From: a virus
DNA: 64,000 bases
Direction: 5' to 3' (one strand)
Virus record (IMG/VR): IMGVR_UViG_3300021425_003324
Coordinates: 22,417 to 86,416 of that record
Made by a program: the position numbers and the translations under genes. Shown here in pieces: positions 1-64,000 of the stretch. The stretch's first letter is position 1. Every line of letters starts with the position of its first letter. A model generated the notes under the pieces. It was not told the DNA's origin. It did not search any database and saw nothing but the letters and a program-made list of their open reading frames with translations.

Positions 1-1457
1 AATACAGCAGTTTCTCCTTTTGGAAATTGGCCTGTTTCTCTATCATACATGCTTAAAATAAATTCTGTTACTGGTATACTTTGCTTAGGCTTAAGATCAT
101 CTTCCGAAAGAGCATTATCTACCATATCATCTGCCCATTCTTCAAATTCTAAAAATTGAGCGTTTTCTGTTGGAACTTTAGGAGCTTTCTTTTCATTTCT
201 ACTATGTACGTATGTAATATATTTTTTTGTTAGAGGTCCTGCGCTTGAAATTGGTCCACTATATTGTAGATCCCATTCACCTTTCATTTGCTTATAAACA
301 TCCATACCAACTGCATTACCTATCATTTTAGGAACAATTAATGTATTATCTTGAGTATCTAATAATGCATATTTAGAGCCAGCAGTTGTAGTTACTCCTA
401 CCATTTCAAAACCATCTGGTAAAGGTTTTTTGAAATTTTGTAATTTTACAGGTCCTAACATTTCGTCAATAATATTATTAGGGGTAACTTTTTCAGCTTG
501 TTTTTCGCTAATTAATTTGTAAATATAAGGAAACACTTCTTGTAATTCTTCGTTGAATTGCTTGATAGTTAATTGATCAATCCAATTTTCTGCAACATCT
601 TGTGGAACTTCTTGTAGATCTTCATTAGTGAAATTTTCTACCATTTCTCGATATCTATTTTCTTTTTGGATGCTTTCGATAGTTTTCTTTACAGTTGTAA
701 TACGATCATTTACAATGTCTGCATATTCAGACAAGCCTTCTGCCATAACACTTGATCGACTTACATAATTTTTAAACTTCTTAAGTTTACCTAATTCTTC
801 GCTAAGACTTACAATATGCTTGCCAAAATCGTCGTGCATTGTACCACCTTCTGATACGTGTCTAGCCATTGCCCGTGCGCCATTTAAATGCTTGATAGGG
901 TATTTAAACCTTTCGCCTTCGGCATTTTCTACATATATATTTTCTATATGTTGTGTTCGGCCACTTGCTAGATTATTATTAACTGGTTGTGAATGTTTGA
1001 TGCTTAATCTAGCAGCACCTATATCTTGATAACTAGTTTTACTAGTTCCATAAAGTCGTGATTCTGTCATTGCTCCTTCTCCGGCGTTTTTAGCTAAAAA
1101 TTGATAGTCTCTTCTATTTAAATTACTTTTTGTTATGTCTCTTACATCAAAAGTTAATAATCTCTTTTTTGAAAAGTTTCTTAATTCTCTTAAAAATGCA
1201 TACCAATTTTTCTTTGTAGTTGCATCTTGCCCTTCTACAAAATTTTGTGCATACATAATGTTCAAACTTTTTTCGTCAAGAGCTATACTTACTTTGCCCA
1301 AACTGTCACCATTTTCTGTAAAATCAAAATCAAAAAATCTAGCTTCTTTTGGTTCGTTGGTTACATTTCCTTTTTCGTCACCTAGTGTAACACTGGGAAA
1401 TTTTCCTCTAACTTTGTTAAATAACTCTTCGCCTATAAAATTAATATTCTTTTCCAT
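1..1457 (-). CDS. Partial large virion-associated protein with CTS-like N-terminus (C-terminus outside window)
   Basis: Reading leftwards from the ATG at 1455-1457, the frame stays open for 485 codons to the window edge, so the 3' end is missing. I do not recognise the family. The first ten residues, MEKNINFIGE, resemble the capsid-targeting peptide of T4 internal proteins (MKTYQEFIAE): both have F-I-x-E at positions 7-10, which fits the (L/I)-x-E cleavage rule of the T4 prohead protease. The rest is hydrophilic, with lysine/glutamate-rich helical stretches and no membrane segment. It lies just downstream of terL on the same strand. There is no Shine-Dalgarno; a late-promoter-like element ends five bases before the ATG. 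Packaging inside the head is an inference; that it is a real phage gene is well supported. Confidence 0.75.
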   Translation of the reverse strand, partial: MEKNINFIGEELFNKVRGKFPSVTLGDEKGNVTNEPKEARFFDFDFTENGDSLGKVSIALDEKSLNIMYAQNFVEGQDATTKKNWYAFLRELRNFSKKRLLTFDVRDITKSNLNRRDYQFLAKNAGEGAMTESRLYGTSKTSYQDIGAARLSIKHSQPVNNNLASGRTQHIENIYVENAEGERFKYPIKHLNGARAMARHVSEGGTMHDDFGKHIVSLSEELGKLKKFKNYVSRSSVMAEGLSEYADIVNDRITTVKKTIESIQKENRYREMVENFTNEDLQEVPQDVAENWIDQLTIKQFNEELQEVFPYIYKLISEKQAEKVTPNNIIDEMLGPVKLQNFKKPLPDGFEMVGVTTTAGSKYALLDTQDNTLIVPKMIGNAVGMDVYKQMKGEWDLQYSGPISSAGPLTKKYITYVHSRNEKKAPKVPTENAQFLEFEEWADDMVDNALSEDDLKPKQSIPVTEFILSMYDRETGQFPKGETAV

Positions 1458-1461
1458 AATT

Positions 1462-1470
1462 GTATTTATC
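1462..1470 (-). promoter_or_regulatory. Late-promoter-like element GATAAATAC
   Basis: Minus-strand GATAAATAC resembles the T4 late -10 box TATAAATA. It overlaps the terL TGA stop. With T4 spacing the transcript would start at the A of the ATG at 1457, so a leaderless mRNA is predicted. Confidence 0.5.
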
Positions 1471-3049
1471 AATAGTTGGTGCTTACAAAGATAGGCATCG
1501 GTGCCTGATAATCTTCCTCTTCGTCCATGGTTTTGAATGAATTATATATACGTGGATCCCAATCTCGTAATATACTAATAATACGTAGACATAACAACAA
1601 TGCACTTACTAAATCGTCTGTTTCTTCTAATTTTCCTCTATAAGTGGTCCCTACAGCAACAAAGTTTTTTAACTCGCTGATTAACGGAGCACTTGTAATT
1701 TGCAATTTATTATTTTCAATCATTACTTTTAATTTACTACACGCTGTTAATTTACTGCTATGTGTTGTATTAAATCCTTTCCTAAACTTCCTTACATGAC
1801 CTTTCCGTATAGGCTCACTTATAAATAGTCCAGGAATGTTTTCTTCTCCAAAATCATTAATTACCAATAATGCAGCTTCTCCAATAGCGTTGTTTTCAAC
1901 GCTCCAGTATATATTTGTTGCACTTTTTGTATGACTTGCAATGTAGTCACAAATATCTTTTAATACACGGATCTGTCCTGGTATTGCAGTTGTATTATGC
2001 CGCCATTCGCCTACTTGTTTATATGTAGGTAATTCTATAATTTGGATAGCTGCATAATCTCCGCCCGTTCCCATACAAGGATCTAAGCCTACTACATATG
2101 TTGCATCAGGTTTTATTTTATCATACCAACGAGTCTGACCCATATTAACAACAACCTTAGATGCCTCCATTGTAGCAAGTGTCATGCTATTAATAAGTGT
2201 TTCGTCATAAACTAAAAATTCACAACCGTATTCTCTGCGGAAACGTTCTTCACCGATCCTACCCATTTCAGCTTCGCGCCATTCTTCGTCCCGATCAGGG
2301 TGTTCATCCCAATGTACTGTAAAGCTATGGAAACCATTTAATCCTAATTCTTGCTCATTTCCATGGTCGTCATATTTTTGTTCTGCTTGTTTCCATATTG
2401 TTGCAAAAGTATCTTCGTCTGAATTTGGTGTACTAGTTATGATTGCACGACCACCAGTGGCAAGTGTTGGTGATATACTAGTCCAAAATTCTTCTGCAAT
2501 GTTTGGGGCAACAAACGCAAACTCATCACAATAAAGTAAAGATATACTCATACCTCTACCAGTGTTATCTGTTGTAGTAGCACTTACGATGCGAGATCCA
2601 TTTTCAAATTCGATGCTACCTTTATTATAACTAGTAACCCCTGCTCTAATATAATCCGGACACATTTCATAAACATATCTAACCCTTTGCATAATTTCTT
2701 GTGCGCCTGTATACTTGTGGGCAGCAATTAAAATCGTTTGGTCAGGGTTAAACATTGCAAACCAAGTTAGATAAATTGCTGCACAAGTAGTTTTACCTGT
2801 TTGCCTGGGCAACATGTTGATATTAAATCGATATTTGTGATATGTAGCAAAAAGTCTGACTTGGTATTCAAAAGGATCAAATTTTAATTTGCCTTTTACA
2901 GGATGTTGAATATATGCAAAATTTTTAGAGAAGTACAGGTATCCATCTTGAGGATCCATACATTTCATAAGATCCTCAATTTGTTCATTTGTAAAAGTTT
3001 CTGTTTGGTTTGCTTTTTTAGTTATTACACCGTCTAAGGATTTACTCAT
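1469..3049 (-). CDS. terL: Terminase large subunit (gp17-like packaging ATPase/nuclease)
   Basis: This is the motor that pumps DNA into the prohead and cuts the concatemer. Its 526 residues show the full two-domain plan. The N-terminal ATPase has Walker A PRQTGKT (about 81-87), Walker B LLYCDEF (about 171-177) and the coupling motif TSTPN (about 206). The C-terminal RNase H-like nuclease has acidic residues in GLDP (D323), SVENN (E385) and ETDDL (D478/D479). T4 gp17 is 610 residues, so this is a compact member. It follows the 567-aa gene with almost no gap and has no Shine-Dalgarno; a CTAAATA element sits just before the ATG. terS is about 7 kb upstream on the same strand, separated by structural genes rather than adjacent as in T4. 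Confidence 0.96.
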   Translation of the reverse strand: MSKSLDGVITKKANQTETFTNEQIEDLMKCMDPQDGYLYFSKNFAYIQHPVKGKLKFDPFEYQVRLFATYHKYRFNINMLPRQTGKTTCAAIYLTWFAMFNPDQTILIAAHKYTGAQEIMQRVRYVYEMCPDYIRAGVTSYNKGSIEFENGSRIVSATTTDNTGRGMSISLLYCDEFAFVAPNIAEEFWTSISPTLATGGRAIITSTPNSDEDTFATIWKQAEQKYDDHGNEQELGLNGFHSFTVHWDEHPDRDEEWREAEMGRIGEERFRREYGCEFLVYDETLINSMTLATMEASKVVVNMGQTRWYDKIKPDATYVVGLDPCMGTGGDYAAIQIIELPTYKQVGEWRHNTTAIPGQIRVLKDICDYIASHTKSATNIYWSVENNAIGEAALLVINDFGEENIPGLFISEPIRKGHVRKFRKGFNTTHSSKLTACSKLKVMIENNKLQITSAPLISELKNFVAVGTTYRGKLEETDDLVSALLLCLRIISILRDWDPRIYNSFKTMDEEEDYQAPMPIFVSTNY

Positions 3050-3052
3050 TTT

Positions 3053-4756
3053 TTATTTAGCGAAACTTGAAATCAAATTTATGATATTGCCAGCGGACAT
3101 TCCATGTTTTTGCAAAGCATCTATAGCTTGTTTTGTAACATTCATAACTTCTTGAGGTACATTTTGAGCAGCATTACCTTGATTTCCTGCAGCATTAATT
3201 GCGGCTGCGGCAGCTTTTCCTCTATCCGCTGCTTTATTTCCTGCTGCTTGTCCTGCTTGTGCTTTAGGTGCTGCTTTGGTAGCTCTTAGTCGTGCCTGTT
3301 GTCGTGCTTGGCTAACATTCTTTGGCCTTGGTTGTCCGCCTGCTTGTGCATTAGGTCGAAACCCTTGCGCTCTATCTCCAGCTTGAGCTTGTTGTTGCAT
3401 TTGCTGATTGCCTGCTGATTGTCCTGGGCTGTCTGCGGTAGTAGCCATTGCCTGTGCTGTGTTTGCTGGACCTTTAGGTGCTGCTCCACCTGAACGTTGC
3501 TGTTGGAAATAATTTGCTTGATCATTTGTTGCTGGCTTGGCTGCTGGCTTGGCTGCTCCACCTGAACGTTGCTGTTGGAAATAATTTGCTTGATCATTTG
3601 TTGCTGGCTTGGCTGCTCCACCCTTTTTCTCTGCTCCTGTAGGTTGTGTTTGTGAAATATCTGGTTGAGTTGCCGGTTCTGCTGTTGGCTCTTGTCCTTT
3701 TGGCGGAGTAGGAGGCGGACCTGCTTGGGGATTAGTTGTACCTCCACTTAATTCTTGGTCCCCAGTAGCTGCTTGTGTATTATCTGCTGGTGGTGCTTGT
3801 TGATCGTTTGCTGGTGGTGCTTGTTGATCGTTTGCTGGTGGTGCTTGTTGATCGTTTGCTGGTGGTGCTTGTTGATCGTTTGCTGGTGGTGCTTGTTGAG
3901 CATTATCGTCTGTAGCAGAAACCTTCTGCGCTTGGGTCTGATCTTGTTTTTCTGCATCTTTATCCCCTTTGTTTGCAGATCCAACACTTTGAGCATTTTT
4001 TATAAATTCATTCTCTTTGTCTATTAAGCCAAATTGATCGCCGCCACTTTTATAATGATCTCTCTTTTGCTCTAAATATTTTATCATTTGTTCTTTATTA
4101 AACGTAACTGTGCTACCAGTTCCATAAGTCTGTGTTGATTTATAAGTATCAGGCTGCTTTTTTATATTTGCAATCTCTGCATCAAGCTGTGCTGCAGGGT
4201 CCTGTTTCTGTTTGTTCTTATTAGCCGCAGGTTTCTTTGCAGGTTTTGTTGTTGTTGTTTGGGTTTTTTTCGTAGTTTGCGGTTGTGTATCATCTCCACC
4301 ATTGAACCAGCCAGAAACAGTATCTATACCTTTCTTCAGCCAATCAACTTCATCTAATTTTTCGTATTTTTCATATAAGTTTTTTTTTAACTGTGCTTTT
4401 AATTTTTCCTCATAGGTTATAGCAGGATCTTTAGCTCGTAACGCACCTTTGTCTTTTTTCCTATTTAAGCCACCAGATAAATCCTGTAGCATGTATGAAT
4501 CATCTTGATATTCTTCGTCTGGAGAATTAGCATATTCTTCTTCTACTGCTTCTCCACATGGTGTATCCATGCTGTGGGCGGCAGCACAAGCAGGACACAT
4601 ATGCTCTCCTTCGTCAGGCATAGGTTGATTAATGTCCATGTCTGTGACTAGATGTGCAGTGTCTAATCCTGCGTTTTTTAGAATTGCCATTAATTCTAAG
4701 ACTTCGCTGCTGGTGTTTCCAGTCATTGATATATTCATACTTGCTTCTTTTAACAT
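3053..4756 (-). CDS. Low-complexity Q/P/A-rich putative structural protein
   Basis: A 567-residue protein of unrecognised family. The N-terminal part has a short helical segment (LMAILKNAGLDTAHL, about 22-36) and a CPAC...H...C cluster (about 54-68) that could bind metal. A lysine-rich helical region follows. The middle and C-terminal parts are disordered: five copies of an eight-residue DQQAPPAN-like unit, two 20-residue repeats ending in NDQANYFQQQRSGGAA, then an Ala/Gln/Gly-rich tail and a short final helix. The start has a good Shine-Dalgarno (AGAGGA). It sits between terL and the 1514-aa gene, which ends with a similar LLKNAGL segment. A head-assembly or internal-virion role is inferred from context only. 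Confidence 0.75.
   Translation of the reverse strand: MLKEASMNISMTGNTSSEVLELMAILKNAGLDTAHLVTDMDINQPMPDEGEHMCPACAAAHSMDTPCGEAVEEEYANSPDEEYQDDSYMLQDLSGGLNRKKDKGALRAKDPAITYEEKLKAQLKKNLYEKYEKLDEVDWLKKGIDTVSGWFNGGDDTQPQTTKKTQTTTTKPAKKPAANKNKQKQDPAAQLDAEIANIKKQPDTYKSTQTYGTGSTVTFNKEQMIKYLEQKRDHYKSGGDQFGLIDKENEFIKNAQSVGSANKGDKDAEKQDQTQAQKVSATDDNAQQAPPANDQQAPPANDQQAPPANDQQAPPANDQQAPPADNTQAATGDQELSGGTTNPQAGPPPTPPKGQEPTAEPATQPDISQTQPTGAEKKGGAAKPATNDQANYFQQQRSGGAAKPAAKPATNDQANYFQQQRSGGAAPKGPANTAQAMATTADSPGQSAGNQQMQQQAQAGDRAQGFRPNAQAGGQPRPKNVSQARQQARLRATKAAPKAQAGQAAGNKAADRGKAAAAAINAAGNQGNAAQNVPQEVMNVTKQAIDALQKHGMSAGNIINLISSFAK
3054..3060 (-). promoter_or_regulatory. Late-promoter-like element CTAAATA before terL
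   Basis: The element overlaps the last codon and TAA stop of the preceding gene and lies four bases before the terL ATG, with no Shine-Dalgarno between. If used with T4 spacing it gives a leaderless terL transcript. Chance overlap with a Lys-stop end is possible. Confidence 0.3.
3481..3612 (-). repeat. Two 60-bp direct repeats inside the low-complexity gene
   Basis: Blocks 3481-3540 and 3553-3612 appear identical by eye and are separated by 12 bases. They encode the duplicated 20-residue unit around NDQANYFQQQRSGGAA, and a truncated third copy begins after them. They are coding repeats, likely expanding by slippage or recombination. Confidence 0.85.
3786..3899 (-). repeat. 24-bp tandem repeat, five units
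   Basis: Five units begin at 3786, 3810, 3834, 3858 and 3882 and share an 18-base core; the last is incomplete. They encode DQQAPPAN repeats in a disordered linker. Units are nearly perfect, suggesting recent expansion and likely length variation among relatives. Confidence 0.9.
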
Positions 4757-4767
4757 TATTTTTCCTC

Positions 4768-7700
4768 TTAATAAAACTCTTTTAATAAACCTGCGTTTTT
4801 TAATAATCTTCTAAAATCTGTGCTGTCTCTTACTTGAACATTAGCAGTAGCAGCCTCTTTATTTTTCTGTGCTGCTGCAGTGTTGGCCTCTGCTTCTGTA
4901 TCATAATATGTTATATCTAATGCATTTTCTTTATTGTATACACGGTATTGTGTTTTTCTGTCTTTCGTAACGGTATCTACTACATATTTCGCAGGTACAT
5001 CTCCGGTTTGTACCGGATTCGTGATCTCTCCTGGATTTGGTGCTTGGTTTAGATTGTTGACATTTGAAGGCTGACCAGCATTGGCAGTCGATCCGTATAA
5101 TTGCTTATACTTATCAATAACATTTTTTTGTCTTAGTAACGAATCGTTGATCGCTGTTTTTAATACGTCACTTGTTTTAGGATACTTTAGCATCGCAGTT
5201 AGGTCTTGATACTCATCATCATATGTGTTAAACCAATTATTATAAGCTGTCTTTTTATCTGTATCGTTCATTTTCTGATCATTAAGTATTTTTAACATAT
5301 TTTGTGCTGATGCGTTCAGTTGTTGAATATCTTTTAAATCACTTTCATCAGTTTTACCATTACCTGTAATTGGAGTTGTAACTGACGGTCTTGGATCTGG
5401 TATGATCTCGCTAGCTCTACCTCTGGCAAATTCTTTTGCTGCTTCTTCTGTCTTAAATGGTCCTCCTTTTACTTTTGCAACACCTTCAGGTCTTTGTACA
5501 TATACATCATATCCAAGATCTGTTTGTCTAATAAAATGTGGATATTTCCTTTCCCTACCTTGATAATTACTTGTATCTGTACCCCAGCTTCCTACTGATT
5601 GGTCATTTACATCTGGTCCTTGTAACTCGCTTGGTTTTTGATCACTCTGTTTATTGCCAAAGTCTACCCTCTGTGGGCTAGTGTCTATATAGGATCCATC
5701 TTTCCTTTTTGTTTTCCAACGATCATTAGGAGCATTAAGGATATCTCCACCTCCAGGACCATCGCCAGCCATATCATTCCATTTTTTAAGTTTTGCCCAT
5801 TCGGCTTGATCAATGAATTCCAAATTCCTACTTTTCAGCATATCAATAATTGCTTTATAAGCGGCTTGGCTCATATCTTTTGATATTTGACGTGCAATTT
5901 TGTAAGATCCACCATTGGCAGTGTCTTGATTAACAATATTTAAAGTATCACTTAGATTTGCTCCAGCATTACTTTCACTATCTCTTATTCTATCAACATA
6001 ATATGTCCTTGATTGCGGCAGCCTTAGCAAATTGTTAATTTCTGTTGGCAACGGTATAAATCTTTCATAATGTAATTTATCTGTTTTGCGTTGTTGTACA
6101 AACTTTTGTCCAACCTTTTTACCAAACTCACTACCTACTTTCCTTGCTGCTGCCCCGCCATCAGCTGTAGTTTGTCCAGATTGTAGAGCTTCTATAGATT
6201 GGAAAACTCCGTTTATGTCTCGCACCATTTTTGATGCAAATTGTTTGTCAAAATTAATTAACCCATCTACTTCCGGACCGTTTATATATACATTCAATAT
6301 GCTAGCCAATGCTTCTAATCTAGCCCGATCATTTGCAAGTTCTTTTACATCTATGTCAGCTTCAAACAACCTTTTACCTATTATTTTTTTTGCTTCAGTT
6401 TTTTTAGCAGATTGGGGATATTTTTTTAGATAATAATGAATAGCATCTTTAATGATAGTGTAATTATCTTTTGTTACCCTTAATTTCCTAATGTCTCTTG
6501 GCGACATTTTTAGAATTGAATCAACAGTTAGACCTTTAGAGGATTGTTCTGGTGGTTGATTTGCTGATGCATCGTCTGATGTAACACCATACATTTTATT
6601 AAGTTCATCTTGACTCTTCATTGGCTTTGTTGAATCATCAGCAGTTTTTGTAATGTCAAATTCTTCTTGCGGATTAACTTTTTGTTGTTGATAGGTTATA
6701 GAAGCAGGTAATAAATTTTTGTTCAACTGAGCTTGAGCTATCTTACGGTGTTTTGGATCTGAAAAGTCTACGTTATCACTTTCAAATTCACCTCTTGGCA
6801 TTTTATCACCAAGTTTTTTGCTTAACTCGGTTTGTTTAGCACGAGAATAAAATACTTGAGGAGGATTTGTTGCTGTATCTACATGCGATATTAATCCTTC
6901 TAAACCTAGTTCCTGGGCAATTATACCATAAAAATTATTCATCGCATTCCATCTTGTATCAAAGAAACCTACTTCTCCTAATACTTTATTCGCTTGGGTA
7001 ACAAGATTGTCTGCTGTTGGATTCGAAAGGACTGCATTTATATAGTCAGCATAATATCCTAGATCTCCCTTAGATTTAGCATATTGAGTGCCATCTGTTT
7101 TATCCTGCTTAAACTTATCTAATCTATCATTAGCATTGGCTTGTGTTTTAAGTCTTGCATCTGCTGCATCTCTTTCAGCATCTCTTTCAACATCGTCTGC
7201 ATTACCTTTAAACGTTCCTGAAGATTTTGTGCCAGGATCAAATCCACTTGATCCTCCTAATGCAGGATCGTCAGTATCTGCTTGGGCTCGTTGTTTAGCT
7301 TTTGCGTAGACATCACCTTTTCTTTTTTGCCAGTCTATTTCTTCCCATGCATTTGTTGCTTCATCTGGTAACATATCTACCATTCTTGAAAACATATTTT
7401 TTATTGTGTTCCAATCTCTTTCGTCGTCAGCAGACATTATTTCAATTTTGCTCCAGTCGATATTTTCTCCTTTTTCAACCAGTCGAATATAATATCTTAA
7501 TTCTTCATGGATAGATTCTGTTTTTTTCTTACTGCCATATGTGTAAGCATATTTCGCTAATAATCTTTGCGCTCTATTAATCCATTCTTTCCAATTTCCC
7601 CTGTTTAATTCTTCTACTTCTTTTCCTTGGTACTGAACCATTTTAGTACTTTTCTTGCTACTTGGATCTAATTCATCATACCATTTAGAACCTGCTCTTG

Positions 7701-9312
7701 CTGTAGCAGTTTTTTTAGATTGAACTAATTTTTGATTAATAGTTTCCCATTCTCTTGCAAATTTATCAGGTAATGCAGTTTGCGAAAACATATCGCTTAA
7801 TCTAACCCATTCTTTTTGGTCTTCAGGCCTCATAAAAGTTGGCTCAATCTCTTCTACATTTGGCAACCTTTCTTTTGATTGAACTTCTGGTTGTTCCTTA
7901 CTATCCCCAGAAAGAGCGCTTACACCTTTGTCCCACAATCCTTTAAGTGTGTCACCAAAACCTTCTTCATTTATCCTAGATTCATTTTTAGAAGTATTAA
8001 ATAAGTCAGGATATTTTGCAAGTAACTGATTTGCTCGTTTTAGCCATAATTCTGCATTATATCTATCTAATGCCTGGACGTTTTTTCCTTGCCATTTGAC
8101 TAGATTATGATCAGGAACCATTTTATCTAATTCATCGCCTGAATCGTCAGACATCATTTTAGCAATTTCTGGCCATACCTCTTCAATTCCTCCATGTTTG
8201 TAAATAGATATAATTCCGTTTTCATCTTCTCCAGTTTGTGCATTAAAATTTTTCCTCAAAGCGCCTAAAGCACTCATTAGCGTAGGGTTGTCTTTTGCAT
8301 TATACGGAGGCGTAAAAGCTCGGTCTAAATTTCCAGTTGTTATATATTGTTGCAATGCTTTATCTATTATTGGTAAGAAATTTTTTCTATCAGACCAATC
8401 AAGATTTGTTGTAGCATTTTTATCTGCCGGACTATCAATGTCCATTGTATCATCAACAGAAAATTTTAAATCATATTTTGTTTTTCTTTTTTGTAAATTA
8501 TCAAAAGCAGATTTTGCTTCCGGAGGTAAAGATTTTCCAAACATAGAAAACTGCTGTAGTAATACTTTCCAGTTTTCTTTATCTTGATCAGACATTTCTT
8601 CTTGTTCAAACAATTGCTGTAGGGTCAATCGAATACTTTCAGTTAAAGTGAAAGATTTTCCTAGTTCTACCGACTCTACATATCTGTTTAATAATTCATT
8701 GCCTAATTTAATCCAATCCTGCCAATTGTCTTTACTCAGCTGTGGTACATCAGTTCCATTCCATTTAACTTTAACTTGACCTCCGCCGCTAAAAAAATCT
8801 TGTTTACCGTGATTTTTATAATCTGGAGATGATGATTTATCATCTTTTTCTGGTTCTTTTTCTGGTTCTTTTTCTGGTTCAATTTCTTTAAACTTATCGT
8901 TCCATTTCAAATTATATTTTTTTGCAATTTTTTGATCTAACCATCCAAGTTCATTTTGTTTACGTGCAGATGTTAAATCACCTTTTTTAAATTCTTTAAA
9001 CGTTCCGTCTGTTTGCAATGCAGTACTAACAGTTGTACCATCCGGTGCCGTGAATGCACGTAATTTTAAAGTTTGAGCTAATCTGCCATAGAATCTATTT
9101 TTAATATAATCATCATTTACGACCTTAAAAAATCCTGCATGATCGTTAATTAACCACTCGAGTTTTTGCTCTAACTTTTGAGGAGTATAATCTCGTGAAA
9201 TTCCTCTTGGAGCAACAGCATTATCAATGTCTTTATCTATTTCAGTCGTGTCACCAACTTTTTTAATAGAATATTCAGATATAGAATCTATTTTTTCTAA
9301 CAAATCTCTCAT
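4768..9312 (-). CDS. 1514-aa modular putative internal or structural virion protein
   Basis: A very large hydrophilic protein without membrane segments. Three copies of a composite module are visible in the N-terminal half. Each has a WxGxxVxxLxxxNxxxWxxxxNxLLxxY segment (for example WNGTDVPQLSKDNWQDWI and YQGKEVEELNRGNWKEWI), then a short ES-containing linker, then a helical segment with a D-x-x-x-W core ending near a basic stretch. The C-terminal third has two segments that look like small alpha/beta repeats (around YDVYVQRPEGVAKVKGGPF and YRVYNKENALDITYYD). The N-terminus MRDLLEKIDSISE has an I-S-E that could be a prohead-protease site, but this is weaker than in its neighbours. It starts at TAATG, overlapping the stop of the 169-aa gene, with AAGGAAA before it. 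Function unknown; a packaged head protein is my best guess. Confidence 0.75.
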   Translation of the reverse strand: MRDLLEKIDSISEYSIKKVGDTTEIDKDIDNAVAPRGISRDYTPQKLEQKLEWLINDHAGFFKVVNDDYIKNRFYGRLAQTLKLRAFTAPDGTTVSTALQTDGTFKEFKKGDLTSARKQNELGWLDQKIAKKYNLKWNDKFKEIEPEKEPEKEPEKDDKSSSPDYKNHGKQDFFSGGGQVKVKWNGTDVPQLSKDNWQDWIKLGNELLNRYVESVELGKSFTLTESIRLTLQQLFEQEEMSDQDKENWKVLLQQFSMFGKSLPPEAKSAFDNLQKRKTKYDLKFSVDDTMDIDSPADKNATTNLDWSDRKNFLPIIDKALQQYITTGNLDRAFTPPYNAKDNPTLMSALGALRKNFNAQTGEDENGIISIYKHGGIEEVWPEIAKMMSDDSGDELDKMVPDHNLVKWQGKNVQALDRYNAELWLKRANQLLAKYPDLFNTSKNESRINEEGFGDTLKGLWDKGVSALSGDSKEQPEVQSKERLPNVEEIEPTFMRPEDQKEWVRLSDMFSQTALPDKFAREWETINQKLVQSKKTATARAGSKWYDELDPSSKKSTKMVQYQGKEVEELNRGNWKEWINRAQRLLAKYAYTYGSKKKTESIHEELRYYIRLVEKGENIDWSKIEIMSADDERDWNTIKNMFSRMVDMLPDEATNAWEEIDWQKRKGDVYAKAKQRAQADTDDPALGGSSGFDPGTKSSGTFKGNADDVERDAERDAADARLKTQANANDRLDKFKQDKTDGTQYAKSKGDLGYYADYINAVLSNPTADNLVTQANKVLGEVGFFDTRWNAMNNFYGIIAQELGLEGLISHVDTATNPPQVFYSRAKQTELSKKLGDKMPRGEFESDNVDFSDPKHRKIAQAQLNKNLLPASITYQQQKVNPQEEFDITKTADDSTKPMKSQDELNKMYGVTSDDASANQPPEQSSKGLTVDSILKMSPRDIRKLRVTKDNYTIIKDAIHYYLKKYPQSAKKTEAKKIIGKRLFEADIDVKELANDRARLEALASILNVYINGPEVDGLINFDKQFASKMVRDINGVFQSIEALQSGQTTADGGAAARKVGSEFGKKVGQKFVQQRKTDKLHYERFIPLPTEINNLLRLPQSRTYYVDRIRDSESNAGANLSDTLNIVNQDTANGGSYKIARQISKDMSQAAYKAIIDMLKSRNLEFIDQAEWAKLKKWNDMAGDGPGGGDILNAPNDRWKTKRKDGSYIDTSPQRVDFGNKQSDQKPSELQGPDVNDQSVGSWGTDTSNYQGRERKYPHFIRQTDLGYDVYVQRPEGVAKVKGGPFKTEEAAKEFARGRASEIIPDPRPSVTTPITGNGKTDESDLKDIQQLNASAQNMLKILNDQKMNDTDKKTAYNNWFNTYDDEYQDLTAMLKYPKTSDVLKTAINDSLLRQKNVIDKYKQLYGSTANAGQPSNVNNLNQAPNPGEITNPVQTGDVPAKYVVDTVTKDRKTQYRVYNKENALDITYYDTEAEANTAAAQKNKEAATANVQVRDSTDFRRLLKNAGLLKEFY

Positions 9313-9821
9313 TATTTTTCCTTAGCAATGCCTTTAGTTGGATCATATTCGTTTTCTTTTTTTGCAGTTTCTAATTCTTTTAATAGATCCATAACCCTAT
9401 TTTGTCCAACTTGATCCTGTGCAGATTCTCCGCCAAGTTCTTCTTTGGTAAGCAGTGTTTCGTATTGTGTAGGTTCTTTTTCTTCTTGATACTTTTCTGT
9501 TTCATCATTTTCTCCACGTACTCGCAAATGACTAGCAGGATAATCAGTATTAAGTGTTAGATAACTTTCTAAAACATGACTTGTAGTTGGATAACTTACT
9601 TCAGCATCAAAAGTAGTAACTTCACAGTTAGTTAATTGAGGAAAGTCTAATGGTCTTTCAGTAATAGGAGTTGTTTTGCCTTTTGAGAAACTAACAACTT
9701 CATACTTGTTAAGAGCGGTTTCAAGTCTATCAACAAAGCCTTCTGGTAATTCTCCAGCAGCTCTAATTTTAAATTTATAAGTTTTTTTCGATTCGGTTAA
9801 AAATTCTTTAAGTGATTTCAT
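9312..9821 (-). CDS. Small putative internal head protein with capsid-targeting-like N-terminus
   Basis: A 169-residue protein starting MKSLKEFLTES. T4 internal proteins IPI-IPIII start MKTYQEFIAE and are cut after the glutamate by the gp21 protease; here F-L-T-E occupies the same positions 7-10. Residues about 15-110 look like a compact mixed alpha/beta domain (KFKIRAAGELPEGFVDRLE onward). The C-terminal third is charged and probably disordered. It lies between terS and the 1514-aa gene, has a Shine-Dalgarno AGGA and a late-promoter-like element upstream. Delivery into the head and host is inferred from the peptide alone. A conserved structural role is the alternative. Confidence 0.72.
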   Translation of the reverse strand: MKSLKEFLTESKKTYKFKIRAAGELPEGFVDRLETALNKYEVVSFSKGKTTPITERPLDFPQLTNCEVTTFDAEVSYPTTSHVLESYLTLNTDYPASHLRVRGENDETEKYQEEKEPTQYETLLTKEELGGESAQDQVGQNRVMDLLKELETAKKENEYDPTKGIAKEK

Positions 9822-9841
9822 TGCAATAATCCTAGTTTTAT

Positions 9842-9850
9842 CTATTTATC
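9842..9850 (-). promoter_or_regulatory. Late-promoter-like element GATAAATAG
   Basis: GATAAATAG is also the last two codons plus stop (Asp-Lys-stop) of the terS-like gene. Predicted transcription starts near 9837, giving a leader of about 16 bases with an AGGA Shine-Dalgarno before the 169-aa gene. Confidence 0.5.
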
Positions 9851-10330
9851 CATATTTTTTAGTTTTTCTAACAGGCTGTTACGATCTGTAACTAAGACTC
9901 CTTCGCCTTGAATAATATTTTGCTCTGGATTAGCTTCTTTATCTAATTTTTCTTTCTTTAATTGTAACTCGACCATTTTTAACTTTTTATCTAATTTTGC
10001 TACTTTGCTATCTAGATTAACTTTTAACATTTGGCCAGCAACTTCGAAAATTCGACCACTAAATCTTGCTTCTACGTTCATACCTAAATCCATTAAGTCA
10101 TCATATGCTGCCATAGATTTTTCACTAACTTCATCTAGTTCTGCATCTCCTATATCTCCTAAACCTTTTACACTAGGTAATGCTGCTGCAATCTTATCAT
10201 ATTCTTGTAACTGTTCTAGGGTTTCAGTTGGAATATGGGTTTTTTTTGGTTTTTTTTGTTGCTTGTCGTCTTGGTTAATTATATCTTTTGATTCTGGTAA
10301 GTTAAGCAAATCTTCTAATTTTTTTGTCAT
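9842..10330 (-). CDS. terS: Terminase small subunit (gp16-like)
   Basis: At 162 residues it matches the size of T4 gp16 (164). The order is a disordered basic N-terminus, then a long helical core (about 75-135: YDDLMDLGMNVEARFSG, then paired heptad-like helices rich in Lys, Leu and Glu), then a flexible tail. This is the helical-hairpin oligomerisation core of T4-type small terminases, which form rings, recognise DNA and stimulate gp17. Context supports it: gp4 lies directly upstream and terL on the same strand downstream. Sequence similarity is low, as usual for this family, so the call rests on size, helical pattern and position. Confidence 0.7.
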   Translation of the reverse strand: MTKKLEDLLNLPESKDIINQDDKQQKKPKKTHIPTETLEQLQEYDKIAAALPSVKGLGDIGDAELDEVSEKSMAAYDDLMDLGMNVEARFSGRIFEVAGQMLKVNLDSKVAKLDKKLKMVELQLKKEKLDKEANPEQNIIQGEGVLVTDRNSLLEKLKNMDK

Positions 10331-10350
10331 GACAAATTCTCTAATAATTA

Positions 10351-10359
10351 CTATTTATT
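10351..10359 (-). promoter_or_regulatory. Late-promoter-like element AATAAATAG before terS
   Basis: The AATAAATAG element lies at the 3' end of the gp4 gene and about 20 bases before the terS ATG. The ATAAATA core matches the other elements in this window. Confidence 0.45.
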
Positions 10360-10360
10360 A

Positions 10361-10798
10361 TTACCTCCTTGCGCCATAATGAAAAATGTCATTTTCAGTA
10401 ATTACTCTAAAAATAATTCCTTGCTTTTTGCACCACATTTTTGCAGCGGCCCATTTAGCCTGATTTAAAATATAGTGTGCTTGATTATTCCTACTACGCC
10501 CAGTTTTTTCCTTAAGAGTTTGACTCGCAGGTTTAATTTCTATAAGTTCTGTTCTAACTTTGCCAGTCTTGTCGCTAAATTGGATTAAAAAATCAGGAAC
10601 ATAAATTGTAGGCTTGCCAGTTAATGGATTGATATAGGGAATTTTAATACCTTCTGATACCCATTGTGTTATACTAGGATGTTCGTCACAGAAGCGCATC
10701 ATAGTAAATTCCCAACTACTCCTATACAAAGGTGTACTACCACCTATGTATTTTTCTGGATTTTTACAGCGGAATCTACCTTGTGCAAAACGTGCCAT
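10361..10798 (-). CDS. 4: Head completion protein gp4-like, PD-(D/E)xK nuclease fold
   Basis: The 145-residue protein matches T4 gp4 in size and pattern. T4 gp4 closes filled heads and has a TnsA-like endonuclease fold. Nuclease signature residues are visible: E30 in SSWEF, D69 in YVPDFLI, and E87-x-K89 in LIEIKP. Supporting motifs are the N-terminal basic MARFAQGRF and the TGRSRNNQAHY helix. The gene follows the subtilase gene by two bases and precedes terS, grouping packaging completion with packaging. Whether it cleaves DNA at the end of packaging cannot be judged from sequence. Confidence 0.88.
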   Translation of the reverse strand: MARFAQGRFRCKNPEKYIGGSTPLYRSSWEFTMMRFCDEHPSITQWVSEGIKIPYINPLTGKPTIYVPDFLIQFSDKTGKVRTELIEIKPASQTLKEKTGRSRNNQAHYILNQAKWAAAKMWCKKQGIIFRVITENDIFHYGARR

Positions 10799-10799
10799 T

Positions 10800-13700
10800 T
10801 TAAGATATTGTTATTGTATTCCACATACCAAAGTGAATAGAACATTGATATCCATATGTTCCCGGTCCATCAGTTGCTGTTGTCCAATCTAAATCACCCA
10901 TAGTTGCTCCTTGACCTGTTGCTCCAGATACTTGATTACCTGTGCCTGTGCTTTGTGAGGTTTTAATATAAAATGGATGACTTGATGCGCTTACGGAAAA
11001 TCTTACTTTATCACCGTTATTAAAACTTAATGTAGGTTGCGATGCGTTTGAATAACTACCTGATCTGTCATTACCTGTAAACAAATAGTTATTGCCACTG
11101 TTTGTGACTGTGATTGTATAATCGGGATTAAATGCAGGAGTTTGGCTTGTGTCATTTATAGTTACACTTGTGCTGGTGTCTACTATTGTTCCACTTGTAC
11201 TACCTGTCCTTATTTGTGCTTGGAATGTTTCTGCACCTTCTGTAGTTGTATCTGCAGTCGGTGTAACTGAAAAAGAACCTGCATCTGAGTTTATAGTAAA
11301 ACTTCCGCTTGAAGTACCAAAGTCTCCAGCATTTGTTACTGTCCAGTATAGTGTTGTACCGTTTGAAACATTTGTAGTTGTTACATTAAATGTTAAACTA
11401 CTACCTTCGTTAACGTTATTTGCAGCAGGTGATACATCATACGTAGGAGTTTGTGCTTGGCTTGTATCAATAATAGTAACTGATCTATTTAAACTCCCTG
11501 TAGCTGTGCTTGCACTATCTGTTGCTGCTAAGGTCAAAGTTAAAGTTTCGTTACCTTCTGTTGTAACATCATTGTCTAATGTAAATGATACAGAGCCTGT
11601 ATCGCTATTTATAGTGATATCTCCTGTTAATGAACCGCTGCTTAGATCACTTGCACTTATACCAGAGACTGTATACCCTATCGTTGTTCCGTTAATTACA
11701 TTTGATGTAGATACTGTAAATGTTACTGTATCTCCTTCGTTGATTGAACTTGCAGAAGATGTTAACGAATCATAACTAGGCCCAGGTGTTTGACTTGTAT
11801 CATTTACTGTTACACTATCACTTAATCCACCAGTGCTTGTACCTGCACTATCTGTTGCATCTAGTGTTACTGTTAGTGTTTCACTACCTTCTGTAGTAAG
11901 ATCATTTTCCAGCGTAATTGCTAATGACCCTGTATTGTTGTTAATCGTAATATTGCCTGTTAATGATGCTGCAGTAATATCATTTACATCTACGCCTGAA
12001 ATTGTGTATCCTATTGTAGTTCCATTTACTATATTTGATGTGTTGACTGTAAAGGTAACAGTTCCTCCTTCATTTACATCACTTAAATTTGCAGTAAATG
12101 AATCGTATGACAATACTGGAGCTTGACTTGTATCATTTATAGTTACACTACCTGATTCTGCAACCTGAGTACCACCTACACTGTCATTGTAAATTACAGC
12201 ATAAAACGTTTCTGCACCTTCAGTAGTCGTGTCTGCAGTAGGAGTAACTGTAAATGATCCTGCATTTGATGTTATTGTAAAATTACCGCTCGAAACTACA
12301 AAATCATTAGTTGGTATAACTTGCCAATAAAGAGTTGTTAAATCTGAAATATTAGTAGTTGTTACATTAAATGTTAAACTACTACCTTCATCTACATTAT
12401 TTGCAACCGGAACAACTAAATAGGTAGGTCCATCAGGTGTAAATGTAGTATTACCTAATGTAAATTTACTATTTGTAGTTACGTTTAATGGTTGTCGCCC
12501 GTAGCGGGAGAAAGCATGTCTATTAGGTGCGCCTACAAGACTTGTGGTGTAATTGCCATAATCTGTTGTACTGCCTGTATCTTGAATCACTGATTTGGAG
12601 TCGTTAATAAGTTTTTGTAGTATTTGTTCCGGAGTTAAACTTGGGTCAGCTTCTAAATGTAAAGCACACAGACCTGCTATTTGAGGACTTGCCATACTAG
12701 TGCCGCCAATGCTCATTATTTTATAATTTGTGTTTGCTGGATAATTATAAACTACATATCTATTTGAGTCATAAGTTGTAGGTGCAGAAGCCATAATGTC
12801 AGTTCCGGGCGCAAATATATTTACTGCAGGACCTCGCGCAGAGCTTGTTGCTGTTTGATCTAGATAAGTGGTATTAAAATATTGACTAGAACTCAAATTA
12901 CCTACAAAAAATGCTCTTGCATCATACGGGCTGCTAGGTCGATGGTAATAACGGGTTGTTGTAACTACACAAGAATTGTCATAGTCTAAACCTCCTACTA
13001 CGTCTGATTTATGACAATGATTACCTGCGGCTATACAAACTGTTACACCAGCATCAATTAATTCTTCTACTTCAACATCTGTAGGGGCATCTTGTCCTGG
13101 AAAGATTCTAAAAGGTGTACCACTACCAAATATTCTTTCACAAATTCCGTAATTATTCACAAGATCACTGTCTGTTTCGGTACTGTATGTCCATGCAGTA
13201 CCTCTATAATTTCCAGATGTAGGTTGACTAGTAAGATATGCACTAAAACCAAAACTCATATTAACAACCGTAGGTCTACCAGTGTAGGCAGGATCTAATG
13301 GGTCATTCTTTTTTGTGTGCCATAAACGAACAACATCATACACATCTGAGTAAGATATGCCGGTACCGCCGTCTCCACTGCCTTCTAGCCCATTGACTTT
13401 TACAGAGTAAATTGCGGCTTCTTTTGCCCAACCGTATGTTTTACCTGCTGCTATACCAGCACAATGTGTTCCGTGACCGTCAAAGTCTCTGTAGTGGTTT
13501 GCGCTTTGAGTTCCGGATAACCCGCTTGCTGTATACCAATCTATCTCAACTAATCTTGTATTTCCTTCTGAATCTTCCCATTCCGGATGTCCTGGTTCGA
13601 TTCCAGAATCCATAATCACTACATCTACACCTTTACCAGTTAAAGCATATTGATAACCGCCGGTAATTGTTGTTCCGTTGTTCCACGTATTTATTTCTTC

Positions 13701-14030
13701 TATCATCCGACGTAATCCCCAGTTTACGTCTGTATTATTATTTTCACCTCTGTAAAACGACCCTTCCTGTGTTTCAGCAAAGCCGATTTGAATGTCGTCT
13801 CTATCCTGTGCAGGAATTTCAACTGCATACACTCTTGGATCAGCCCTTAGATCATTTGCTTCTTGATCTGTAAGCATCCAATGGGTCATTCTTCTTGAAC
13901 CTAATCGTGGATTTGCTATAGCGACTGTACGATTAGGTATTGGTCCTTCCCCAGACGATGCTGCAAGTTCCGCATCAAATGCTTCTAAATCAACACCCTT
14001 TTTAACAATTACTACGTATTCTTTTTCCAT
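10800..14030 (-). CDS. Subtilisin-like protease with Calx-beta-like repeats and C-terminal cupredoxin-like domain
   Basis: A 1076-residue S8-family serine protease. Residues about 1-72 look like an I9-type propeptide (YVVIVKKGVDLEAF ... DPRVYAVE). The catalytic domain (about 95-480) has Asp141 (VVIMDSG), His186 (DGHGTHCAG), oxyanion Asn337 (AAGN) and Ser445 (GGTSMASP), so it should be active. Four Calx-beta-like repeats of roughly 105 residues follow (about 530-965), each with a V/I-NEG start and a TINDTSQ-like end. The last 107 residues resemble a type I copper protein: His1018 (SSHPFYIKT) and Cys1063, His1066, Met1069 in CSIHFGM, with amicyanin-like spacing. No signal peptide or membrane segment is seen. 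Its place between gp4 and fibre genes suggests a virion component that processes phage or host-surface proteins. The Shine-Dalgarno is weak. Confidence 0.9.
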   Translation of the reverse strand: MEKEYVVIVKKGVDLEAFDAELAASSGEGPIPNRTVAIANPRLGSRRMTHWMLTDQEANDLRADPRVYAVEIPAQDRDDIQIGFAETQEGSFYRGENNNTDVNWGLRRMIEEINTWNNGTTITGGYQYALTGKGVDVVIMDSGIEPGHPEWEDSEGNTRLVEIDWYTASGLSGTQSANHYRDFDGHGTHCAGIAAGKTYGWAKEAAIYSVKVNGLEGSGDGGTGISYSDVYDVVRLWHTKKNDPLDPAYTGRPTVVNMSFGFSAYLTSQPTSGNYRGTAWTYSTETDSDLVNNYGICERIFGSGTPFRIFPGQDAPTDVEVEELIDAGVTVCIAAGNHCHKSDVVGGLDYDNSCVVTTTRYYHRPSSPYDARAFFVGNLSSSQYFNTTYLDQTATSSARGPAVNIFAPGTDIMASAPTTYDSNRYVVYNYPANTNYKIMSIGGTSMASPQIAGLCALHLEADPSLTPEQILQKLINDSKSVIQDTGSTTDYGNYTTSLVGAPNRHAFSRYGRQPLNVTTNSKFTLGNTTFTPDGPTYLVVPVANNVDEGSSLTFNVTTTNISDLTTLYWQVIPTNDFVVSSGNFTITSNAGSFTVTPTADTTTEGAETFYAVIYNDSVGGTQVAESGSVTINDTSQAPVLSYDSFTANLSDVNEGGTVTFTVNTSNIVNGTTIGYTISGVDVNDITAASLTGNITINNNTGSLAITLENDLTTEGSETLTVTLDATDSAGTSTGGLSDSVTVNDTSQTPGPSYDSLTSSASSINEGDTVTFTVSTSNVINGTTIGYTVSGISASDLSSGSLTGDITINSDTGSVSFTLDNDVTTEGNETLTLTLAATDSASTATGSLNRSVTIIDTSQAQTPTYDVSPAANNVNEGSSLTFNVTTTNVSNGTTLYWTVTNAGDFGTSSGSFTINSDAGSFSVTPTADTTTEGAETFQAQIRTGSTSGTIVDTSTSVTINDTSQTPAFNPDYTITVTNSGNNYLFTGNDRSGSYSNASQPTLSFNNGDKVRFSVSASSHPFYIKTSQSTGTGNQVSGATGQGATMGDLDWTTATDGPGTYGYQCSIHFGMWNTITIS

Positions 14031-14037
14031 AATTTTC

Positions 14038-14868
14038 TTATATTAAGTTTACCCAAGCACCATTTTCGTAACCTTGGAATTTGTTGTCGGTTACATTGTA
14101 TATAATATCACCATTGCCTGCAGTTAAAGCATTTCTTTCTGTAGTAGTTAAAACAGGTGGTCTAAAAGCACCGCCAATTACTCTAGTTCCGTCTGCAGAA
14201 TTCAATGTTAAGGTACTTGCACTATCTAAAGTTATAGTACCAGTTCCTGAAGTTTCTAAGGCACTAAAACTTAGTGTTCCTGATGTTGAAAAGTCATCGT
14301 TTATCCATTGTGTACCACTCCATTTTAGGAATTGTCCACTTTGAACTGTAGTAATATTTGTATCAGACAAGTCGTTTAATACTGCATCAATATCTAGTAT
14401 TTGTTTCCAGTTGCCGCTATGAGCAAAATATGCATGACCTTCTGTGTGAGCGTGGGCAAACATTCCATGATAGGTGCTTGCATTTACTGTCGTATCTAAG
14501 GTGTTAAAATCTGCAAAGACGTTTGAATACCATAATTGGCCAGTTGTTACTAGATTACCAGTATCGTCGATTGTTATAGCAGAATTTTGCAGTGTATCAC
14601 CAGTTGTGCCATCAAACCGTACAATAGCATTATCAGTTGAACTTGCTGCTTTTGTAACATCTCCGGTTGCGGTTGCACTTATTACACCATCTACATCTAT
14701 TGTTATATTTGTACCTTGCTTTACACCACCTAAAACAGTATTAGTTGCAATAGGTAAAGTATATGGAGTTGCTGCGGAAGTCCAAGTAGTTCCGTCCCAT
14801 GTCCAAGTTATATCACCTACTGTAAGAGTATCGTTAAGTACTGGTGAATTTGGAAAATTAATTGCCAT
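14038..14868 (-). CDS. Tail-fibre-like protein
   Basis: A 276-residue structural protein. The N-terminus MAINFPNSPVLND with a following TWDGTTWTSA segment is a widespread fibre start. The middle is Thr/Ser/Asp-rich beta structure (VTKAASSTDNAIVRFDG is a typical fibre repeat phrase). The C-terminus RNALTAGNGDIIYNVTDNK is the common small fibre tip module ending in GxxxNxxG and W. A closely related protein opens at 57064 (MALNFPLSPTAGD). The start has AAAGGA before it. Receptor binding or fibre extension is inferred. Confidence 0.8.
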   Translation of the reverse strand: MAINFPNSPVLNDTLTVGDITWTWDGTTWTSAATPYTLPIATNTVLGGVKQGTNITIDVDGVISATATGDVTKAASSTDNAIVRFDGTTGDTLQNSAITIDDTGNLVTTGQLWYSNVFADFNTLDTTVNASTYHGMFAHAHTEGHAYFAHSGNWKQILDIDAVLNDLSDTNITTVQSGQFLKWSGTQWINDDFSTSGTLSFSALETSGTGTITLDSASTLTLNSADGTRVIGGAFRPPVLTTTERNALTAGNGDIIYNVTDNKFQGYENGAWVNLI

Positions 14869-14886
14869 GTTTATCTATTCCTTTTC

Positions 14887-15897
14887 TCATAAATCATGAA
14901 TAATTATCATGATTTCGCCTAAATCTAATGGAGTTTCATTCCAACGTCTAATTATAAATTCAACTCTGTCAACAAATCTTGTTGTGCTAATTTGTACTCC
15001 ATTTCCTGCTGTCCAGTTAGTACCATCATAAGACGCATTTACAATGTAATCTGTTCTAGCAGAGTAAGGAGATGGAAATGTAAGGGTATATACAACATCT
15101 AAACCTTGAGCTGATCCGTCACCGCCGGACTTTGATACAGTATAACCGGTTGTGCCCATCCATGTTGGATTGTTACCATTCATATTAATACAACCGATTG
15201 CAGTTGGTGAACTTTGTGAAGGACTGGAACCACCTTGTGGTGTGGCATCAACCCATTGCAAACTTGTACCGTCATTGTAATAAATTTTTAGTAAGCCGTT
15301 GCTTGAATTCCACCAAAGATCCCCATTAGCAGCAGTCACGGGAGCTGTATCAGAAATAGATACAGCAGTACCTGTCGTTAAATATCCAGCAGTTGAGTGA
15401 TCTCCCCAACTGTAAGCTGTATTCCAATTAGAAATTTCAGTATTTCCAATTCCTGCTGCAGGGCTTTGGGTAAAAACTGGATCAGTTTCTGTGTAGGCAA
15501 ATGTAGATGCTACCCAAGCTGTTCCATTCCATTTTAACAATTGGTTGGTGTCAGGACTATCTGTAAGATCAACATCTTGTAATGATCCTAAACTTATATC
15601 AGGTAAGGTAGTAAGATAGCCTGCATTGGCATGATTACCCCAGTTGTAAGCTGTTGACCAATTATTAATATTTTGTGTCGATATTTCACTTGCTGCGCTT
15701 GCTTCAAAAACAGGATCTGTTTCTTGGTAAAAAGTTAAGTAACCAGCCAAAGCATGATTACCCCAAGTATAAGCAGTGTTCCAATTGTTTTGTGAATTTT
15801 CTAAAGCAACTGTGCGAGAATTTAAGTCGGTAAAATTTCCATCAAGTTCTTCAAAAGTAAGTGCTTCGCTTTTGTTTAATCTTAGTATTATAGCCAT
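14887..15897 (-). CDS. Tail-fibre-like protein with WGNHAxAGYLT repeats
   Basis: A 336-residue protein. At least three copies of a unit of the type NNWNTAYTWGNHALAGYLT separated by ETDPVF segments occupy the N-terminal half; these are beta-strand repeats common in trimeric phage fibres. A display module GDLWWNSSNGLLKIYYNDG...W follows near residue 195. The C-terminal 100 residues form a different beta domain (VSKSGGDGSAQGLDVVYTL onward), possibly the receptor-binding tip. It overlaps the stop of the 154-aa gene, which suggests translational coupling. Confidence 0.82.
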   Translation of the reverse strand: MAIILRLNKSEALTFEELDGNFTDLNSRTVALENSQNNWNTAYTWGNHALAGYLTFYQETDPVFEASAASEISTQNINNWSTAYNWGNHANAGYLTTLPDISLGSLQDVDLTDSPDTNQLLKWNGTAWVASTFAYTETDPVFTQSPAAGIGNTEISNWNTAYSWGDHSTAGYLTTGTAVSISDTAPVTAANGDLWWNSSNGLLKIYYNDGTSLQWVDATPQGGSSPSQSSPTAIGCINMNGNNPTWMGTTGYTVSKSGGDGSAQGLDVVYTLTFPSPYSARTDYIVNASYDGTNWTAGNGVQISTTRFVDRVEFIIRRWNETPLDLGEIMIIIHDL

Positions 15898-16361
15898 TAT
15901 TCTACATATCCTGGTTCTACGTAATCAAAATTCATGTAATTTGTATCTGTAGTTTCTTCTTCGTCTAGTACGATAAATTCAGCTATGCCTGCAGTAATAG
16001 GATCATTTATATTTCGTAATTCAAATAATTTATCAGTTACAGGAGATCGATAACCCAATTGTGATGTCCTATCTCTGCTGCTGTTCAATATCTTTGTTAT
16101 AATAAAACTTAGTCGATTATTAGGTAAAATTTTTAACGTGTCTAAAAGTTGAAATATTTTTATTCCTTCTAATTTTGCTTGATTAAGAAGAACTTGGCTA
16201 ATAGTTTTAGCTGCACTTATTTCAAAATTCCGTTGAGTAAAAAATCCTACGGTTGCATCAAAATCACTCGCAGAAAATTCTAACGGTTTTGTAAAATAAT
16301 TGTCAAAAAATTGCACTATTTTATGATCATCCGTTATTGTTTTTGTAGGTAAATTAGACAT
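15897..16361 (-). CDS. Conserved T4-like marine phage structural protein, 154 aa
   Basis: A mostly helical protein beginning MSNLPTKTITDD. The core from about residue 17 to 100 (FFDNYFTKPLEFSA ... FQLLDTLKILPN) is an all-helical domain. The TSQLGYR segment and an acidic tail complete it. Similar short proteins occur beside tail genes of marine T4-like phages as far as I recall, without a known function. It is placed between fibre genes and the gp54-like gene, with an AAGGT Shine-Dalgarno. A baseplate or tail-fibre connector role is only a guess. Confidence 0.65.
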   Translation of the reverse strand: MSNLPTKTITDDHKIVQFFDNYFTKPLEFSASDFDATVGFFTQRNFEISAAKTISQVLLNQAKLEGIKIFQLLDTLKILPNNRLSFIITKILNSSRDRTSQLGYRSPVTDKLFELRNINDPITAGIAEFIVLDEEETTDTNYMNFDYVEPGYVE

Positions 16362-16375
16362 TTGTAACCTTTTTA

Positions 16376-17401
16376 CTATGGAAATTGTGCATTAGGTACA
16401 CCGCTTACTGAATTTTCAATAAAATCTGCTGCTTTTCCTTCTGCGAAACCTTGTAGTTCTTGTCCTAAAGAACTAGGGTCTAAATTTTGTATATTTCGTG
16501 CTAAATTTATACCTGCTAAAGCAGCTTGCACTGGATTTTTAAATCCTTGTCCTGTTGTAGCATAATCAAATAAATCTACTCCTCCGGATAAAACAGCTCC
16601 AAAACTTGCAGTTCCTCCTCCTGCTAGAGACAATGGACTTGGTAAGTAATCGTAATGACCCACTTGTGCAAATCCTTTTGGTATTTGTCCTTCATTTACT
16701 CCACCTCTATCCATCCATACCGTTTCATATGAAACAGTTATACTTAATTCATTAGTTTCTCCACCAGCAGATGCATCGACAGAACCGTAGCCTAATTCAG
16801 TTATTATAGGATTAACGAGTGTAAAAGTTGTATAAGTTTGTCTAGTAAGTTGACTCATTTGAATGTTAATAAAAAAAGGATTTGTAACTCCTCTATGATA
16901 TCCAAATAAGTCTGTATTTCGCTTGCTATTTTGATAAGTGCTATCTCTTGCTCCATACAGTTTATTGTAAGCTTCTGGCTTAACGTCATAATTACCATCT
17001 AGAAAGTAATAACGATAGTATGCTTCGAGCATTCCGCTTATTATCCCTTGATTATCATCATGGAAATTAATTGTAACTGGATTATAGGTTATCCCTGTTT
17101 GAATGTGTTTTGTCCTATTATACTTTTTTTTTGTTTCTACATTTGATGTAAAAGTAGGCAATTGGGCATTTTTAACTAACAATCCACTTTCTAAATCATG
17201 TTTTTTAGCATCCCAAGTAGGAAGTGTTTCTCTCAATGCAGGAGAGAAAGTAAAAGCTACATGATATAGGAATTTGGTTTTGGGAGCAAGCCTATAAGTA
17301 TTCTTTACAAACGTCTTATCAGCATGACGTGCGTCGCCTAAGTTTCCTTTAGGATTTAACGCACTTTCTGCTACTCCCTGTAAATAACCTAATACGTCCA
17401 T
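16376..17401 (-). CDS. Baseplate tail-tube initiator-like protein (gp54-like)
   Basis: A 341-residue protein with a tube-protein-like core. Residues about 75-120 (LPTFTSNVETKKKYNRTKH, then YNPVTINFHDDN) match the beta pattern of tube-fold proteins, where a strand pair is followed by a long helix facing the lumen (GMLEAYYRYYF). T4 gp54 (320 aa) caps the baseplate and starts tube polymerisation. The immediate neighbourhood of two gp19 genes and gp18 fits. The Gly/Ala-rich C-terminal tail resembles that of gp54. The alternative is gp48 or another baseplate tube protein; sequence identity is too low to decide by eye. Confidence 0.6.
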   Translation of the reverse strand: MDVLGYLQGVAESALNPKGNLGDARHADKTFVKNTYRLAPKTKFLYHVAFTFSPALRETLPTWDAKKHDLESGLLVKNAQLPTFTSNVETKKKYNRTKHIQTGITYNPVTINFHDDNQGIISGMLEAYYRYYFLDGNYDVKPEAYNKLYGARDSTYQNSKRNTDLFGYHRGVTNPFFINIQMSQLTRQTYTTFTLVNPIITELGYGSVDASAGGETNELSITVSYETVWMDRGGVNEGQIPKGFAQVGHYDYLPSPLSLAGGGTASFGAVLSGGVDLFDYATTGQGFKNPVQAALAGINLARNIQNLDPSSLGQELQGFAEGKAADFIENSVSGVPNAQFP

Positions 17402-17415
17402 ATTATCCTTTTAGG

Positions 17416-18063
17416 TTACCCTGTTGAAGTAGTAGTGTTTGTTGTTGGTGTAGAAAGTTTCTTACCTACACCCGGATTATCAGTATGCGCGGATTGCAAT
17501 GCATTGTCATATCTGATGGTCAAAGAAATAGTATTTGCTGCTGACTCGGCATAGTTCAATGAATTGTAGTTTACACTTTGAATGTAGCATCCCATTAACG
17601 TAAAGGTTTCTATTACATATACATCATGGTATCCCCCTGACGCTGAATTTCCTCCGTCTAAAATTTCTATCCTCATAGTAAACTTATAATCACTTCCAGT
17701 TGCAGCACTAGATTGTTCGAAAAAATCAAATTGCTTTTGTAATTGTTCTCCCACTGCATTTTGGACTTTATTAGATATATCATCTCTAACATTTAAGGTA
17801 ATTGGCTCCCATGTAGTTTTTCCAGCTAAATAAATCCTTGAATTATAAGTATCTAATGTAATATCATCAAAACTTACATTAGGTTTTGATACATCAATTA
17901 CTTGTTGGGTTAGATAAGTTGAATCTCCAGTACCGTCGCTGTCGGATCCAAATTTAGTCAATATTACCCTGTATCTGTATTGGAGTTTAGGCATAAGTAA
18001 TGCGCCGTCCGTATCCTCATTATTTCCTACAACTCCAAAATTGTTCAAACTTGCTGTTGGCAT
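17416..18063 (-). CDS. 19: Tail tube protein gp19-like, copy B
   Basis: A 215-residue tail-tube subunit that stacks as hexamers inside the sheath and carries DNA during ejection. It begins MPTASLNNFGVVG and has MPKLQYRYRVILTKFG, the strand pair around TWEPITLNVRDD, the lumenal helix KVQNAVGEQLQKQFDFFEQ and a C-terminal beta part (YNSLNYAESAANTISLTIR). Copy A lies directly upstream, and the two share nearly all these segments. This copy has a strong Shine-Dalgarno (AAGGAGA). T4 gp19 is 163 residues, so it is somewhat extended. Confidence 0.93.
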   Translation of the reverse strand: MPTASLNNFGVVGNNEDTDGALLMPKLQYRYRVILTKFGSDSDGTGDSTYLTQQVIDVSKPNVSFDDITLDTYNSRIYLAGKTTWEPITLNVRDDISNKVQNAVGEQLQKQFDFFEQSSAATGSDYKFTMRIEILDGGNSASGGYHDVYVIETFTLMGCYIQSVNYNSLNYAESAANTISLTIRYDNALQSAHTDNPGVGKKLSTPTTNTTTSTG

Positions 18064-18146
18064 TTTTTTATCTCCTTAATAAATTTTACCCTATTCTGTT
18101 TTAGCCAGGAGTGATTACATCTTCTCCGGCAAGTTCAGGATCATTA

Positions 18147-18851
18147 TTATCCTGCTGAAACACCTGTGCTTAGTCCGGTACTTGAAGTTGAAAAGGTTGT
18201 TTGCTGGGTAGTGGGGTCAGTTGTATAGGTATTAATCGCAGAACTTAAAGCACTGCCTATTCCTGCACCCTTCCGTACGCTATCTGTTTGTACAGCATTA
18301 TCGTAACATATCGTTAGGCTAATAGTTTGTGGTCCGGACTCAGCATAATTCAAAGAATTATAACTGGCACTTTCTATCCAACATCCCAATAACGTAAAGG
18401 CTTCTAACTCCTCTGGTTTATGATAAGCATTTTTACCATTACCTTTTCCACCGTCTAATACATTTAAAACGAGCGTAAACTTGTAATCTCCTCCTGCTGC
18501 AGCACTAGATTGTTCGAAAAAATCAAATTGCTTTTGTAATTGTTCTCCTACTACCTTTTGTATATTTTTTTGTGCATCATCTAGTAAATTAATTGTTATA
18601 GGTTCCCAATTATGCTTTCCTGCAAGATGAACTCTAGAATTATATATATCAAGTGTAATTTTGTCAAAATTTACAGTGGGTTTTTGTGCATCAATTACCT
18701 GTTTAGTAAATTCTTGACTTAGGGACGTAGTAGAACCAAATCCCGTTACTACGACCCTAAAACGATATTGTAATTTTGGCATTAATAAGGCACTAACCCC
18801 TGCGTCATCACCCGTGCCTACTATAACACCAAAATTATTTAAACTAGACAT
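18147..18851 (-). CDS. 19: Tail tube protein gp19-like, copy A
   Basis: A 234-residue paralogue of the next gene downstream. Shared blocks include LLMPKLQYRFRVVVTGFG, NWEPITINLLDD, GEQLQKQFDFFEQSSAA and YNSLNYAESGPQTISL. It differs in loops and has a longer Ser/Thr-rich C-terminus. A late-promoter-like GATAAATA lies upstream and AGGAGA precedes the ATG. Either copy could build the main tube while the other forms a specialised ring; sequence does not say which. An 83-base gap follows with nothing recognisable in it. Confidence 0.93.
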   Translation of the reverse strand: MSSLNNFGVIVGTGDDAGVSALLMPKLQYRFRVVVTGFGSTTSLSQEFTKQVIDAQKPTVNFDKITLDIYNSRVHLAGKHNWEPITINLLDDAQKNIQKVVGEQLQKQFDFFEQSSAAAGGDYKFTLVLNVLDGGKGNGKNAYHKPEELEAFTLLGCWIESASYNSLNYAESGPQTISLTICYDNAVQTDSVRKGAGIGSALSSAINTYTTDPTTQQTTFSTSSTGLSTGVSAG

Positions 18852-18869
18852 AAAATCTCCTATTTGTAA

Positions 18870-18877
18870 TATTTATC
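18870..18877 (-). promoter_or_regulatory. Late-promoter-like element GATAAATA before gp19 copy A
   Basis: GATAAATA lies about 18 bases upstream of the ATG at 18851, with AGGAGA between. It falls in the short gap behind the gp18 gene, suggesting that tube genes can be transcribed apart from the sheath gene. Confidence 0.55.
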
Positions 18878-18880
18878 TTA

Positions 18881-21800
18881 TTATAAACCTGAAATTTCGC
18901 CAGTATTTTTAATCCTTAAAGGAATATATATAAATTCTAAAGCTTTTACGGGTTCGATTGCTATATCAATGTGCAACTCACCTCGGTCAATTCTAGCAGG
19001 TGTATTATTACTAGTATCACAAACAATTAAGTAATCATATATACCTCTAAGCGCAACAAGTTCTATAAAGATAGTTTCAATAATCGCTTTAACTTCATCT
19101 CTTGTTTGTTGATCATTTGGCTCAAATAGATAAGGTTTAGTTGCAATTTTTAGCACTCCTCTTAAATATATGATTAACCTAGCAACATTTATTCTATCTA
19201 AAGCACTTGCAGTTAATTGTCTAGTTTTTTGGCCATAAGTAATAAGCCCCGCTCCAGTTACAAATGTTATCGGATTAATGTTATTTGTATACAATATGTC
19301 TCGTAAACCTTCATTAAGTGCAATTGCCTTAAACTCACCTTCATCAGTTATGTAACCTGTTGAGCTAGCGTTTGTTATTGTTCCTCGTCTTACACCAGCA
19401 GGTGCAAACCACGGATAAGATACTTGATCGCTAAGGGCTATGGTGCGCAACATCATATGACTAGGAGGTACAACAACATTATTTCCGAAATTGTCACTTG
19501 TAAATCCACTTGGGTAGTACATTCCAACGTATGGATCAGCAGTTACAACTCCGTTTATGTTGTCTTCTAATGCTAAATTTACATTTGTAGCCCAATTATT
19601 TAACACAGTACCATTAGGTTGTAATCTAAACGGTGTATCAGCAATTATAAATGCGGACAAATTTCTATCATAGTTTAGTGACACTAATTCATTAGTAAGC
19701 TCAGGATAACCTGGACAACTTAATAAATTAAATAATCTAGATTCATCGTCTCTTATATCTTGGTTGCTGTTAACTTCAGCTTGTAATCTTTGGACAACTA
19801 CTTTTCTTTGAGCATGGCGACCAAAAGTTCCTGATCCGTCCTCTTGATTTCCTGACTCTGTTGTCCATCTAGCAGGAGCATAGTTACTCATTGATTCATC
19901 ATTATATCTAATATTTTTTTCTGCAGTATCAATATAAGATTTTTGATATTTTTTCACATTAAATCCGCTACGTCTTGTGTTAACCAATAACATTCCTTTT
20001 GGATATAATGCCGGATCTGGACTGTCTGGATCAACAAAATCACTTGATAATAAATCTTTTATATCTCCTGGTTCGTCGCTATTGCTCCCTGCAGTATTAT
20101 ATCTTGCGTCAGCAAATAATACACCTTCTTCAGTTGTTTGATCTGAAGTGTCTAATTCAAACCATCTTTTTACCAAAGGTAGATCTGTTCTTGCTGCATT
20201 AAATTTATAAAGTTTAGGATAATTATCAATATCCGAAGTGTCAACCCAAAGGTCTCCAGTAACAAGTGCTGTATTGTCACTTTGTAACAATGGCATAGTT
20301 GCTGAAACAATAGGTCCTGCTGGATCTGTTTGCAAAGCAGTATCTACATTATAATAAGGACTTGCAGCACCTACAGCACCTCCGTTATACAATAGTCCTA
20401 CAAACTCAGAACCATTATGGACTAAGATATCTATTTCGTCTACAGTTGAGCTATACCATAGTTGCCCTTCTTCTGTATCTCCTAATGGTTGATCATCTGA
20501 TGCTACATAAGTTAGTACATTCCATAAGCTTGCTTGCAAATACATAGCATTACTGTAACCTTGTTGGTAATATAAATTTGGTGTACCATTAGCAGCATCA
20601 ACATAAACAGTAAATCCTGCTGATGCTAAAACACTGTCAGTATCTACAAATTTAATTTCTCCACCTAGCGCATGACTTATCACTACACGATTAGTATTAG
20701 TTACAGAAGCTGTAACATTAGGAACATTTGCATCGTTTATTGCACCAGCCAATAGTGTTGAATCTGTTGATAATCCGTTATATGTTGCAGTTACTGTAAT
20801 TATATCGCTATAATTAGCAGTTGCTTTTTCAGTTCCTTGGATAGTAAATGATTTTGAACCAGCTCCAATTGACCCATCTATTATAATACTGCCTGTAATC
20901 GTTGTAGGACCTGTGTCCATTCTTTTCATTAATTTATGTATAGCTGTTGGCAACGCTCCAGCTGATACATCGGTTTGCATATAGACGTCAGTCATTTGCA
21001 GATTTGACCCACCTCCTGCAATGTCTAAATTATACAATGCTTCGGCGTTTGATTTGTAAACATTTACTGTGTTTGTGTCCCATAATTTAACCGCATCATT
21101 CCAAGTTTTTAAATCTATTTTAATTCCTTGATTAGGTTCTGTTATTTTGATCCATACACTACCGGAAGGACGAGGTTGCGTAGCGGAAAGTTTATAATCT
21201 GGAATATCTGTATGCTTAGAAATTTGCAGTTTAGGCGGATAATAAGTGCCATCTGTAAAACCAATATCTGATTCCGGATCTATGTCAGCAGATGCAGTAC
21301 TTGCTATTGCCATGGTCGTCCATTCTTGGTTATTCCAATAGCTATTAACATAAATTTCTAATTTACCGTTTACAGCAGCAGCCGATACAACTGGAGTTAA
21401 TGAAAAAACGGTGTTAATGGTGTCAGCAACGTCTGAAGCTGTATCCCCACTAGTAACATTAATAACCTGCGGGTCTCCTGATAATGCATGACCCTCTGCA
21501 CTTATAACAGTAATAGTAAATGATGCTGCCTGGACTCCTGATATTGTAAATACTTCGCTACCTTGTAGTGTAGGCCAGCTTTTACTCCATGCTCCACTTC
21601 CTACTAGTACCCATGTTCCTGTATTATTCCTATAAAATGTTTTATTTAGTGTAGAGGTTGCAACAACAGCATATGAGCCCACGTTGCCAACACTTTTAGA
21701 AGGTATTACGCCTGAGAACCCGTTTGTTTCAACAGATCCTGTATTTGAAGTTAAAGAATCGTCAGTAATAACGATTGCTTTTTTGTATGTAAAATTTTGT

Positions 21801-22273
21801 CCTCCATTTAATATACTAGCTCCGTTCCATTCTTGCACACCCCAAATTGTAGTACTAGTGTCCAGCCAATAAGCACCATCGGTTGGATCAGATCCAGGTG
21901 CTGTAGAACTTGCCTCAATCTGATTTAGATCAATGTCTGCTCTTACTACCCATGCGCTGTTGGCTATTCCTAGATATGAATATGCTGCTTGCAGCCCATA
22001 TTCGTTTAATTCGCTTGCATGTATCGGGTTGTTGTTGGCATCAATTTGGAATATCGGATCTCCAAATGTGTCAACTAAATCTCGTTGTGATGTAATCAAA
22101 TAAGGTATTCCTGCATTTGCATTTAATGTTCCTCTTGCAATTCCTGTACCTGCACCATTAGGCTTGTTACTTGCCGTTGCAATAAACAGTGCCGGAACTG
22201 TTCCTTGTTGTGCTGGTATATAAAAACTCTCGTCAACAACTTTTACTTCTACTCCTGGTGATACTAGTGCCAT
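18881..22273 (-). CDS. 18: Tail sheath protein gp18-like, greatly enlarged
   Basis: This is the contractile sheath subunit. The N-terminus MALVSPGVEVKVVDESFYIP and the C-terminus (INVARLIIYLRGVLKIATKP, then FIELVALRGIYDYLIVCD and a final strand PLRIKNTGEI) are typical of the T4 family and form the conserved inner domains. It has 1130 residues against 659 in T4. The excess lies between about 120 and 700 and contains four small display modules with a GxxWxDT...W or similar pattern (near 132-150, 374, 605 and 674), including GAYWLDTSTTIWGVQEWNG. These would face outward on the tail. It has a Shine-Dalgarno AGGAGAA and a CTAAATA element upstream. Confidence 0.94.
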   Translation of the reverse strand: MALVSPGVEVKVVDESFYIPAQQGTVPALFIATASNKPNGAGTGIARGTLNANAGIPYLITSQRDLVDTFGDPIFQIDANNNPIHASELNEYGLQAAYSYLGIANSAWVVRADIDLNQIEASSTAPGSDPTDGAYWLDTSTTIWGVQEWNGASILNGGQNFTYKKAIVITDDSLTSNTGSVETNGFSGVIPSKSVGNVGSYAVVATSTLNKTFYRNNTGTWVLVGSGAWSKSWPTLQGSEVFTISGVQAASFTITVISAEGHALSGDPQVINVTSGDTASDVADTINTVFSLTPVVSAAAVNGKLEIYVNSYWNNQEWTTMAIASTASADIDPESDIGFTDGTYYPPKLQISKHTDIPDYKLSATQPRPSGSVWIKITEPNQGIKIDLKTWNDAVKLWDTNTVNVYKSNAEALYNLDIAGGGSNLQMTDVYMQTDVSAGALPTAIHKLMKRMDTGPTTITGSIIIDGSIGAGSKSFTIQGTEKATANYSDIITVTATYNGLSTDSTLLAGAINDANVPNVTASVTNTNRVVISHALGGEIKFVDTDSVLASAGFTVYVDAANGTPNLYYQQGYSNAMYLQASLWNVLTYVASDDQPLGDTEEGQLWYSSTVDEIDILVHNGSEFVGLLYNGGAVGAASPYYNVDTALQTDPAGPIVSATMPLLQSDNTALVTGDLWVDTSDIDNYPKLYKFNAARTDLPLVKRWFELDTSDQTTEEGVLFADARYNTAGSNSDEPGDIKDLLSSDFVDPDSPDPALYPKGMLLVNTRRSGFNVKKYQKSYIDTAEKNIRYNDESMSNYAPARWTTESGNQEDGSGTFGRHAQRKVVVQRLQAEVNSNQDIRDDESRLFNLLSCPGYPELTNELVSLNYDRNLSAFIIADTPFRLQPNGTVLNNWATNVNLALEDNINGVVTADPYVGMYYPSGFTSDNFGNNVVVPPSHMMLRTIALSDQVSYPWFAPAGVRRGTITNASSTGYITDEGEFKAIALNEGLRDILYTNNINPITFVTGAGLITYGQKTRQLTASALDRINVARLIIYLRGVLKIATKPYLFEPNDQQTRDEVKAIIETIFIELVALRGIYDYLIVCDTSNNTPARIDRGELHIDIAIEPVKALEFIYIPLRIKNTGEISGL

Positions 22274-22306
22274 GTTATTCTCCTATTAGGCTAATTCTAT
22301 TAATAG

Positions 22307-22313
22307 TATTTAG
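22307..22313 (-). promoter_or_regulatory. Late-promoter-like element CTAAATA before gp18
   Basis: CTAAATAC on the minus strand lies 33 bases before the gp18 ATG, which is preceded by AGGAGAA. The element directly abuts the TTG proposed as the start of the oppositely oriented HNH gene. Confidence 0.5.
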
Positions 22314-22721
22314 TTGGATTTAAGAAAAATTGAGTTGGATAACCAGTATAAAAAGGTATACAAAAGGTATGGTAAATATTATATGAGACCTTTATGTATT
22401 TGTGGTTTTAGACCTGCAGCAATCAACTATAAAAAAAATAATAAAATATATTATAGGAAGAAATGCGATACTTGCTTGAAATCATCAAGTCTAGGCGTAG
22501 GAATACCTAAGTGGAAATTTAGCGGATACACAAAAAAAAATTTTTGTGAAAAATGTAAATTTACTAGTCCGTATCCAGAACAATTTAATGTCTATCATAT
22601 AGATGGAAATTTACAAAATTGTAGATTTTCTAACTTAAAAACAATTTGTGCAAATTGTCAACGTATTTTACACAAAGAAGGAGTAAAATGGAAGCAAGGA
22701 GATTTAATACCAGATTTCTAG
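22314..22721 (+). CDS. HNH-type zinc-binding putative endonuclease
   Basis: A 135-residue protein on the plus strand between two minus-strand tail genes. Four Cys pairs are seen (C28/C30, C51/C54, C78/C81, C112/C115). The last two flank FNVYHIDGN, where His95, Asn99 and Asn107 fit an HNH/treble-clef nuclease. Such proteins are often free-standing homing endonucleases in T4-like phages. The start is uncertain: TTG at 22314 keeps the conserved-looking IELDNQYKKVYKRYGKYY segment, while the first ATG, at 22383, would remove it. No Shine-Dalgarno is seen. The 3' end overlaps the end of gp13 by four bases. Cys52-type spacing could also indicate a DNA-binding zinc protein without nuclease activity. 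Confidence 0.75.
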   Translation: MDLRKIELDNQYKKVYKRYGKYYMRPLCICGFRPAAINYKKNNKIYYRKKCDTCLKSSSLGVGIPKWKFSGYTKKNFCEKCKFTSPYPEQFNVYHIDGNLQNCRFSNLKTICANCQRILHKEGVKWKQGDLIPDF

Positions 22722-23476
22722 CCTATAATAAATCCATATCCTGTACCGCCTGCAACTGCTGTAGAAATTTCTTGTTCTAATTTTTCCATTTCTGCTTGTG
22801 CTTCGGCTTTTAATGCATCACCATTCAGTTGTCCACCGCCTTGTGGTCCGGCTATTGTAGCAAATTTAGATCGTGCTTCGCCAAGCATCATTTTACACAT
22901 TGCTAAAGCATAGTCTTTTATCCAAACATTACCCATATAATCACTTAATAATTGATCGTCTGGTCTGTAGTTATAACACTCTAGTAATAACGTTTCTTCT
23001 GCTCTAGGTCGTTGTAGTATTGTTAAGACATGACGTGTCCTATTCCAATTGAATTCTATAAAAGATCCAAACATCCTTCCTACAAGTTCTTGGAATTGAC
23101 TAAAAAAATCATAGGTTGCTAAACCGCCTAAATTAGAACTTGCAAGTAAATAGGTATTTGTATATGCTAAGTTAAATGGCTCAAATATACTACCACCGTC
23201 ACCGCCGCCTGTTCTAGATCCTATACTTCGTCTAAATATGCGTCTTACCTCTAAAATTTCTTTTGGAAGTGTATAGGTGTTTTGATCTACAATAGTTGGC
23301 ATAAAAAAATAACTTTCTTCTGTACTATTTTCATTCCGTTGCCTATATCTTGATAAAGCTTTGTCTAATGCAGTTTCATAATGTACAGGGTCAAGTTCTA
23401 CATCTACCATTCCTCCACCTAACATGTTGTGAATGTAATCGTAAACTTCTTGTCTTAACGTAGCTATTTCAGTCAT
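22718..23476 (-). CDS. 13: Neck protein gp13-like
   Basis: A 252-residue connector protein. The helical N-terminus (TEIATLRQEVYDYIHNMLGG), the DxxxYETALDKALSRYRQR segment and the strand YTLPKEILEVRRIF are typical of T4-type gp13 and related head-tail connectors, where a Y-x-L-P strand precedes the core. The C-terminal helices (AMCKMMLGEARSKFATIAGP) resemble the family. T4 gp13 is 309 residues. In T4 gp13 and gp14 are adjacent and co-directional; here they diverge. AGGAGA precedes the ATG, with a late promoter 14 bases further upstream. Confidence 0.85.
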   Translation of the reverse strand: MTEIATLRQEVYDYIHNMLGGGMVDVELDPVHYETALDKALSRYRQRNENSTEESYFFMPTIVDQNTYTLPKEILEVRRIFRRSIGSRTGGGDGGSIFEPFNLAYTNTYLLASSNLGGLATYDFFSQFQELVGRMFGSFIEFNWNRTRHVLTILQRPRAEETLLLECYNYRPDDQLLSDYMGNVWIKDYALAMCKMMLGEARSKFATIAGPQGGGQLNGDALKAEAQAEMEKLEQEISTAVAGGTGYGFIIG

Positions 23477-23494
23477 ATTTTTAGGTCTCCTATT

Positions 23495-23515
23495 GTATTT
23501 ATCGACGATAAATAC
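23495..23515. promoter_or_regulatory. 21-bp palindrome carrying two divergent late-promoter-like elements
   Basis: GTATTTATCG-A-CGATAAATAC is a perfect inverted repeat around one central base at 23505. Each arm reads CGATAAATAC on its own strand. The leftward copy drives gp13 with a predicted 14-base leader holding AGGAG. The rightward copy ends four bases before the gp14 ATG, so gp14 would be leaderless. Confidence 0.65.
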
Positions 23516-23518
23516 AAT

Positions 23519-24685
23519 ATGCCTAGAATATCTTTATACAAACCTACAAAAGGTAATGATTACAATTTTATAGATGCAAGAATTTTAGAAATGTTTACAG
23601 TTGGGGGGACCGATTTACATTTACACAAATATCTTGGTCCAAAAAATCCAAGCTTAGAAGAAAGTACAAATGATGTGCCGCATTACGATGCTGTAAGAGA
23701 AACAAATATACAAGATTTGTTATTTTTAGAAAATCGTGATAGAAAATACGATGAAAACATCTATAGAATTCGCGGTATTTATAATGTACAAGATATAGAT
23801 TTTAATCTAAGTCAATTTGGATTATTCCTTAGTAATGATACAATATTTTTAACAGTTCATATAAACAGTGTGGTAAAAACCATTGGTAGGAAAATTATGA
23901 GCGGAGATGTGATTGAATTACCACATATGAAAGATGAGTATGCTGCAAATGACTTTCAAATTGCTTTAAAAAGTTACTATGTTGTTGAAGAAATAAGTAG
24001 AGCAGCAGAAGGATATAGTCCTACATGGTATCCTCATCTATATAGATTAAAATGTAAACAAATTGTTGATAGTCAAGAATTTAAAGATATATTAGATCTT
24101 CCAATGGATGAAGAAGCTCCTGCAGCAGGTAGTTTGAGAGACTTGTTATCAACATATGAAACGGACATGCAAATAAACGACGCTGTTGTTGCTCAAGCAG
24201 AAGTTAATGCTAAATTGTCTGGATATGATGTATCGCATTTATTTACTGTTGCAAGGAAAGAAGACGGCAGTGTAAATATTGTTACTGCTGACATAACAAC
24301 ATTAGATGCAAGCACAATTAATGAATTAGCTGATCGTGTAATGCAAACCCCAGAAAGAAATGGATATATTGGATATTTAACTGGTGATGGTATACCACCA
24401 AATGGAGAATATTTCGGATATGGTATTGAATTTCCGGATGGAAGTATAGAAGGTGATTATTATTTACGTACAGATACAAAACCACAACGATTGTTTAGAT
24501 TTGATGGTTACCAGTGGAGAAAAATAGAAGATGTAAGTAGAATGACACTAAGTAATACAGATGATAGGCAAACGCACAGAACAAGTTTTGTGAATAATAC
24601 AAATCAGACAACAATAGGAGATGAGACATTTGATGAACGGCAAAGCCTCAGTCAAGCTTTACGTGCAAAACCTGATAATGTCTAA
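23519..24685 (+). CDS. 14: Neck protein gp14-like with C-terminal display module
   Basis: A 388-residue neck protein that joins head and tail with gp13. The N-terminal 200 residues carry the family pattern of marine T4-like gp14: MPRISLYKPTKGNDYNF, EMFTVGGTDLHLHKYLGP, RDRKYDENIYRIRGIYN, FNLSQFGLFLSND, and ELPHMKDEYAANDF. T4 gp14 is 256 residues, and the extra part follows about residue 215. It includes a fibre-like module YYLRTDTKPQRLFRF...W near 312-335. The start is fixed by the conserved MPRIS. There is no Shine-Dalgarno and the ATG is next to a late-promoter box, so leaderless expression is likely. It leads the plus-strand operon. Confidence 0.93.
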   Translation: MPRISLYKPTKGNDYNFIDARILEMFTVGGTDLHLHKYLGPKNPSLEESTNDVPHYDAVRETNIQDLLFLENRDRKYDENIYRIRGIYNVQDIDFNLSQFGLFLSNDTIFLTVHINSVVKTIGRKIMSGDVIELPHMKDEYAANDFQIALKSYYVVEEISRAAEGYSPTWYPHLYRLKCKQIVDSQEFKDILDLPMDEEAPAAGSLRDLLSTYETDMQINDAVVAQAEVNAKLSGYDVSHLFTVARKEDGSVNIVTADITTLDASTINELADRVMQTPERNGYIGYLTGDGIPPNGEYFGYGIEFPDGSIEGDYYLRTDTKPQRLFRFDGYQWRKIEDVSRMTLSNTDDRQTHRTSFVNNTNQTTIGDETFDERQSLSQALRAKPDNV

Positions 24686-24696
24686 GGATAGTAAGT

Positions 24697-26163
24697 ATGT
24701 TACATTTTTATGATGGTCAAATAAGAAGATATATTACACAGATTGTTAGGGTCTTTAGTAATTTTTCTCACAAAGATATAGATGGAAATATAAAGAAAAT
24801 TCCTGTAGTTTATGGAGATTTGGCTAGGCAAGTAGGAAGTATTCTAAAAGATAATTCAGAATTAAAAATTTTAAGTGTTCCTAAAATGTCTGTTTACATA
24901 ACGAACTTAGAAATGGATAGGCAAAGAACTGGTGACAGTACATTTGTTAGAAAAACAAATTTAGTCGAAAGAGAATACAATTCTATAACAAAAGAATACA
25001 ATAATAAAAAAGGCAAAGGCTATACTGTAGAAAAATTAATGCCAAGTCCCTACACGTTATCTGTGAATGTAGATATTTGGTCTAGTAATACAGATCAAAA
25101 ATTACAAATACTTGAACAAATTTTAATGCTGTTCAATCCTAGTTTAGAAATCCAAACTACAGATAATTTTATTGATTGGACAAGTTTATCTGTTCTAAAT
25201 TTAGATCAAATAAACTTTAGCAGTAGAAGTATAGGCGCTAGTACAGAAAGTGAAATAGATATTGCATCTTTAACATTGTCTACACCTATCTATATTTCTA
25301 TGCCTGTTAAGGTAAAAAAGCTTGGAATAATTCATCAAATAATCACAAGTATATTTAATGAGAGTGCAAATAATGTAGATTTAAATTTAACTATGCCTGA
25401 ATTATTAGCATATTCAGAAAATCGATTTAAGTCTGACGCAGTACATAAAATTGTTATAGATGAAAATGGAAATGAAATTGTAGAATATGGAGACCTAACT
25501 GCATCTAAGGACTTAGTTGATTCGGTTGTAGCAACTACTGTAGGGAATTTGGATTTACTTGTCCTTGGCACTACAATAAAATTATTAGATAAAACAAAAC
25601 CTAATAGTAGTTTTAGTTGGATAGAATATTTTTTAAATTATCCAGAACAATATGTAGATAATATTACGGAAATTAGGTTATATCAAACTGTATACGAAAA
25701 TGATATTATCGGTACCGTGTCGATAAATCCAAAAAATGCAGAAGAACTTTTTGTCGTGTGGGATATTGATTCTTTGCCAACAGATTCAATTATATCTGGT
25801 CCAACAGGTAATAAAACTAAAATAGATTTTATAATTGATCCTACAAAAACAAATCCAGAAAATCTAAAATTTGTTGGGTTACGATTAATACTTTTAGATA
25901 GTCCTTTAGGAGATTTAAATAATATTGACGGCCCCAACGGTTGGAAAAATAATGATAATTCAGATTTTTATGCTGATATTAATGATATAGTCGAATGGGA
26001 CGGAAGCAAATGGGTAATTGTTTTTGATGCAAGTGAGCATGTTGGAGATCCTGTTTACACTACAAACCTAAATACAAATGTCCAATACAAATTTATAAAC
26101 AACGCATGGGTATTGTCATACGAAGGTGAGTATCCAAATGGCAGTTGGCGTATCCAATTTTGA
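24697..26163 (+). CDS. 15: Tail sheath stabiliser / tail completion protein gp15-like with C-terminal extension
   Basis: A 488-residue protein whose first ~260 residues match the T4 gp15 family (272 aa in T4), which caps the tail end before head joining. Recognised segments are MLHFYDGQIRRYITQIVRVF, VVYGDLARQVGSIL, VPKMSVYITNLEMDRQR, and MPSPYTLSVNVDIWSSNTDQ. The extra 200 residues include an unknown beta region and, near 427-445, DINDIVEWDGSKWVIVFDA, a small module also seen in fibre proteins. It follows gp14 by 11 bases with TAAGGA upstream and belongs to the same transcript. Confidence 0.93.
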   Translation: MLHFYDGQIRRYITQIVRVFSNFSHKDIDGNIKKIPVVYGDLARQVGSILKDNSELKILSVPKMSVYITNLEMDRQRTGDSTFVRKTNLVEREYNSITKEYNNKKGKGYTVEKLMPSPYTLSVNVDIWSSNTDQKLQILEQILMLFNPSLEIQTTDNFIDWTSLSVLNLDQINFSSRSIGASTESEIDIASLTLSTPIYISMPVKVKKLGIIHQIITSIFNESANNVDLNLTMPELLAYSENRFKSDAVHKIVIDENGNEIVEYGDLTASKDLVDSVVATTVGNLDLLVLGTTIKLLDKTKPNSSFSWIEYFLNYPEQYVDNITEIRLYQTVYENDIIGTVSINPKNAEELFVVWDIDSLPTDSIISGPTGNKTKIDFIIDPTKTNPENLKFVGLRLILLDSPLGDLNNIDGPNGWKNNDNSDFYADINDIVEWDGSKWVIVFDASEHVGDPVYTTNLNTNVQYKFINNAWVLSYEGEYPNGSWRIQF

Positions 26164-26175
26164 TATAACTACTGT

Positions 26176-26628
26176 ATGAAGAAAATTGTTTGTAGTGGGG
26201 CATTATTATATGCAAAAAATAGCCAAAGATTTTTATTCCTCCATAGAGCACAAGGTAAGAATGGTAATTTATGGGGACTTGCAGGCGGAACTAATGAGGC
26301 TAGTGAAACACCGTGGACAGGGCTTGTTAGAGAAATAAAAGAAGAAATAGGCTGCATTGATATTATTAAATCTATACCTTTAGAAACATTTGTTAGTAAT
26401 GATGATTATTTTTTGTTCCATACATATTTGTGTATAGTTGAGAATGAATTTTTACCTATTTTAAATCAAGAACATGATGGATATGCTTGGGTAAAACTTT
26501 CTATGTGGCCAAAGCCTTTACATCCTGGGTTACGAAACACATTAAATACAAAAATTAATCAAGCAAAATTACAAACAGTAATAAATTTAATACAATTATT
26601 AGAAAAAAACAATGACGAACTCTGTTAA
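26176..26628 (+). CDS. Nudix hydrolase
   Basis: A 150-residue enzyme of the family that hydrolyses nucleoside diphosphates linked to another group. The complete Nudix box is at about 38-60: G-x5-E-x7-REIKEEIGC, beginning GGTNEASE. The preceding FLFLHRAQGKNGNLWGLAGG is the usual strand entry. Substrate cannot be told; NTP clean-up, NAD-type or nucleotide-sugar substrates are all possible. It follows gp15 in the same operon, has a weak ribosome-binding site, and overlaps the cupin gene by 17 bases. The position behind tail-completion genes suggests an auxiliary metabolic or modification role. Confidence 0.92.
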   Translation: MKKIVCSGALLYAKNSQRFLFLHRAQGKNGNLWGLAGGTNEASETPWTGLVREIKEEIGCIDIIKSIPLETFVSNDDYFLFHTYLCIVENEFLPILNQEHDGYAWVKLSMWPKPLHPGLRNTLNTKINQAKLQTVINLIQLLEKNNDELC

Positions 26629-26968
26629 AAAAACTGCATGGGGGTATGAACTACATTGGGCAATGCAAAAAACTTACACTGGAAAAATTTTTGTTTTTGA
26701 TAAAATTAGTAATACAGATATGATTTTTCATAAGCATAAAAACAAAAGTTTTTTTGTAAATAGTGGTAAATTTAAAGTTAGATTTGTTGATTTATCAAAC
26801 GGAGATTTTAAAGAAACATCTTTAGACGAAGGCGGAACTATTGATATACCTGCATTCACACCGCATCAAATTTGTTGCACTACAAGCAATGGATCTATCA
26901 ACGAAGTAAGCGATAGTAATAACGAAGAAGATATTTACATATTATTACAAGAAAAATTTATTAAATAA
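26612..26968 (+). CDS. Cupin-domain protein
   Basis: A 118-residue single-domain beta-barrel protein. Cupin motif 1 is IFHKHKNKSFFVNSGKFKVR (about 45-64), with the metal His pair H-x-H, though the usual glutamate is a serine. Motif 2 is IDIPAFTPHQ (about 88-97), with the third His. The architecture matches sugar-phosphate isomerase or sugar-epimerase type cupins that close a WGYE-x-HW start. The N-terminal KKTAWGYELHWAMQ is in keeping with those enzymes. It overlaps the Nudix gene and ends at TAATG with the next gene. A nucleotide-sugar pathway link with its neighbours is an inference. Confidence 0.8.
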   Translation: MTNSVKKTAWGYELHWAMQKTYTGKIFVFDKISNTDMIFHKHKNKSFFVNSGKFKVRFVDLSNGDFKETSLDEGGTIDIPAFTPHQICCTTSNGSINEVSDSNNEEDIYILLQEKFIK

Positions 26969-27234
26969 TGTTACCTATACTACTAAAAACTAATAGGATA
27001 ATCCAAGATTTAAATTTTTATAAAATAAAAATTAGACAAATAAAAAATGATAAAGCTAGAGATAAAGCTGATCTTTTGTTAAAAAAATTAAAAGAATATA
27101 TTGCTGATTTAGATCAAGCGCACAGAATTAGAACAGTAGGCGATTTACGACCAAATTTATTTACATATCATAGAGAACAAATTTATAAAACGAGGATGTC
27201 ATTAGATACTATAATTAAAGAAAATAACAAATGA
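26968..27234 (+). CDS. Small helical protein of unknown function
   Basis: An 88-residue protein, nearly all helical, with a lysine-rich coiled-coil-like segment (about 20-50, KDKADLLLKKLKEYIADLDQ) and a conserved-looking end (DLRPNLFTYHREQIYKTR). Short proteins of this kind occur in marine T4-like phages beside tail-completion genes; no function is known to me. It is translationally coupled at both ends: TAATG with the cupin gene and ATGA with the parvulin gene. Confidence 0.65.
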   Translation: MLPILLKTNRIIQDLNFYKIKIRQIKNDKARDKADLLLKKLKEYIADLDQAHRIRTVGDLRPNLFTYHREQIYKTRMSLDTIIKENNK

Positions 27235-27566
27235 GTTTTCCGAGAGTTAGATGCAGTCATATTTTATTAAGTCATGCAGATGCTATTGAATCTACCCATT
27301 CAAGAGATCTAGCATATGCAGTCATAGATGCAAAACGTATTATCCATGACTTACAAACTGGTGGAATATCATGGGCTACTGCCGTTAAGGAAAATAGTGC
27401 GTGTAATCGAAGTTGGTATAAAGATGGTGATTTAGGTTGGTTTGATTTAACAGATGGCGTATGCGAGGAGCTTTATTTTGCTGTAAATGCAGCGCCAAAA
27501 GACATATTACTAGACGAGCCTATTCAAACACCATATGGTATCCATATTATCGTAAGGACAGGGTAA
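27231..27566 (+). CDS. Parvulin-type peptidyl-prolyl cis-trans isomerase
   Basis: A 111-residue stand-alone parvulin domain, the enzyme that isomerises X-Pro bonds in folding proteins. Signature blocks are VRCSHILLSH (6-15), the helix KRIIHDLQTGGISWATAVKE (about 35-54), GDLGWFDLTDG (66-76) and the final strand PIQTPYGIHIIVRTG (97-111). There is no signal peptide, so it acts in the cytoplasm. It lies in the operon that starts with gp14 and gp15 and overlaps the 2OG oxygenase gene at TAATG. Assisting folding of Pro/Gly-rich virion proteins is a natural hypothesis, but unproven. Confidence 0.88.
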   Translation: MSFPRVRCSHILLSHADAIESTHSRDLAYAVIDAKRIIHDLQTGGISWATAVKENSACNRSWYKDGDLGWFDLTDGVCEELYFAVNAAPKDILLDEPIQTPYGIHIIVRTG

Positions 27567-28195
27567 TGTCTTTTGCTGATAACGTTATAAGTGTTCCTTT
27601 TTTTTCTCAAGACGAATGTAAAGAAATAGCAGCTTGGGGTTATCAGTTAGAAAATAGTCTAATAGAGAATAATTTACAAGATTACAATAAAAGTCCTGAT
27701 ATCATTCAAAGTATTACTACTGCAAATTATCAACACTATAACTTTTTCTCTTTTTTTCCTGCTTTTGCTGACAGATTTGCTGATTGCCTAACCCAATTAA
27801 AAATTGAATTAGAATGGCCTATAATTTGTCAAAGTTGGATAAACATCTATAGAAAAAATCAAGGTATTGATTGGCATACCCATCTAGGAAGGATGGGCAG
27901 GAGCTTTTCAGCAAATATATTTATTGCTGGAAAAAATACTCCTACTGTGATTTACAAACCATTTAACACGAAATCTGTAAAAGCAGAAAATATAATAGGT
28001 CAACTTCACATATTTCCATGTGAATTGTTTCATATGGTTCCGAAAAATAAATCAGATACAGATAGAATCACCATTGGAATTACCTGTCATAGTTACATGG
28101 ATATTACACGGGATTCGTTAAATCAATGGGCATTTAATTCTCAAATGTATCAAGATTCTATCATCTTAACCAATAAACATTTTTTACCTAGTTAA
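27566..28195 (+). CDS. Putative 2OG-Fe(II) oxygenase (HxH type), member 1
   Basis: I start at the ATG at 27566, which overlaps the parvulin stop (TAATG). A longer frame opens at 27461 but would read through the parvulin gene. The 209 residues have a double-stranded beta-helix oxygenase pattern: WINIYRKNQGIDWHTHLG with H104-x-H106, then GQLHIFPCELFHMVP with H156, and DRITIGITCHSYM with R167 as 2-oxoglutarate anchor. The first motif is H-x-H rather than the classical H-x-D, as in some phage oxygenases that I recall. Substrate unknown. It closes the plus-strand operon and converges with the next minus gene, overlapping four bases. Confidence 0.75.
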   Translation: MSFADNVISVPFFSQDECKEIAAWGYQLENSLIENNLQDYNKSPDIIQSITTANYQHYNFFSFFPAFADRFADCLTQLKIELEWPIICQSWINIYRKNQGIDWHTHLGRMGRSFSANIFIAGKNTPTVIYKPFNTKSVKAENIIGQLHIFPCELFHMVPKNKSDTDRITIGITCHSYMDITRDSLNQWAFNSQMYQDSIILTNKHFLPS

Positions 28196-28485
28196 TCTTC
28201 AATATCGCCTAATGGTGTAAAATTGGTTAAGACACCGCCATTAATGTTTGGATCGTTTTGCTTAATCTCTTTTTGTGCAATTTCGTTTTCGTCTTGACCT
28301 GCTTCGTATCCTATTTCTACAATTTCACAATTTTTATTAGGATGATTTTCTGCTACCCATTTTTCTGCGTTAGCTCTTGTAACCCATTTTCTAACTTCCT
28401 CATACCCGTCTAAATCTGGATCCCATGTATGCCAAACTTTTACATTTGGATGTTGTGGATGTGGTTTTTTTACTGCGAATGGCAT
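28192..28485 (-). CDS. Small hydrophilic protein of unknown function
   Basis: A 97-residue protein. The first half is basic and aromatic (PFAVKKPHPQHPNVKVWHTWD), followed by one helix with RKWVTRANAEKWVAENHP, which resembles small domains that pair a strand with a helix. The second half is acidic (EAGQDENEIAQ) and probably disordered. It has a strong Shine-Dalgarno (AAGGAGAA) and a late-promoter-like element, so it is likely well expressed. It is the last gene of the minus-strand run and I do not recognise its family. Confidence 0.6.
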   Translation of the reverse strand: MPFAVKKPHPQHPNVKVWHTWDPDLDGYEEVRKWVTRANAEKWVAENHPNKNCEIVEIGYEAGQDENEIAQKEIKQNDPNINGGVLTNFTPLGDIED

Positions 28486-28509
28486 TTTTTTGTTCTCCTT
28501 CTATAAAGA

Positions 28510-29088
28510 TTATTTATCAAAAGTATACCAACCTGTTATTATGTATTTTTCTCCTGTGTAAATAGGATTTCCCCTATGTGGATACATAAAATTAGTTGGA
28601 AATATTAATAATTTTCCTAGTTCTGGTTTAATTTTTTTTCCTTGGTATAAAAATTCAGTCTCTCCGCCTTTGTCTACATCGTTCAAATACAACATATAAT
28701 TTACAACCCTTACACTGCTTCCTATATTTTCAATTTCATTGTGCCACGGATGATATCCTTCATGTGGTAATGTTTTTTGTACACTCATTCCTTTTGCAGA
28801 ATGATCTTGGGCTTGTTTTAGGATAGAATACTTTTCTATGTACTCGTCAAAATAAATTTTATTTAAATTTTCGTAAAAATATCCACACAAATTGTAATCA
28901 TAATGATACATATTTTGGGTATGAGCCCAATCAAAAACAATTCGTTCATCTTGGTTTCGTCGTATGTCATTCAATTTATTTGTAATATTATTTTGCGACA
29001 TTATATTAAAATGTCTAATTATTTCTTCACAATATTCTTGACTATATGCATTTTTATATTCTTCTATTCCGTCATAATTGTCTATCAT
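28510..29088 (-). CDS. Prolyl-4-hydroxylase-like 2OG-Fe(II) oxygenase, member 2
   Basis: A 192-residue enzyme with a P4H-type catalytic pattern. The iron ligands are probably H116-N-E118 (YHPWHNE) and H171 (YPHRGNP), and K181 (TGEKYIITGW) would hold 2-oxoglutarate, as in prolyl 4-hydroxylases. The intervening LYLNDVDKGGETEF and PELGKLLIFPTNF are the common family segments. The classical Asp is a Glu here. The target may be prolines or other residues of phage or host proteins, or a small molecule. It overlaps the SGNH-like gene by 17 bases. Confidence 0.85.
   Translation of the reverse strand: MIDNYDGIEEYKNAYSQEYCEEIIRHFNIMSQNNITNKLNDIRRNQDERIVFDWAHTQNMYHYDYNLCGYFYENLNKIYFDEYIEKYSILKQAQDHSAKGMSVQKTLPHEGYHPWHNEIENIGSSVRVVNYMLYLNDVDKGGETEFLYQGKKIKPELGKLLIFPTNFMYPHRGNPIYTGEKYIITGWYTFDK
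28511..28518 (-). promoter_or_regulatory. Late-promoter-like element GATAAATA
   Basis: GATAAATA overlaps the 3' end (Asp-Lys-stop) of the 192-aa oxygenase gene and lies about 25 bases upstream of the 97-aa gene ATG, with AAGGAGAA between. Same pattern as at 9842. Confidence 0.5.
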
Positions 29089-29896
29089 GTATTTCTCTTA
29101 TATATGGTATATACTTTTCTGCTATCAACTCATGCGCACGATAATTGTAGTGTTCATAATCTACTTTTTCTTTTTTTATATTTTTGTATCCGATACTTTC
29201 CAAATAAGTTTCACAATCAAACTTAGCTATGTATGTTTTAGATAGTTTAGTAAAAAAATTTAATGTTTCTTTTGGAATAAAACATTTGTTATTAATATTC
29301 CAAACGTACATAGGCACGTTATTATTGGCGCAAATCATATCGCATACAGCGATATCTTTCATATAATCTTCTTGTTCTAAATGGGTATTTTGATAATGCC
29401 ACATTTGAAAATAAAGATAAGAACTACGTCTAGGATCAGGTTCGGCAATCCAAGGTGCGGTATCTCGTATGTATGGAAACATTGCCCAATCTTCAGGCCC
29501 TGCCTTTATAAAATGTTCCAAATACTTGTTTTTGACACTTAATGAAATACTCCAACGATCAATTAGATCACTGCTTGGATCTTTTTGCAAGAAAAAATCT
29601 ATTGGAAATATTTTTTTGTAATCTAAGTCAGGATTTATCACAACAGGAAATCTACCCCAATATGTGCTCTGTAAAAAAACTTCATCTATATCGTCGTATG
29701 TGTTGAAAGCATGCGCTAGGAACCTAGGGTATGCTCTATTACCTACGCCTGCACTTGCCATAATAACACATTTTTTATTATGTATTTTACTGTAAATTTC
29801 TGCATAATTATTTTTTTGCCATACATTTACAGGTTGATTTAAGTTTGTATTATTATAACCCATTGTATGACTGCAACCAACAAACAGTGTTCTCAT
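29072..29896 (-). CDS. SGNH/GDSL hydrolase-like protein
   Basis: A 274-residue protein with a likely SGNH esterase fold. The first block is FVGCSHTMG (6-13), with Ser9 as possible nucleophile in the G-x-S context. A second block has ASAGVGNRAYPR with the conserved Gly and Asn. Near residue 250 the ending DYEHYNYRAHELIAEKY is where SGNH enzymes carry their Asp and His. SGNH enzymes act on acyl or acetyl groups of glycans or lipids. A sugar-modifying or acyl-removing role fits the glycosyltransferase and carbamoyltransferase nearby. The catalytic assignment is tentative. Confidence 0.65.
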   Translation of the reverse strand: MRTLFVGCSHTMGYNNTNLNQPVNVWQKNNYAEIYSKIHNKKCVIMASAGVGNRAYPRFLAHAFNTYDDIDEVFLQSTYWGRFPVVINPDLDYKKIFPIDFFLQKDPSSDLIDRWSISLSVKNKYLEHFIKAGPEDWAMFPYIRDTAPWIAEPDPRRSSYLYFQMWHYQNTHLEQEDYMKDIAVCDMICANNNVPMYVWNINNKCFIPKETLNFFTKLSKTYIAKFDCETYLESIGYKNIKKEKVDYEHYNYRAHELIAEKYIPYIREIHDRQL

Positions 29897-30441
29897 AAAT
29901 GTTCTATACTAAAATCAATAACTAAAACTTTTCTATTATTTAATGTAGGATAAGCGCCATGCCATACTTTAGAATCCATTACTAATAATAATCCTGGAAA
30001 AGGTGTCCAATACTTAACTTCTATATCTCCTACGTTATTATAACAAAATGCAAAAAAACTTCCTTCATTATTACCTTTTTGTACAGTTTTATCAAAGTAT
30101 AAAACTGTTGTTACTCCAGTTAAACCTTTATTATGATTGTGAATTCCTTTCCAACCATTAACATAATATTCTATACTCCAAGCCATAATAGGATTATTTA
30201 TTAAGTAACTATATTTTTTTATTGTTAAAATATTGTTTACTTCTTTTTTAATAATATTTGTTAATTCTGATATATTAGATAATTCTTGTCCTATTTGATA
30301 TCCATTTACAGTTGTGCTTACACTTGGCGTAACTTTATTTGGTTCATTACTATTAAATAAATTTAAATATTTTTCATAATCAACCCATTTACTTTCTAAA
30401 ATCCAAGAATTATAAAATTCATAAAATATTTTGTTTTCCAT
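29893..30441 (-). CDS. Putative 2OG-Fe(II) oxygenase (HxH type), member 3
   Basis: A 182-residue protein. The motif KGIHNHNKGLTGVTTVLYF has H101-x-H103; the distal part has SKVWHGAYPTLNNRKVLVID with H161 and R170. The region between (GSFFAFCYNN, TPFPGLLLVMDSK) fits the beta-helix barrel. It resembles phage oxygenases of the TIGR02466 type. It overlaps the SGNH-like gene by four bases and the next upstream gene by 23 bases, so it is co-translated. Substrate unknown. Confidence 0.72.
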   Translation of the reverse strand: MENKIFYEFYNSWILESKWVDYEKYLNLFNSNEPNKVTPSVSTTVNGYQIGQELSNISELTNIIKKEVNNILTIKKYSYLINNPIMAWSIEYYVNGWKGIHNHNKGLTGVTTVLYFDKTVQKGNNEGSFFAFCYNNVGDIEVKYWTPFPGLLLVMDSKVWHGAYPTLNNRKVLVIDFSIEHL

Positions 30442-31027
30442 TTATTTTTTTTTCTTTGATTGTAAGATTAGCTGATAAAGTAATTCTTGGAACATTTTTA
30501 ACAGGTAGTACATAATGGTTAATCCAACTTGGAAAAACAAGTAGTAAACCTTGTGTTTGATAAGGTGTTATATGATGATATTCCCACCGTTTGAATATCC
30601 TATTTAACCCGCTAGCCTTAATTAAATTAAAATTAGGACATTCGAATACTAATTCGCTTACACCTTCTTTACACTGTAAAAAATATATTAAACTTAGGCT
30701 CCTACCTGGAAAAGTATGATCATGAGGTTCTTGAAATTCATCTTTGTTATAGATATTTGCCCAAAATTCATCACAAATTATTTCAAAATTTGTAATAGGC
30801 TCTAATTGATTTAGAAAATCATGCAATACAGGATTTATAGACTCAAACCATATGTTCCATGGTAGTAAATCATTTTTTTTATTTCTTATAGAAGTCTTGC
30901 TTGTGCCGTAAGACCAACTCGCATCAAAATATGTTTGATCATTGATATAAGGTTTCCATATTTCTAAAATTTCTTCATGATTTTCTATTTGTTTTTCAAA
31001 AAAATAAGATGGAAAAAATGAATGCAT
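30419..31027 (-). CDS. Putative 2OG-Fe(II) oxygenase, member 4
   Basis: A 202-residue protein with a clear barrel core. EPHDHTFPGRSLSLIYFLQ gives H102-D103-H104, and LLLVFPSWINHYVLPV supplies H171 followed by RITLSANL with R181. The N-terminal half holds helices and an aromatic segment (DASWSYGTSKTSIRN). The spacing H-x-H ... H ... R is shared with members 1, 3 and 6, pointing to one duplicated family. It starts with ATG at 31027 overlapping the next gene's stop. Substrate unknown. Confidence 0.75.
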   Translation of the reverse strand: MHSFFPSYFFEKQIENHEEILEIWKPYINDQTYFDASWSYGTSKTSIRNKKNDLLPWNIWFESINPVLHDFLNQLEPITNFEIICDEFWANIYNKDEFQEPHDHTFPGRSLSLIYFLQCKEGVSELVFECPNFNLIKASGLNRIFKRWEYHHITPYQTQGLLLVFPSWINHYVLPVKNVPRITLSANLTIKEKKINGKQNIL

Positions 31028-31503
31028 TATTTTACATTAAAAAAGAATACTTGTGTTAATCTACCAGTATTTGCAGAATCGCCAAAACCGGACAAATTAC
31101 TCGAATGCAGTTGATTTGCTTTGTAAAAAATAGCACGGTTAAATTTATTACCTATAGAATCGATTAAATTATTATTCTCAAAGAAATTAGTTCCGCTTTC
31201 AACAGGTGCATTAGGTGTAAGATACAACACACCTGCATAATCGCAGTTATCTGAATGTATCCAACTTTTACTTCCTTCTAGACATAACTGGAAACAAAAA
31301 CTATCCATAACCCATTCTATAATATTAATTCTTAAATTATTTTCTATCTTAAGTTTTATAAACTCTCTATACTGGTAATCAGCTGCTAAACTTCTTTTAC
31401 CCGGAAATGATCCTTCTACAAAAAAATCCAAGTTTAAGGCCTGTTGTCTTACTAGTTCTGGTTTTGGCAAAAAATTATCTATAACAGCAATACTTAATTC
31501 CAT
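31027..31503 (-). CDS. DUF6445-like putative 2OG-Fe(II) oxygenase, member 5
   Basis: A 158-residue protein whose pattern matches the DUF6445 family as I know it: VIDNFLPKPELVRQQALNLDF at the start (about 7-27), the iron site WIHSDNCDYAGVLYL with canonical H83-x-D85, then FYKANQLHSSNLSGFG with H133, and GRLTQVFFF with R148. The APVESGTNFF turn is also typical. It has the textbook HxD...H...R set, so activity is likely. It is arranged head-to-tail with the two flanking oxygenase genes with one- to four-base overlaps. Confidence 0.82.
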   Translation of the reverse strand: MELSIAVIDNFLPKPELVRQQALNLDFFVEGSFPGKRSLAADYQYREFIKLKIENNLRINIIEWVMDSFCFQLCLEGSKSWIHSDNCDYAGVLYLTPNAPVESGTNFFENNNLIDSIGNKFNRAIFYKANQLHSSNLSGFGDSANTGRLTQVFFFNVK

Positions 31504-32021
31504 TAATTATAATCCATGTAAACATTACCAGATATTGTAGTTCCTTTACCACCAGGTTTTACATAGTGTTCTAAAAAACTTGGAAAAATTATAATTGATC
31601 CTGCCGGCAAATTAGGTCTAAAATCTAATGGAAATTCTAAACAGTTTGTTCCTATATGATTTTGTATATCTTTATAACAGGGATTCATAAAAACTGTATT
31701 AGACACATCTACAGTTTCGTATATTATAAAACTCCAAGCTGCTTTTGGATGAATATGTATATCTTGCCAGTCATTCTCATCATACTTATTCCTCCATATT
31801 TGCCCAAAACTTGGATTCTGTCCTATAAATTTTTCACCTAAATTTTTGACAAAAATTTCTATAAGATATTCAAAAGTTTCATTTGTAATATTGTGTTTTT
31901 CAGTAAAAGTAGTAGGAGTTTCACTTAACCATATCTTTGAAAATTCTTGTTCATCTATTTGAATTTTTTCCAAATCTATTTCGTCTATAAAAATAGGTAT
32001 TGGAAAAATATTATGTACCAT
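31503..32021 (-). CDS. Putative 2OG-Fe(II) oxygenase (HxH type), member 6
   Basis: I start at the ATG at 32019-32021 (MVHNIFPIPIF), four bases after the upstream stop. The frame is open further back, to 32102, but that would overlap the preceding gene by 77 bases. The 172-residue product has WQDIHIHPKAAWSFIIYE with H89-x-H91 and PSFLEHYVKPGGKG with H152. The usual arginine after the last His is not obvious (GTTISGNVYM), so 2-oxoglutarate binding may differ. Related to members 1, 3 and 4. Confidence 0.72.
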   Translation of the reverse strand: MVHNIFPIPIFIDEIDLEKIQIDEQEFSKIWLSETPTTFTEKHNITNETFEYLIEIFVKNLGEKFIGQNPSFGQIWRNKYDENDWQDIHIHPKAAWSFIIYETVDVSNTVFMNPCYKDIQNHIGTNCLEFPLDFRPNLPAGSIIIFPSFLEHYVKPGGKGTTISGNVYMDYN

Positions 32022-32025
32022 GATA

Positions 32026-32655
32026 TTATTTAGGAGAAGGTAGCGGAATTTTCCGCATGGTTTTGAATACCAGTGTTGCTCGCAAACCTTTATAGTTTTC
32101 ATTTGGTGGTAATCCGTGATGTGGAATATTACCTTTAAATAAAAAAATTCTACCTGGAACTGGTGTGATTTTTTGCCAAGTATTATCTATTTTTATAAGT
32201 GTTTCTCCTCCCCAATGGGTATTCCAATTTTTATTTACATAATATATCCAGCTTATTCCATTATCACATGAACAATCTGTGTGCGGAACAGTGTTGTGTA
32301 TGTATTGTTGCCCATTAATTAATATTTCACCTAACTCTAACTCAAAAGGAATTAAATGTGTAATTGCATTGTAAATCATTTGAAAACAAGAATCATTCGC
32401 AATTGCACTAATTGGAGGATAAATTTGCTGTTTCAAACATGCAACTTCTAGCCACGATTCGTCAGCTCCTATATCATAATTTTTATCTATTGGATAGTTG
32501 CTAGTATGACCATAAAACCAACTGTAAGAATTAAATACTAAATCATGCACATGATTTATAAAATAATTAGGAAATAGATCATCTATAATAATAATTTGAT
32601 CTTGTGATAAATCATAATCATATAAATTTATCATTTCTTGATTGTTAATTATCAT
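32026..32655 (-). CDS. Putative 2OG-Fe(II) oxygenase (HxD type), member 7
   Basis: A 209-residue protein with a textbook set: VPHTDCSC gives H125-x-D127, THWGGETLIK is the conserved turn, PGRIFLFKGNIPHHG supplies H179 or H180, and LRATLVFKT has R192. The N-terminus (IIIIDDLFPNYFINHVHDLV) resembles the substrate-binding lid of phage and bacterial prolyl-hydroxylase-like proteins. It overlaps the carbamoyltransferase gene by 11 bases, which ties the oxygenases to the sugar-modification genes in one operon. Confidence 0.82.
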   Translation of the reverse strand: MIINNQEMINLYDYDLSQDQIIIIDDLFPNYFINHVHDLVFNSYSWFYGHTSNYPIDKNYDIGADESWLEVACLKQQIYPPISAIANDSCFQMIYNAITHLIPFELELGEILINGQQYIHNTVPHTDCSCDNGISWIYYVNKNWNTHWGGETLIKIDNTWQKITPVPGRIFLFKGNIPHHGLPPNENYKGLRATLVFKTMRKIPLPSPK

Positions 32656-34435
32656 TTTTTACAGTAATTAATTTTTCATATTCTGGCAAATATAAGTATT
32701 CTATATCACTCTTAGACAATGTAGCTAATGCATCGTCTAAAGTTTCAACTAATGGTTCGCCTGCTAAGTTAAAACTTGTGTTAAATAATATTGGCACTTT
32801 TGTTTCATTATAAAAACATTTTATTAAAGAATAGTAATGAGGATTTTGATCTTCTGTAACAGTTTGTATCCTACAGGTATTATCTACATGTACTATAGAA
32901 GGAATTTGATCTTTTGCATGATCTAAAACATCTACCGCAAACATCATGTGCGGACTTTCTGATAAACTTTTCATATCAAACCAATTAGAGGCGTGTTCTT
33001 TAAGGACTGTTCCAGCAAATGGTCTAAAATATTCTCTTTTTTTGACTTTATTAACAAAATCTTTACCATCTTTAAATCTAGGATCAAAAAGTAAAGATCT
33101 ATTTCCAAGTGCTCTTGGACCGTTTTCACTCCTACCCTGGAAAATAGCAACAATATTTTTTTGTATTAGTAAATTTACAATTTCTAATTCGTTGCAATCA
33201 CTTATTTTTGCACTATATTTTTTTGCAAGTTTTGCAATATTATCTTGTGTATAATTAGTGGGCAACCCGAGATATAAATTGTTACTTACTGTTTTGTTAT
33301 TTGAATTAGTTTTAAGATAATGTATAAAAGCTGCTGCACCAATAGCTGTTCCTGCATCGCTTGATATAGGTTCTACAAACAAAGAAATATCATGTTTTTT
33401 CAACTTATCTAAATAATAATAATTTGCAACACAATTTAATCCATAACCGCCACTTAATACAACATTTTTGTTTCCAGTTAATTCAACTGCATATAGGATT
33501 AATTCTAAAACTTTTTGTTGTGTTTCTTTTTGAACTGCAAATGCTAAATCTTTTCTATTTTGTAACTTTGTTAATTCGTGTAATTCGATATAATTTTCAT
33601 CATATAAAAAAGAGTACGGTTGTGTGTTAATTAAAGCACTGTTAGGATAAGTAGGTATAAATAAATCTTTATTAGCAGTTGGATACAAATCGTTTACAGT
33701 AAAAAAACTAGGAATATTAGGATTTTCAGCTCCATAAGAAGACAAGCCCATTGTTTTTCCAGCTTCAATTGCTTGGAATCCACAATAATTAGTTACTGCT
33801 TCATACATTTTTACTAAGCCGCAAGCAGATTCTATAATGCAAATGTGATTACCTTCTTCTTGGAATTTTGCACTGGACATATCCTCTATATATCGTGTTA
33901 CAAAAGGACCATTTCCGCCTACATGCTTCCATAAAGTTTTAAAATTATTTGGATATTCACATGAAAAGATAGTTTCCAATTCAAATAATAATTCAGACCT
34001 ACCTGTGCCTAAATCAGCTTCTAGGAATGTTCCTGCACCGTCAACTATTACAGCAGTTGCAGATTCAAATCCTGATCTATAGAAAGCACAAGCAGCATGC
34101 AATTTATGATGCATGTTGCTTAAATCTATTACTTGTGGATGCGGTCTACTTTCTGGATAGGTTTCTATTAATCTAAGTTTTCTAGCTAACCCTGTGTACA
34201 CATCATCTCCGGTATAGTCAACCATACCGGCAGTTTCTGAAAGAGGTTGGGTGTGAGCTATTACTAAAAAATCTAAATGATCAGTATAATCTAATATTTT
34301 GGTCATTGCAGCAAAAGGACCGCCGTCGTATTTTTGGCGAGATAATCTTTCTTCTTCAATTGCAAATACAATTTGTCCATTGTGCATTAGACATACACCG
34401 CCGTTATGACCTCTTGTTATTCCTGCTATCCACAT
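32645..34435 (-). CDS. Carbamoyltransferase of the NodU/CmcH family
   Basis: A 596-residue enzyme that transfers a carbamoyl group from carbamoyl phosphate (via ATP) to a hydroxyl of a sugar or antibiotic. The N-terminal Kae1-like domain begins WIAGITRGHNGGVCLM and has the EEERLSRQKYDGGP loop and a metal-binding NMHHKLHAACAFY helix (about 106-118). VLSGGYGLNCVANYYY precedes the C-terminal YrdC-like domain. That domain has GRSENGPRALGNRSLLFDPR (about 434-453), YFRPFAGTVL and an FNLAGEPLVETLDDAL segment. Length and motifs are complete, so it should be active. Carbamoyltransferases are known in marine cyanophages. Placement next to GT9 and oxygenases suggests carbamoylation of a phage-borne or host-surface glycan. 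Confidence 0.93.
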   Translation of the reverse strand: MWIAGITRGHNGGVCLMHNGQIVFAIEEERLSRQKYDGGPFAAMTKILDYTDHLDFLVIAHTQPLSETAGMVDYTGDDVYTGLARKLRLIETYPESRPHPQVIDLSNMHHKLHAACAFYRSGFESATAVIVDGAGTFLEADLGTGRSELLFELETIFSCEYPNNFKTLWKHVGGNGPFVTRYIEDMSSAKFQEEGNHICIIESACGLVKMYEAVTNYCGFQAIEAGKTMGLSSYGAENPNIPSFFTVNDLYPTANKDLFIPTYPNSALINTQPYSFLYDENYIELHELTKLQNRKDLAFAVQKETQQKVLELILYAVELTGNKNVVLSGGYGLNCVANYYYLDKLKKHDISLFVEPISSDAGTAIGAAAFIHYLKTNSNNKTVSNNLYLGLPTNYTQDNIAKLAKKYSAKISDCNELEIVNLLIQKNIVAIFQGRSENGPRALGNRSLLFDPRFKDGKDFVNKVKKREYFRPFAGTVLKEHASNWFDMKSLSESPHMMFAVDVLDHAKDQIPSIVHVDNTCRIQTVTEDQNPHYYSLIKCFYNETKVPILFNTSFNLAGEPLVETLDDALATLSKSDIEYLYLPEYEKLITVKNDN

Positions 34436-35440
34436 TTATCTACCTTTAAATGTAAGTTTTGGCAAATCTTTTTTTTGAGTTATTTCTGGTTTTTTTGAAC
34501 TTTTTCCTAGTCTTTTCCTTACACTTGACAAAATATCCTCTATTTGTTTTTTAGATAGCTCCATTGATTCGTCATTAAATCTTTCAATTTCTTCATCGAT
34601 TGAAATTCGAATTGGAGAATATTTGCGTTTATCTTGTCCTACGTCTATAATATCAAAATTTTTGTCGTTTGGATAACTTATGTTAATAGGATACGTAGAT
34701 CCAAGTACAACTGTTGCCGTTTTACCTAATGATTTTACTATATGCTGTCCTAGGCTATCACAGCCTAGGAAGTGATCAGCAATTTCAAGGATAGCTGCCC
34801 AAATTCTAATATCTGGTATTTGAGGTTTTGCAACTGGATATTTTTGTTCTATGTCTTGATTAAAAGAGATAGGAATTTCTGACATTATAATAACAGCATA
34901 TTCTTTCCTAAGTTGATTAATTATATCAACAATATTATCTAATTGAAAACTTCTACTAGTTGAATCTATTATGTAATCTTTTCCTACTGTTTCAACTGAC
35001 CTCCCAAATGGTTGAACGACTAACACTTTATCAAAACCTGTAACTTCTTTCACTTCGTCAATTACACTTGCTGCAGATGTTATTTCCTGCTTGTTAAAAT
35101 AAATTTTAGGTACATGTAAGTCTCGTAGCCCTTTTTTGTTGATTTCTATGTCAAATGCTTGTGCAATATTACATTTTTGGTTGTAATATTCCCAAACTCT
35201 ATATGGCTCTGGGCTCACACAAATGCGATCTTTAATAAAATTTTCAAAAAGTCCTTTGTGCCATACATCGTAAGCTTTGTTGTGTAGGATAGGATGACCT
35301 TTAAAAAAATCAGTGCCAGATTCACAAACTATGATAAAATTGTCTTCAGGATTGTCTTTATAATAATTTTCAAAAGCAGGAATACTTGCTAAGGTCCTTC
35401 CTGCTCCTCCGTTGATAAAAAATGCTGTAGATTTACTCAA
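34436..35440 (-). CDS. GT9-like glycosyltransferase
   Basis: A 334-residue GT-B-type protein. The N-terminal FFINGGAGRTLASIPAFENY resembles the start of heptosyltransferase-like (GT9) enzymes, and the C-terminal block DHFLGCDSLGQHIVKSLGK followed by TVVLGSTYPIN is their donor-site signature. The Lys/Ser/Pro-rich end (about 305-334) is an unusual tail. The start is TTG with AGAGGT before it, since no in-frame ATG exists near; an exact TATAAATA box lies 23 bases upstream. It begins the long minus-strand cassette that runs through carbamoyltransferase, SGNH and oxygenase genes. Donor sugar and acceptor are unknown. Confidence 0.78.
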   Translation of the reverse strand: MSKSTAFFINGGAGRTLASIPAFENYYKDNPEDNFIIVCESGTDFFKGHPILHNKAYDVWHKGLFENFIKDRICVSPEPYRVWEYYNQKCNIAQAFDIEINKKGLRDLHVPKIYFNKQEITSAASVIDEVKEVTGFDKVLVVQPFGRSVETVGKDYIIDSTSRSFQLDNIVDIINQLRKEYAVIIMSEIPISFNQDIEQKYPVAKPQIPDIRIWAAILEIADHFLGCDSLGQHIVKSLGKTATVVLGSTYPINISYPNDKNFDIIDVGQDKRKYSPIRISIDEEIERFNDESMELSKKQIEDILSSVRKRLGKSSKKPEITQKKDLPKLTFKGR

Positions 35441-35462
35441 ATTACCTCTTATAATTAAAAAT

Positions 35463-35470
35463 TATTTATA
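35463..35470 (-). promoter_or_regulatory. Exact T4-type late promoter TATAAATA
   Basis: The minus strand reads TATAAATA, an exact match to the T4 late consensus, with AT-rich flanks, about 22 bases upstream of the GT9-like TTG start. It probably drives the modification cassette from 35440 leftwards. Confidence 0.65.
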
Positions 35471-35493
35471 ATTTTGTAATTTGATAGCAACTA

Positions 35494-36210
35494 TTATAGA
35501 ATTATTGGTCCTTCACCATCCGGTGGTATTTCAGATGCTGGATCAATTGGTTCCATTTTATAAGCAAATTTTACAGGTATACCGGCTGCTTGCATTACAT
35601 TTGGCCAGTCTCTCAATCGCTGACGATAAACTGTAAATTTGTCTTTTAAGCTCTGCGGCATATCATCAGTTACTTCAGCATCACTATTTTTTAATAAACT
35701 TGCTCGTTTAGCTCTAAGATCGTCCCATGTTAGTTCTCTATCAAGCTCAGTTCCAAAGATTGCCCAATCTGTTGATCTTACTTGGAATGTAACATTATCG
35801 TTTTCGTCTACATGCAGAGTCTGTGGATCCCATATATCTCTAGCTACCAATGGAGTTTGATATGTAAAAGTACGGTACCCAGGCACTTCAACCACTCCAG
35901 GAGGTATAACTTCACTTGTATAATCTTCCTCAGCTTCATCAATAACAGGTCCCATTAATTGTCCTATCATTGGATTAGCTATGCAATCTACTTCTACATA
36001 TCTACAATTTAGAGGTAACGGTCTTCCGTCATTTTTCTCTAACTGGGTTAATGGTCCTGCTCCTTGTTTTCCTGTATCATTATCTATTATTAAGAACAAT
36101 TTATCAGGTCCATCATAGGTACATGTTCTTGTTTTACCTTGGCTAAAAGAATGATCAATACAATATTCATTTGGTAATGCTAATTCCCAATCTAGTTCAA
36201 CCATTGCCAT
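35494..36210 (-). CDS. Tail-fibre assembly or chaperone-like protein (Phage_tail_APC-type C-terminus)
   Basis: A 238-residue protein. The C-terminal part has LTWDDLRAKRASLLKNSDAE and FTVYRQRLRDWPNVMQAAG (about 160-215), the W-x-x-x-R...LLxxSD...Y-R-x-x-LRDWP pattern of phage tail assembly chaperones. The N-terminal half is a beta-rich unknown domain with MVELDWELALPNEYCIDHSF. Such proteins often help fibres trimerise and lie beside fibre genes, here directly downstream of the cysteine-rich triplet. It has a TGGAGAA Shine-Dalgarno. It may also be a virion component in its own right. Confidence 0.72.
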   Translation of the reverse strand: MAMVELDWELALPNEYCIDHSFSQGKTRTCTYDGPDKLFLIIDNDTGKQGAGPLTQLEKNDGRPLPLNCRYVEVDCIANPMIGQLMGPVIDEAEEDYTSEVIPPGVVEVPGYRTFTYQTPLVARDIWDPQTLHVDENDNVTFQVRSTDWAIFGTELDRELTWDDLRAKRASLLKNSDAEVTDDMPQSLKDKFTVYRQRLRDWPNVMQAAGIPVKFAYKMEPIDPASEIPPDGEGPIIL

Positions 36211-36223
36211 AAAATTTTCTCCA

Positions 36224-37036
36224 TTAAAAATATGTTACTTTAACTAAACCGCCACCGCCGGTGCCACCTTGACCACAACAACGGCCACAATAGTTTGAAG
36301 TTGCACTTTGTCCACCAGCTCCATAAGGAACAGTCCAACAACCACATCTTATCCAACAGTAATTTGAATTTTGTTCGTACAATCCATTACTTAAATTCGG
36401 TGCACCTGTGCTATGTCCAATATGTTTCCAGCAATGACAAGTACCGCCAGGATACTGAAAAGCAGCTTGTCCTTGAAAATTACCTTCATGTGTGTACATT
36501 GCCCAATCACCATCTGCACTAGTTCCTACACACCCAGGTCTAATACAATAAGGCATGGTCGAAAAACACCCATCTGTCCAATCTGTATTTGCATATCCTT
36601 GTCCTCCTCCACATGCACACAAATTACTTAAATTATATCCATTTACATAACTTGTACACCCATTACAGGCTGTGCATTCTCTACTAAGACAGCGATAAAC
36701 TCCTGCAGCACAAACTGTGTATGTACAACCTGGAGTTGACCTAATACTCTTGCTCACATATGATCCACCACCAGATGGCTTTGTATGATGACATCTATCA
36801 CAACTACAGGCTCCGTTACCGTTGCCTCCTGCTCCCCACAACTCCCAATTTAATTGACAAACACTGCCTGGAACTGTCCATAGACAACAACAGCCCGGAC
36901 TACACCTATCCGGAGTTCCATAAAACCATTTTGTTGAGTATGTAGATCTAACTCCACTTGATAAGTGTGATGTATCAATAGATTTATCTAAAACTTGATC
37001 ACCATGTAAACGTTTGTAACTCCTGTATGATGCCAT
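36224..37036 (-). CDS. Cysteine/glycine-rich putative adhesin, paralogue 1
   Basis: A 270-residue protein with 27 cysteines, about 10 percent. Order: N-terminal SYRSYKRLHGDQVLD segment, CSPGCCCLWTVPG (about 45-57), a strand WELWGAGGNG characteristic of glycine-rich phage adhesin domains, CSCDRCHH, the unit YTVCAAGVYRCLSREC, NGYNLSNLCACGG, WIRCGCWTVPYGAGG and a final CCGQGGTGGGGLVKVTYF. No signal peptide or membrane segment. The glycine-rich scaffold suggests a receptor-binding tip like that of gp38-type adhesins; the cysteines could bind metal or form disulfides outside the cell. Copies 2 and 3 follow upstream. Confidence 0.82.
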   Translation of the reverse strand: MASYRSYKRLHGDQVLDKSIDTSHLSSGVRSTYSTKWFYGTPDRCSPGCCCLWTVPGSVCQLNWELWGAGGNGNGACSCDRCHHTKPSGGGSYVSKSIRSTPGCTYTVCAAGVYRCLSRECTACNGCTSYVNGYNLSNLCACGGGQGYANTDWTDGCFSTMPYCIRPGCVGTSADGDWAMYTHEGNFQGQAAFQYPGGTCHCWKHIGHSTGAPNLSNGLYEQNSNYCWIRCGCWTVPYGAGGQSATSNYCGRCCGQGGTGGGGLVKVTYF

Positions 37037-37046
37037 AATATATATC

Positions 37047-37832
37047 CTAAATGTACATTACTTTTACTAATCCACCACCGCCAGTGCCGCCTTGCCCACA
37101 ACAACTACTGCCGCAAAAAGTATTCAAGGCACGCTGACCACCAGTTCCATATGGTACTGCAAAATAACCACATCTAATCCAGCATTGTCTTACTCCTCCA
37201 GAAGAATAACCACCAATTTTTGGAGCTTGGCCTTGATGTATTTCTTGTGGATGACAATGACAATAATCGCTTGCAGTAGACCAGCCTGGTCGGTGTGTAG
37301 CTATGGTCATGTCATTACCATTATGAGTTGGTCCAAAACAATAATTATTTACTCCAAAACATCCAGCATTCCACGCTGTGTTAGCCCTTGCTCTATCACC
37401 GCCGCAAGCACAAAAATTACTAAGGTTGTATCCGTTTACATAAGTTGTGCATCCGTTGTAGTATGCTTCGCATTCTCTACTAAGACAGCGATATACTCCA
37501 GCAGCACATACTGAGTATTGACACCCTTGTACTGTGCTAATTGTTTTTGCAGAGTATGTACCTCCCATTGCAGCCTGGAAATGATGACATCTATTACAAC
37601 TGCATGCACCAGCACCATTACCACCTGCACCCCATAATTCCCACTGTAATCTTTGTACCTGTGTAGGTACAGTCCATAAACAGCAGCAACCTGGAGAACA
37701 AAAACCTAATAAACCATAAAACCATTTTACACCAAATGTGTGTAATGTAGTGTCATTAAATTTATTATCTGCTATAGTTTCATCGTAAAATTGATCACCA
37801 TTTACTTTTTTATAACTTGCATATGTTGCCAT
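37047..37832 (-). CDS. Cysteine/glycine-rich putative adhesin, paralogue 2
   Basis: A 261-residue paralogue with about 23 cysteines. It conserves CSPGCCCLWTVP, LQWELWGAGGNG, CSCNRCHH, YSVCAAGVYRCLSREC, GYNLSNFCACGG, CWIRCGYFAVPYGTGGQ and CCGQGGTGGGGLVKVMYI. The central region from about 150 to 210 (NNYCFGPTHNGNDM onward) differs most from paralogues 1 and 3, as expected for a variable host-recognition loop. It is separated from the flanking copies by 7-10 bases and has GAGGATATT before the ATG. Confidence 0.82.
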   Translation of the reverse strand: MATYASYKKVNGDQFYDETIADNKFNDTTLHTFGVKWFYGLLGFCSPGCCCLWTVPTQVQRLQWELWGAGGNGAGACSCNRCHHFQAAMGGTYSAKTISTVQGCQYSVCAAGVYRCLSRECEAYYNGCTTYVNGYNLSNFCACGGDRARANTAWNAGCFGVNNYCFGPTHNGNDMTIATHRPGWSTASDYCHCHPQEIHQGQAPKIGGYSSGGVRQCWIRCGYFAVPYGTGGQRALNTFCGSSCCGQGGTGGGGLVKVMYI

Positions 37833-37839
37833 AATATCC

Positions 37840-38622
37840 TCATGTAAAAGTAATTTTTACTGCTCCTGGCCCACCTGTTCCGCCTTGACCACAACAACTA
37901 GAACCACAGTATGTTGATTGAGCATTCTGACCTCCATGTCCTGGAGGTGCGATCCAACAACCGCATCTAATCCAACACACTGCAAGGGCGTGTGCAACTG
38001 TACCTCCTAAGAACGGTGCCGGGGTTGGTCTAGTATATTGATGATGGCAATGACAATTAAAAATTCCGCCAAACATACCTACATGATTTCCAAATCCAAA
38101 ATCACCTCCATTATTTCCCGGACTCAAACAACAGCTCCAGCAGCTAAGACAATAATTTGTCCAATCTGTGTTAGCTATTGCATAGTGACCTCCTATAGCA
38201 CAAAAATTACTAAGATTGTAACCGTTTACATAAGTTGTGCATCCGTTAGCAAGTCCTGTACATTCTCTGCTAAGACATCTGTAAACACCGCCTGCGCATA
38301 CAGTGTATTGGCATCCTGGCACTGTGTCTATCATTTTTGTGTTAAAATATCCACCACCGGCTCCGTGATAATGATGACATCTATCACAACTACAGGCACC
38401 AGTTCCGTTTCCACCTGCTCCCCACATTTCCCAGTAAACACGACGGGTACAGCCAGGAACAGTCCATAAACAGCAGCATCCAGGACTGCATCTACAATGA
38501 TTTCCTGTAACCCATTTTACACAATATCTGTGTCTAGCATCAGGTCCTAATTTTTCATTTGTAACAGTTCCGTCTATAAATTGTTCGGTTTTAATTTTTT
38601 TATAGCTCTCGTAAGTTGCCAT
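37840..38622 (-). CDS. Cysteine/glycine-rich putative adhesin, paralogue 3
   Basis: A 260-residue paralogue with about 26 cysteines. It conserves CSPGCCCLWTVPG, VYWEMWGAGGNG, CSCDRCHHYHGAGGG, YTVCAGGVYRCLSREC, NGYNLSNFCAIGG, CWIRCGCWIAPPGHGGQ and CCGQGGTGGPGAVKITF. Its variable centre has a cluster YCLSCWSCCLSPG not seen in the others. The ATG overlaps the stop of the 208-aa gene; GGAGG lies about 17 bases upstream, a long spacing. First of the triplet in transcription order. Confidence 0.82.
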   Translation of the reverse strand: MATYESYKKIKTEQFIDGTVTNEKLGPDARHRYCVKWVTGNHCRCSPGCCCLWTVPGCTRRVYWEMWGAGGNGTGACSCDRCHHYHGAGGGYFNTKMIDTVPGCQYTVCAGGVYRCLSRECTGLANGCTTYVNGYNLSNFCAIGGHYAIANTDWTNYCLSCWSCCLSPGNNGGDFGFGNHVGMFGGIFNCHCHHQYTRPTPAPFLGGTVAHALAVCWIRCGCWIAPPGHGGQNAQSTYCGSSCCGQGGTGGPGAVKITFT

Positions 38623-39248
38623 TATACTGTTATAATCCTCCAGCCGTAGGTAGAATTGCTGTAAACAATGTCAAATGCTGCATTTACAGTATCTACTTGC
38701 ATGTCTGCATTGTCTCCCATTATAACTTCTCCGTTCCGCACTAAAACTAAAGGATTTGTATCAAAAGTACCAGCTACATCAAAAAATCTTATAGTGTCTC
38801 CCATTGCAGGACTTAATGGAAGTGTTGCAGCAATAAATCCTGCCGTTGTATTTACAAAATATGCTTGCCAGGATTCTGCAGTAAATCCACCCACTTTAAC
38901 TGAATAAAGATATTTAACGCTTTCCCATCTTAAATTTGTAGAACCATCAGTAACTATTGCTTGCGTGTCTGTACCATCTTGTGGCGGTAAAATATATGTT
39001 GTATCTTGTGCAGTCTCACTTGGTTGGAATGCTGTAAAACCGCCACTAGTTGCATTAAATTTTAATGCCAAATTATCATTAATATTAAATTCCGAGTCTG
39101 TTGACACAGTCCCTGCTGAATCACCTACTACTAATCCAAGTGATGTAAACTCAATTTTAGTTGGAGAATCTGGAACGCTCATTATCCTTTGCGACATATG
39201 AACTAGTGAGTTGTTAATAGGATATTTTCCAACTGTAATTCTTCTCAT
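38622..39248 (-). CDS. Short tail-fibre-like protein
   Basis: A 208-residue fibre protein. The N-terminal 25 residues are unique, followed by beta-rich repeats (FTSLGLVVGDSAGTVS; ALKFNATSGGFTAFQPSE) and TTYILPPQDGTD, a common fibre linker. The C-terminal 100 residues form the widely shared tip domain with a GDTIRFFDVAGTFDTNPLVL core and a final YGWRII strand. It precedes the cysteine-rich triplet and may share a spike with it. Start has AAGGAAG. Confidence 0.82.
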   Translation of the reverse strand: MRRITVGKYPINNSLVHMSQRIMSVPDSPTKIEFTSLGLVVGDSAGTVSTDSEFNINDNLALKFNATSGGFTAFQPSETAQDTTYILPPQDGTDTQAIVTDGSTNLRWESVKYLYSVKVGGFTAESWQAYFVNTTAGFIAATLPLSPAMGDTIRFFDVAGTFDTNPLVLVRNGEVIMGDNADMQVDTVNAAFDIVYSNSTYGWRIITV

Positions 39249-39260
39249 TAATCTTCCTTT

Positions 39261-39581
39261 TTATAGCGTTGTTGTCTCTATTCCATAAACAAATGCTGTA
39301 ACATTTGCTGCATCTGCTCTAACAATAATTTGTTTGTCTGCATTAACTACAATTCCTGTTCTTTCTATGCTACCTGATGGTAATAATTCTACATTAAATT
39401 CTAAGTATTCAGCAGTCGTAGGACTTGCTGTATCTGAAATTGCAATGTTACAAAACACACTTGCAGATCCTCTGTTACATAAGTTTACAGTTATAACTGA
39501 AAATGTTGTTTCTGGTACAACATACAATGATGTGTCTACACCTGCAGTTAACTCTGCATTTCCTAAAATTCCTGTTGCCAT
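39261..39581 (-). CDS. Small beta-sandwich structural protein
   Basis: A 106-residue protein with an alternating strand pattern (TTFSVITVNLCNRGSASVFC, then NVELLPSGSIERTGIVVN, then KQIIVRADAANVTAFVYG). A second 106-residue protein at 53544-53864 has the same length and strand layout, each placed at the head of a block with a giant fibre-like gene. It has GGAGAA and a late-promoter-like element upstream. Likely a virion decoration or fibre-attachment protein. Confidence 0.7.
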   Translation of the reverse strand: MATGILGNAELTAGVDTSLYVVPETTFSVITVNLCNRGSASVFCNIAISDTASPTTAEYLEFNVELLPSGSIERTGIVVNADKQIIVRADAANVTAFVYGIETTTL

Positions 39582-39597
39582 TAATATTTCTCCAATG

Positions 39598-39605
39598 TAT
39601 TTATC
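39598..39605 (-). promoter_or_regulatory. Late-promoter-like element GATAAATA
   Basis: GATAAATACATTGGAG on the minus strand has the promoter box directly followed by a Shine-Dalgarno (TTGGAGAA) for the ATG at 39581. It overlaps the 3' end of the giant fibre gene. Confidence 0.55.
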
Positions 39606-42600
39606 TTAAAAAGTAATTGAGCGCTAATGGTATACCTGTCACACCTCCAAGGAAGTTTGCAGTTGCGTTAAATTGTATACTTGCACCAGTTACTGTTGAA
39701 ATTAAATTTGTACTTATAAATATGTCACCTGCAGTTAACGAGTTAACATTAAGTGAAGCACCACCTCCACCAATTTGAGCTTCGATATAAGCTTTTATTG
39801 CTCTTTGCGTTGGTATCACTGAATCACTATCTGCAGTCATAAACGGATCTGTTGAAAATTCACTTACTGTTGCAGAACTTCCACCGAGAGTAACTTCACC
39901 TAAACTTAATTCTTGTAATCCTGCAATATTAAATGCGTCTGCATTTAGAGTAGCAATACCTGTTGATTGTTCTACATTAAATAGATTACCTACCCTAAAG
40001 TTTCCATCTTGATCAGTGGCAGTAAAAAATACTCTACCGCCAGCAGATTCAACAGTTTCGTATTGTTGATTTGGATCTTGGAAAGGTACTCCTGGATAAT
40101 TTGTACTCGCAAAATTACCAGTTCCTATATCTAAGAAGTCATGTCCTGTTAGACGCACCTGTGAATATCTTATTCTCATATTCAAAGCGGTTTTATCTGG
40201 GGGAGGACTAGTACTAGGCATTCCTGGTGATAAGTTTAAAAATCCAGTATAACCTCCATCATTTGCTCCTAGGAATGTTACAACATTTACTAATTTAAAC
40301 ACATCATTTGGTAAATGATCAAACACTACGTTTGAACCTGCTACTGGCACATCAGACATTCTTCTAACAGCAACAAAAATTCCACTTTGATCAAATTCTG
40401 CATATCCATTTGATTCAGTTGCGCTGATATTTCCACTAGCTGCTTCATACCCTATACCTCTGTTTGTGAATGTTGGATTAGCTAAAACTCCGCTACCTGT
40501 TTTAACGGTATAAGTTACGTCATAGATATTGTTAGGATCTGTTACGGTTAAAGTCGGTACGCTTGTGTACCCACTTCCAGGTTCTACTATTCTTATTGCA
40601 AATATTTTTTCATTTGCAATACTAGGGCGAGCAAATGCTTGCATGCCTAATGTCATCCTAACTACATGAGTTTGTACATCTGATCCTTTTAATATCCACA
40701 CAGGCTCTAAATCTGGATTACCAAAACCTAAAGCATTATATCCATTATTGCCTGCTTGTGCAACAACTGAACGTAATTCCCAATTTGCACAATCTATAGA
40801 AGTTCTAATATTTTCGCCTTGCAAGTTATCTATTACAACAAATTGTCCTTGGGCATATTTTATGTCCTTAGAAACTCCTAAAGTAGAACCATCTGCTGGC
40901 AAATCTACAAGCGTCCAACTTTCTCCTCTATCTAATGAATAAATTAGATCATTTTGATCTTGCGATACAACTGCAAATCTGTTTGCGCCAAATGTAATAG
41001 CACTCCAATTCCTTACAATTGGAGCTAATAATTCATCTGTAAGTAAGACTTTTGTCCATAAACTTGGATTTTGATATTCTGCATATGCAATTGTATTACT
41101 GTCGTCTAAAGCAACTACTAAGCGATTGGCTCCAAACGTAATTCCTACCCAACCGGTCTGATCAGGCAAAGCATTTGCATATTGGGTCCAAGTATTACCT
41201 TCGTCGTCTGAGACTAAAACATCTCTTGATCCTTTAAACATTAAGTAAAACTTGCCTTGACCGTATGTAATGTATGGTTCGCTATCGTAAGCATTTGGTA
41301 ATGCTACAGCACCCCAATTAACATTATCATATGATTGGAATACTTGATTTTGAGATGTGCTCTGAGTTACAATCACAGTTGAACTTACTGCAATATCGCT
41401 AGATCCGTCATATAAAATAGCATTCGCAATTTTTGCTGGTCCTGATTGTCCACTTCCTCCAACAGATAAATTTGTCCATGTTGTACCGTCTGTGCTTTTT
41501 TCTATGCTTGTGCTTGAGTTACCGACTGCGATAAAATCTCCGCTGCAACCAAACCCTTCTTGATCAAATTCTAAAATTGCACCAGTAGTGCTATCACATG
41601 CAGAAGCAATTATTTCTAAATCATTCAGTGGTGTCATTCCGCCTAATTGATCCCCTGGGATAGTTATACTGTCACCTGTTACATAGTTTGCACCACCATT
41701 AGTTACTGCGACTATATACTTACTACCTACCCTGTTAACTGTAAAAGTTGCTCCTGCTCCTATGTCTGAAACAACTAATCCTTGGGTTGGGTTTACATAT
41801 TCTATGCTCGTGTAACACCATGTAATGTCTGTTGTATCCTGCGATGCGCTTAAAGCTGTTGCAGTTGTACTAAACGGAGGTGCTGAAATTGTTATTTTAG
41901 GTTCAATCTGATATACCGAACTTGCATTAGGTGCGGCAATAGGTGTACCTGGATTTAAATGTTCCCAACCAGGTGTTGTTTCATCATTTTTAACCACAGT
42001 TGCAGTTTTGCTTCCCGAATTATATGTATCAATGATAGCATATTGGCCTACACCTGTTCCTCCAGTAATAAAAATTCTCATTTGTTTGCCGGAATATGCT
42101 GTATCAGGATTACCGTCTGTCGCTGCTAGCGTTAAACTTGTTAATGTTCCAGTTTGAGCGGTATTTGAAACAATTAAGTAACCACTACCGCCAAATTGTT
42201 CTTCGTCACCTGTTAAATCAGTAATCTCTACCCTATTGACAGCCCTGTCTCTAAATTCATCTGTATATGTAGATGCATTTATGCCTGCACCAAAAACATT
42301 TATCACAGCTTCTGTATAAGCTTCTCCTGCATGTGAAAATTCTACATTAATTATTTCGTCACCTGTTACGTTGACATTTGAAATGTCAGCGTTAAATTGA
42401 AATCTATTGTCAACTACAGCAGTTACGGGTGTTTCATCAGGGTCTACACCTTCTGCAACAGATCCAAACTTGCCATAACTGTTGTTACCATTAGTAGCTC
42501 TAATTCTGCCACCGTTTTCTGCCAAGTATCCTATGTGTGAATAGTATGTAAACACAGATACAAGCTCTGCCCTACCATTATTTGTTATCCAAGCTCCAAT

Positions 42601-45600
42601 ACCGTCACTAATAACCTGGGTAAAATCATTTGAAACGATTGAATCATTACCGCCGTTATGTAATGCACCATCTATCTTTTGTCCTATTGCAGCATGTCCA
42701 AATGTTGTTAAATTTTGCACATACGGTGATCTAGTTGTTATCCATACAGATTCGTCATCTGGTCCCCAACCTGGGTCTAAAGATGCATAAGCTCCTGCTG
42801 TTGGTCTCTGTGTTCCTAATAAATTTCCAGCATCAAGATCTCCGTCTAATCCGTCTACAGTCTGTAAGCGTAATCCGGTTGCATTCCTTAGATAGTACAT
42901 ATCTTCTTCTTTAGAACCTAACACACTGTTCACATAATATCTTGCACTTAATTTTGATTTGTAGTATGCAGGTAAATTAAATGTAAAATCGTACTGACGT
43001 AAAACACTGTTTGTAGCAAATCTTCTCTCCCATTGTTGCGGATACACTAAATCCCATCTCATGCCATGGATTATACTTTTTAAATCTCTTGTACATAGTG
43101 TTCTGTTGTATTCGTAAGCAGTTCGGATCGCTAAATTTAAACCTGTGTAATCATTAGCAAATTCTACAGGACTATTAGTAGGATCAATAAGCCTAATTTT
43201 AGTTGCACTTACAATTCTACCAATAGTGTATGTAGCTGAAAAATCAAAGGTAAATGTGTCTGGAAACACAAATTCATCAGTATTAGTTATAATAACTTCC
43301 ATTCCTACTTCTAACCATTGCGTAGTAGCTAATGTCATTGTGTTGTCTGATGCGGTTATGTCAGTAATTACATCTGCATGATAATTATCAACTTTGTTTA
43401 AAACGTCTGCAACAATAAATTCTTTATTTAAATCTAATATCCTACTATTTGCATACAAATCTTTTTCAGCAGTTTGTCGGTTGTTTCCTTCTGGGTTAAA
43501 ACCAAAAATTATATCATTAACAAAGTCTATAGTGTAATCTATTTGATCTTTCGCTGCTTGTTCAGAAACTATGTTTTTTGCCAAAATTCTAACATATTCA
43601 TTTGCAGCAATAGTAGCTTCTTTTTGATATCCGGATACTTTTGCTGAAGGTAGTCTTGCATAACTGTAAGCTGCAACTATTGAAGCAAAATTTGTATCTA
43701 AACACCAATCATATATAGCAGCATCTAATATCAAACCTATGTCTCTTGAACATTTTGCATGGTTAAAATCAAATCCACTGTATACAGTTGTAATATCTTG
43801 TAAAGCAGTGTTGATATGAGCAGTTTTTAGTGTACCATTAATGGTATTTACTGCTGTTACAAGATCGGTACTCAACCAATTAGTGTCTGGTTGTAGTGCT
43901 GCAGGAACTGTTGTCGGATCATTTGCAGTTATAGAGTCAGTAATTATAGCTCGTAGTACATCAATTTTACTATCTTCTGTTGCGCCTGCAACTGAACCAG
44001 TGTAAGGTTGATTTCCACCGCCTAGTGTATTTTGGAAAGCTTGTTTGACATTTGTAGCTAAACTTGTATATAATTGTACACTTGCTGCTCGTTCTGCTGA
44101 TGTGCCGTATACTGATTCACCAGTTATATTGTTATATAATGCTCTAACAACATTTAAAGTTGCAATATTACATCCGCCTCCGTCTGGTGTTTGATCATAA
44201 TTTATGTCAAATGCCCAAGATTCTAATGTTCTTGCTAAATCTTGTTTACATTTTGTTTGTAATGCAGTACTTAGTTGTTGCCAATACGAGTTTGCATTTG
44301 CAGTAAAATCTACAATATAATCTCGATTATTTATAATTTGAAGTCTAGCGTATTCTCGGGTTGTTACTCCGCCTGGAATGCTATAATAGGATACAGCAGG
44401 AGCACTAGCATCGCCATTATTAAATATAGTAGTTAAATTATTTTGACTAGCAGTAACTAGAACGGTTGCTCCGTATGAATCTGGATTGTTTTGGGCCACA
44501 TAATCTGCATTTATTTCACTAGCAATTACTCCTACGCCAAATAGTTCCTGTTGGGCTTGTTCTTGCTTTACAACACTTGATTGTGCTCTGTTGTATGCAT
44601 ATCCAGTGTATATACCCCAAAAATTTGTTTGAAGAGATGAGTCTAACATGAATGCCTCATGTATATATCCTAAATCTCTTCTACAATATTCTCCTCTATA
44701 TGTAAAACTTCCAAATTTACTGATTATAAAATCAATAGTTTGTTCTTGGATACTAATATAATTGCTTTCTAAATTATAAGCATCTGTTTGTAATGCGGAT
44801 GCTGCAGCACTATAATCTGGATAAGTGATAGCAGGTAAATTATTTTTGTCAGTAACAATAGTAATGAAAGTATTCATCAATGTAAAAATTGTATTACTTA
44901 CAGTACCATTAGCTGAATTTATAGTAATAATTTGTGATATTTCAGTTTGATACGGATTTATAATTGTATTGTTTATAGCTACATTTTGTAAAACTGATTG
45001 TAAATAGCTGTAGGCATCTAATGTAGCAGTCAACTCACTTGTATTAATTTGCAAAGCATTACCTGTTACTCCGCCATAATATGCTAAGGCTGCATTTATC
45101 GTTTGCCAATTTCCACCGTAAACTAAATCATAGCAAACTGCATCAATTACGTAACCAACATCTTGTAAACACTTTGTTCTGCTATAGGCTAATCCAGGAT
45201 ATTGAGCATCTATAAAACCTCTAATTTCTCTTTTAATGAAATCTCTATTTAAGAAAAGATTTTCTTTTGCGTATCCATAAACAGGCTCAGCTAGCAAATA
45301 TGTAGCAGGAAAAACTGCCTCAGTTTTTCTTCCAATTCCGTGATCAATAAATCTTTTAATTACTCTTGCTAGTTTTGTAGTTGCTAAAGCTGTACTAGGA
45401 CTACCTATTGGCCAATCTATTAATTGAGATTCATTATTTCCTAATTCTGCATTAACTGTTATCCCTTGACTAATATCTCCTAAAATATTTTCTAAATGAT
45501 CTAAAGCAGCATATGTATATTTTATATCAGTTACCGGCGTTAATCCATTTTCAACTTTCCTTGGATACACAGTAACTGACCTTAATTCGTCTCCCATAAC

Positions 45601-47676
45601 ACAACACTGAGCCGGAACAATTATAGGTAAAACTTCATAATATTTTCCGGTAGCTACTCTAATCAATGTATTAGTCTCTATCCTAGTTGGAATTCCGGTT
45701 TCATCACCTGCTGCTATCGCAGTTGTAATTATATTTGTTAATTCAGTTATTCTCGGATATACCTGTTCTACATCTAAGTTTATGTTTTTATATTGTGGAA
45801 CAACTGCTGTAGAATTATCTCCATTGAAAACTTGCCAACTATTTGTTCCTGATGTTTCTATTTCTAAAGGATCGGTTTGATTAACAACATTTTCCATTAA
45901 TGCTAGTGCAAAATTAATGCTTGCATTTGTTTCAGCAGCTTGATTTAAAAGATAAAAATTGCCTCTTTGCCTTATATAACTTAGTCCAACGTCTCTTACT
46001 TTTACATTTCCGCCATGTGTTAAATCATGAATAATTGCATCAACTATAAAACCAATATCTCTTTCACATTTTTCTCTATTATAATTAAAATTCGCCGTAA
46101 AAGGTGTATTACCTTGTGTAATTTGATAATCTGTCCACTCTACAGTTTCTCTTTGTATGTAAATTCTATTTAGGTCTAATATCTGTCTTGCAGCAGGATA
46201 TTTTGTTCCGTCTAAAATTTGTTGGGCAGCATATCTTATACTTGCCCAAGGAGATTCTATCGTTGTCCCTCTAATAGGCGCAGGTTGATCAACACCTGTA
46301 GTTGACACATAATAAACATCTGGATTTTGTCCAAAAAATGTCCATTCAGGTGTAGCATCTGCAGATACTCTTAAAACTTGACCTTCTTTTCCTATAGGAA
46401 GACGTGTAGGACCAGCACCACCGTAATATACTAAATCTCCCAACTGTTCTAGTGCATCTGTTTCTGAACCTATTGCAAGTACATTCCAGTATCTACCAGT
46501 TATATCTAAATCTGGTCTACTATTTTCTGCTCCTCCTCCTGGAGGTGTTTTTGTTTCTGTTGAAAAATCATCATCATCACTTACGTGAGATTCTATACAC
46601 ACATATGACGATTTATCATATCTAACAACATCACCTACAACATAATATCCATCATCTACCCATTGTCCTCTCCAGCGTAGACCTGTTGACATTAAGTCCC
46701 AATAGTTCTCCCAACCTGTAACTTCCCCAGGTTCAATAGCACTGTTATCAGCAGTAGCAACATAAACAGAACTTCCTACAGTTACAACATTTCCAGTTCT
46801 ATATTCTTGAGCACTGTCTAATGCACCCCATTCTCCACTAAATGCAAAACCTTTTGCAAAAACTTTCCAGGTTACAGCAGAGCTTGTTGGCTGTGTATTA
46901 ATATTTTGAATAAGAGCTATGTATTGATAACCGCCCCAAACCACAATATCGCCTGCTTGATATGTAGTTGTTGAATCCCACTCGTCTTCGAAGCTTACTC
47001 CTTCTACAAATGTGTCCCATTTAAAATTATCGCTTCCAAATTCAGTAGCTGATGTATGATATTCATTACATAGATATAATCCAGCTCCGTATTTTACTAC
47101 ATCATTGACTTTGTATCTAGTAGACGGCGTCCATAATCCTTTCCAGTCTATACCTGAAGTAAATCTATCCCATTTTGATAGATCATTTTCTAAACCAGAA
47201 GCATTACTTGCTGCAGATAAATGTTCAGTGTTACATACCCAAGTCCCGCTACCATATTTTACAATTTCATTTGGTCTGTATGTGGTATTGATATCCCAAT
47301 TACCTTTCCACTCTAATCCTGTAGCAAATACATCCCAATTTTGTATTTCGTCACCTAAATTTTGTTCTAAGTCGCTAGTAGATGTATGTACTATTTTACA
47401 AATGTACAAACCAGCACCAAATTTAACTATATCGTTGTAAACATAATAAGTAGAATTTTGCCATTCACCTTTCCAGGTTTGCCCGTCAGCCATCAGTTGC
47501 CACTTTGGAGGAGCACTGTCTAAATCGTCATAAAATGACGGTAAACTTGTGTGTCCTAAAACACAAATATATAATCTACCTCCGATTTGAACAACATCAT
47601 CTCTATAATAAGTTGTGCCAGTAGTCCATGTATTTTTCCATACAAACCTAATTCTACCAAGTTTAAACTCTGCCAT
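39601..47676 (-). CDS. Giant modular tail structural protein (2691 aa), paralogue of the next upstream gene
   Basis: Domains from the N-terminus: (i) seven repeats of about 50-60 residues resembling carbohydrate-binding CBM5/12 modules, each with W...Y...xDxVxxxGxxYxC; (ii) the start of a pectate-lyase-like beta helix at VYYVSTTGVDQPAP (about 455); (iii) an insert of about 1000 residues with six repeats around C-x-RD-x-G-x-I-x-DA-x3-D (for example REKCERDIGFIVDAIIHDL); (iv) a conserved beta-helix continuation LDPGWGPDDESVWITTRSPY; (v) a propeller-like region with WxxxTxGxxW Asp-box-type repeats; (vi) a fibre end module TQRAIKAYIEAQIGGGGASL and ALNYFLR. Likely a giant tail fibre or baseplate protein that binds and perhaps processes surface glycans. 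Start has TTGGAGA. Confidence 0.85.
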   Translation of the reverse strand: MAEFKLGRIRFVWKNTWTTGTTYYRDDVVQIGGRLYICVLGHTSLPSFYDDLDSAPPKWQLMADGQTWKGEWQNSTYYVYNDIVKFGAGLYICKIVHTSTSDLEQNLGDEIQNWDVFATGLEWKGNWDINTTYRPNEIVKYGSGTWVCNTEHLSAASNASGLENDLSKWDRFTSGIDWKGLWTPSTRYKVNDVVKYGAGLYLCNEYHTSATEFGSDNFKWDTFVEGVSFEDEWDSTTTYQAGDIVVWGGYQYIALIQNINTQPTSSAVTWKVFAKGFAFSGEWGALDSAQEYRTGNVVTVGSSVYVATADNSAIEPGEVTGWENYWDLMSTGLRWRGQWVDDGYYVVGDVVRYDKSSYVCIESHVSDDDDFSTETKTPPGGGAENSRPDLDITGRYWNVLAIGSETDALEQLGDLVYYGGAGPTRLPIGKEGQVLRVSADATPEWTFFGQNPDVYYVSTTGVDQPAPIRGTTIESPWASIRYAAQQILDGTKYPAARQILDLNRIYIQRETVEWTDYQITQGNTPFTANFNYNREKCERDIGFIVDAIIHDLTHGGNVKVRDVGLSYIRQRGNFYLLNQAAETNASINFALALMENVVNQTDPLEIETSGTNSWQVFNGDNSTAVVPQYKNINLDVEQVYPRITELTNIITTAIAAGDETGIPTRIETNTLIRVATGKYYEVLPIIVPAQCCVMGDELRSVTVYPRKVENGLTPVTDIKYTYAALDHLENILGDISQGITVNAELGNNESQLIDWPIGSPSTALATTKLARVIKRFIDHGIGRKTEAVFPATYLLAEPVYGYAKENLFLNRDFIKREIRGFIDAQYPGLAYSRTKCLQDVGYVIDAVCYDLVYGGNWQTINAALAYYGGVTGNALQINTSELTATLDAYSYLQSVLQNVAINNTIINPYQTEISQIITINSANGTVSNTIFTLMNTFITIVTDKNNLPAITYPDYSAAASALQTDAYNLESNYISIQEQTIDFIISKFGSFTYRGEYCRRDLGYIHEAFMLDSSLQTNFWGIYTGYAYNRAQSSVVKQEQAQQELFGVGVIASEINADYVAQNNPDSYGATVLVTASQNNLTTIFNNGDASAPAVSYYSIPGGVTTREYARLQIINNRDYIVDFTANANSYWQQLSTALQTKCKQDLARTLESWAFDINYDQTPDGGGCNIATLNVVRALYNNITGESVYGTSAERAASVQLYTSLATNVKQAFQNTLGGGNQPYTGSVAGATEDSKIDVLRAIITDSITANDPTTVPAALQPDTNWLSTDLVTAVNTINGTLKTAHINTALQDITTVYSGFDFNHAKCSRDIGLILDAAIYDWCLDTNFASIVAAYSYARLPSAKVSGYQKEATIAANEYVRILAKNIVSEQAAKDQIDYTIDFVNDIIFGFNPEGNNRQTAEKDLYANSRILDLNKEFIVADVLNKVDNYHADVITDITASDNTMTLATTQWLEVGMEVIITNTDEFVFPDTFTFDFSATYTIGRIVSATKIRLIDPTNSPVEFANDYTGLNLAIRTAYEYNRTLCTRDLKSIIHGMRWDLVYPQQWERRFATNSVLRQYDFTFNLPAYYKSKLSARYYVNSVLGSKEEDMYYLRNATGLRLQTVDGLDGDLDAGNLLGTQRPTAGAYASLDPGWGPDDESVWITTRSPYVQNLTTFGHAAIGQKIDGALHNGGNDSIVSNDFTQVISDGIGAWITNNGRAELVSVFTYYSHIGYLAENGGRIRATNGNNSYGKFGSVAEGVDPDETPVTAVVDNRFQFNADISNVNVTGDEIINVEFSHAGEAYTEAVINVFGAGINASTYTDEFRDRAVNRVEITDLTGDEEQFGGSGYLIVSNTAQTGTLTSLTLAATDGNPDTAYSGKQMRIFITGGTGVGQYAIIDTYNSGSKTATVVKNDETTPGWEHLNPGTPIAAPNASSVYQIEPKITISAPPFSTTATALSASQDTTDITWCYTSIEYVNPTQGLVVSDIGAGATFTVNRVGSKYIVAVTNGGANYVTGDSITIPGDQLGGMTPLNDLEIIASACDSTTGAILEFDQEGFGCSGDFIAVGNSSTSIEKSTDGTTWTNLSVGGSGQSGPAKIANAILYDGSSDIAVSSTVIVTQSTSQNQVFQSYDNVNWGAVALPNAYDSEPYITYGQGKFYLMFKGSRDVLVSDDEGNTWTQYANALPDQTGWVGITFGANRLVVALDDSNTIAYAEYQNPSLWTKVLLTDELLAPIVRNWSAITFGANRFAVVSQDQNDLIYSLDRGESWTLVDLPADGSTLGVSKDIKYAQGQFVVIDNLQGENIRTSIDCANWELRSVVAQAGNNGYNALGFGNPDLEPVWILKGSDVQTHVVRMTLGMQAFARPSIANEKIFAIRIVEPGSGYTSVPTLTVTDPNNIYDVTYTVKTGSGVLANPTFTNRGIGYEAASGNISATESNGYAEFDQSGIFVAVRRMSDVPVAGSNVVFDHLPNDVFKLVNVVTFLGANDGGYTGFLNLSPGMPSTSPPPDKTALNMRIRYSQVRLTGHDFLDIGTGNFASTNYPGVPFQDPNQQYETVESAGGRVFFTATDQDGNFRVGNLFNVEQSTGIATLNADAFNIAGLQELSLGEVTLGGSSATVSEFSTDPFMTADSDSVIPTQRAIKAYIEAQIGGGGASLNVNSLTAGDIFISTNLISTVTGASIQFNATANFLGGVTGIPLALNYFLR

Positions 47677-47698
47677 TAAAAATCTCCAATATTACTTA

Positions 47699-47705
47699 TA
47701 TTTAG
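47699..47705 (-). promoter_or_regulatory. Late-promoter-like element CTAAATA
   Basis: CTAAATATAAG on the minus strand lies 22 bases before the 2691-aa gene ATG (47676), followed by TTGGAGA. It sits in the short gap behind the 1813-aa gene. Confidence 0.5.
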
Positions 47706-47713
47706 CTTAATTG

Positions 47714-50700
47714 TTAGGTATCAAAATTTCTCAAGTAATATGATAATGCTAACGGTGTTCCTTTAACACCTTTATTAGATACACCATAAAAATCCATTCT
47801 TTTATCAAAATTCACTTTGAAACCTGTTGTAGTACTAATTATATTTTCAGTTGTTCCAACACGTACTTGGCCTGCTATAAGTTCGTTAGTTAAAACTTCT
47901 CCGCCTCCTGCACTAATCCTTTCTTGGATAAACTGTATGATAGCCCTTTGAGTAGGAACAACGTTGTCAGAATCTGCAAAGAATACTGGATCAGTTGAAA
48001 ATTCTCTAATTACAGTTCCTGATCCTCCTAGTCTTACGCCGCCTAAGCTTAATTCAGATAATCCATCTAATGAAAAGAAATCAGCACTGATTGTTACAAT
48101 ACCTGTAGCTTGCTCTACCGCAAATAATTCGCCAGTTCTAAAATTACCGTCTTGGTCGGTACTAACATAAAAAACTCTACCTCCACCTAATTCTATAACT
48201 TCTTGCTCTGGCTTTGCTATAAAGAAAGCGCCACCGGCGTATAGTTCAGGATAATTTGTCTGTTCGAAATTACCAGTTCCTATATCTAGGAAATCATGTC
48301 CGGTCACTCTACACTGCGAATATCTTTCTCTTATTTCTACAGACCTACCATGAGTTAAAAAGTCTTTATTTTGAATTTTTGGACTTACCCTAATTTGAGC
48401 TCTAAATGTACCTGCTAGGGTTCCGTCAGAGCCAAGAGGTGTAATTGTTACTAAAGTTAGAATCCTTAGAATTTCATCTTCTGGATCTTCATCTTCGTCT
48501 AAAATTCCAGCTATCCTCAACTGTGCTCCAGGTCCTGGATAACGTACTAAACCATCTATAACAAGGTCAACAGCATTTGATGGAATTATATCTGCAAATC
48601 CATCACCTTCAATTGTAACTCTTGTGGTACTACTTCTATAACCTATACCTCTATTAATAAAAGACGGTTGACTAAGAACATTTAGTCCAAATCTTAAGGT
48701 AACAAATGCCTGCGTAACCCATTGATTATCATAAAATATTTCTGTGCTATAGTTAACATTATCTTTGTAACCACTTCCAGGATCCCAAATCACTACTTCT
48801 TCTATTGTATTACTTGCTATTTTTGTTCTTGCAAGAGCTCGCTTTCCTGTGTCTATCAATACCAAATCACTGTCATTGTAAGAAATACAACAATATGTGT
48901 ATGATGTATTTCCTGTGTAACCAAAAGATATTGCATTCCATCTGTTGGTACCTAAAGGTAGTTCTTCTGTTCTCCAATTTATGCCGTCCTCAGATATTCC
49001 AATTAAATTTCCTTCGTAAGTTGTAGTTAAAAAATAAAGGCCATTGCCTTGTGATATTTTAGTCCAGTTACCTAAAGGTAAATTATCATAAACTGTCCAT
49101 GTTTCTAGAGTTTCTGTAATACATGTAACAATCAAATTATCGATTGTTAATGCTGAAATGTGCCCAGCTGAATAAATCATGTTTCTAAATTCACAAGGAT
49201 TAGATGTGTTAGGATTAACTGGTATTATATTGCCAGTAACTGTCCATGTTAAAACACCATTTTCATACACACCTGTTGCAATTGCTTCTGCATCAGATAA
49301 TGCAATAAATTTATCATAACCGTAAGTAATTACTGTCCAGTCTGTAGTTATTGCATTTGTTAACAGGCTTGTTGACCATGTAGAACCATTAGTGCTATAA
49401 TAAGAAGTATTAGAATTTGTTAGAATTACAAAAACACCATCTCCATACGCAATGTCTTTTATATTTACTGTTGAAGGTAAAACAACACTACTCCAAGCAG
49501 TTGCAGTTGTCGATCTTGCTATAATACTTGATTGTCCTGTTGGAATAGCTAAAAATATTCCGTCACCGTTTATTACTTTATTCCATGTCTGTATAGTTGG
49601 TAGTGTATACTCTGACCAATTTACTCCATCTACAGATACACTAACAAAATTTCCATCCGAAATAACTACAAATTTTCCTGGTAAACCTAAGCCGTCAAAA
49701 TCAAACGCAACAATACTTGCCGTACTATCATCTGTAACTTCTGTTATTTTAATATTGAGATCATTTTCTTCATCATTTCCGCCTATTGATGATCCAACAA
49801 TTGTATATGTTTCTCCAACTGCATAACCTGCACCAGGATCATCTATAGCAACTGAGTAGACAGATCCTGTTTTTGTAATTGTTAAAGCAGCTCTGGCAGC
49901 AACAACACCATCAGTTTCACCTTCTCCAAAATCTAAAGATATTAAAAATTGTTCGGTAGTAATTCCCCATGTAATATCTGTCCATAATTTTGATTGACCG
50001 ATAGATGATAACGTAGTATCATATCCTGGGTGTGGTATTGTAACACGAGGTTCTATAGAATATGTAGTGCTTGCTGTTAATAATGGTTCTATAACTGTTC
50101 CTGGTACTATGTGATCAAAACCTGCTGTGTCATCGCTTTCTTTGTAAATAGTAGCAGTCCTATAATCATTACTATTTTCATCGTCATCGTATGCTTGAAT
50201 ATAGCCATATTGACCTGTTCCTGGTCCAGATGTAATAACTAATCTTTGTCCAACATAATCTTCTGCTGTACGCAAATCAGTTGCTGAAAGTAAAATGGTT
50301 GAATCAGTACCTTCTTGTGCATTATTTTTAACATTTGTATAACCTAATCCTCCAATACGTGTACTATCTTGCGGTTCTAATAATCTAATTTGTTTAATGC
50401 CACCTTGCCTAAAATTATCATATTTAGTATTAACAAAATTACCAGATCCTACTACAGTTGCTGTAGCATTTAAATAATTTTCTCCACAATGACTATATTC
50501 AAATATAAGTAACCGATCTAATTCTCCGGTATCGTCTGAAATTTCTCCTGCAAAAGCAGAGTATACTGAAGCTTGTGTAGTTCGATTATTTACTGTTGCA
50601 GTTTGTGGTATTTCAGCATCATCTATTCCTATAGCTACACTGCCATACTCTCCATAACTGTTATTTCCATTTGTGGCTCGTATTGTTCCACCATTTTCTG

Positions 50701-53155
50701 CCATGTACCCTACAAAGCAATAATATGTAAATACCGATACTAGTTCTACCCTTCCTCTGTTGAGTATGTAAGCTCCTATTCCATCGCTAATCACTTGGGT
50801 AAAATCATTTGCTACAAGTGATCGATTACCGCCATTGTGTAAGTCTCCGTCTATATGAGCACCAATACAACCTACCCCTATAGTAGTTACGCCCTGGATA
50901 TATGGAGAACGATTTTGAATCCATACAGATTGATCATCTGGTCCCCATCCAGGATCTAAACTAACAAAAGCACCTCCTGAAACCCGTGTGGTTTGAATTT
51001 GGGAAGGCTCGCCTGTAAGTGTTCCTGTTAATCCTTCTGTTGTACAATTTCTTACTCCAGTAATATCTCTAACTAGGAACATGTTTTCTTTTTCTGACCC
51101 AATAATACCATTTACATACAATTTTGAGTATCTTTGAGTTTTGTAATTGCCTTCGTATCTAAAATCATATTCGTATCCTTCTAAGAAAAGCAACATGTCG
51201 TTTATTAACTTGTCTTCATTAATAACTGTCAATGAAATTGATTTACTATAAATCATACATTCAGTAGCTAAGAAATTTGCATTATCTTTTATTAAGTTTG
51301 CTGCAATTATAAATTCAGCTGCTGATAAATTGTTACTTCCTGTAATTGTAATATTTGTGTTTTCACCTTGTAATAATAATTCTATAGCATCCGTAATTTC
51401 ATCTGTCAAATTAGCATAATAATCAACTAACGGTTGTGGATTATCTAATACGTCTGATAACGGTACTGGGGTAAAAGGATTTTCATTGTGTACATCTGGT
51501 AAATCTCCTGCTATTAATGTTGTAAATAACGATCGTCCAAATGCAAGACTATTATATATAACAGCTGAATTATTTTCTCCTGCACCTTTTGCAACTATGT
51601 TAGTAGCTCTTAATTCATCTCCCATTACTACTGTCATTTTAGGCACAACAATTGGTAATATTTCTTCATATCGACCAGTACTAACAGAAATTTTACAAGG
51701 CATTATGTTCCTTGTTTCTACAAATCTACATGCATAATTGATTGTTCTAAAAGGATGATAAGGATCTAAACCTCTATCCGAACTATCAACACCAGTAGGT
51801 GTTACATAAACAACTGTGGTTTCTGTTTGGTGTAAAGTCCTCCAAAAAACACTCGATTCTTGATTTATAGATAATAATTGATCGTAGTCTCCAATATTAA
51901 CTGCAGTAGGTCCAATTGAACTTGTGTCGCCTACAAATTCTCTTTGGAAATCATATGTTAATAAATCGCCAGGATTGTTCATACCAGCTTCGCTACCGCT
52001 TTGAACAACTAAATCCCAATAAAAAAATCCTTTACCATTATCGCCAGGAATATTTACTATTGCTGAAATATGTGTTGTATTGCATCTCCATGTTTCACCT
52101 AAAAAATAAACTAAATCATTAATCACATATCTAGTTTGATTTTTCCAAAAATTTGTCCATTTTTGACCCGGTATAAACAGTTTCCAAAAATTTATATCTT
52201 CTAGATCGTCATACGAAGGATCTGCACCTGTAACTTGAACTGCTCTATAAATTTGGCCGCCTGCTTTAGCTAAATCTCCAGGTTTGTAAGCCTGTTCAAC
52301 ACTGAATTCTCCAGTAAATGCTACTGATGCGAGTAAAATTTCCCAATAAGATATACTATCATCATTAGACGCCGGTGAAACAGCATAGTTTTCAACTAAA
52401 CATATATACAACGTACCACCAAAATTAACAATATCTCCTACACCATAATATACAGTTTCGTCCCAAACATCTGCAAAAACATAACCAGGTACAACTAATT
52501 CAAATTTATGTCGGTCAATTTCATTACCACTAATGTGAGATTCTAGTACTACATATATACTACCGCCAAAATTTACATAGTCATTTTTCTTATAAAAAGT
52601 GCTAGCTGAAAAATCTCCTACAAACATGTTACTATCTGTAAACAATGTCCAGTCATTAATATTATTTTCTAAAAAATTGCTCGATGTATGAGAAATTACA
52701 CATTTATAATTAAGTCCATTATATTTTACAATAGCTCCGGCACCGTATTCTTTATTAGGAATCCAATTTTTTACATATTCTTGTCCATTAACAAAAAGCT
52801 GCCAATTATCGTTATCATTAACAAACGTAGTAGAATAATGTCCTGATATAGCAAGCCATAAAGATCCGTCAAATAATACAATGTCTCCTTCTTCATACTG
52901 TTGATTATTAGTCCATCTTCCTACAAATGACTGACCGCCAGTCATTAAAATCCAATATGGATCTGGAACTGGTGGAGAACTTTGTGGAATCGTTGCTTTT
53001 AGATCAATGTTAAAATCTGCATTAGAAACATGCTGTTTGATACATATATAACTTTTACTGTTTACATTAACAACATCGTCTCTATTGTAAGCAGTAGCCG
53101 GTAACCATGGACCTGTCCAATTATACTTAAATCTTTCTAGTTTAAATTCTGACAT
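47714..53155 (-). CDS. Giant modular tail structural protein (1813 aa)
   Basis: Paralogue of the 2691-aa protein with the same plan: MSEFKLERFKYNWTG start, seven CBM5/12-like repeats (the last WTNFWKNQTRYVINDLVYF), a pectate-lyase-like beta-helix segment VYVTPTGVDSSDRGLDPYHP, the conserved block LDPGWGPDDQSVWIQNRSPY, propeller-like Asp-box repeats (for example ISVDG-like SVSVDGVNWSEYTLP), and the end VPTQRAIIQFIQERISAGGG with LALSYYLRN. It lacks the six-repeat C-x-RD insert, which largely accounts for the 878-residue difference. Both proteins keep the DQDGNFRxGxLFxVEQATGI motif near the C-terminus. Role inferred: tail-side adhesin or fibre base. Confidence 0.85.
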   Translation of the reverse strand: MSEFKLERFKYNWTGPWLPATAYNRDDVVNVNSKSYICIKQHVSNADFNIDLKATIPQSSPPVPDPYWILMTGGQSFVGRWTNNQQYEEGDIVLFDGSLWLAISGHYSTTFVNDNDNWQLFVNGQEYVKNWIPNKEYGAGAIVKYNGLNYKCVISHTSSNFLENNINDWTLFTDSNMFVGDFSASTFYKKNDYVNFGGSIYVVLESHISGNEIDRHKFELVVPGYVFADVWDETVYYGVGDIVNFGGTLYICLVENYAVSPASNDDSISYWEILLASVAFTGEFSVEQAYKPGDLAKAGGQIYRAVQVTGADPSYDDLEDINFWKLFIPGQKWTNFWKNQTRYVINDLVYFLGETWRCNTTHISAIVNIPGDNGKGFFYWDLVVQSGSEAGMNNPGDLLTYDFQREFVGDTSSIGPTAVNIGDYDQLLSINQESSVFWRTLHQTETTVVYVTPTGVDSSDRGLDPYHPFRTINYACRFVETRNIMPCKISVSTGRYEEILPIVVPKMTVVMGDELRATNIVAKGAGENNSAVIYNSLAFGRSLFTTLIAGDLPDVHNENPFTPVPLSDVLDNPQPLVDYYANLTDEITDAIELLLQGENTNITITGSNNLSAAEFIIAANLIKDNANFLATECMIYSKSISLTVINEDKLINDMLLFLEGYEYDFRYEGNYKTQRYSKLYVNGIIGSEKENMFLVRDITGVRNCTTEGLTGTLTGEPSQIQTTRVSGGAFVSLDPGWGPDDQSVWIQNRSPYIQGVTTIGVGCIGAHIDGDLHNGGNRSLVANDFTQVISDGIGAYILNRGRVELVSVFTYYCFVGYMAENGGTIRATNGNNSYGEYGSVAIGIDDAEIPQTATVNNRTTQASVYSAFAGEISDDTGELDRLLIFEYSHCGENYLNATATVVGSGNFVNTKYDNFRQGGIKQIRLLEPQDSTRIGGLGYTNVKNNAQEGTDSTILLSATDLRTAEDYVGQRLVITSGPGTGQYGYIQAYDDDENSNDYRTATIYKESDDTAGFDHIVPGTVIEPLLTASTTYSIEPRVTIPHPGYDTTLSSIGQSKLWTDITWGITTEQFLISLDFGEGETDGVVAARAALTITKTGSVYSVAIDDPGAGYAVGETYTIVGSSIGGNDEENDLNIKITEVTDDSTASIVAFDFDGLGLPGKFVVISDGNFVSVSVDGVNWSEYTLPTIQTWNKVINGDGIFLAIPTGQSSIIARSTTATAWSSVVLPSTVNIKDIAYGDGVFVILTNSNTSYYSTNGSTWSTSLLTNAITTDWTVITYGYDKFIALSDAEAIATGVYENGVLTWTVTGNIIPVNPNTSNPCEFRNMIYSAGHISALTIDNLIVTCITETLETWTVYDNLPLGNWTKISQGNGLYFLTTTYEGNLIGISEDGINWRTEELPLGTNRWNAISFGYTGNTSYTYCCISYNDSDLVLIDTGKRALARTKIASNTIEEVVIWDPGSGYKDNVNYSTEIFYDNQWVTQAFVTLRFGLNVLSQPSFINRGIGYRSSTTRVTIEGDGFADIIPSNAVDLVIDGLVRYPGPGAQLRIAGILDEDEDPEDEILRILTLVTITPLGSDGTLAGTFRAQIRVSPKIQNKDFLTHGRSVEIRERYSQCRVTGHDFLDIGTGNFEQTNYPELYAGGAFFIAKPEQEVIELGGGRVFYVSTDQDGNFRTGELFAVEQATGIVTISADFFSLDGLSELSLGGVRLGGSGTVIREFSTDPVFFADSDNVVPTQRAIIQFIQERISAGGGEVLTNELIAGQVRVGTTENIISTTTGFKVNFDKRMDFYGVSNKGVKGTPLALSYYLRNFDT

Positions 53156-53158
53156 CTG

Positions 53159-53533
53159 TTAATAACCTTCTGTAGATACACCTTCTTCATATGTGTGAGT
53201 AGCATTAATTTTAATAGATAATCTACCATTGTCGTCAACATAATAGCTTAAAAAACGATTATCCCATTTAAACTGAGGATATCGTAAATTTGCATATTCT
53301 ATTTCATGATTGATAGTTACTCCTTCTAAATAATCAATCCCTTCCTCAAAGAAAGGATAATTATCTTCACCTGCACCTATTTCATTTATAATTAGTGCAT
53401 CATCGTCTGTCCCTAATTGATCAACAATAATAAAATACAGCTCTCCGTCTTGATTTCTACGCAACCCATAAAAATATCTTTTTATAAAACTTTGATTAAT
53501 ATCTGACGGTGTAATTCCAATAAAATATGACAT
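53159..53533 (-). CDS. Small structural protein of unknown function
   Basis: A 124-residue protein starting MSYFIGITPSDINQSFIKRY. The central LYFIIVDQLGTDDDALIIN and a C-terminal beta part (RLSIKINATHTYEEGVSTEGY) suggest a compact alpha/beta domain. It lies three bases upstream of the 1813-aa gene and probably shares its transcript, consistent with a small partner at the base of the giant protein. AAAGGA precedes the ATG. Confidence 0.68.
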   Translation of the reverse strand: MSYFIGITPSDINQSFIKRYFYGLRRNQDGELYFIIVDQLGTDDDALIINEIGAGEDNYPFFEEGIDYLEGVTINHEIEYANLRYPQFKWDNRFLSYYVDDNGRLSIKINATHTYEEGVSTEGY

Positions 53534-53543
53534 AAAAATCCTT

Positions 53544-53864
53544 TTAAACAGTTACATAACTTACAAGTACATCTAAAGATTGTTCAACACTTGATTGAAC
53601 ATAGATTGTATTTGACGGAACTAAAACTAATTTTTCTCCAGTAGAAATTAATCTTAAACTAGTTCCTGATGCAATTATAGTATTTTTTAAATAATGAACT
53701 GTTACATTATTCTCATTCTCTAATAAAACTGTCGCACTTACTGCGGTATTTGATACATTTGTAATAGCAAGGCCTATTACAGTTGTTTTTTTTGTAGATT
53801 GTAAAACATTTACTGGTGTTTTTCCTATAAGTTCAACACTATTATTTTTAATGTCTAAAGCCAT
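53544..53864 (-). CDS. Small beta-sandwich structural protein, counterpart of 39261-39581
   Basis: A 106-residue, all-beta protein (VELIGKTPVNVLQSTKKTTV; GLAITNVSNTAVSATVLLE; KLVLVPSNTIYVQSSVEQ). Length and strand order match the gene at 39261-39581 although sequence similarity is weak. A clear late-promoter-like element lies 32 bases upstream. Its position at the head of the block with the 1813-aa protein suggests a shared structural job. Confidence 0.68.
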   Translation of the reverse strand: MALDIKNNSVELIGKTPVNVLQSTKKTTVIGLAITNVSNTAVSATVLLENENNVTVHYLKNTIIASGTSLRLISTGEKLVLVPSNTIYVQSSVEQSLDVLVSYVTV

Positions 53865-53895
53865 GAATATCTTTCATTAAAAAGCAATTATGTAT

Positions 53896-53903
53896 TATTT
53901 ATC
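53896..53903 (-). promoter_or_regulatory. Late-promoter-like element GATAAATA
   Basis: GATAAATAATAC on the minus strand lies 31 bases before the ATG at 53864. It sits in an AT-rich 84-base intergenic gap that has no other recognisable feature. Confidence 0.6.
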
Positions 53904-53948
53904 TAAAGATTTTTATATACAATTTTGTATATTTAATGTGCCTATCTT

Positions 53949-54698
53949 TTATATACCTAAACGGGTTTTGTTATCTTTATACAAATCTTTATGAATTTGA
54001 TACATTTCTTCTAAGAAATTGTGTAAATGTTTAACATTAGGAGTTTTTCCTTGCTGTAGTAATTCGTCGCAACTTTTAATATAATTAAAAACATAAAATT
54101 TAGCAGTCATTGGATGAATACCCCATTGTTCCAAATGTCCAAATGTTCCTCGAGTAATGACTCCGTGTTGGCTAACATCTTGGACAGCCTGTTTGAATGC
54201 TGTTTTTATATGATCTTCTATACTAGCTTTGTCCATGTCATCATCAGTTATCTCATCAGGTATGTTAAATGTTTCTTTCATTCTAATTGCTGCATTATTA
54301 TAATGCGATATTTCAGACATTGCATTTTGAACATATCCTTCTAATTTTACATAATCAGTTTGATGTTTTAATAGTTTTACTTCTTCTAATTTTGTTAAAC
54401 TATTTTTTGCAGATAATTTATCAATTTTAATTTTAAGTTTTTGTAGATTAAAAAAACTGTCTAAAGCTCCTTCTAAACGACTGTTCATTTGACTAAAACA
54501 TTGTTTATACCAAATTAATACACTGTCTCCGCTAAAAAGTAAATTTCCTATTTCTAATTCATGTTTGGTTTGCGGTGTGCCTATAGTCCTTTTCATTAGT
54601 TCAACTTTGTTGAGCATTGGAGCTAATGATTCTTGTAACTGTGCTAAATTTTTTTCTAAATTTTCTAGTTGAAATTTTTTCTTTTCGATTAAATCCAT
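53949..54698 (-). CDS. Coiled-coil protein of unknown function
   Basis: I start at the ATG at 54698, seven bases after the upstream stop and preceded by AAGGGA; the open frame runs back to 54767 but would overlap the fibre gene. The 249-residue product begins MDLIEKKKFQLENLEKNLAQ and is a long coiled coil to about residue 60. It continues with helical regions (KLKIKIDKLSAKNSLTKLEE) and a compact C-terminus (GVITRGTFGHLEQWGIHPMT). No membrane segment. A tail-associated or chaperone role is possible. It ends a block otherwise made of fibre genes. I do not recognise its family. Confidence 0.7.
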   Translation of the reverse strand: MDLIEKKKFQLENLEKNLAQLQESLAPMLNKVELMKRTIGTPQTKHELEIGNLLFSGDSVLIWYKQCFSQMNSRLEGALDSFFNLQKLKIKIDKLSAKNSLTKLEEVKLLKHQTDYVKLEGYVQNAMSEISHYNNAAIRMKETFNIPDEITDDDMDKASIEDHIKTAFKQAVQDVSQHGVITRGTFGHLEQWGIHPMTAKFYVFNYIKSCDELLQQGKTPNVKHLHNFLEEMYQIHKDLYKDNKTRLGI

Positions 54699-54705
54699 GT
54701 GTCCC

Positions 54706-56379
54706 TTATACGCCTGGTCCTCTTGCTTTCGCTCCTGAAGTAACACTTGTTGATCCAAAATAAACAACCGATCCTCCAGAGCTTATGCTAAATTTTTGCC
54801 ATCCGGATGTAGATCCGCCATGAAAACACTGATCATCTCTATCTGAAATATTTACTCCGCTGTCTATGCCAGTAATAGCTAACCAATTGTTTGTTTGACT
54901 ATTGGTTGCAAAAGCATACCTGTTAATCTGGTTTAAAGGGGTATAAGGATTATTACCGCGATTGCCACTTATGCAATTGTATGTGTCATTGCCAGCTGCT
55001 TGCATCACATACATCACACTCGGGAGTCCAGGACCGCCAGTAACACTACAAGAACTCATCGTCGTCCTCCATGTTGCGCTTGTTCTAAAACTATTATTAT
55101 CTCCTGCTCCTGCTTGTATGTAATCAATAAAATCACTTGAACAAAAACTGTGCCTTGTTCCTGTTACTGTACCTTGTCCGCATAATGCTGAGCTGGCACT
55201 TGCGTAATCCTGCTTAGATTGTTGTCTAGTATTACTGCTACCGTTCCAACCTCCGTAATACATTAGTTGAGTCTCGTTGCCGTCTGCCATTCCATAATTA
55301 TGAGTATATGTTGTGTTACCCCAGGTAACCGCATTAGATGTAGTAGATAAATCTTTTTTATCACTGTTAGTTGTATTTGCTCCAGTATAACATGAAACTA
55401 TCATGTAGTACCCGTTAGTTCCGCCACAACCTCCACCGCTGTTTGTTGTTGTTAATGCTCCTGCTGTGACTTCATTGCTCATTGTCGAAAATGATCTCTT
55501 ATGGAAATCTTGAGTGTAAAATCCTCCTTGCAACCATGCATTTGCAGTTGTGTTAGGCATAATTGACGTATCGTTGATTAATACCGATACAGTATTCACA
55601 CCCCAAGCGGGCTGAACTCCAGTTTCATCTACTGATCCAAGTGTTACATTAAATGTTTCTGTGTTTTCGTCAGTTTGATCTGCTCGTATTCTTAGAATTA
55701 TTTTTGCTTTGTAAGTAGTAGGATGGAATTGTAAATAAAATGTATCTAATGTGTATACACCTCCAGCAACTACTCCTTGCGTTCCTGATTCAGCATAAGC
55801 TCTATATTTATAATTTACAGCATCTATGGCAACTGGGCCGCCTGTTGCGTAATTCCAAGCAATTGCGCCAGCAGAAAACAAAGGCCAATTGTCATAAATT
55901 ATACTATCTGTAGCAGTCAATGTTTCAACTGTTGTACCAGCACTACTAACTAAACGCCATTCATAAATATTATTACCTAAATCAACCAATTGAATATATG
56001 TTCCTCCACTTTCTGTTAAATCATAATAAACACCAGGAGAAGCTTCAAAATCGTCATAAACCAATCCATCTGCTGTGTTACCAGTTCCGGGAGCATTTTG
56101 AACCCAAGATCCTGATATTTGAAATTTATTCTTTCCGGATCCGGTTGTATTGTGAGGAAATGTGCCTGTAATTTCTATTGCAGAACCTTCGTCTACGTTA
56201 CCAGTAGTTATACTTACTGATGCTCCTTCTTTTCCGTAGAATGAACTTGCCAATTGCAGGCGTGTTCCAGGGGTTTGGAATATATATTGGGCAATAGATG
56301 TTGCAGAATATGGCGGTGTTGCTCCAAATGATGTTGCTATATCAGCAAAGCTTATCCTTCCGGATGTAGGTAATGCCAA
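54706..56379 (-). CDS. Tail-fibre-like protein with Calx-beta-like domain
   Basis: A 557-residue protein starting at TTG (MALPTSGRISFADIA), preceded by AAGGAAG; this is a common phage fibre start and no ATG fits better. After about residue 50 there is a VSITTGNVDEGSAIEITGTF unit, Calx-beta-like, resembling the repeats of the subtilase at 10800-14030. A second beta region follows (YKAKIILRIRADQTDENTET). The C-terminal half, from about residue 285, is Gly/Asn/Ser/Thr-rich with paired cysteines (GGGCGGTNGYYMIVSCY) and looks like a separate tip. Probably a receptor-binding fibre. Confidence 0.78.
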   Translation of the reverse strand: MALPTSGRISFADIATSFGATPPYSATSIAQYIFQTPGTRLQLASSFYGKEGASVSITTGNVDEGSAIEITGTFPHNTTGSGKNKFQISGSWVQNAPGTGNTADGLVYDDFEASPGVYYDLTESGGTYIQLVDLGNNIYEWRLVSSAGTTVETLTATDSIIYDNWPLFSAGAIAWNYATGGPVAIDAVNYKYRAYAESGTQGVVAGGVYTLDTFYLQFHPTTYKAKIILRIRADQTDENTETFNVTLGSVDETGVQPAWGVNTVSVLINDTSIMPNTTANAWLQGGFYTQDFHKRSFSTMSNEVTAGALTTTNSGGGCGGTNGYYMIVSCYTGANTTNSDKKDLSTTSNAVTWGNTTYTHNYGMADGNETQLMYYGGWNGSSNTRQQSKQDYASASSALCGQGTVTGTRHSFCSSDFIDYIQAGAGDNNSFRTSATWRTTMSSCSVTGGPGLPSVMYVMQAAGNDTYNCISGNRGNNPYTPLNQINRYAFATNSQTNNWLAITGIDSGVNISDRDDQCFHGGSTSGWQKFSISSGGSVVYFGSTSVTSGAKARGPGV

Positions 56380-56389
56380 TTGTTCTTCC

Positions 56390-57064
56390 TTATGTTATTG
56401 GTGCGTTTTCAAATGCAACTACATCATTTAACGCTGAAAATTGTCCATTTGTAGTAAGTCTTGCTACAACTGAACCTTGATAAGAAAACAAAAGATCATT
56501 ATTCCCATTTACAGATAATGTCCAATTTAATGCTGATAAAGGATTTGTTGTAACAGTAATTTGTCCATTTACATCTGATGTCAAAATGCCTTTGGTTGCA
56601 CCAGTTGGAAGGTTAAAAGCGCCTAAGAAACCCTGTAAATTTGCATCATACGCTTGTACTCCATTTGTTGCATTAATATTAGAAGGTGTGAGGTAAGTGC
56701 TTGTTACATCATCAATTGATTTAAATCCAAATTGCCCATTTGTTGTGCTTACTAACACTAAGTCTCCGCTAACAAGTGGAGAATTTGTTGTCGTGTCCAC
56801 ATTACTTAATTCTTGTAATGTATCTATCTGACTGTCAAAAAAGTATGTTCCGGTACCTACTGTTGTACCATCTCCTGCACTCTTTAACACCAAATTTGCA
56901 GTAATGTGGGGACTATTTGTAACATTATCTATACCTCCTAAGACTTGTAATTGGGTAGGATTGTTAGAAATTATGTTCCAACCCGTTCCGTCAAATTCCC
57001 ATAATGTACCAGTTGCCGAATATGTATCACCTGCAGTAGGCGATAAAGGAAAATTCAAAGCCAT
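56390..57064 (-). CDS. Tail-fibre-like protein
   Basis: A 224-residue protein beginning MALNFPLSPTAGDTYSATG, with the short WEFDGTGWNII display module at about 23-33, the same layout as the gene at 14038-14868. The middle consists of fibre repeats (VDTTTNSPLVSGDLVLVST and relatives), and the C-terminus is a beta-rich end (NDLLFSYQGSVVARLTTNG). It overlaps or closely abuts both neighbours (spacings of 3-10 bases). Likely part of a tail spike or short fibre. Confidence 0.8.
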   Translation of the reverse strand: MALNFPLSPTAGDTYSATGTLWEFDGTGWNIISNNPTQLQVLGGIDNVTNSPHITANLVLKSAGDGTTVGTGTYFFDSQIDTLQELSNVDTTTNSPLVSGDLVLVSTTNGQFGFKSIDDVTSTYLTPSNINATNGVQAYDANLQGFLGAFNLPTGATKGILTSDVNGQITVTTNPLSALNWTLSVNGNNDLLFSYQGSVVARLTTNGQFSALNDVVAFENAPIT

Positions 57065-57067
57065 ATT

Positions 57068-57745
57068 TTATCCTAATGCTATTGTATATGCAATTGCCGC
57101 TGTTTGAGTAACACCTATTCCTGTTATAGTGATTTCGTTGTTGATTTCATTTGGTGAAATAGTTATATTTTCTCCTGCTACAAATGTGACAGTGTCTGAG
57201 CCAACAGCATTTATAACAGTTGCACCAACTTGTACATTGGCAAATACATCAAAATCTCCAACTACACCAATAGATGGTTGTATCCATTGCGAGCTGTCAA
57301 CATCAACTATGTAAACATAAAATCTACCATTATCTGAATTCATCCATATAGAACCGTTCACTGCACCTGTTGGAGGAGTATTTTGTACTAGAATTACGCT
57401 ACCTGTTGCAGTAGTTACTGCGCCAGTTACTTCCATATCTCCATTTACAATCACCCTGTCAAAAGCCGTTGCAGGTGTAAATTCTAAATTACCAACTGTA
57501 GTAGATATAATGTTATCATTAATAGTGACATCATCTATAACTGCTTCTCCTGATCTAACTGTAGTAGATTGGACTGTTCCGTCAATGTCAAACTCATACG
57601 ATGGATTAGTTTTTTTAACACCTATCCTATTGTTTGCCGTATCAAAATGTAAAAGGGTGTTGCTGTTATTAGTAAAGGTAAGGTCAATTCCATCTCGTTC
57701 TAGTGTTGGTGTTAAAAGCTGTCCACTAATCCTTCCTACTGCCAC
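57068..57745 (-). CDS. Tail-fibre-like protein
   Basis: A 225-residue protein starting at GTG (MAVGRISGQLLTPTLERDG) with AAGGAGA before it and a late-promoter-like element 28 bases upstream. The fibre segment IDLTFTNNSNTLLHFDTANN and the linker GSIWMNSDNGRFYVYIVD (a display module) are typical of trimeric phage fibres; the C-terminal VGATVINAVGSDTVTFVAGE is a beta-helical fibre end. First gene of the fibre trio 57745-54706. Confidence 0.8.
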   Translation of the reverse strand: MAVGRISGQLLTPTLERDGIDLTFTNNSNTLLHFDTANNRIGVKKTNPSYEFDIDGTVQSTTVRSGEAVIDDVTINDNIISTTVGNLEFTPATAFDRVIVNGDMEVTGAVTTATGSVILVQNTPPTGAVNGSIWMNSDNGRFYVYIVDVDSSQWIQPSIGVVGDFDVFANVQVGATVINAVGSDTVTFVAGENITISPNEINNEITITGIGVTQTAAIAYTIALG

Positions 57746-57772
57746 TTGTGTTCTCCTTAAGAATTACTACAG

Positions 57773-57779
57773 TATTTAG
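57773..57779 (-). promoter_or_regulatory. Late-promoter-like element CTAAATA
   Basis: CTAAATACTG on the minus strand lies 28 bases before the GTG at 57745, followed by AAGGAGA. It is in the 86-base gap behind the last propeller gene. Confidence 0.5.
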
Positions 57780-57806
57780 CGTGGAAATAATCCTTCTAAT
57801 CATGTA

Positions 57807-57835
57807 TAGTCATTCCAAGAAAAATTTGTATCTAA
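57807..57835 (-). pseudogene. Remnant of a DTNFSWxDYT coding module behind the stop codon
   Basis: On the minus strand this stretch encodes DTNFSWNDYT followed by TGA, but out of frame with the gene that has just ended at 57832. Its 29 bases differ at three positions from 58604-58632 (inside that gene) and from 61065-61093 (end of the 431-aa gene, DTNFSWSDYT-stop). It appears to be the old 3' end of a propeller gene. Confidence 0.75.
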
Positions 57836-59835
57836 ATCGGATATCTTATTATAACTATACCTGATCCACCTGTTCCACCATTACCAATACCACCACCACA
57901 GCCACCGCCACCTCCAGTGTTAGCAGTTCCTCCACCAGCTGTACCACTCTGAGAACCTGCTCCTCCACCCCCTAATCCACCAGGAGAGCCAGGCTGTGTA
58001 GGGTACGATCCGCCACCACCTCCGCCATAGTATACATTTGTTCCATCTCTATAACTATTTTGTATACCGTCTCCACCATGACCTAGTCCATTGCTACCCC
58101 CAGGTTGACCTGCTCCTCCTCCTCCTGACTTACTACTAGAATTTTCTCCATTATTTCCTTGCCCTGCAGTTCCAGATCCTGCTGATCTACTGCCTGTGCC
58201 TCCGCCTCCAGAACCACCAGACCCTGCACTAAATTCCCCCGAACTAGCTCCTGCTCCTCGTCCGCCACCTATTGCTGTTAAACTTAAAGCAGTAGTATCT
58301 TGTCCATTAGAACTTTGTGTAGCAGGATAGTGAACTGCACCAGCACCACCTTGTCCTATAGTTATACTATAAGTACCTACACTAATACTAGTAGAATTAG
58401 CTACTAACACTCCACCTGCTCCGCCTCCTCCTCCACCTTTTGATCCCCCGCCTCCACCTGCTACAAGTAACACATCAGCAATTGTATTTCCGTTTGTTAC
58501 TGTAAAAGTATCAGTACTTAGAAATGTATGAGATTTATATGTAATATTATTTTCTGTATATGTAGTAACTATACCTCCATAAGCTATAAAAAGATTATAT
58601 AAGTAGTCACTCCAGGAGAAATTTGTATCTAAGACTGTGGGATCTCCAAGGTCATAGTATGCACACAAGTCACCAAAGGGAGAAAACCCAGTAGAAAATA
58701 TATAAGCACTACCAGCACCAGTAGCACCTGTGCCTTCATTAGGTGCACCTACTACAATTCGTGTATCAGAAACAGCAACTGACATACCAAAAAAATCACT
58801 GGCTTGTGCATCATTGGCTTGTATTTTAGCTATTTGATTTCCATCGATGTCAAATATGTAAACTGAACCAACACTACTACCATTTGTATCTTCATAAGGT
58901 GCACCTACTACAATTCGTGTATCAGAAACAGCAACTGAGCGACCAAAATTATCATTTTCTTCAACATCATCTGCTTGTATTTTAGCTATGCCGTTGCCAT
59001 TGATGTCAAATATGTAAACTGCACCAGCATCTGTAGCAGTGGTATCTTCTGCCTGTGCACCTACTACAATACGTGTATTGGACACAGCAACTGACATACC
59101 AAAAAGATCACTGGCTTGTGCATCACTGGCTTGTATCTTAGCTAGCTGGTTTCCATTGATGTCAAATATGTAAGCTGAACCAGCAGCACTAGCAGTAGTA
59201 TCTTCTCCCCATGCACCTACTACAATCCTTGTATCAGAAACAGCAACTGCACTACCAAACGCATCATCTGCTTCTGCATCGCTGGCTTGTATTTTAGCTA
59301 GTTGATTTCCATTGATGTCAAATATGTAAGCTGCACCAGCATCTGCATCAGCAGTATCTTCATAAGGTGCACCTACTACAATCCTTGTATCAGAAACAGC
59401 AACTGAGCGACCAAACTCAGAATCATCTGCTTCTGCATCGCTGGCTTGTATTTTAGCTAGCTGATTGCCATTGATGTCAAATATATAAGCTGAACCAGCA
59501 AGATTATTTTCACGACGTGCACCTACTACAATACGTGTATCTGAAACAGCAACTGCACTACCAAAAATATCATCGTCTTCTGCATCACTGGCTTGTATCT
59601 TGGCTAGCTGATTTCCATCGATGTCAAATATATAAGCTGCACCAGCATTAATAGCAGTAGTATCTTCATAAGATGCACCTACTACAATACGTGTATTGGA
59701 CACAGCAACTGCAGCCCCAAATTGATCATATTGTTCAGCATCACTGGTTCCTGGAGGATCAAAGGCTTGTATTTTTTTTAACTGCTGACCTATTGGATAA
59801 TAACCATATTTCCTTTTCAAGTCCGTAGCATTCAT
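57832..59835 (-). CDS. Seven-repeat FG-GAP-type propeller protein with glycine-rich C-terminus
   Basis: A 667-residue protein in two parts. Residues about 20-390 contain seven repeats of about 50 residues, each of the form KIQASDA...FGxSVAVSDTRIVVGAP...AGxAYIFDIDGNQLA, which is the FG-GAP blade of integrin-type beta propellers. A linker follows (FGDLCAYYDLGDPTVLDTNF), then a domain ending in extreme glycine-rich sequence (DVLLVAGGGGGSKGGGGGGA through GGGIGNGGTGGSGIVIIRYP), like gp38-type adhesin tips. It shares its N-terminus (YPIGQQLKKIQAFDPPGTSD) with the 431-aa gene. ATGA overlap with the gene upstream. The glycine-rich tip suggests receptor binding. Confidence 0.88.
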   Translation of the reverse strand: MNATDLKRKYGYYPIGQQLKKIQAFDPPGTSDAEQYDQFGAAVAVSNTRIVVGASYEDTTAINAGAAYIFDIDGNQLAKIQASDAEDDDIFGSAVAVSDTRIVVGARRENNLAGSAYIFDINGNQLAKIQASDAEADDSEFGRSVAVSDTRIVVGAPYEDTADADAGAAYIFDINGNQLAKIQASDAEADDAFGSAVAVSDTRIVVGAWGEDTTASAAGSAYIFDINGNQLAKIQASDAQASDLFGMSVAVSNTRIVVGAQAEDTTATDAGAVYIFDINGNGIAKIQADDVEENDNFGRSVAVSDTRIVVGAPYEDTNGSSVGSVYIFDIDGNQIAKIQANDAQASDFFGMSVAVSDTRIVVGAPNEGTGATGAGSAYIFSTGFSPFGDLCAYYDLGDPTVLDTNFSWSDYLYNLFIAYGGIVTTYTENNITYKSHTFLSTDTFTVTNGNTIADVLLVAGGGGGSKGGGGGGAGGVLVANSTSISVGTYSITIGQGGAGAVHYPATQSSNGQDTTALSLTAIGGGRGAGASSGEFSAGSGGSGGGGTGSRSAGSGTAGQGNNGENSSSKSGGGGAGQPGGSNGLGHGGDGIQNSYRDGTNVYYGGGGGGSYPTQPGSPGGLGGGGAGSQSGTAGGGTANTGGGGGCGGGIGNGGTGGSGIVIIRYPI
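58604..58632 (-). repeat. Direct repeat bordering the glycine-rich module (internal copy)
   Basis: Encodes DTNFSWSDY in frame. Together with 57807-57835 it brackets the roughly 800-base glycine-rich segment as a direct repeat with three differences, and matches 61065-61093. Confidence 0.8.
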
Positions 59836-61061
59836 TCCACATCTCCAGTATATTTTAGTCTAATTTTTTCCCAAGGTATAGAATCGTAATCGTTATGGAA
59901 ATTCCTAAATATATAAGCTGAACCAGCATTACTAGCAGTAGTATCTTCATTAGGTGCACCTACTACAATCCTTATATCAGAAACAGCAACTAAATAACCA
60001 AAATTATCACTGGATTGTGCATCACTGGCTTGTATTTTAGCTAATTGATTTCCATCTATGTCAAATATGTAAGCTGAACCAGCCATACTGGCAGTTGTAT
60101 CTTCACCATATGCACCTACTACAATCCTTGTATTAGAAACAGCAACTGAATAACCAAAATAATCATTTGCTTGTGCATCACTGGCCTGTATTTTAGCTAA
60201 TTGATTTCCATCTATGTCAAATATATAAGCAGCTCCAGTGTAAGTAGATCTTCCATATGCACCTACTACAATCCGTGTATTGGAAACTGCTACTGACCAA
60301 CCAAACCAATCACTGGCTTGTGCATCACTGGCTTGTATCTTGGCGATTTGATTTCCATCTATGTCAAATATGTAAGCTACACCAGCAGGTGTAGCATTGG
60401 GGATATATTGTTGAGGTGCACCTACTACAATTCGTGTATCAGAAACAGCAACTGAGTAACCAAAAAGATCATCTGCTTCTGCATCACTGGCCTGTATTTT
60501 AGCTAATTGATTCCCATCTATGTCAAATATGTAAGCTGAACCAGCCTTATCAGCAGTAGTATCTTCACCTTCTGCACCTACTACAATTCTGTTATCGGAA
60601 ACAGCAACTGACCTACCAAAATTATCACTGGCTTCAGCATCACTGGCCTGTATTTTAGCTATTTGAGTGCCATTGATGTCAAATATGTAAGCTGAACCAG
60701 CATTACTAGCAGTGGTATCTTCATTAGGTGCACCTACTACAATACGTGCATTGGAAACAGCAACTGACCAACCAAAATTATCACTGTCTTGTGCATCACT
60801 GGCTTGTATTTTAGCTAACTCGTTGCCATTGATGTCAAATATATAAGCTGAACCAGCATTACTAGCAGTGGCATCGTCACCTTCTGCACCTACTACAATT
60901 CTGTTATCGGAAACAGCAACTGCATTACCAAAACTATCAAAGAATCCAGCATCACTGGCTTGTATTTTTTTTAATTCTGTAAAATCATTTGCAATAGATA
61001 AAGTTTTAATAGTCAAAGGGTCACGAAATCTATTTTGAACTACATTTAAAATACCGCTCAT
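59832..61061 (-). CDS. Seven-repeat FG-GAP-type propeller protein (A' copy)
   Basis: A 409-residue protein that is almost only propeller: an N-terminal segment of about 30 residues (MSGILNVVQNRFRDPLTIKT), then seven KIQASDA...YIFDIDGNQ repeats, then a short end WEKIRLKYTGDVE. It resembles the 419-aa gene at 62353-63612, which ends NKLKYRFTGKL, so both are copies of one gene. Blade 4 has a longer insertion (QQYIPNATPAGVAY) and blade 5 is shortened. The stop overlaps the next start (ATGA). A complete closed seven-bladed ring is plausible. Function in the tail is inferred. Confidence 0.88.
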   Translation of the reverse strand: MSGILNVVQNRFRDPLTIKTLSIANDFTELKKIQASDAGFFDSFGNAVAVSDNRIVVGAEGDDATASNAGSAYIFDINGNELAKIQASDAQDSDNFGWSVAVSNARIVVGAPNEDTTASNAGSAYIFDINGTQIAKIQASDAEASDNFGRSVAVSDNRIVVGAEGEDTTADKAGSAYIFDIDGNQLAKIQASDAEADDLFGYSVAVSDTRIVVGAPQQYIPNATPAGVAYIFDIDGNQIAKIQASDAQASDWFGWSVAVSNTRIVVGAYGRSTYTGAAYIFDIDGNQLAKIQASDAQANDYFGYSVAVSNTRIVVGAYGEDTTASMAGSAYIFDIDGNQLAKIQASDAQSSDNFGYLVAVSDIRIVVGAPNEDTTASNAGSAYIFRNFHNDYDSIPWEKIRLKYTGDVE

Positions 61062-62353
61062 GTGTAGTCACTCCAGGAGAAATTTGTATCTAAGACTGTA
61101 GGATCTCCAAGGGCATAGTATGCACACAAATCTCCAAAGGGAGAAAAACCAGGAGAAAATATATAAGCTGAACCAGCATCTGTAGCAGTAGTATCTTCTT
61201 TATATGCACCTACTACAATCCGTGTATCGGAAACAGCAACTGAATAACCAAAATAATCCTGGGATTGTATATCACTAGCTTGTATCTTGGCGATTTGATT
61301 TCCATTTACGTCAAATATGTAAGCTGCACCAGCATCTGTATTAGGAGTATCTTCTTGATATGCACCTACTACAATCCGTGTATCGGAAACAGCAACTGAA
61401 TAACCAAAAAGATCACCGGCTTGAATATCACTGGCTTGTATCTTGGCTATTTGATTTCCATCAATGTCAAATATGTAAGCTGCACCAGCACTACTACCAC
61501 CTGTGTCTTCTAGATATGCACCTACTACAATCCGTGTATCAGATACAGCAACTGAATAACCAAAATAATCAGTGGCTTGTGCATCACTGGCTTGTATCTT
61601 AGCTATTTGATTTCCATTGATGTCAAATATATAAGCTGAACCAGCATTACTAGCAGTAGTATCTTCTTGATATGCACCTACTACAATACGTGCATTGGAA
61701 ACAGCAACTGACCGACCAAAATTATCACCGGCTTGAATATCACTGGCTTGTATCTTAGCTATTTGATTTCCATCAATGTCAAATATGTAAGCTGCACCAG
61801 CATTTGAACCACCAGTATCTTCTTGATATGCACCTACTACAATACGTGCATTGGAAACAGCAACTGAATAACCAAAACGATCACCGGCTTCAGCATCACT
61901 GGTTCCTGGAGGATCAAATGCTTGTATTTTCTTTATTTCGTTTCCATTGATGTCAAATATATAAGCTGAACCAGCACCTGTAGCACCTGTGTTTTCTAGC
62001 CATGCACCTACTACAATCCTTGTATTAGAAACAGCAACTGACTGACCAAAACGATCATATTGTTCAGCATCACTGGCTTGTATCTTAGCTATTTGATTTC
62101 CATCAATGTCAAATATATAAGCTGAACCAGCGAGTGTAGCAGTAGTATCTTCATTAGGTGCACCTACTACAATCCGTGTATCTGAAACAGCAACTGACGA
62201 ACCAAAATAATCATTTCCTTGTGCATCACTGGTTCCTGGAGGATCAAATGCTTGTAGTTTTTTTAACTGCTGACCTATTGGTTTGTAAGACTGTAAATTG
62301 TCTAACTCAGTAAGCGATAAAGATTTTGTTACATTAGAAAAATTTGTTTGCAC
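61058..62353 (-). CDS. Seven-repeat FG-GAP-type propeller protein (B copy)
   Basis: A 431-residue protein starting at GTG overlapping the upstream stop (TAGTG). It begins MQTNFSNVTKSLSLTELDN, continues with YKPIGQQLKKLQAFDPPGTS and seven repeats, and ends FGDLCAYYALGDPTVLDTNF then SWSDYT. The last 28 residues are those that, in the 667-aa gene, lead into a glycine-rich domain; here they are simply followed by a stop. Blades 1 and 3 carry the insertion FDPPGTSDA. It is thus the short sibling of the 667-aa gene. Confidence 0.88.
   Translation of the reverse strand: MQTNFSNVTKSLSLTELDNLQSYKPIGQQLKKLQAFDPPGTSDAQGNDYFGSSVAVSDTRIVVGAPNEDTTATLAGSAYIFDIDGNQIAKIQASDAEQYDRFGQSVAVSNTRIVVGAWLENTGATGAGSAYIFDINGNEIKKIQAFDPPGTSDAEAGDRFGYSVAVSNARIVVGAYQEDTGGSNAGAAYIFDIDGNQIAKIQASDIQAGDNFGRSVAVSNARIVVGAYQEDTTASNAGSAYIFDINGNQIAKIQASDAQATDYFGYSVAVSDTRIVVGAYLEDTGGSSAGAAYIFDIDGNQIAKIQASDIQAGDLFGYSVAVSDTRIVVGAYQEDTPNTDAGAAYIFDVNGNQIAKIQASDIQSQDYFGYSVAVSDTRIVVGAYKEDTTATDAGSAYIFSPGFSPFGDLCAYYALGDPTVLDTNFSWSDYT
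61065..61093 (-). repeat. Third copy of the DTNFSW repeat at the end of the B gene
   Basis: Encodes DTNFSWSDYT directly before the stop of the 431-aa gene. Its DNA is identical to 58604-58632 over the 29 bases and differs from 57807-57835 at three. Confidence 0.8.
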
Positions 62354-63612
62354 TAGAGTTTTCCTGTAAACCTATATTTTAGTTTATTGAAATTTATATT
62401 ATTAATGTTATTATTATAATCAGATTTATAAACTAGATCGTTTTGAAATATGTAAGCTGAACCAGCCCAAGTAGCAGTAGTATCTTCAAAAGGTGCACCT
62501 ACTACAATTCGTGTATCAGAAACAGCAACTGAATAACCAAAATTATCACTGTCTTCTGCATCACTGGCTTGTTTTTTGGCTAATTGATTTCCATCTATAT
62601 CAAATATGTAAACTGCACCAGCATTTGTAGCAGTAGTATCTTCATAACGTGCACCAACTACAATCCGTGTATCTGAAACTGCAACTTTCTCACCAAATTG
62701 ATCACCGGCTTCTGCATCACTGGCCTGTATTTTAGCTAATTGATTTCCATCTATATCAAATATGTAAGCTGAACCAGCATTATTAGCAGTAGTATCTTCC
62801 CTATCTGCACCTACTACGATATGTGTATCAGAAACAGCAACTGAATAACCAAATCGATCACCGGCTTCTGCATCACTGGCATTTATTTTAGCTATTTCGT
62901 TTCCATCGATGTCAAATATGTAAACTGAACCAGCATTATAAGCACCTACTACAATCCTTGTATCAGAAACAGCAACTGACCAACCAAAACGAGCACTGTT
63001 TGCTGGATCACTGGCTTGTATTTTAGCTAATTGATTTCCATCTATATCAAATATGTAAGCTGCACCAGCATCAGGAGCAGTAGCATATTCTGCGTATGCA
63101 CCTACTACGATATGTGTATCAGAAACAGCAACTGAATAACTAAACCGATCACCGTCTTCTGCATCACTGGCCTGTATTTTAGCTAATTGATTTCCATCTA
63201 TATCAAATATGTAAGCTGCACCAGCGCTATCTGTAGCTATGACTTTCTGGGCTCCTACTACAATACGTGTATTGGAAACAGCAACTGACCAACCAAACCA
63301 ATCAGCGTCATAGGCATCACTGGCTCGTATCTTGGCTATTTGATTTCCATTTATATCAAATATGTAAGCTGCACCAGGCCAATTAATACCTTCTCTAGGT
63401 GCACCTACTACAATTCTGGTATCAGAAACTGCTACTGACCAACCAAAATAATCACCGGCTTCTGCATCACTGGCTTGTATCTTAGCTAATTGTGGAAAAA
63501 CATATGTTTGATAATATGATTCAGGTGTTGGTATTCCATCTATAACAGGATTCCCTTCACCTAAAGGAAATTGATTTATAAAAGTATTGTAAATTTTATT
63601 TTTTACACTCAT
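62353..63612 (-). CDS. Seven-repeat FG-GAP-type propeller protein (A copy)
   Basis: A 419-residue protein. After a 36-residue N-terminal part (MSVKNKIYNTFINQFPLGEG), seven repeats run to about residue 385. The final residues FNKLKYRFTGKL match the end of the A' copy. Variants occur (KIRASDA, KINASDA, KKQASDA; blade 4 lacks about eight residues), showing drift between blades while FGxSVAVSDTRIVVGA stays constant. It overlaps the upstream fibre gene at ATGA. Probably assembled on the tail as an adhesin or spacer; carbohydrate or integrin-like partners are unknown. Confidence 0.88.
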   Translation of the reverse strand: MSVKNKIYNTFINQFPLGEGNPVIDGIPTPESYYQTYVFPQLAKIQASDAEAGDYFGWSVAVSDTRIVVGAPREGINWPGAAYIFDINGNQIAKIRASDAYDADWFGWSVAVSNTRIVVGAQKVIATDSAGAAYIFDIDGNQLAKIQASDAEDGDRFSYSVAVSDTHIVVGAYAEYATAPDAGAAYIFDIDGNQLAKIQASDPANSARFGWSVAVSDTRIVVGAYNAGSVYIFDIDGNEIAKINASDAEAGDRFGYSVAVSDTHIVVGADREDTTANNAGSAYIFDIDGNQLAKIQASDAEAGDQFGEKVAVSDTRIVVGARYEDTTATNAGAVYIFDIDGNQLAKKQASDAEDSDNFGYSVAVSDTRIVVGAPFEDTTATWAGSAYIFQNDLVYKSDYNNNINNINFNKLKYRFTGKL

Positions 63613-64000
63613 GGACCATATAGCCTTGATAATGTCATATTAGATATACTAACAGCAAATATTATGTCTCCAGTTACGATTCCTGTACCACTTGTAAGAG
63701 TAATTTCATTATTAGCTGTAATTGTATAATCATTATTAGGACCATAAATTAATCTTGAACCATTCCAGTAAATTTCTAAATGAGAATTAGCTGGTGTCGT
63801 GCTGTTATAACCTTCGAATGCTGTACCAAATGCAAAAACAGTTTGTCCATCTGATGTTGCTATTATCTTATTTTCTTGATATGTAGACTCTGCAGCAGCA
63901 GGTTGGAAACTGTAAGTGCTATCACCATCTGATGTTAATACTAATCCACTTGTAGTAGTTGGTGTATTAGTAGTAAAATCTACATCAGTTAAATCAGCAA
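63609..64000 (-). CDS. C-terminal part of a tail-fibre-like protein (5' end outside window)
   Basis: The minus-strand frame is open from the window edge to TGA at 63609-63611, giving 130 residues. It contains DFTTNTPTTTSGLVLTSDGD, a TYQENKIIATSDG...VFAFG segment and a beta-rich end (YTITANNEITLTSGTGIVTG, then MTLSRLYGP). These are typical phage fibre modules. The stop overlaps the ATG of the first propeller gene (ATGA), so the propeller array is translationally coupled to it. Confidence 0.75.
   Translation of the reverse strand, partial: ADLTDVDFTTNTPTTTSGLVLTSDGDSTYSFQPAAAESTYQENKIIATSDGQTVFAFGTAFEGYNSTTPANSHLEIYWNGSRLIYGPNNDYTITANNEITLTSGTGIVTGDIIFAVSISNMTLSRLYGP

Follow-up and report, generated by a model that had tools for sequence, protein, structure and literature searches.

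With about even confidence, a block of genes in the IMG/VR virus record IMGVR_UViG_3300021425_003324 is best explained as a module whose enzymes attach sugar, carbamoyl and hydroxyl groups to the phage's own receptor-binding fibre tips. The window, i.e., the whole stretch of DNA that was analysed, comprises 64,000 nt of that record (positions 22,417 to 86,416). An earlier note on this DNA had proposed a multi-step modification cassette with a glycan, fibre proteins or a small molecule as possible targets. The cassette is well supported, because its linkage is beyond chance in both directions and its active-site residues are conserved. Among the three targets the evidence favours the fibre proteins, because genes for receptor-binding-fibre-like proteins and a chaperone-like one stand next to the cassette.

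Organization of the gene block

The open reading frames of the earlier note were all located, at the same positions and on the same strands. The 2-oxoglutarate (2OG) oxygenase genes are labelled A (plus strand) and B, D, E, F, G and H (minus strand); C denotes the SGNH-like protein, I the carbamoyltransferase and J the GT9-like glycosyltransferase. The genes J-I-H-G-F-E-D-C-B lie nearly end to end, as had been noted for the six oxygenase-like genes among them, with gaps of 0 to +4 nt and overlaps of -1 to -23 nt. The fibre-like proteins GR1 to GR3 and the chaperone-like protein K stand just outside the interval 27566-35440 to which the earlier note was confined. The features are:

26612..26968, plus: cupin of a type seen in relatives' cassettes (module cupin HMM 1.4e-47; PF00190 below cut-off)
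27231..27566, plus: peptidyl-prolyl isomerase of the parvulin type; the gene overlaps the start of A (PF00639 8.6e-9)
27566..28195, plus: A, 2OG-Fe(II) oxygenase, HxH...H...R (PF13759 9.7e-7, phrog_81 6.6e-19)
28192..28485, minus: small conserved module protein (homologues in the window and 27 other loci of the set)
28510..29088, minus: B, prolyl-4-hydroxylase-like 2OG oxygenase, HxE...H...K (PF13640 6e-13)
29072..29896, minus: C, SGNH-like hydrolase/acyltransferase, GxSH and DxEH motifs (conserved residues)
29893..30441, minus: D, divergent 2OG oxygenase, HxH...H...R (via its family)
30419..31027, minus: E, 2OG-Fe(II) oxygenase, HxH...H...R (PF13759 1.7e-9, phrog_81 8e-31)
31027..31503, minus: F, DUF6445 protein, HxD...H...R (PF20043)
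31503..32021, minus: G, 2OG-Fe(II) oxygenase, HxH...H, without late Arg (PF13759)
32026..32655, minus: H, 2OG-Fe(II) oxygenase, HxD...H...R (PF13640; NF052475 5.8e-17, below cut-off)
32645..34435, minus: I, O-carbamoyltransferase of the NodU/TobZ type, complete (PF02543 and PF16861)
34436..35440, minus: J, GT9-like (heptosyltransferase-fold) glycosyltransferase, TTG start (AF2 and Foldseek)
35463..35470, minus: exact TATAAATA, T4-late-promoter-like, 23 nt ahead of the start of J
35494..36210, minus: K, tail-fibre-assembly-chaperone-like protein (phrog_4912 tail fiber assembly 4.5e-7)
36224..37036, minus: GR1, Gly/Cys-rich fibre-tip-like protein (phrog_4205 1.7e-49)
37047..37832, minus: GR2, Gly/Cys-rich fibre-tip-like protein, candidate substrate (AF2 and Foldseek)
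37840..38622, minus: GR3, Gly/Cys-rich fibre-tip-like protein, first of the three paralogues (phrog_4205 7e-50)

The octamer ahead of the genes is where it had been described, but the window holds 8 exact copies versus 13.1 expected, and it is a chance-level motif without enrichment. Homologues of the parvulin-type isomerase occur in 7 loci of the set.

The oxygenase-like proteins

In agreement with the earlier count, the seven proteins are all members of the 2OG-Fe(II) oxygenase superfamily (PF13759, PF13640, DUF6445), six of them above the Pfam gathering cut-off and D, which itself has no Pfam match, via its family only. PF13759 is matched by A, E and G (29.6, 38.4 and 29.1 bits, cut-off 27), PF13640 by B and H (49.9 and 33.0 bits, cut-off 27), and F is a DUF6445 protein (PF20043, 48.8 bits versus a cut-off of 24). 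TIGR02466, to which the earlier note had also pointed, gave 17.3, 41.0 and 22.2 bits for A, E and G, below its curated cut-off of 62.5 bits.

The metal ligands HxH/HxD/HxE...H are kept in all five family alignments, and a late Arg/Lys for 2OG is present in them, with G lacking the late Arg. The HxD and HxE motifs ascribed to three genes recur in the alignments of F (H83xD85...H133, R148), H (H125xD127...H179, R192) and B (H116xE/D...H171, K181), and HxH...H is conserved in the A/E/G alignment and in the D family (H101xH103...H161, R170). The pattern of the four HxH genes A, D, E and G thus stands, with G as the exception for the Arg; their supposed origin by local duplication is rejected, because their pairwise identity is at most 27%, versus mostly 40-70% to counterparts in other phages. 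Therefore, they are old paralogues.

With regard to the double-stranded beta-helix fold, the B profile matches the Bacillus P4H structures 5hv0/3itq (7e-16) and the A/E/G profile the solved structures 2rg4/3bvc; H is FlmC-like (a literature search for FlmC found nothing), and its match to PHD2/P4H is weaker than these. The D-family profile aligns with that of A/E/G at 95% probability, and 12/18 D-family members weakly match PF13759 (best 1.4e-4). F is, by its residues, a probable 2OG oxygenase; all 34 of its 34 relatives match DUF6445, three of them also weakly PF13640, and its profile matched no oxygenase among solved structures. A weak similarity of that profile to DNA polymerase kappa was judged to be chance, and the PHROG labels "DNA endonuclease V" (H) and "minor coat protein" (F) were rejected as misnomers because both proteins have oxygenase residues. 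The start of G was corrected to 32021 (172 aa) because its homologues have 171-176 aa. A is optional and faces the other oxygenases; no counterpart was found in the close relative L011.

The glycosyltransferase, the carbamoyltransferase and the SGNH-like protein

Sequence profiles of J, C and the GR proteins found no informative relative in the PDB, and J and GR2 were therefore modelled with AF2. The GT9-like nature of J, which the earlier note had suggested, is borne out by the predicted fold and not by Pfam: J has no Pfam match, to PF01075 or any other family, and 9/33 relatives match that family weakly (best 0.0042). Its model (pLDDT 86, pTM 0.86) has 3tov as the top Foldseek match (E 1.7e-8), followed by WaaC, TibC and HepII (TM about 0.45-0.6), and thus shows the GT-B fold of the GT9 heptosyltransferases. 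One of these, TibC, is a protein-O-heptosyltransferase with an adhesin as its substrate. J shares 9-13% identity with TibC and other GT9 enzymes, has no autotransporter partner, and carries an invariant R15 (within GGAGR) at what is, by comparison with WaaC, the probable position of the N-terminal catalytic Asp; its activity or donor may therefore differ.

The carbamoyltransferase I is complete, as had been claimed: like NodU, TobZ and GdmN it is full length with both Pfam domains above cut-off, and it matches 7xb6 (3e-57), GdmN (4e-42) and TobZ (1e-41) in the PDB; it differs from NodU in not exceeding the NodU equivalog cut-off. For C, the proposed SGNH assignment agrees with the invariant S9, D246 and H249 (the Ser and DxEH residues), but Lipase_GDSL_2 is matched by only 2/20 family members (best 0.0093), and taken together this points weakly to an SGNH enzyme.

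Fibre-like proteins and their chaperone-like neighbour

GR3 is 53-55% identical to GR1 and GR2. The GR2 model is of moderate confidence (pLDDT 72, pTM 0.72), and among PDB entries it comes closest to the fibre of cyanophage Pam3 (7ypx, E 1.7e-6; 7yfw, 9.6e-6), with a TM of 0.50; GR2 is thus predicted to have a Pam3-type receptor-binding fibre fold, TNF-like plus glycine-rich. Cys is conserved at a level of at least 90% in 22/261 GR2 positions. K reaches 24.9 bits (1.8e-5) with PF16778 (Phage_tail_APC), below the cut-off of 26.6. According to the parts of the Pam3 report used here (PMC9608196), the receptor-binding fibre gp24 is made with a dedicated chaperone, gp25, and folds in E. coli with that chaperone alone. 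GR2, in its predicted fold, and the block, in having a chaperone-like gene immediately after the fibre genes, resemble this system; the GR proteins differ in being Cys-rich (23-33 Cys) and in having modifying enzymes behind them, and those parts of the report describe Pam3 without such a cassette.

Conservation of the gene neighbourhood

Searched by megablast with 16 kb, annotated phages gave no match. For IMG/VR loci J was the productive bait, the carbamoyltransferase yielding 4 loci only. The comparison of neighbourhoods that the earlier note had suggested found the genes linked, in dozens of other marine phages. With J as the only bait, fibre proteins lie upstream of J in 59/59 loci (36/36 after dereplication), K is next to J in 68/68 (40/40), a carbamoyltransferase is downstream in 79/82 (42/43), and at least one 2OG gene is downstream in 71/71 (38/38), 49 of these 71 loci having at least three. 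The mean number of 2OG genes per J-baited locus is 3.8 downstream versus 0.15 upstream of J. With fibre proteins as the only bait, J stands behind them in 58/58 loci; the linkage of J and fibre is far beyond chance in both directions.

The order H-G-F-(A/E)-D-C-B behind J-I is shared across diverged phages, and loci differ widely in the type of their 2OG genes and in the number of copies, with 1 to 8 at each. Many relatives add a tryptophan-halogenase-like enzyme, extra SGNH-like proteins or ADP-heptose genes (GmhB in 58, HldE in 38 and HldD in 36 loci); the 86-kb record of this virus, itself a fragment, yielded none of these three ADP-heptose genes.

In the T4-like cyanophages S-SSM7, Sf-FS3, S-CAM1, S-CAM3 and P-SSM2 (T4-GC 302/303 region), Gly/Cys-rich fibre-like proteins, a K homologue, J and a carbamoyltransferase likewise form one block, which in S-SSM7, Sf-FS3 and P-SSM2 includes 2OG genes; diverged versions of fibre, chaperone, J and I are kept together in S-CAM1, S-CAM3 and P-SSM2. 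In these five the region holds heptose genes and a smaller number of oxygenases, or none, whereas in the fragmentary record of this virus seven oxygenases and C stand without heptose genes. Pelagiphages also carry many divergent 2OG oxygenases close together, but there the partner is a ferrochelatase and the oxygenases are not adjacent to each other (PMC9599517).

Proposed function and alternatives

Gene content, conserved catalytic residues, linkage and the predicted folds of J and GR2 are what the analysis shows. Beyond this we infer a maturation module of late genes that acts on the receptor-binding fibre tips, and with it the substrate, the succession of steps and their purpose. The three Gly/Cys-rich fibre-tip proteins would be produced with the assembly chaperone K, and J would put a sugar on them, in relatives probably from ADP-heptose, because ADP-heptose genes are in the same cassette. 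The likeliest acceptor for a carbamoyl group from I would be a hydroxyl of the sugar. By hydroxylating this sugar or residues of the fibre, the 2OG oxygenases would produce or change groups on which the other enzymes act, and C would remove or attach acyl residues. Because the optional part is not the same in all phages, each phage could have its own tip chemistry, which could tune receptor binding or shield the tip. In a more specific form, which we put forward tentatively, this modification would be combinatorially varied and phage-specific: a heptose-type sugar would be carbamoylated, a variable complement of oxygenases would hydroxylate it, and some phages may alter it further with the halogenase-like enzyme. 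Given the extreme Cys content of the tips, even an S-linked sugar is conceivable. Several observations speak against modified fibre tips: the Arg of J at the probable place of the catalytic Asp, a fragmentary record that yielded no ADP-heptose genes, structural proteins that offer the P4H-like enzyme no collagen-like repeat, the moderate confidence of the GR2 model, and the folding of Pam3 gp24 in E. coli with its chaperone alone.

The main rival, somewhat unlikely in our view, is that the enzymes remodel the surface glycan of the infected cell, e.g., to block superinfection or to prevent the trapping of progeny, and that their position next to the fibres reflects a shared host-recognition island. 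Carbamoyl groups do occur on bacterial glycans. Host-surface-modifying genes have also been proposed in the hypervariable host-recognition cluster, where pelagimyophage glycosyltransferases were suggested to modify the host O-chain (PMC7029224), and Sullivan et al. (2010) named such gene sets LPS genes (PMC3037559). Linkage by hitch-hiking in such a cluster (PMC7029224) would count against fibre tips as the substrate. However, J and the fibre proteins are inseparable both ways (59/59; 58/58), and the genes immediately follow the fibre-chaperone-like gene K, within a late structural block. In addition, the LPS of marine Synechococcus is free of heptose (PMC4515613), so that ADP-heptose would be a foreign addition there and transfer to the host LPS core is improbable in cyanophages; yet a new sugar could also mask a receptor.

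It is rather improbable that the genes are loose, independent cargo at a recombination hotspot, with oxygenases doing unrelated jobs such as lowering 2-oxoglutarate or acting on host metabolites, although their number and type vary as described, a nitrogen/2OG hypothesis has been published (Sullivan et al., PMC3037559), and eight non-orthologous 2OG genes lie near each other in pelagiphages (PMC9599517). The recurrent gene order in diverged phages, the metal ligands conserved in every oxygenase family and the concentration of oxygenases downstream of J all argue against it.

TET/JBP enzymes are 2OG oxygenases. Nevertheless, hypermodification of DNA, with oxygenases and carbamoyltransferase acting on nucleobases, is very improbable: a phage-contig carbamoyltransferase does modify 5hmC, but in that study the DNA-modifying ones co-occurred with thymidylate synthase homologues and those beside glycosyltransferases were on unmodified contigs (PMC8670742), PF00303 was not found in the 86-kb record (possibly a fragment), and the window oxygenases have no Tet_JBP match, one D relative matching at 0.025.

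Cyanophage 2OG oxygenases, carbamoyltransferases and heptose genes have long been known and were explained by nitrogen metabolism, DNA repair, LPS synthesis or stuffer DNA (PMC3037559). Their strict two-way linkage to receptor-binding-fibre-like proteins offers one testable role for them, and the core is present in several isolated Synechococcus and Prochlorococcus phages. If modification of the fibre tips holds true, tip chemistry, beyond sequence, would be a candidate determinant of host range.

The structural proteins examined contain no collagen-like repeat, and the P4H-like enzyme is thus without an obvious substrate; collagen-like GXX runs were considered and rejected, the single poly-Gly stretch (57832-59835) not being a collagen-type repeat. 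Distant J homologues are also in keeping with the fibre reading: in a Vibrio podovirus one has tail genes on both sides, and in Aeromonas phage HJ05 the upstream neighbour of another has a Cys-rich end.

Conservation of the Cassette

The ORFs of the cassette are tightly packed and match the description in the earlier note. Directly upstream of the glycosyltransferase gene J lie three Gly/Cys-rich paralogues and the gene for K, which that note did not include.

38622 down to 28510, minus strand, in this order: GR3, GR2, GR1 (Gly/Cys-rich, fibre-tip-like); K (tail-fibre-assembly-chaperone-like); J (GT9-like glycosyltransferase); I (O-carbamoyltransferase); H, G, F, E, D (2OG-Fe(II)-oxygenase-like); C (SGNH-like); B (2OG-Fe(II)-oxygenase-like)
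Plus strand, unlike the 13 genes GR3 to B: A (2OG-Fe(II)-oxygenase-like)

Comparison of 83 IMG/VR loci (44 after dereplication) was used to analyze linkage. J was the sole bait, except for three loci from a carbamoyltransferase bait, so the presence of fibres or oxygenases played no part in the choice of loci. Upstream of J, GR genes were present in 59/59 loci and K in 68/68; downstream, 79/82 carried I, and all 71 loci with at least 5 kb of sequence on that side carried one or more 2OG genes (at least three in 49 loci, five in 32, seven in 5), while the upstream mean was 0.15 per locus. With GR as reverse bait, J was found in 58/58 loci with enough sequence among 77 newly fetched, which partly stem from the same contigs as the J loci and so do not give a fully independent count. 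The recurring gene order argues against independent cargo.

The core GR-K-J-I is almost constant. The optional part comprises varying 2OG sets, C, a second SGNH-like protein, a cupin, a tryptophan-halogenase-like enzyme (34 loci; one representative PF04820, 5e-92) and ADP-heptose genes (GmhB in 58 loci, HldE in 38, HldD in 36; none exceeds the NCBIfam equivalog cut-offs). The heptose genes occupy the same slot in the cassettes of S-SSM7, Sf-FS3, S-CAM3, S-CAM1 and P-SSM2; none of the three was found in the 86-kb record of this virus. Because marine Synechococcus LPS is without heptose (PMC4515613), it is unlikely that cyanophage-made heptose serves a normal LPS core.

Earlier papers report that cyanophages carry several 2OG genes as well as carbamoyltransferases and LPS-type genes (PMC3037559, 2010), and describe a host-recognition island (PMC7029224, 2020) and 2OG gene clusters in pelagiphages (PMC9599517, 2022). 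No account of the fibre-chaperone-glycosyltransferase-carbamoyltransferase-oxygenase module was found in open PubMed Central papers.

The Encoded Enzymes

Six of the seven oxygenase-like proteins score above a Pfam cut-off, and D reaches Pfam via its family only. The metal ligands are kept across relatives within each family. Among solved structures, 2rg4 and 3bvc are matched by the profiles of A, E and G (better start of G, 32021), Bacillus prolyl 4-hydroxylase by that of B and, more weakly, PHD2/P4H by that of H. DUF6445 was found in all 34 relatives of F, and a conserved HxD...H...R pattern together with weak matches places F putatively in the 2OG superfamily. The HxH genes had been taken for local duplicates; however, no two of the seven in the window share more than 27% identity, versus mostly 40-70% with counterparts in other phages, and these identities mark the seven as old paralogues that were inherited together. 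Seven is a high number, yet one locus carries eight. H and F match phrog_274 and phrog_1644, labelled 'DNA endonuclease V' and 'minor coat protein', which look like misannotations, as the proteins have 2OG-oxygenase residues.

Both carbamoyltransferase domains were found in I, which resembles 7xb6, GdmN and TobZ. J has no Pfam match, and its confident model retrieves GT9 structures first (3tov, WaaC, TibC, HepII; TM about 0.45-0.6, identity about 10%). Relative to WaaC, the presumed position of the catalytic Asp appears to be occupied by Arg15, invariant in the J family. Because of this and the failed Pfam test, J is called GT9-like by its predicted structure, not a GT9 member. C keeps Ser9 and D246xxH249, but an SGNH model was matched, weakly, by only 2 of 20 members, and the SGNH-like assignment is weak. 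The exact, T4-late-promoter-like TATAAATA is present, but no commoner than chance (8 copies in the window versus 13.1 expected).

Proposed Function

GR2 is predicted to fold like the Pam3 fibre. In that fibre, recognition of the host receptor is attributed to the glycine-rich domain, and assembly depends on a chaperone of its own (PMC9608196). K matches tail-fibre-assembly families with scores near the thresholds. The nearest GR2 relatives among predicted viral structures are S-CAM3 and P-SSM2 proteins, and the GR profile is also matched by the fibre-like proteins whose genes immediately precede J in S-CAM1, S-CAM3 and P-SSM2. Distant J homologs of Aeromonas phage HJ05 (L172:3300-5915) and Vibrio phage SBP1 (L173:4998-8519) adjoin proteins that are Cys-rich or belong to the tail, a hint that this linkage predates the cyanophage module.

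We favor, at about an even chance, that the enzymes would decorate the phage's own fibre tips. Gene content, residues and linkage are observed and the folds are predicted; the acceptor, donor, order of steps and purpose are what we infer. The chief rival is modification of a host-surface glycan, proposed earlier for genes of this island (PMC7029224). A role in DNA modification is unlikely, since the 86-kb record yielded no thymidylate synthase homolog and in MetaGPA carbamoyltransferases adjoining glycosyltransferases sat on unmodified contigs (PMC8670742).

The window (positions 22417-86416 of the 86,416-base IMG/VR record) encodes a T4-type contractile tail with sheath, sheath stabiliser and head-tail adaptor. 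The sheath (18881-22273) is very long, 1130 aa. Although the cassette is common to this virus and cyanophages, the sheath is nearest not to theirs but to those of Pseudomonas jumbo phages (PA5oct group). A parvulin-type prolyl isomerase (27231-27566) overlaps the start of oxygenase A; homologs occur in seven loci, and in those whose gene order was inspected they adjoin 2OG genes. Upstream of the window, the record contains a second, shorter carbamoyltransferase of 507 aa (L093:2848-4371), with 47% identity in the C-terminal part, and several genes that, judged by eye, are glycosyltransferase-like (L093:12599-17951).
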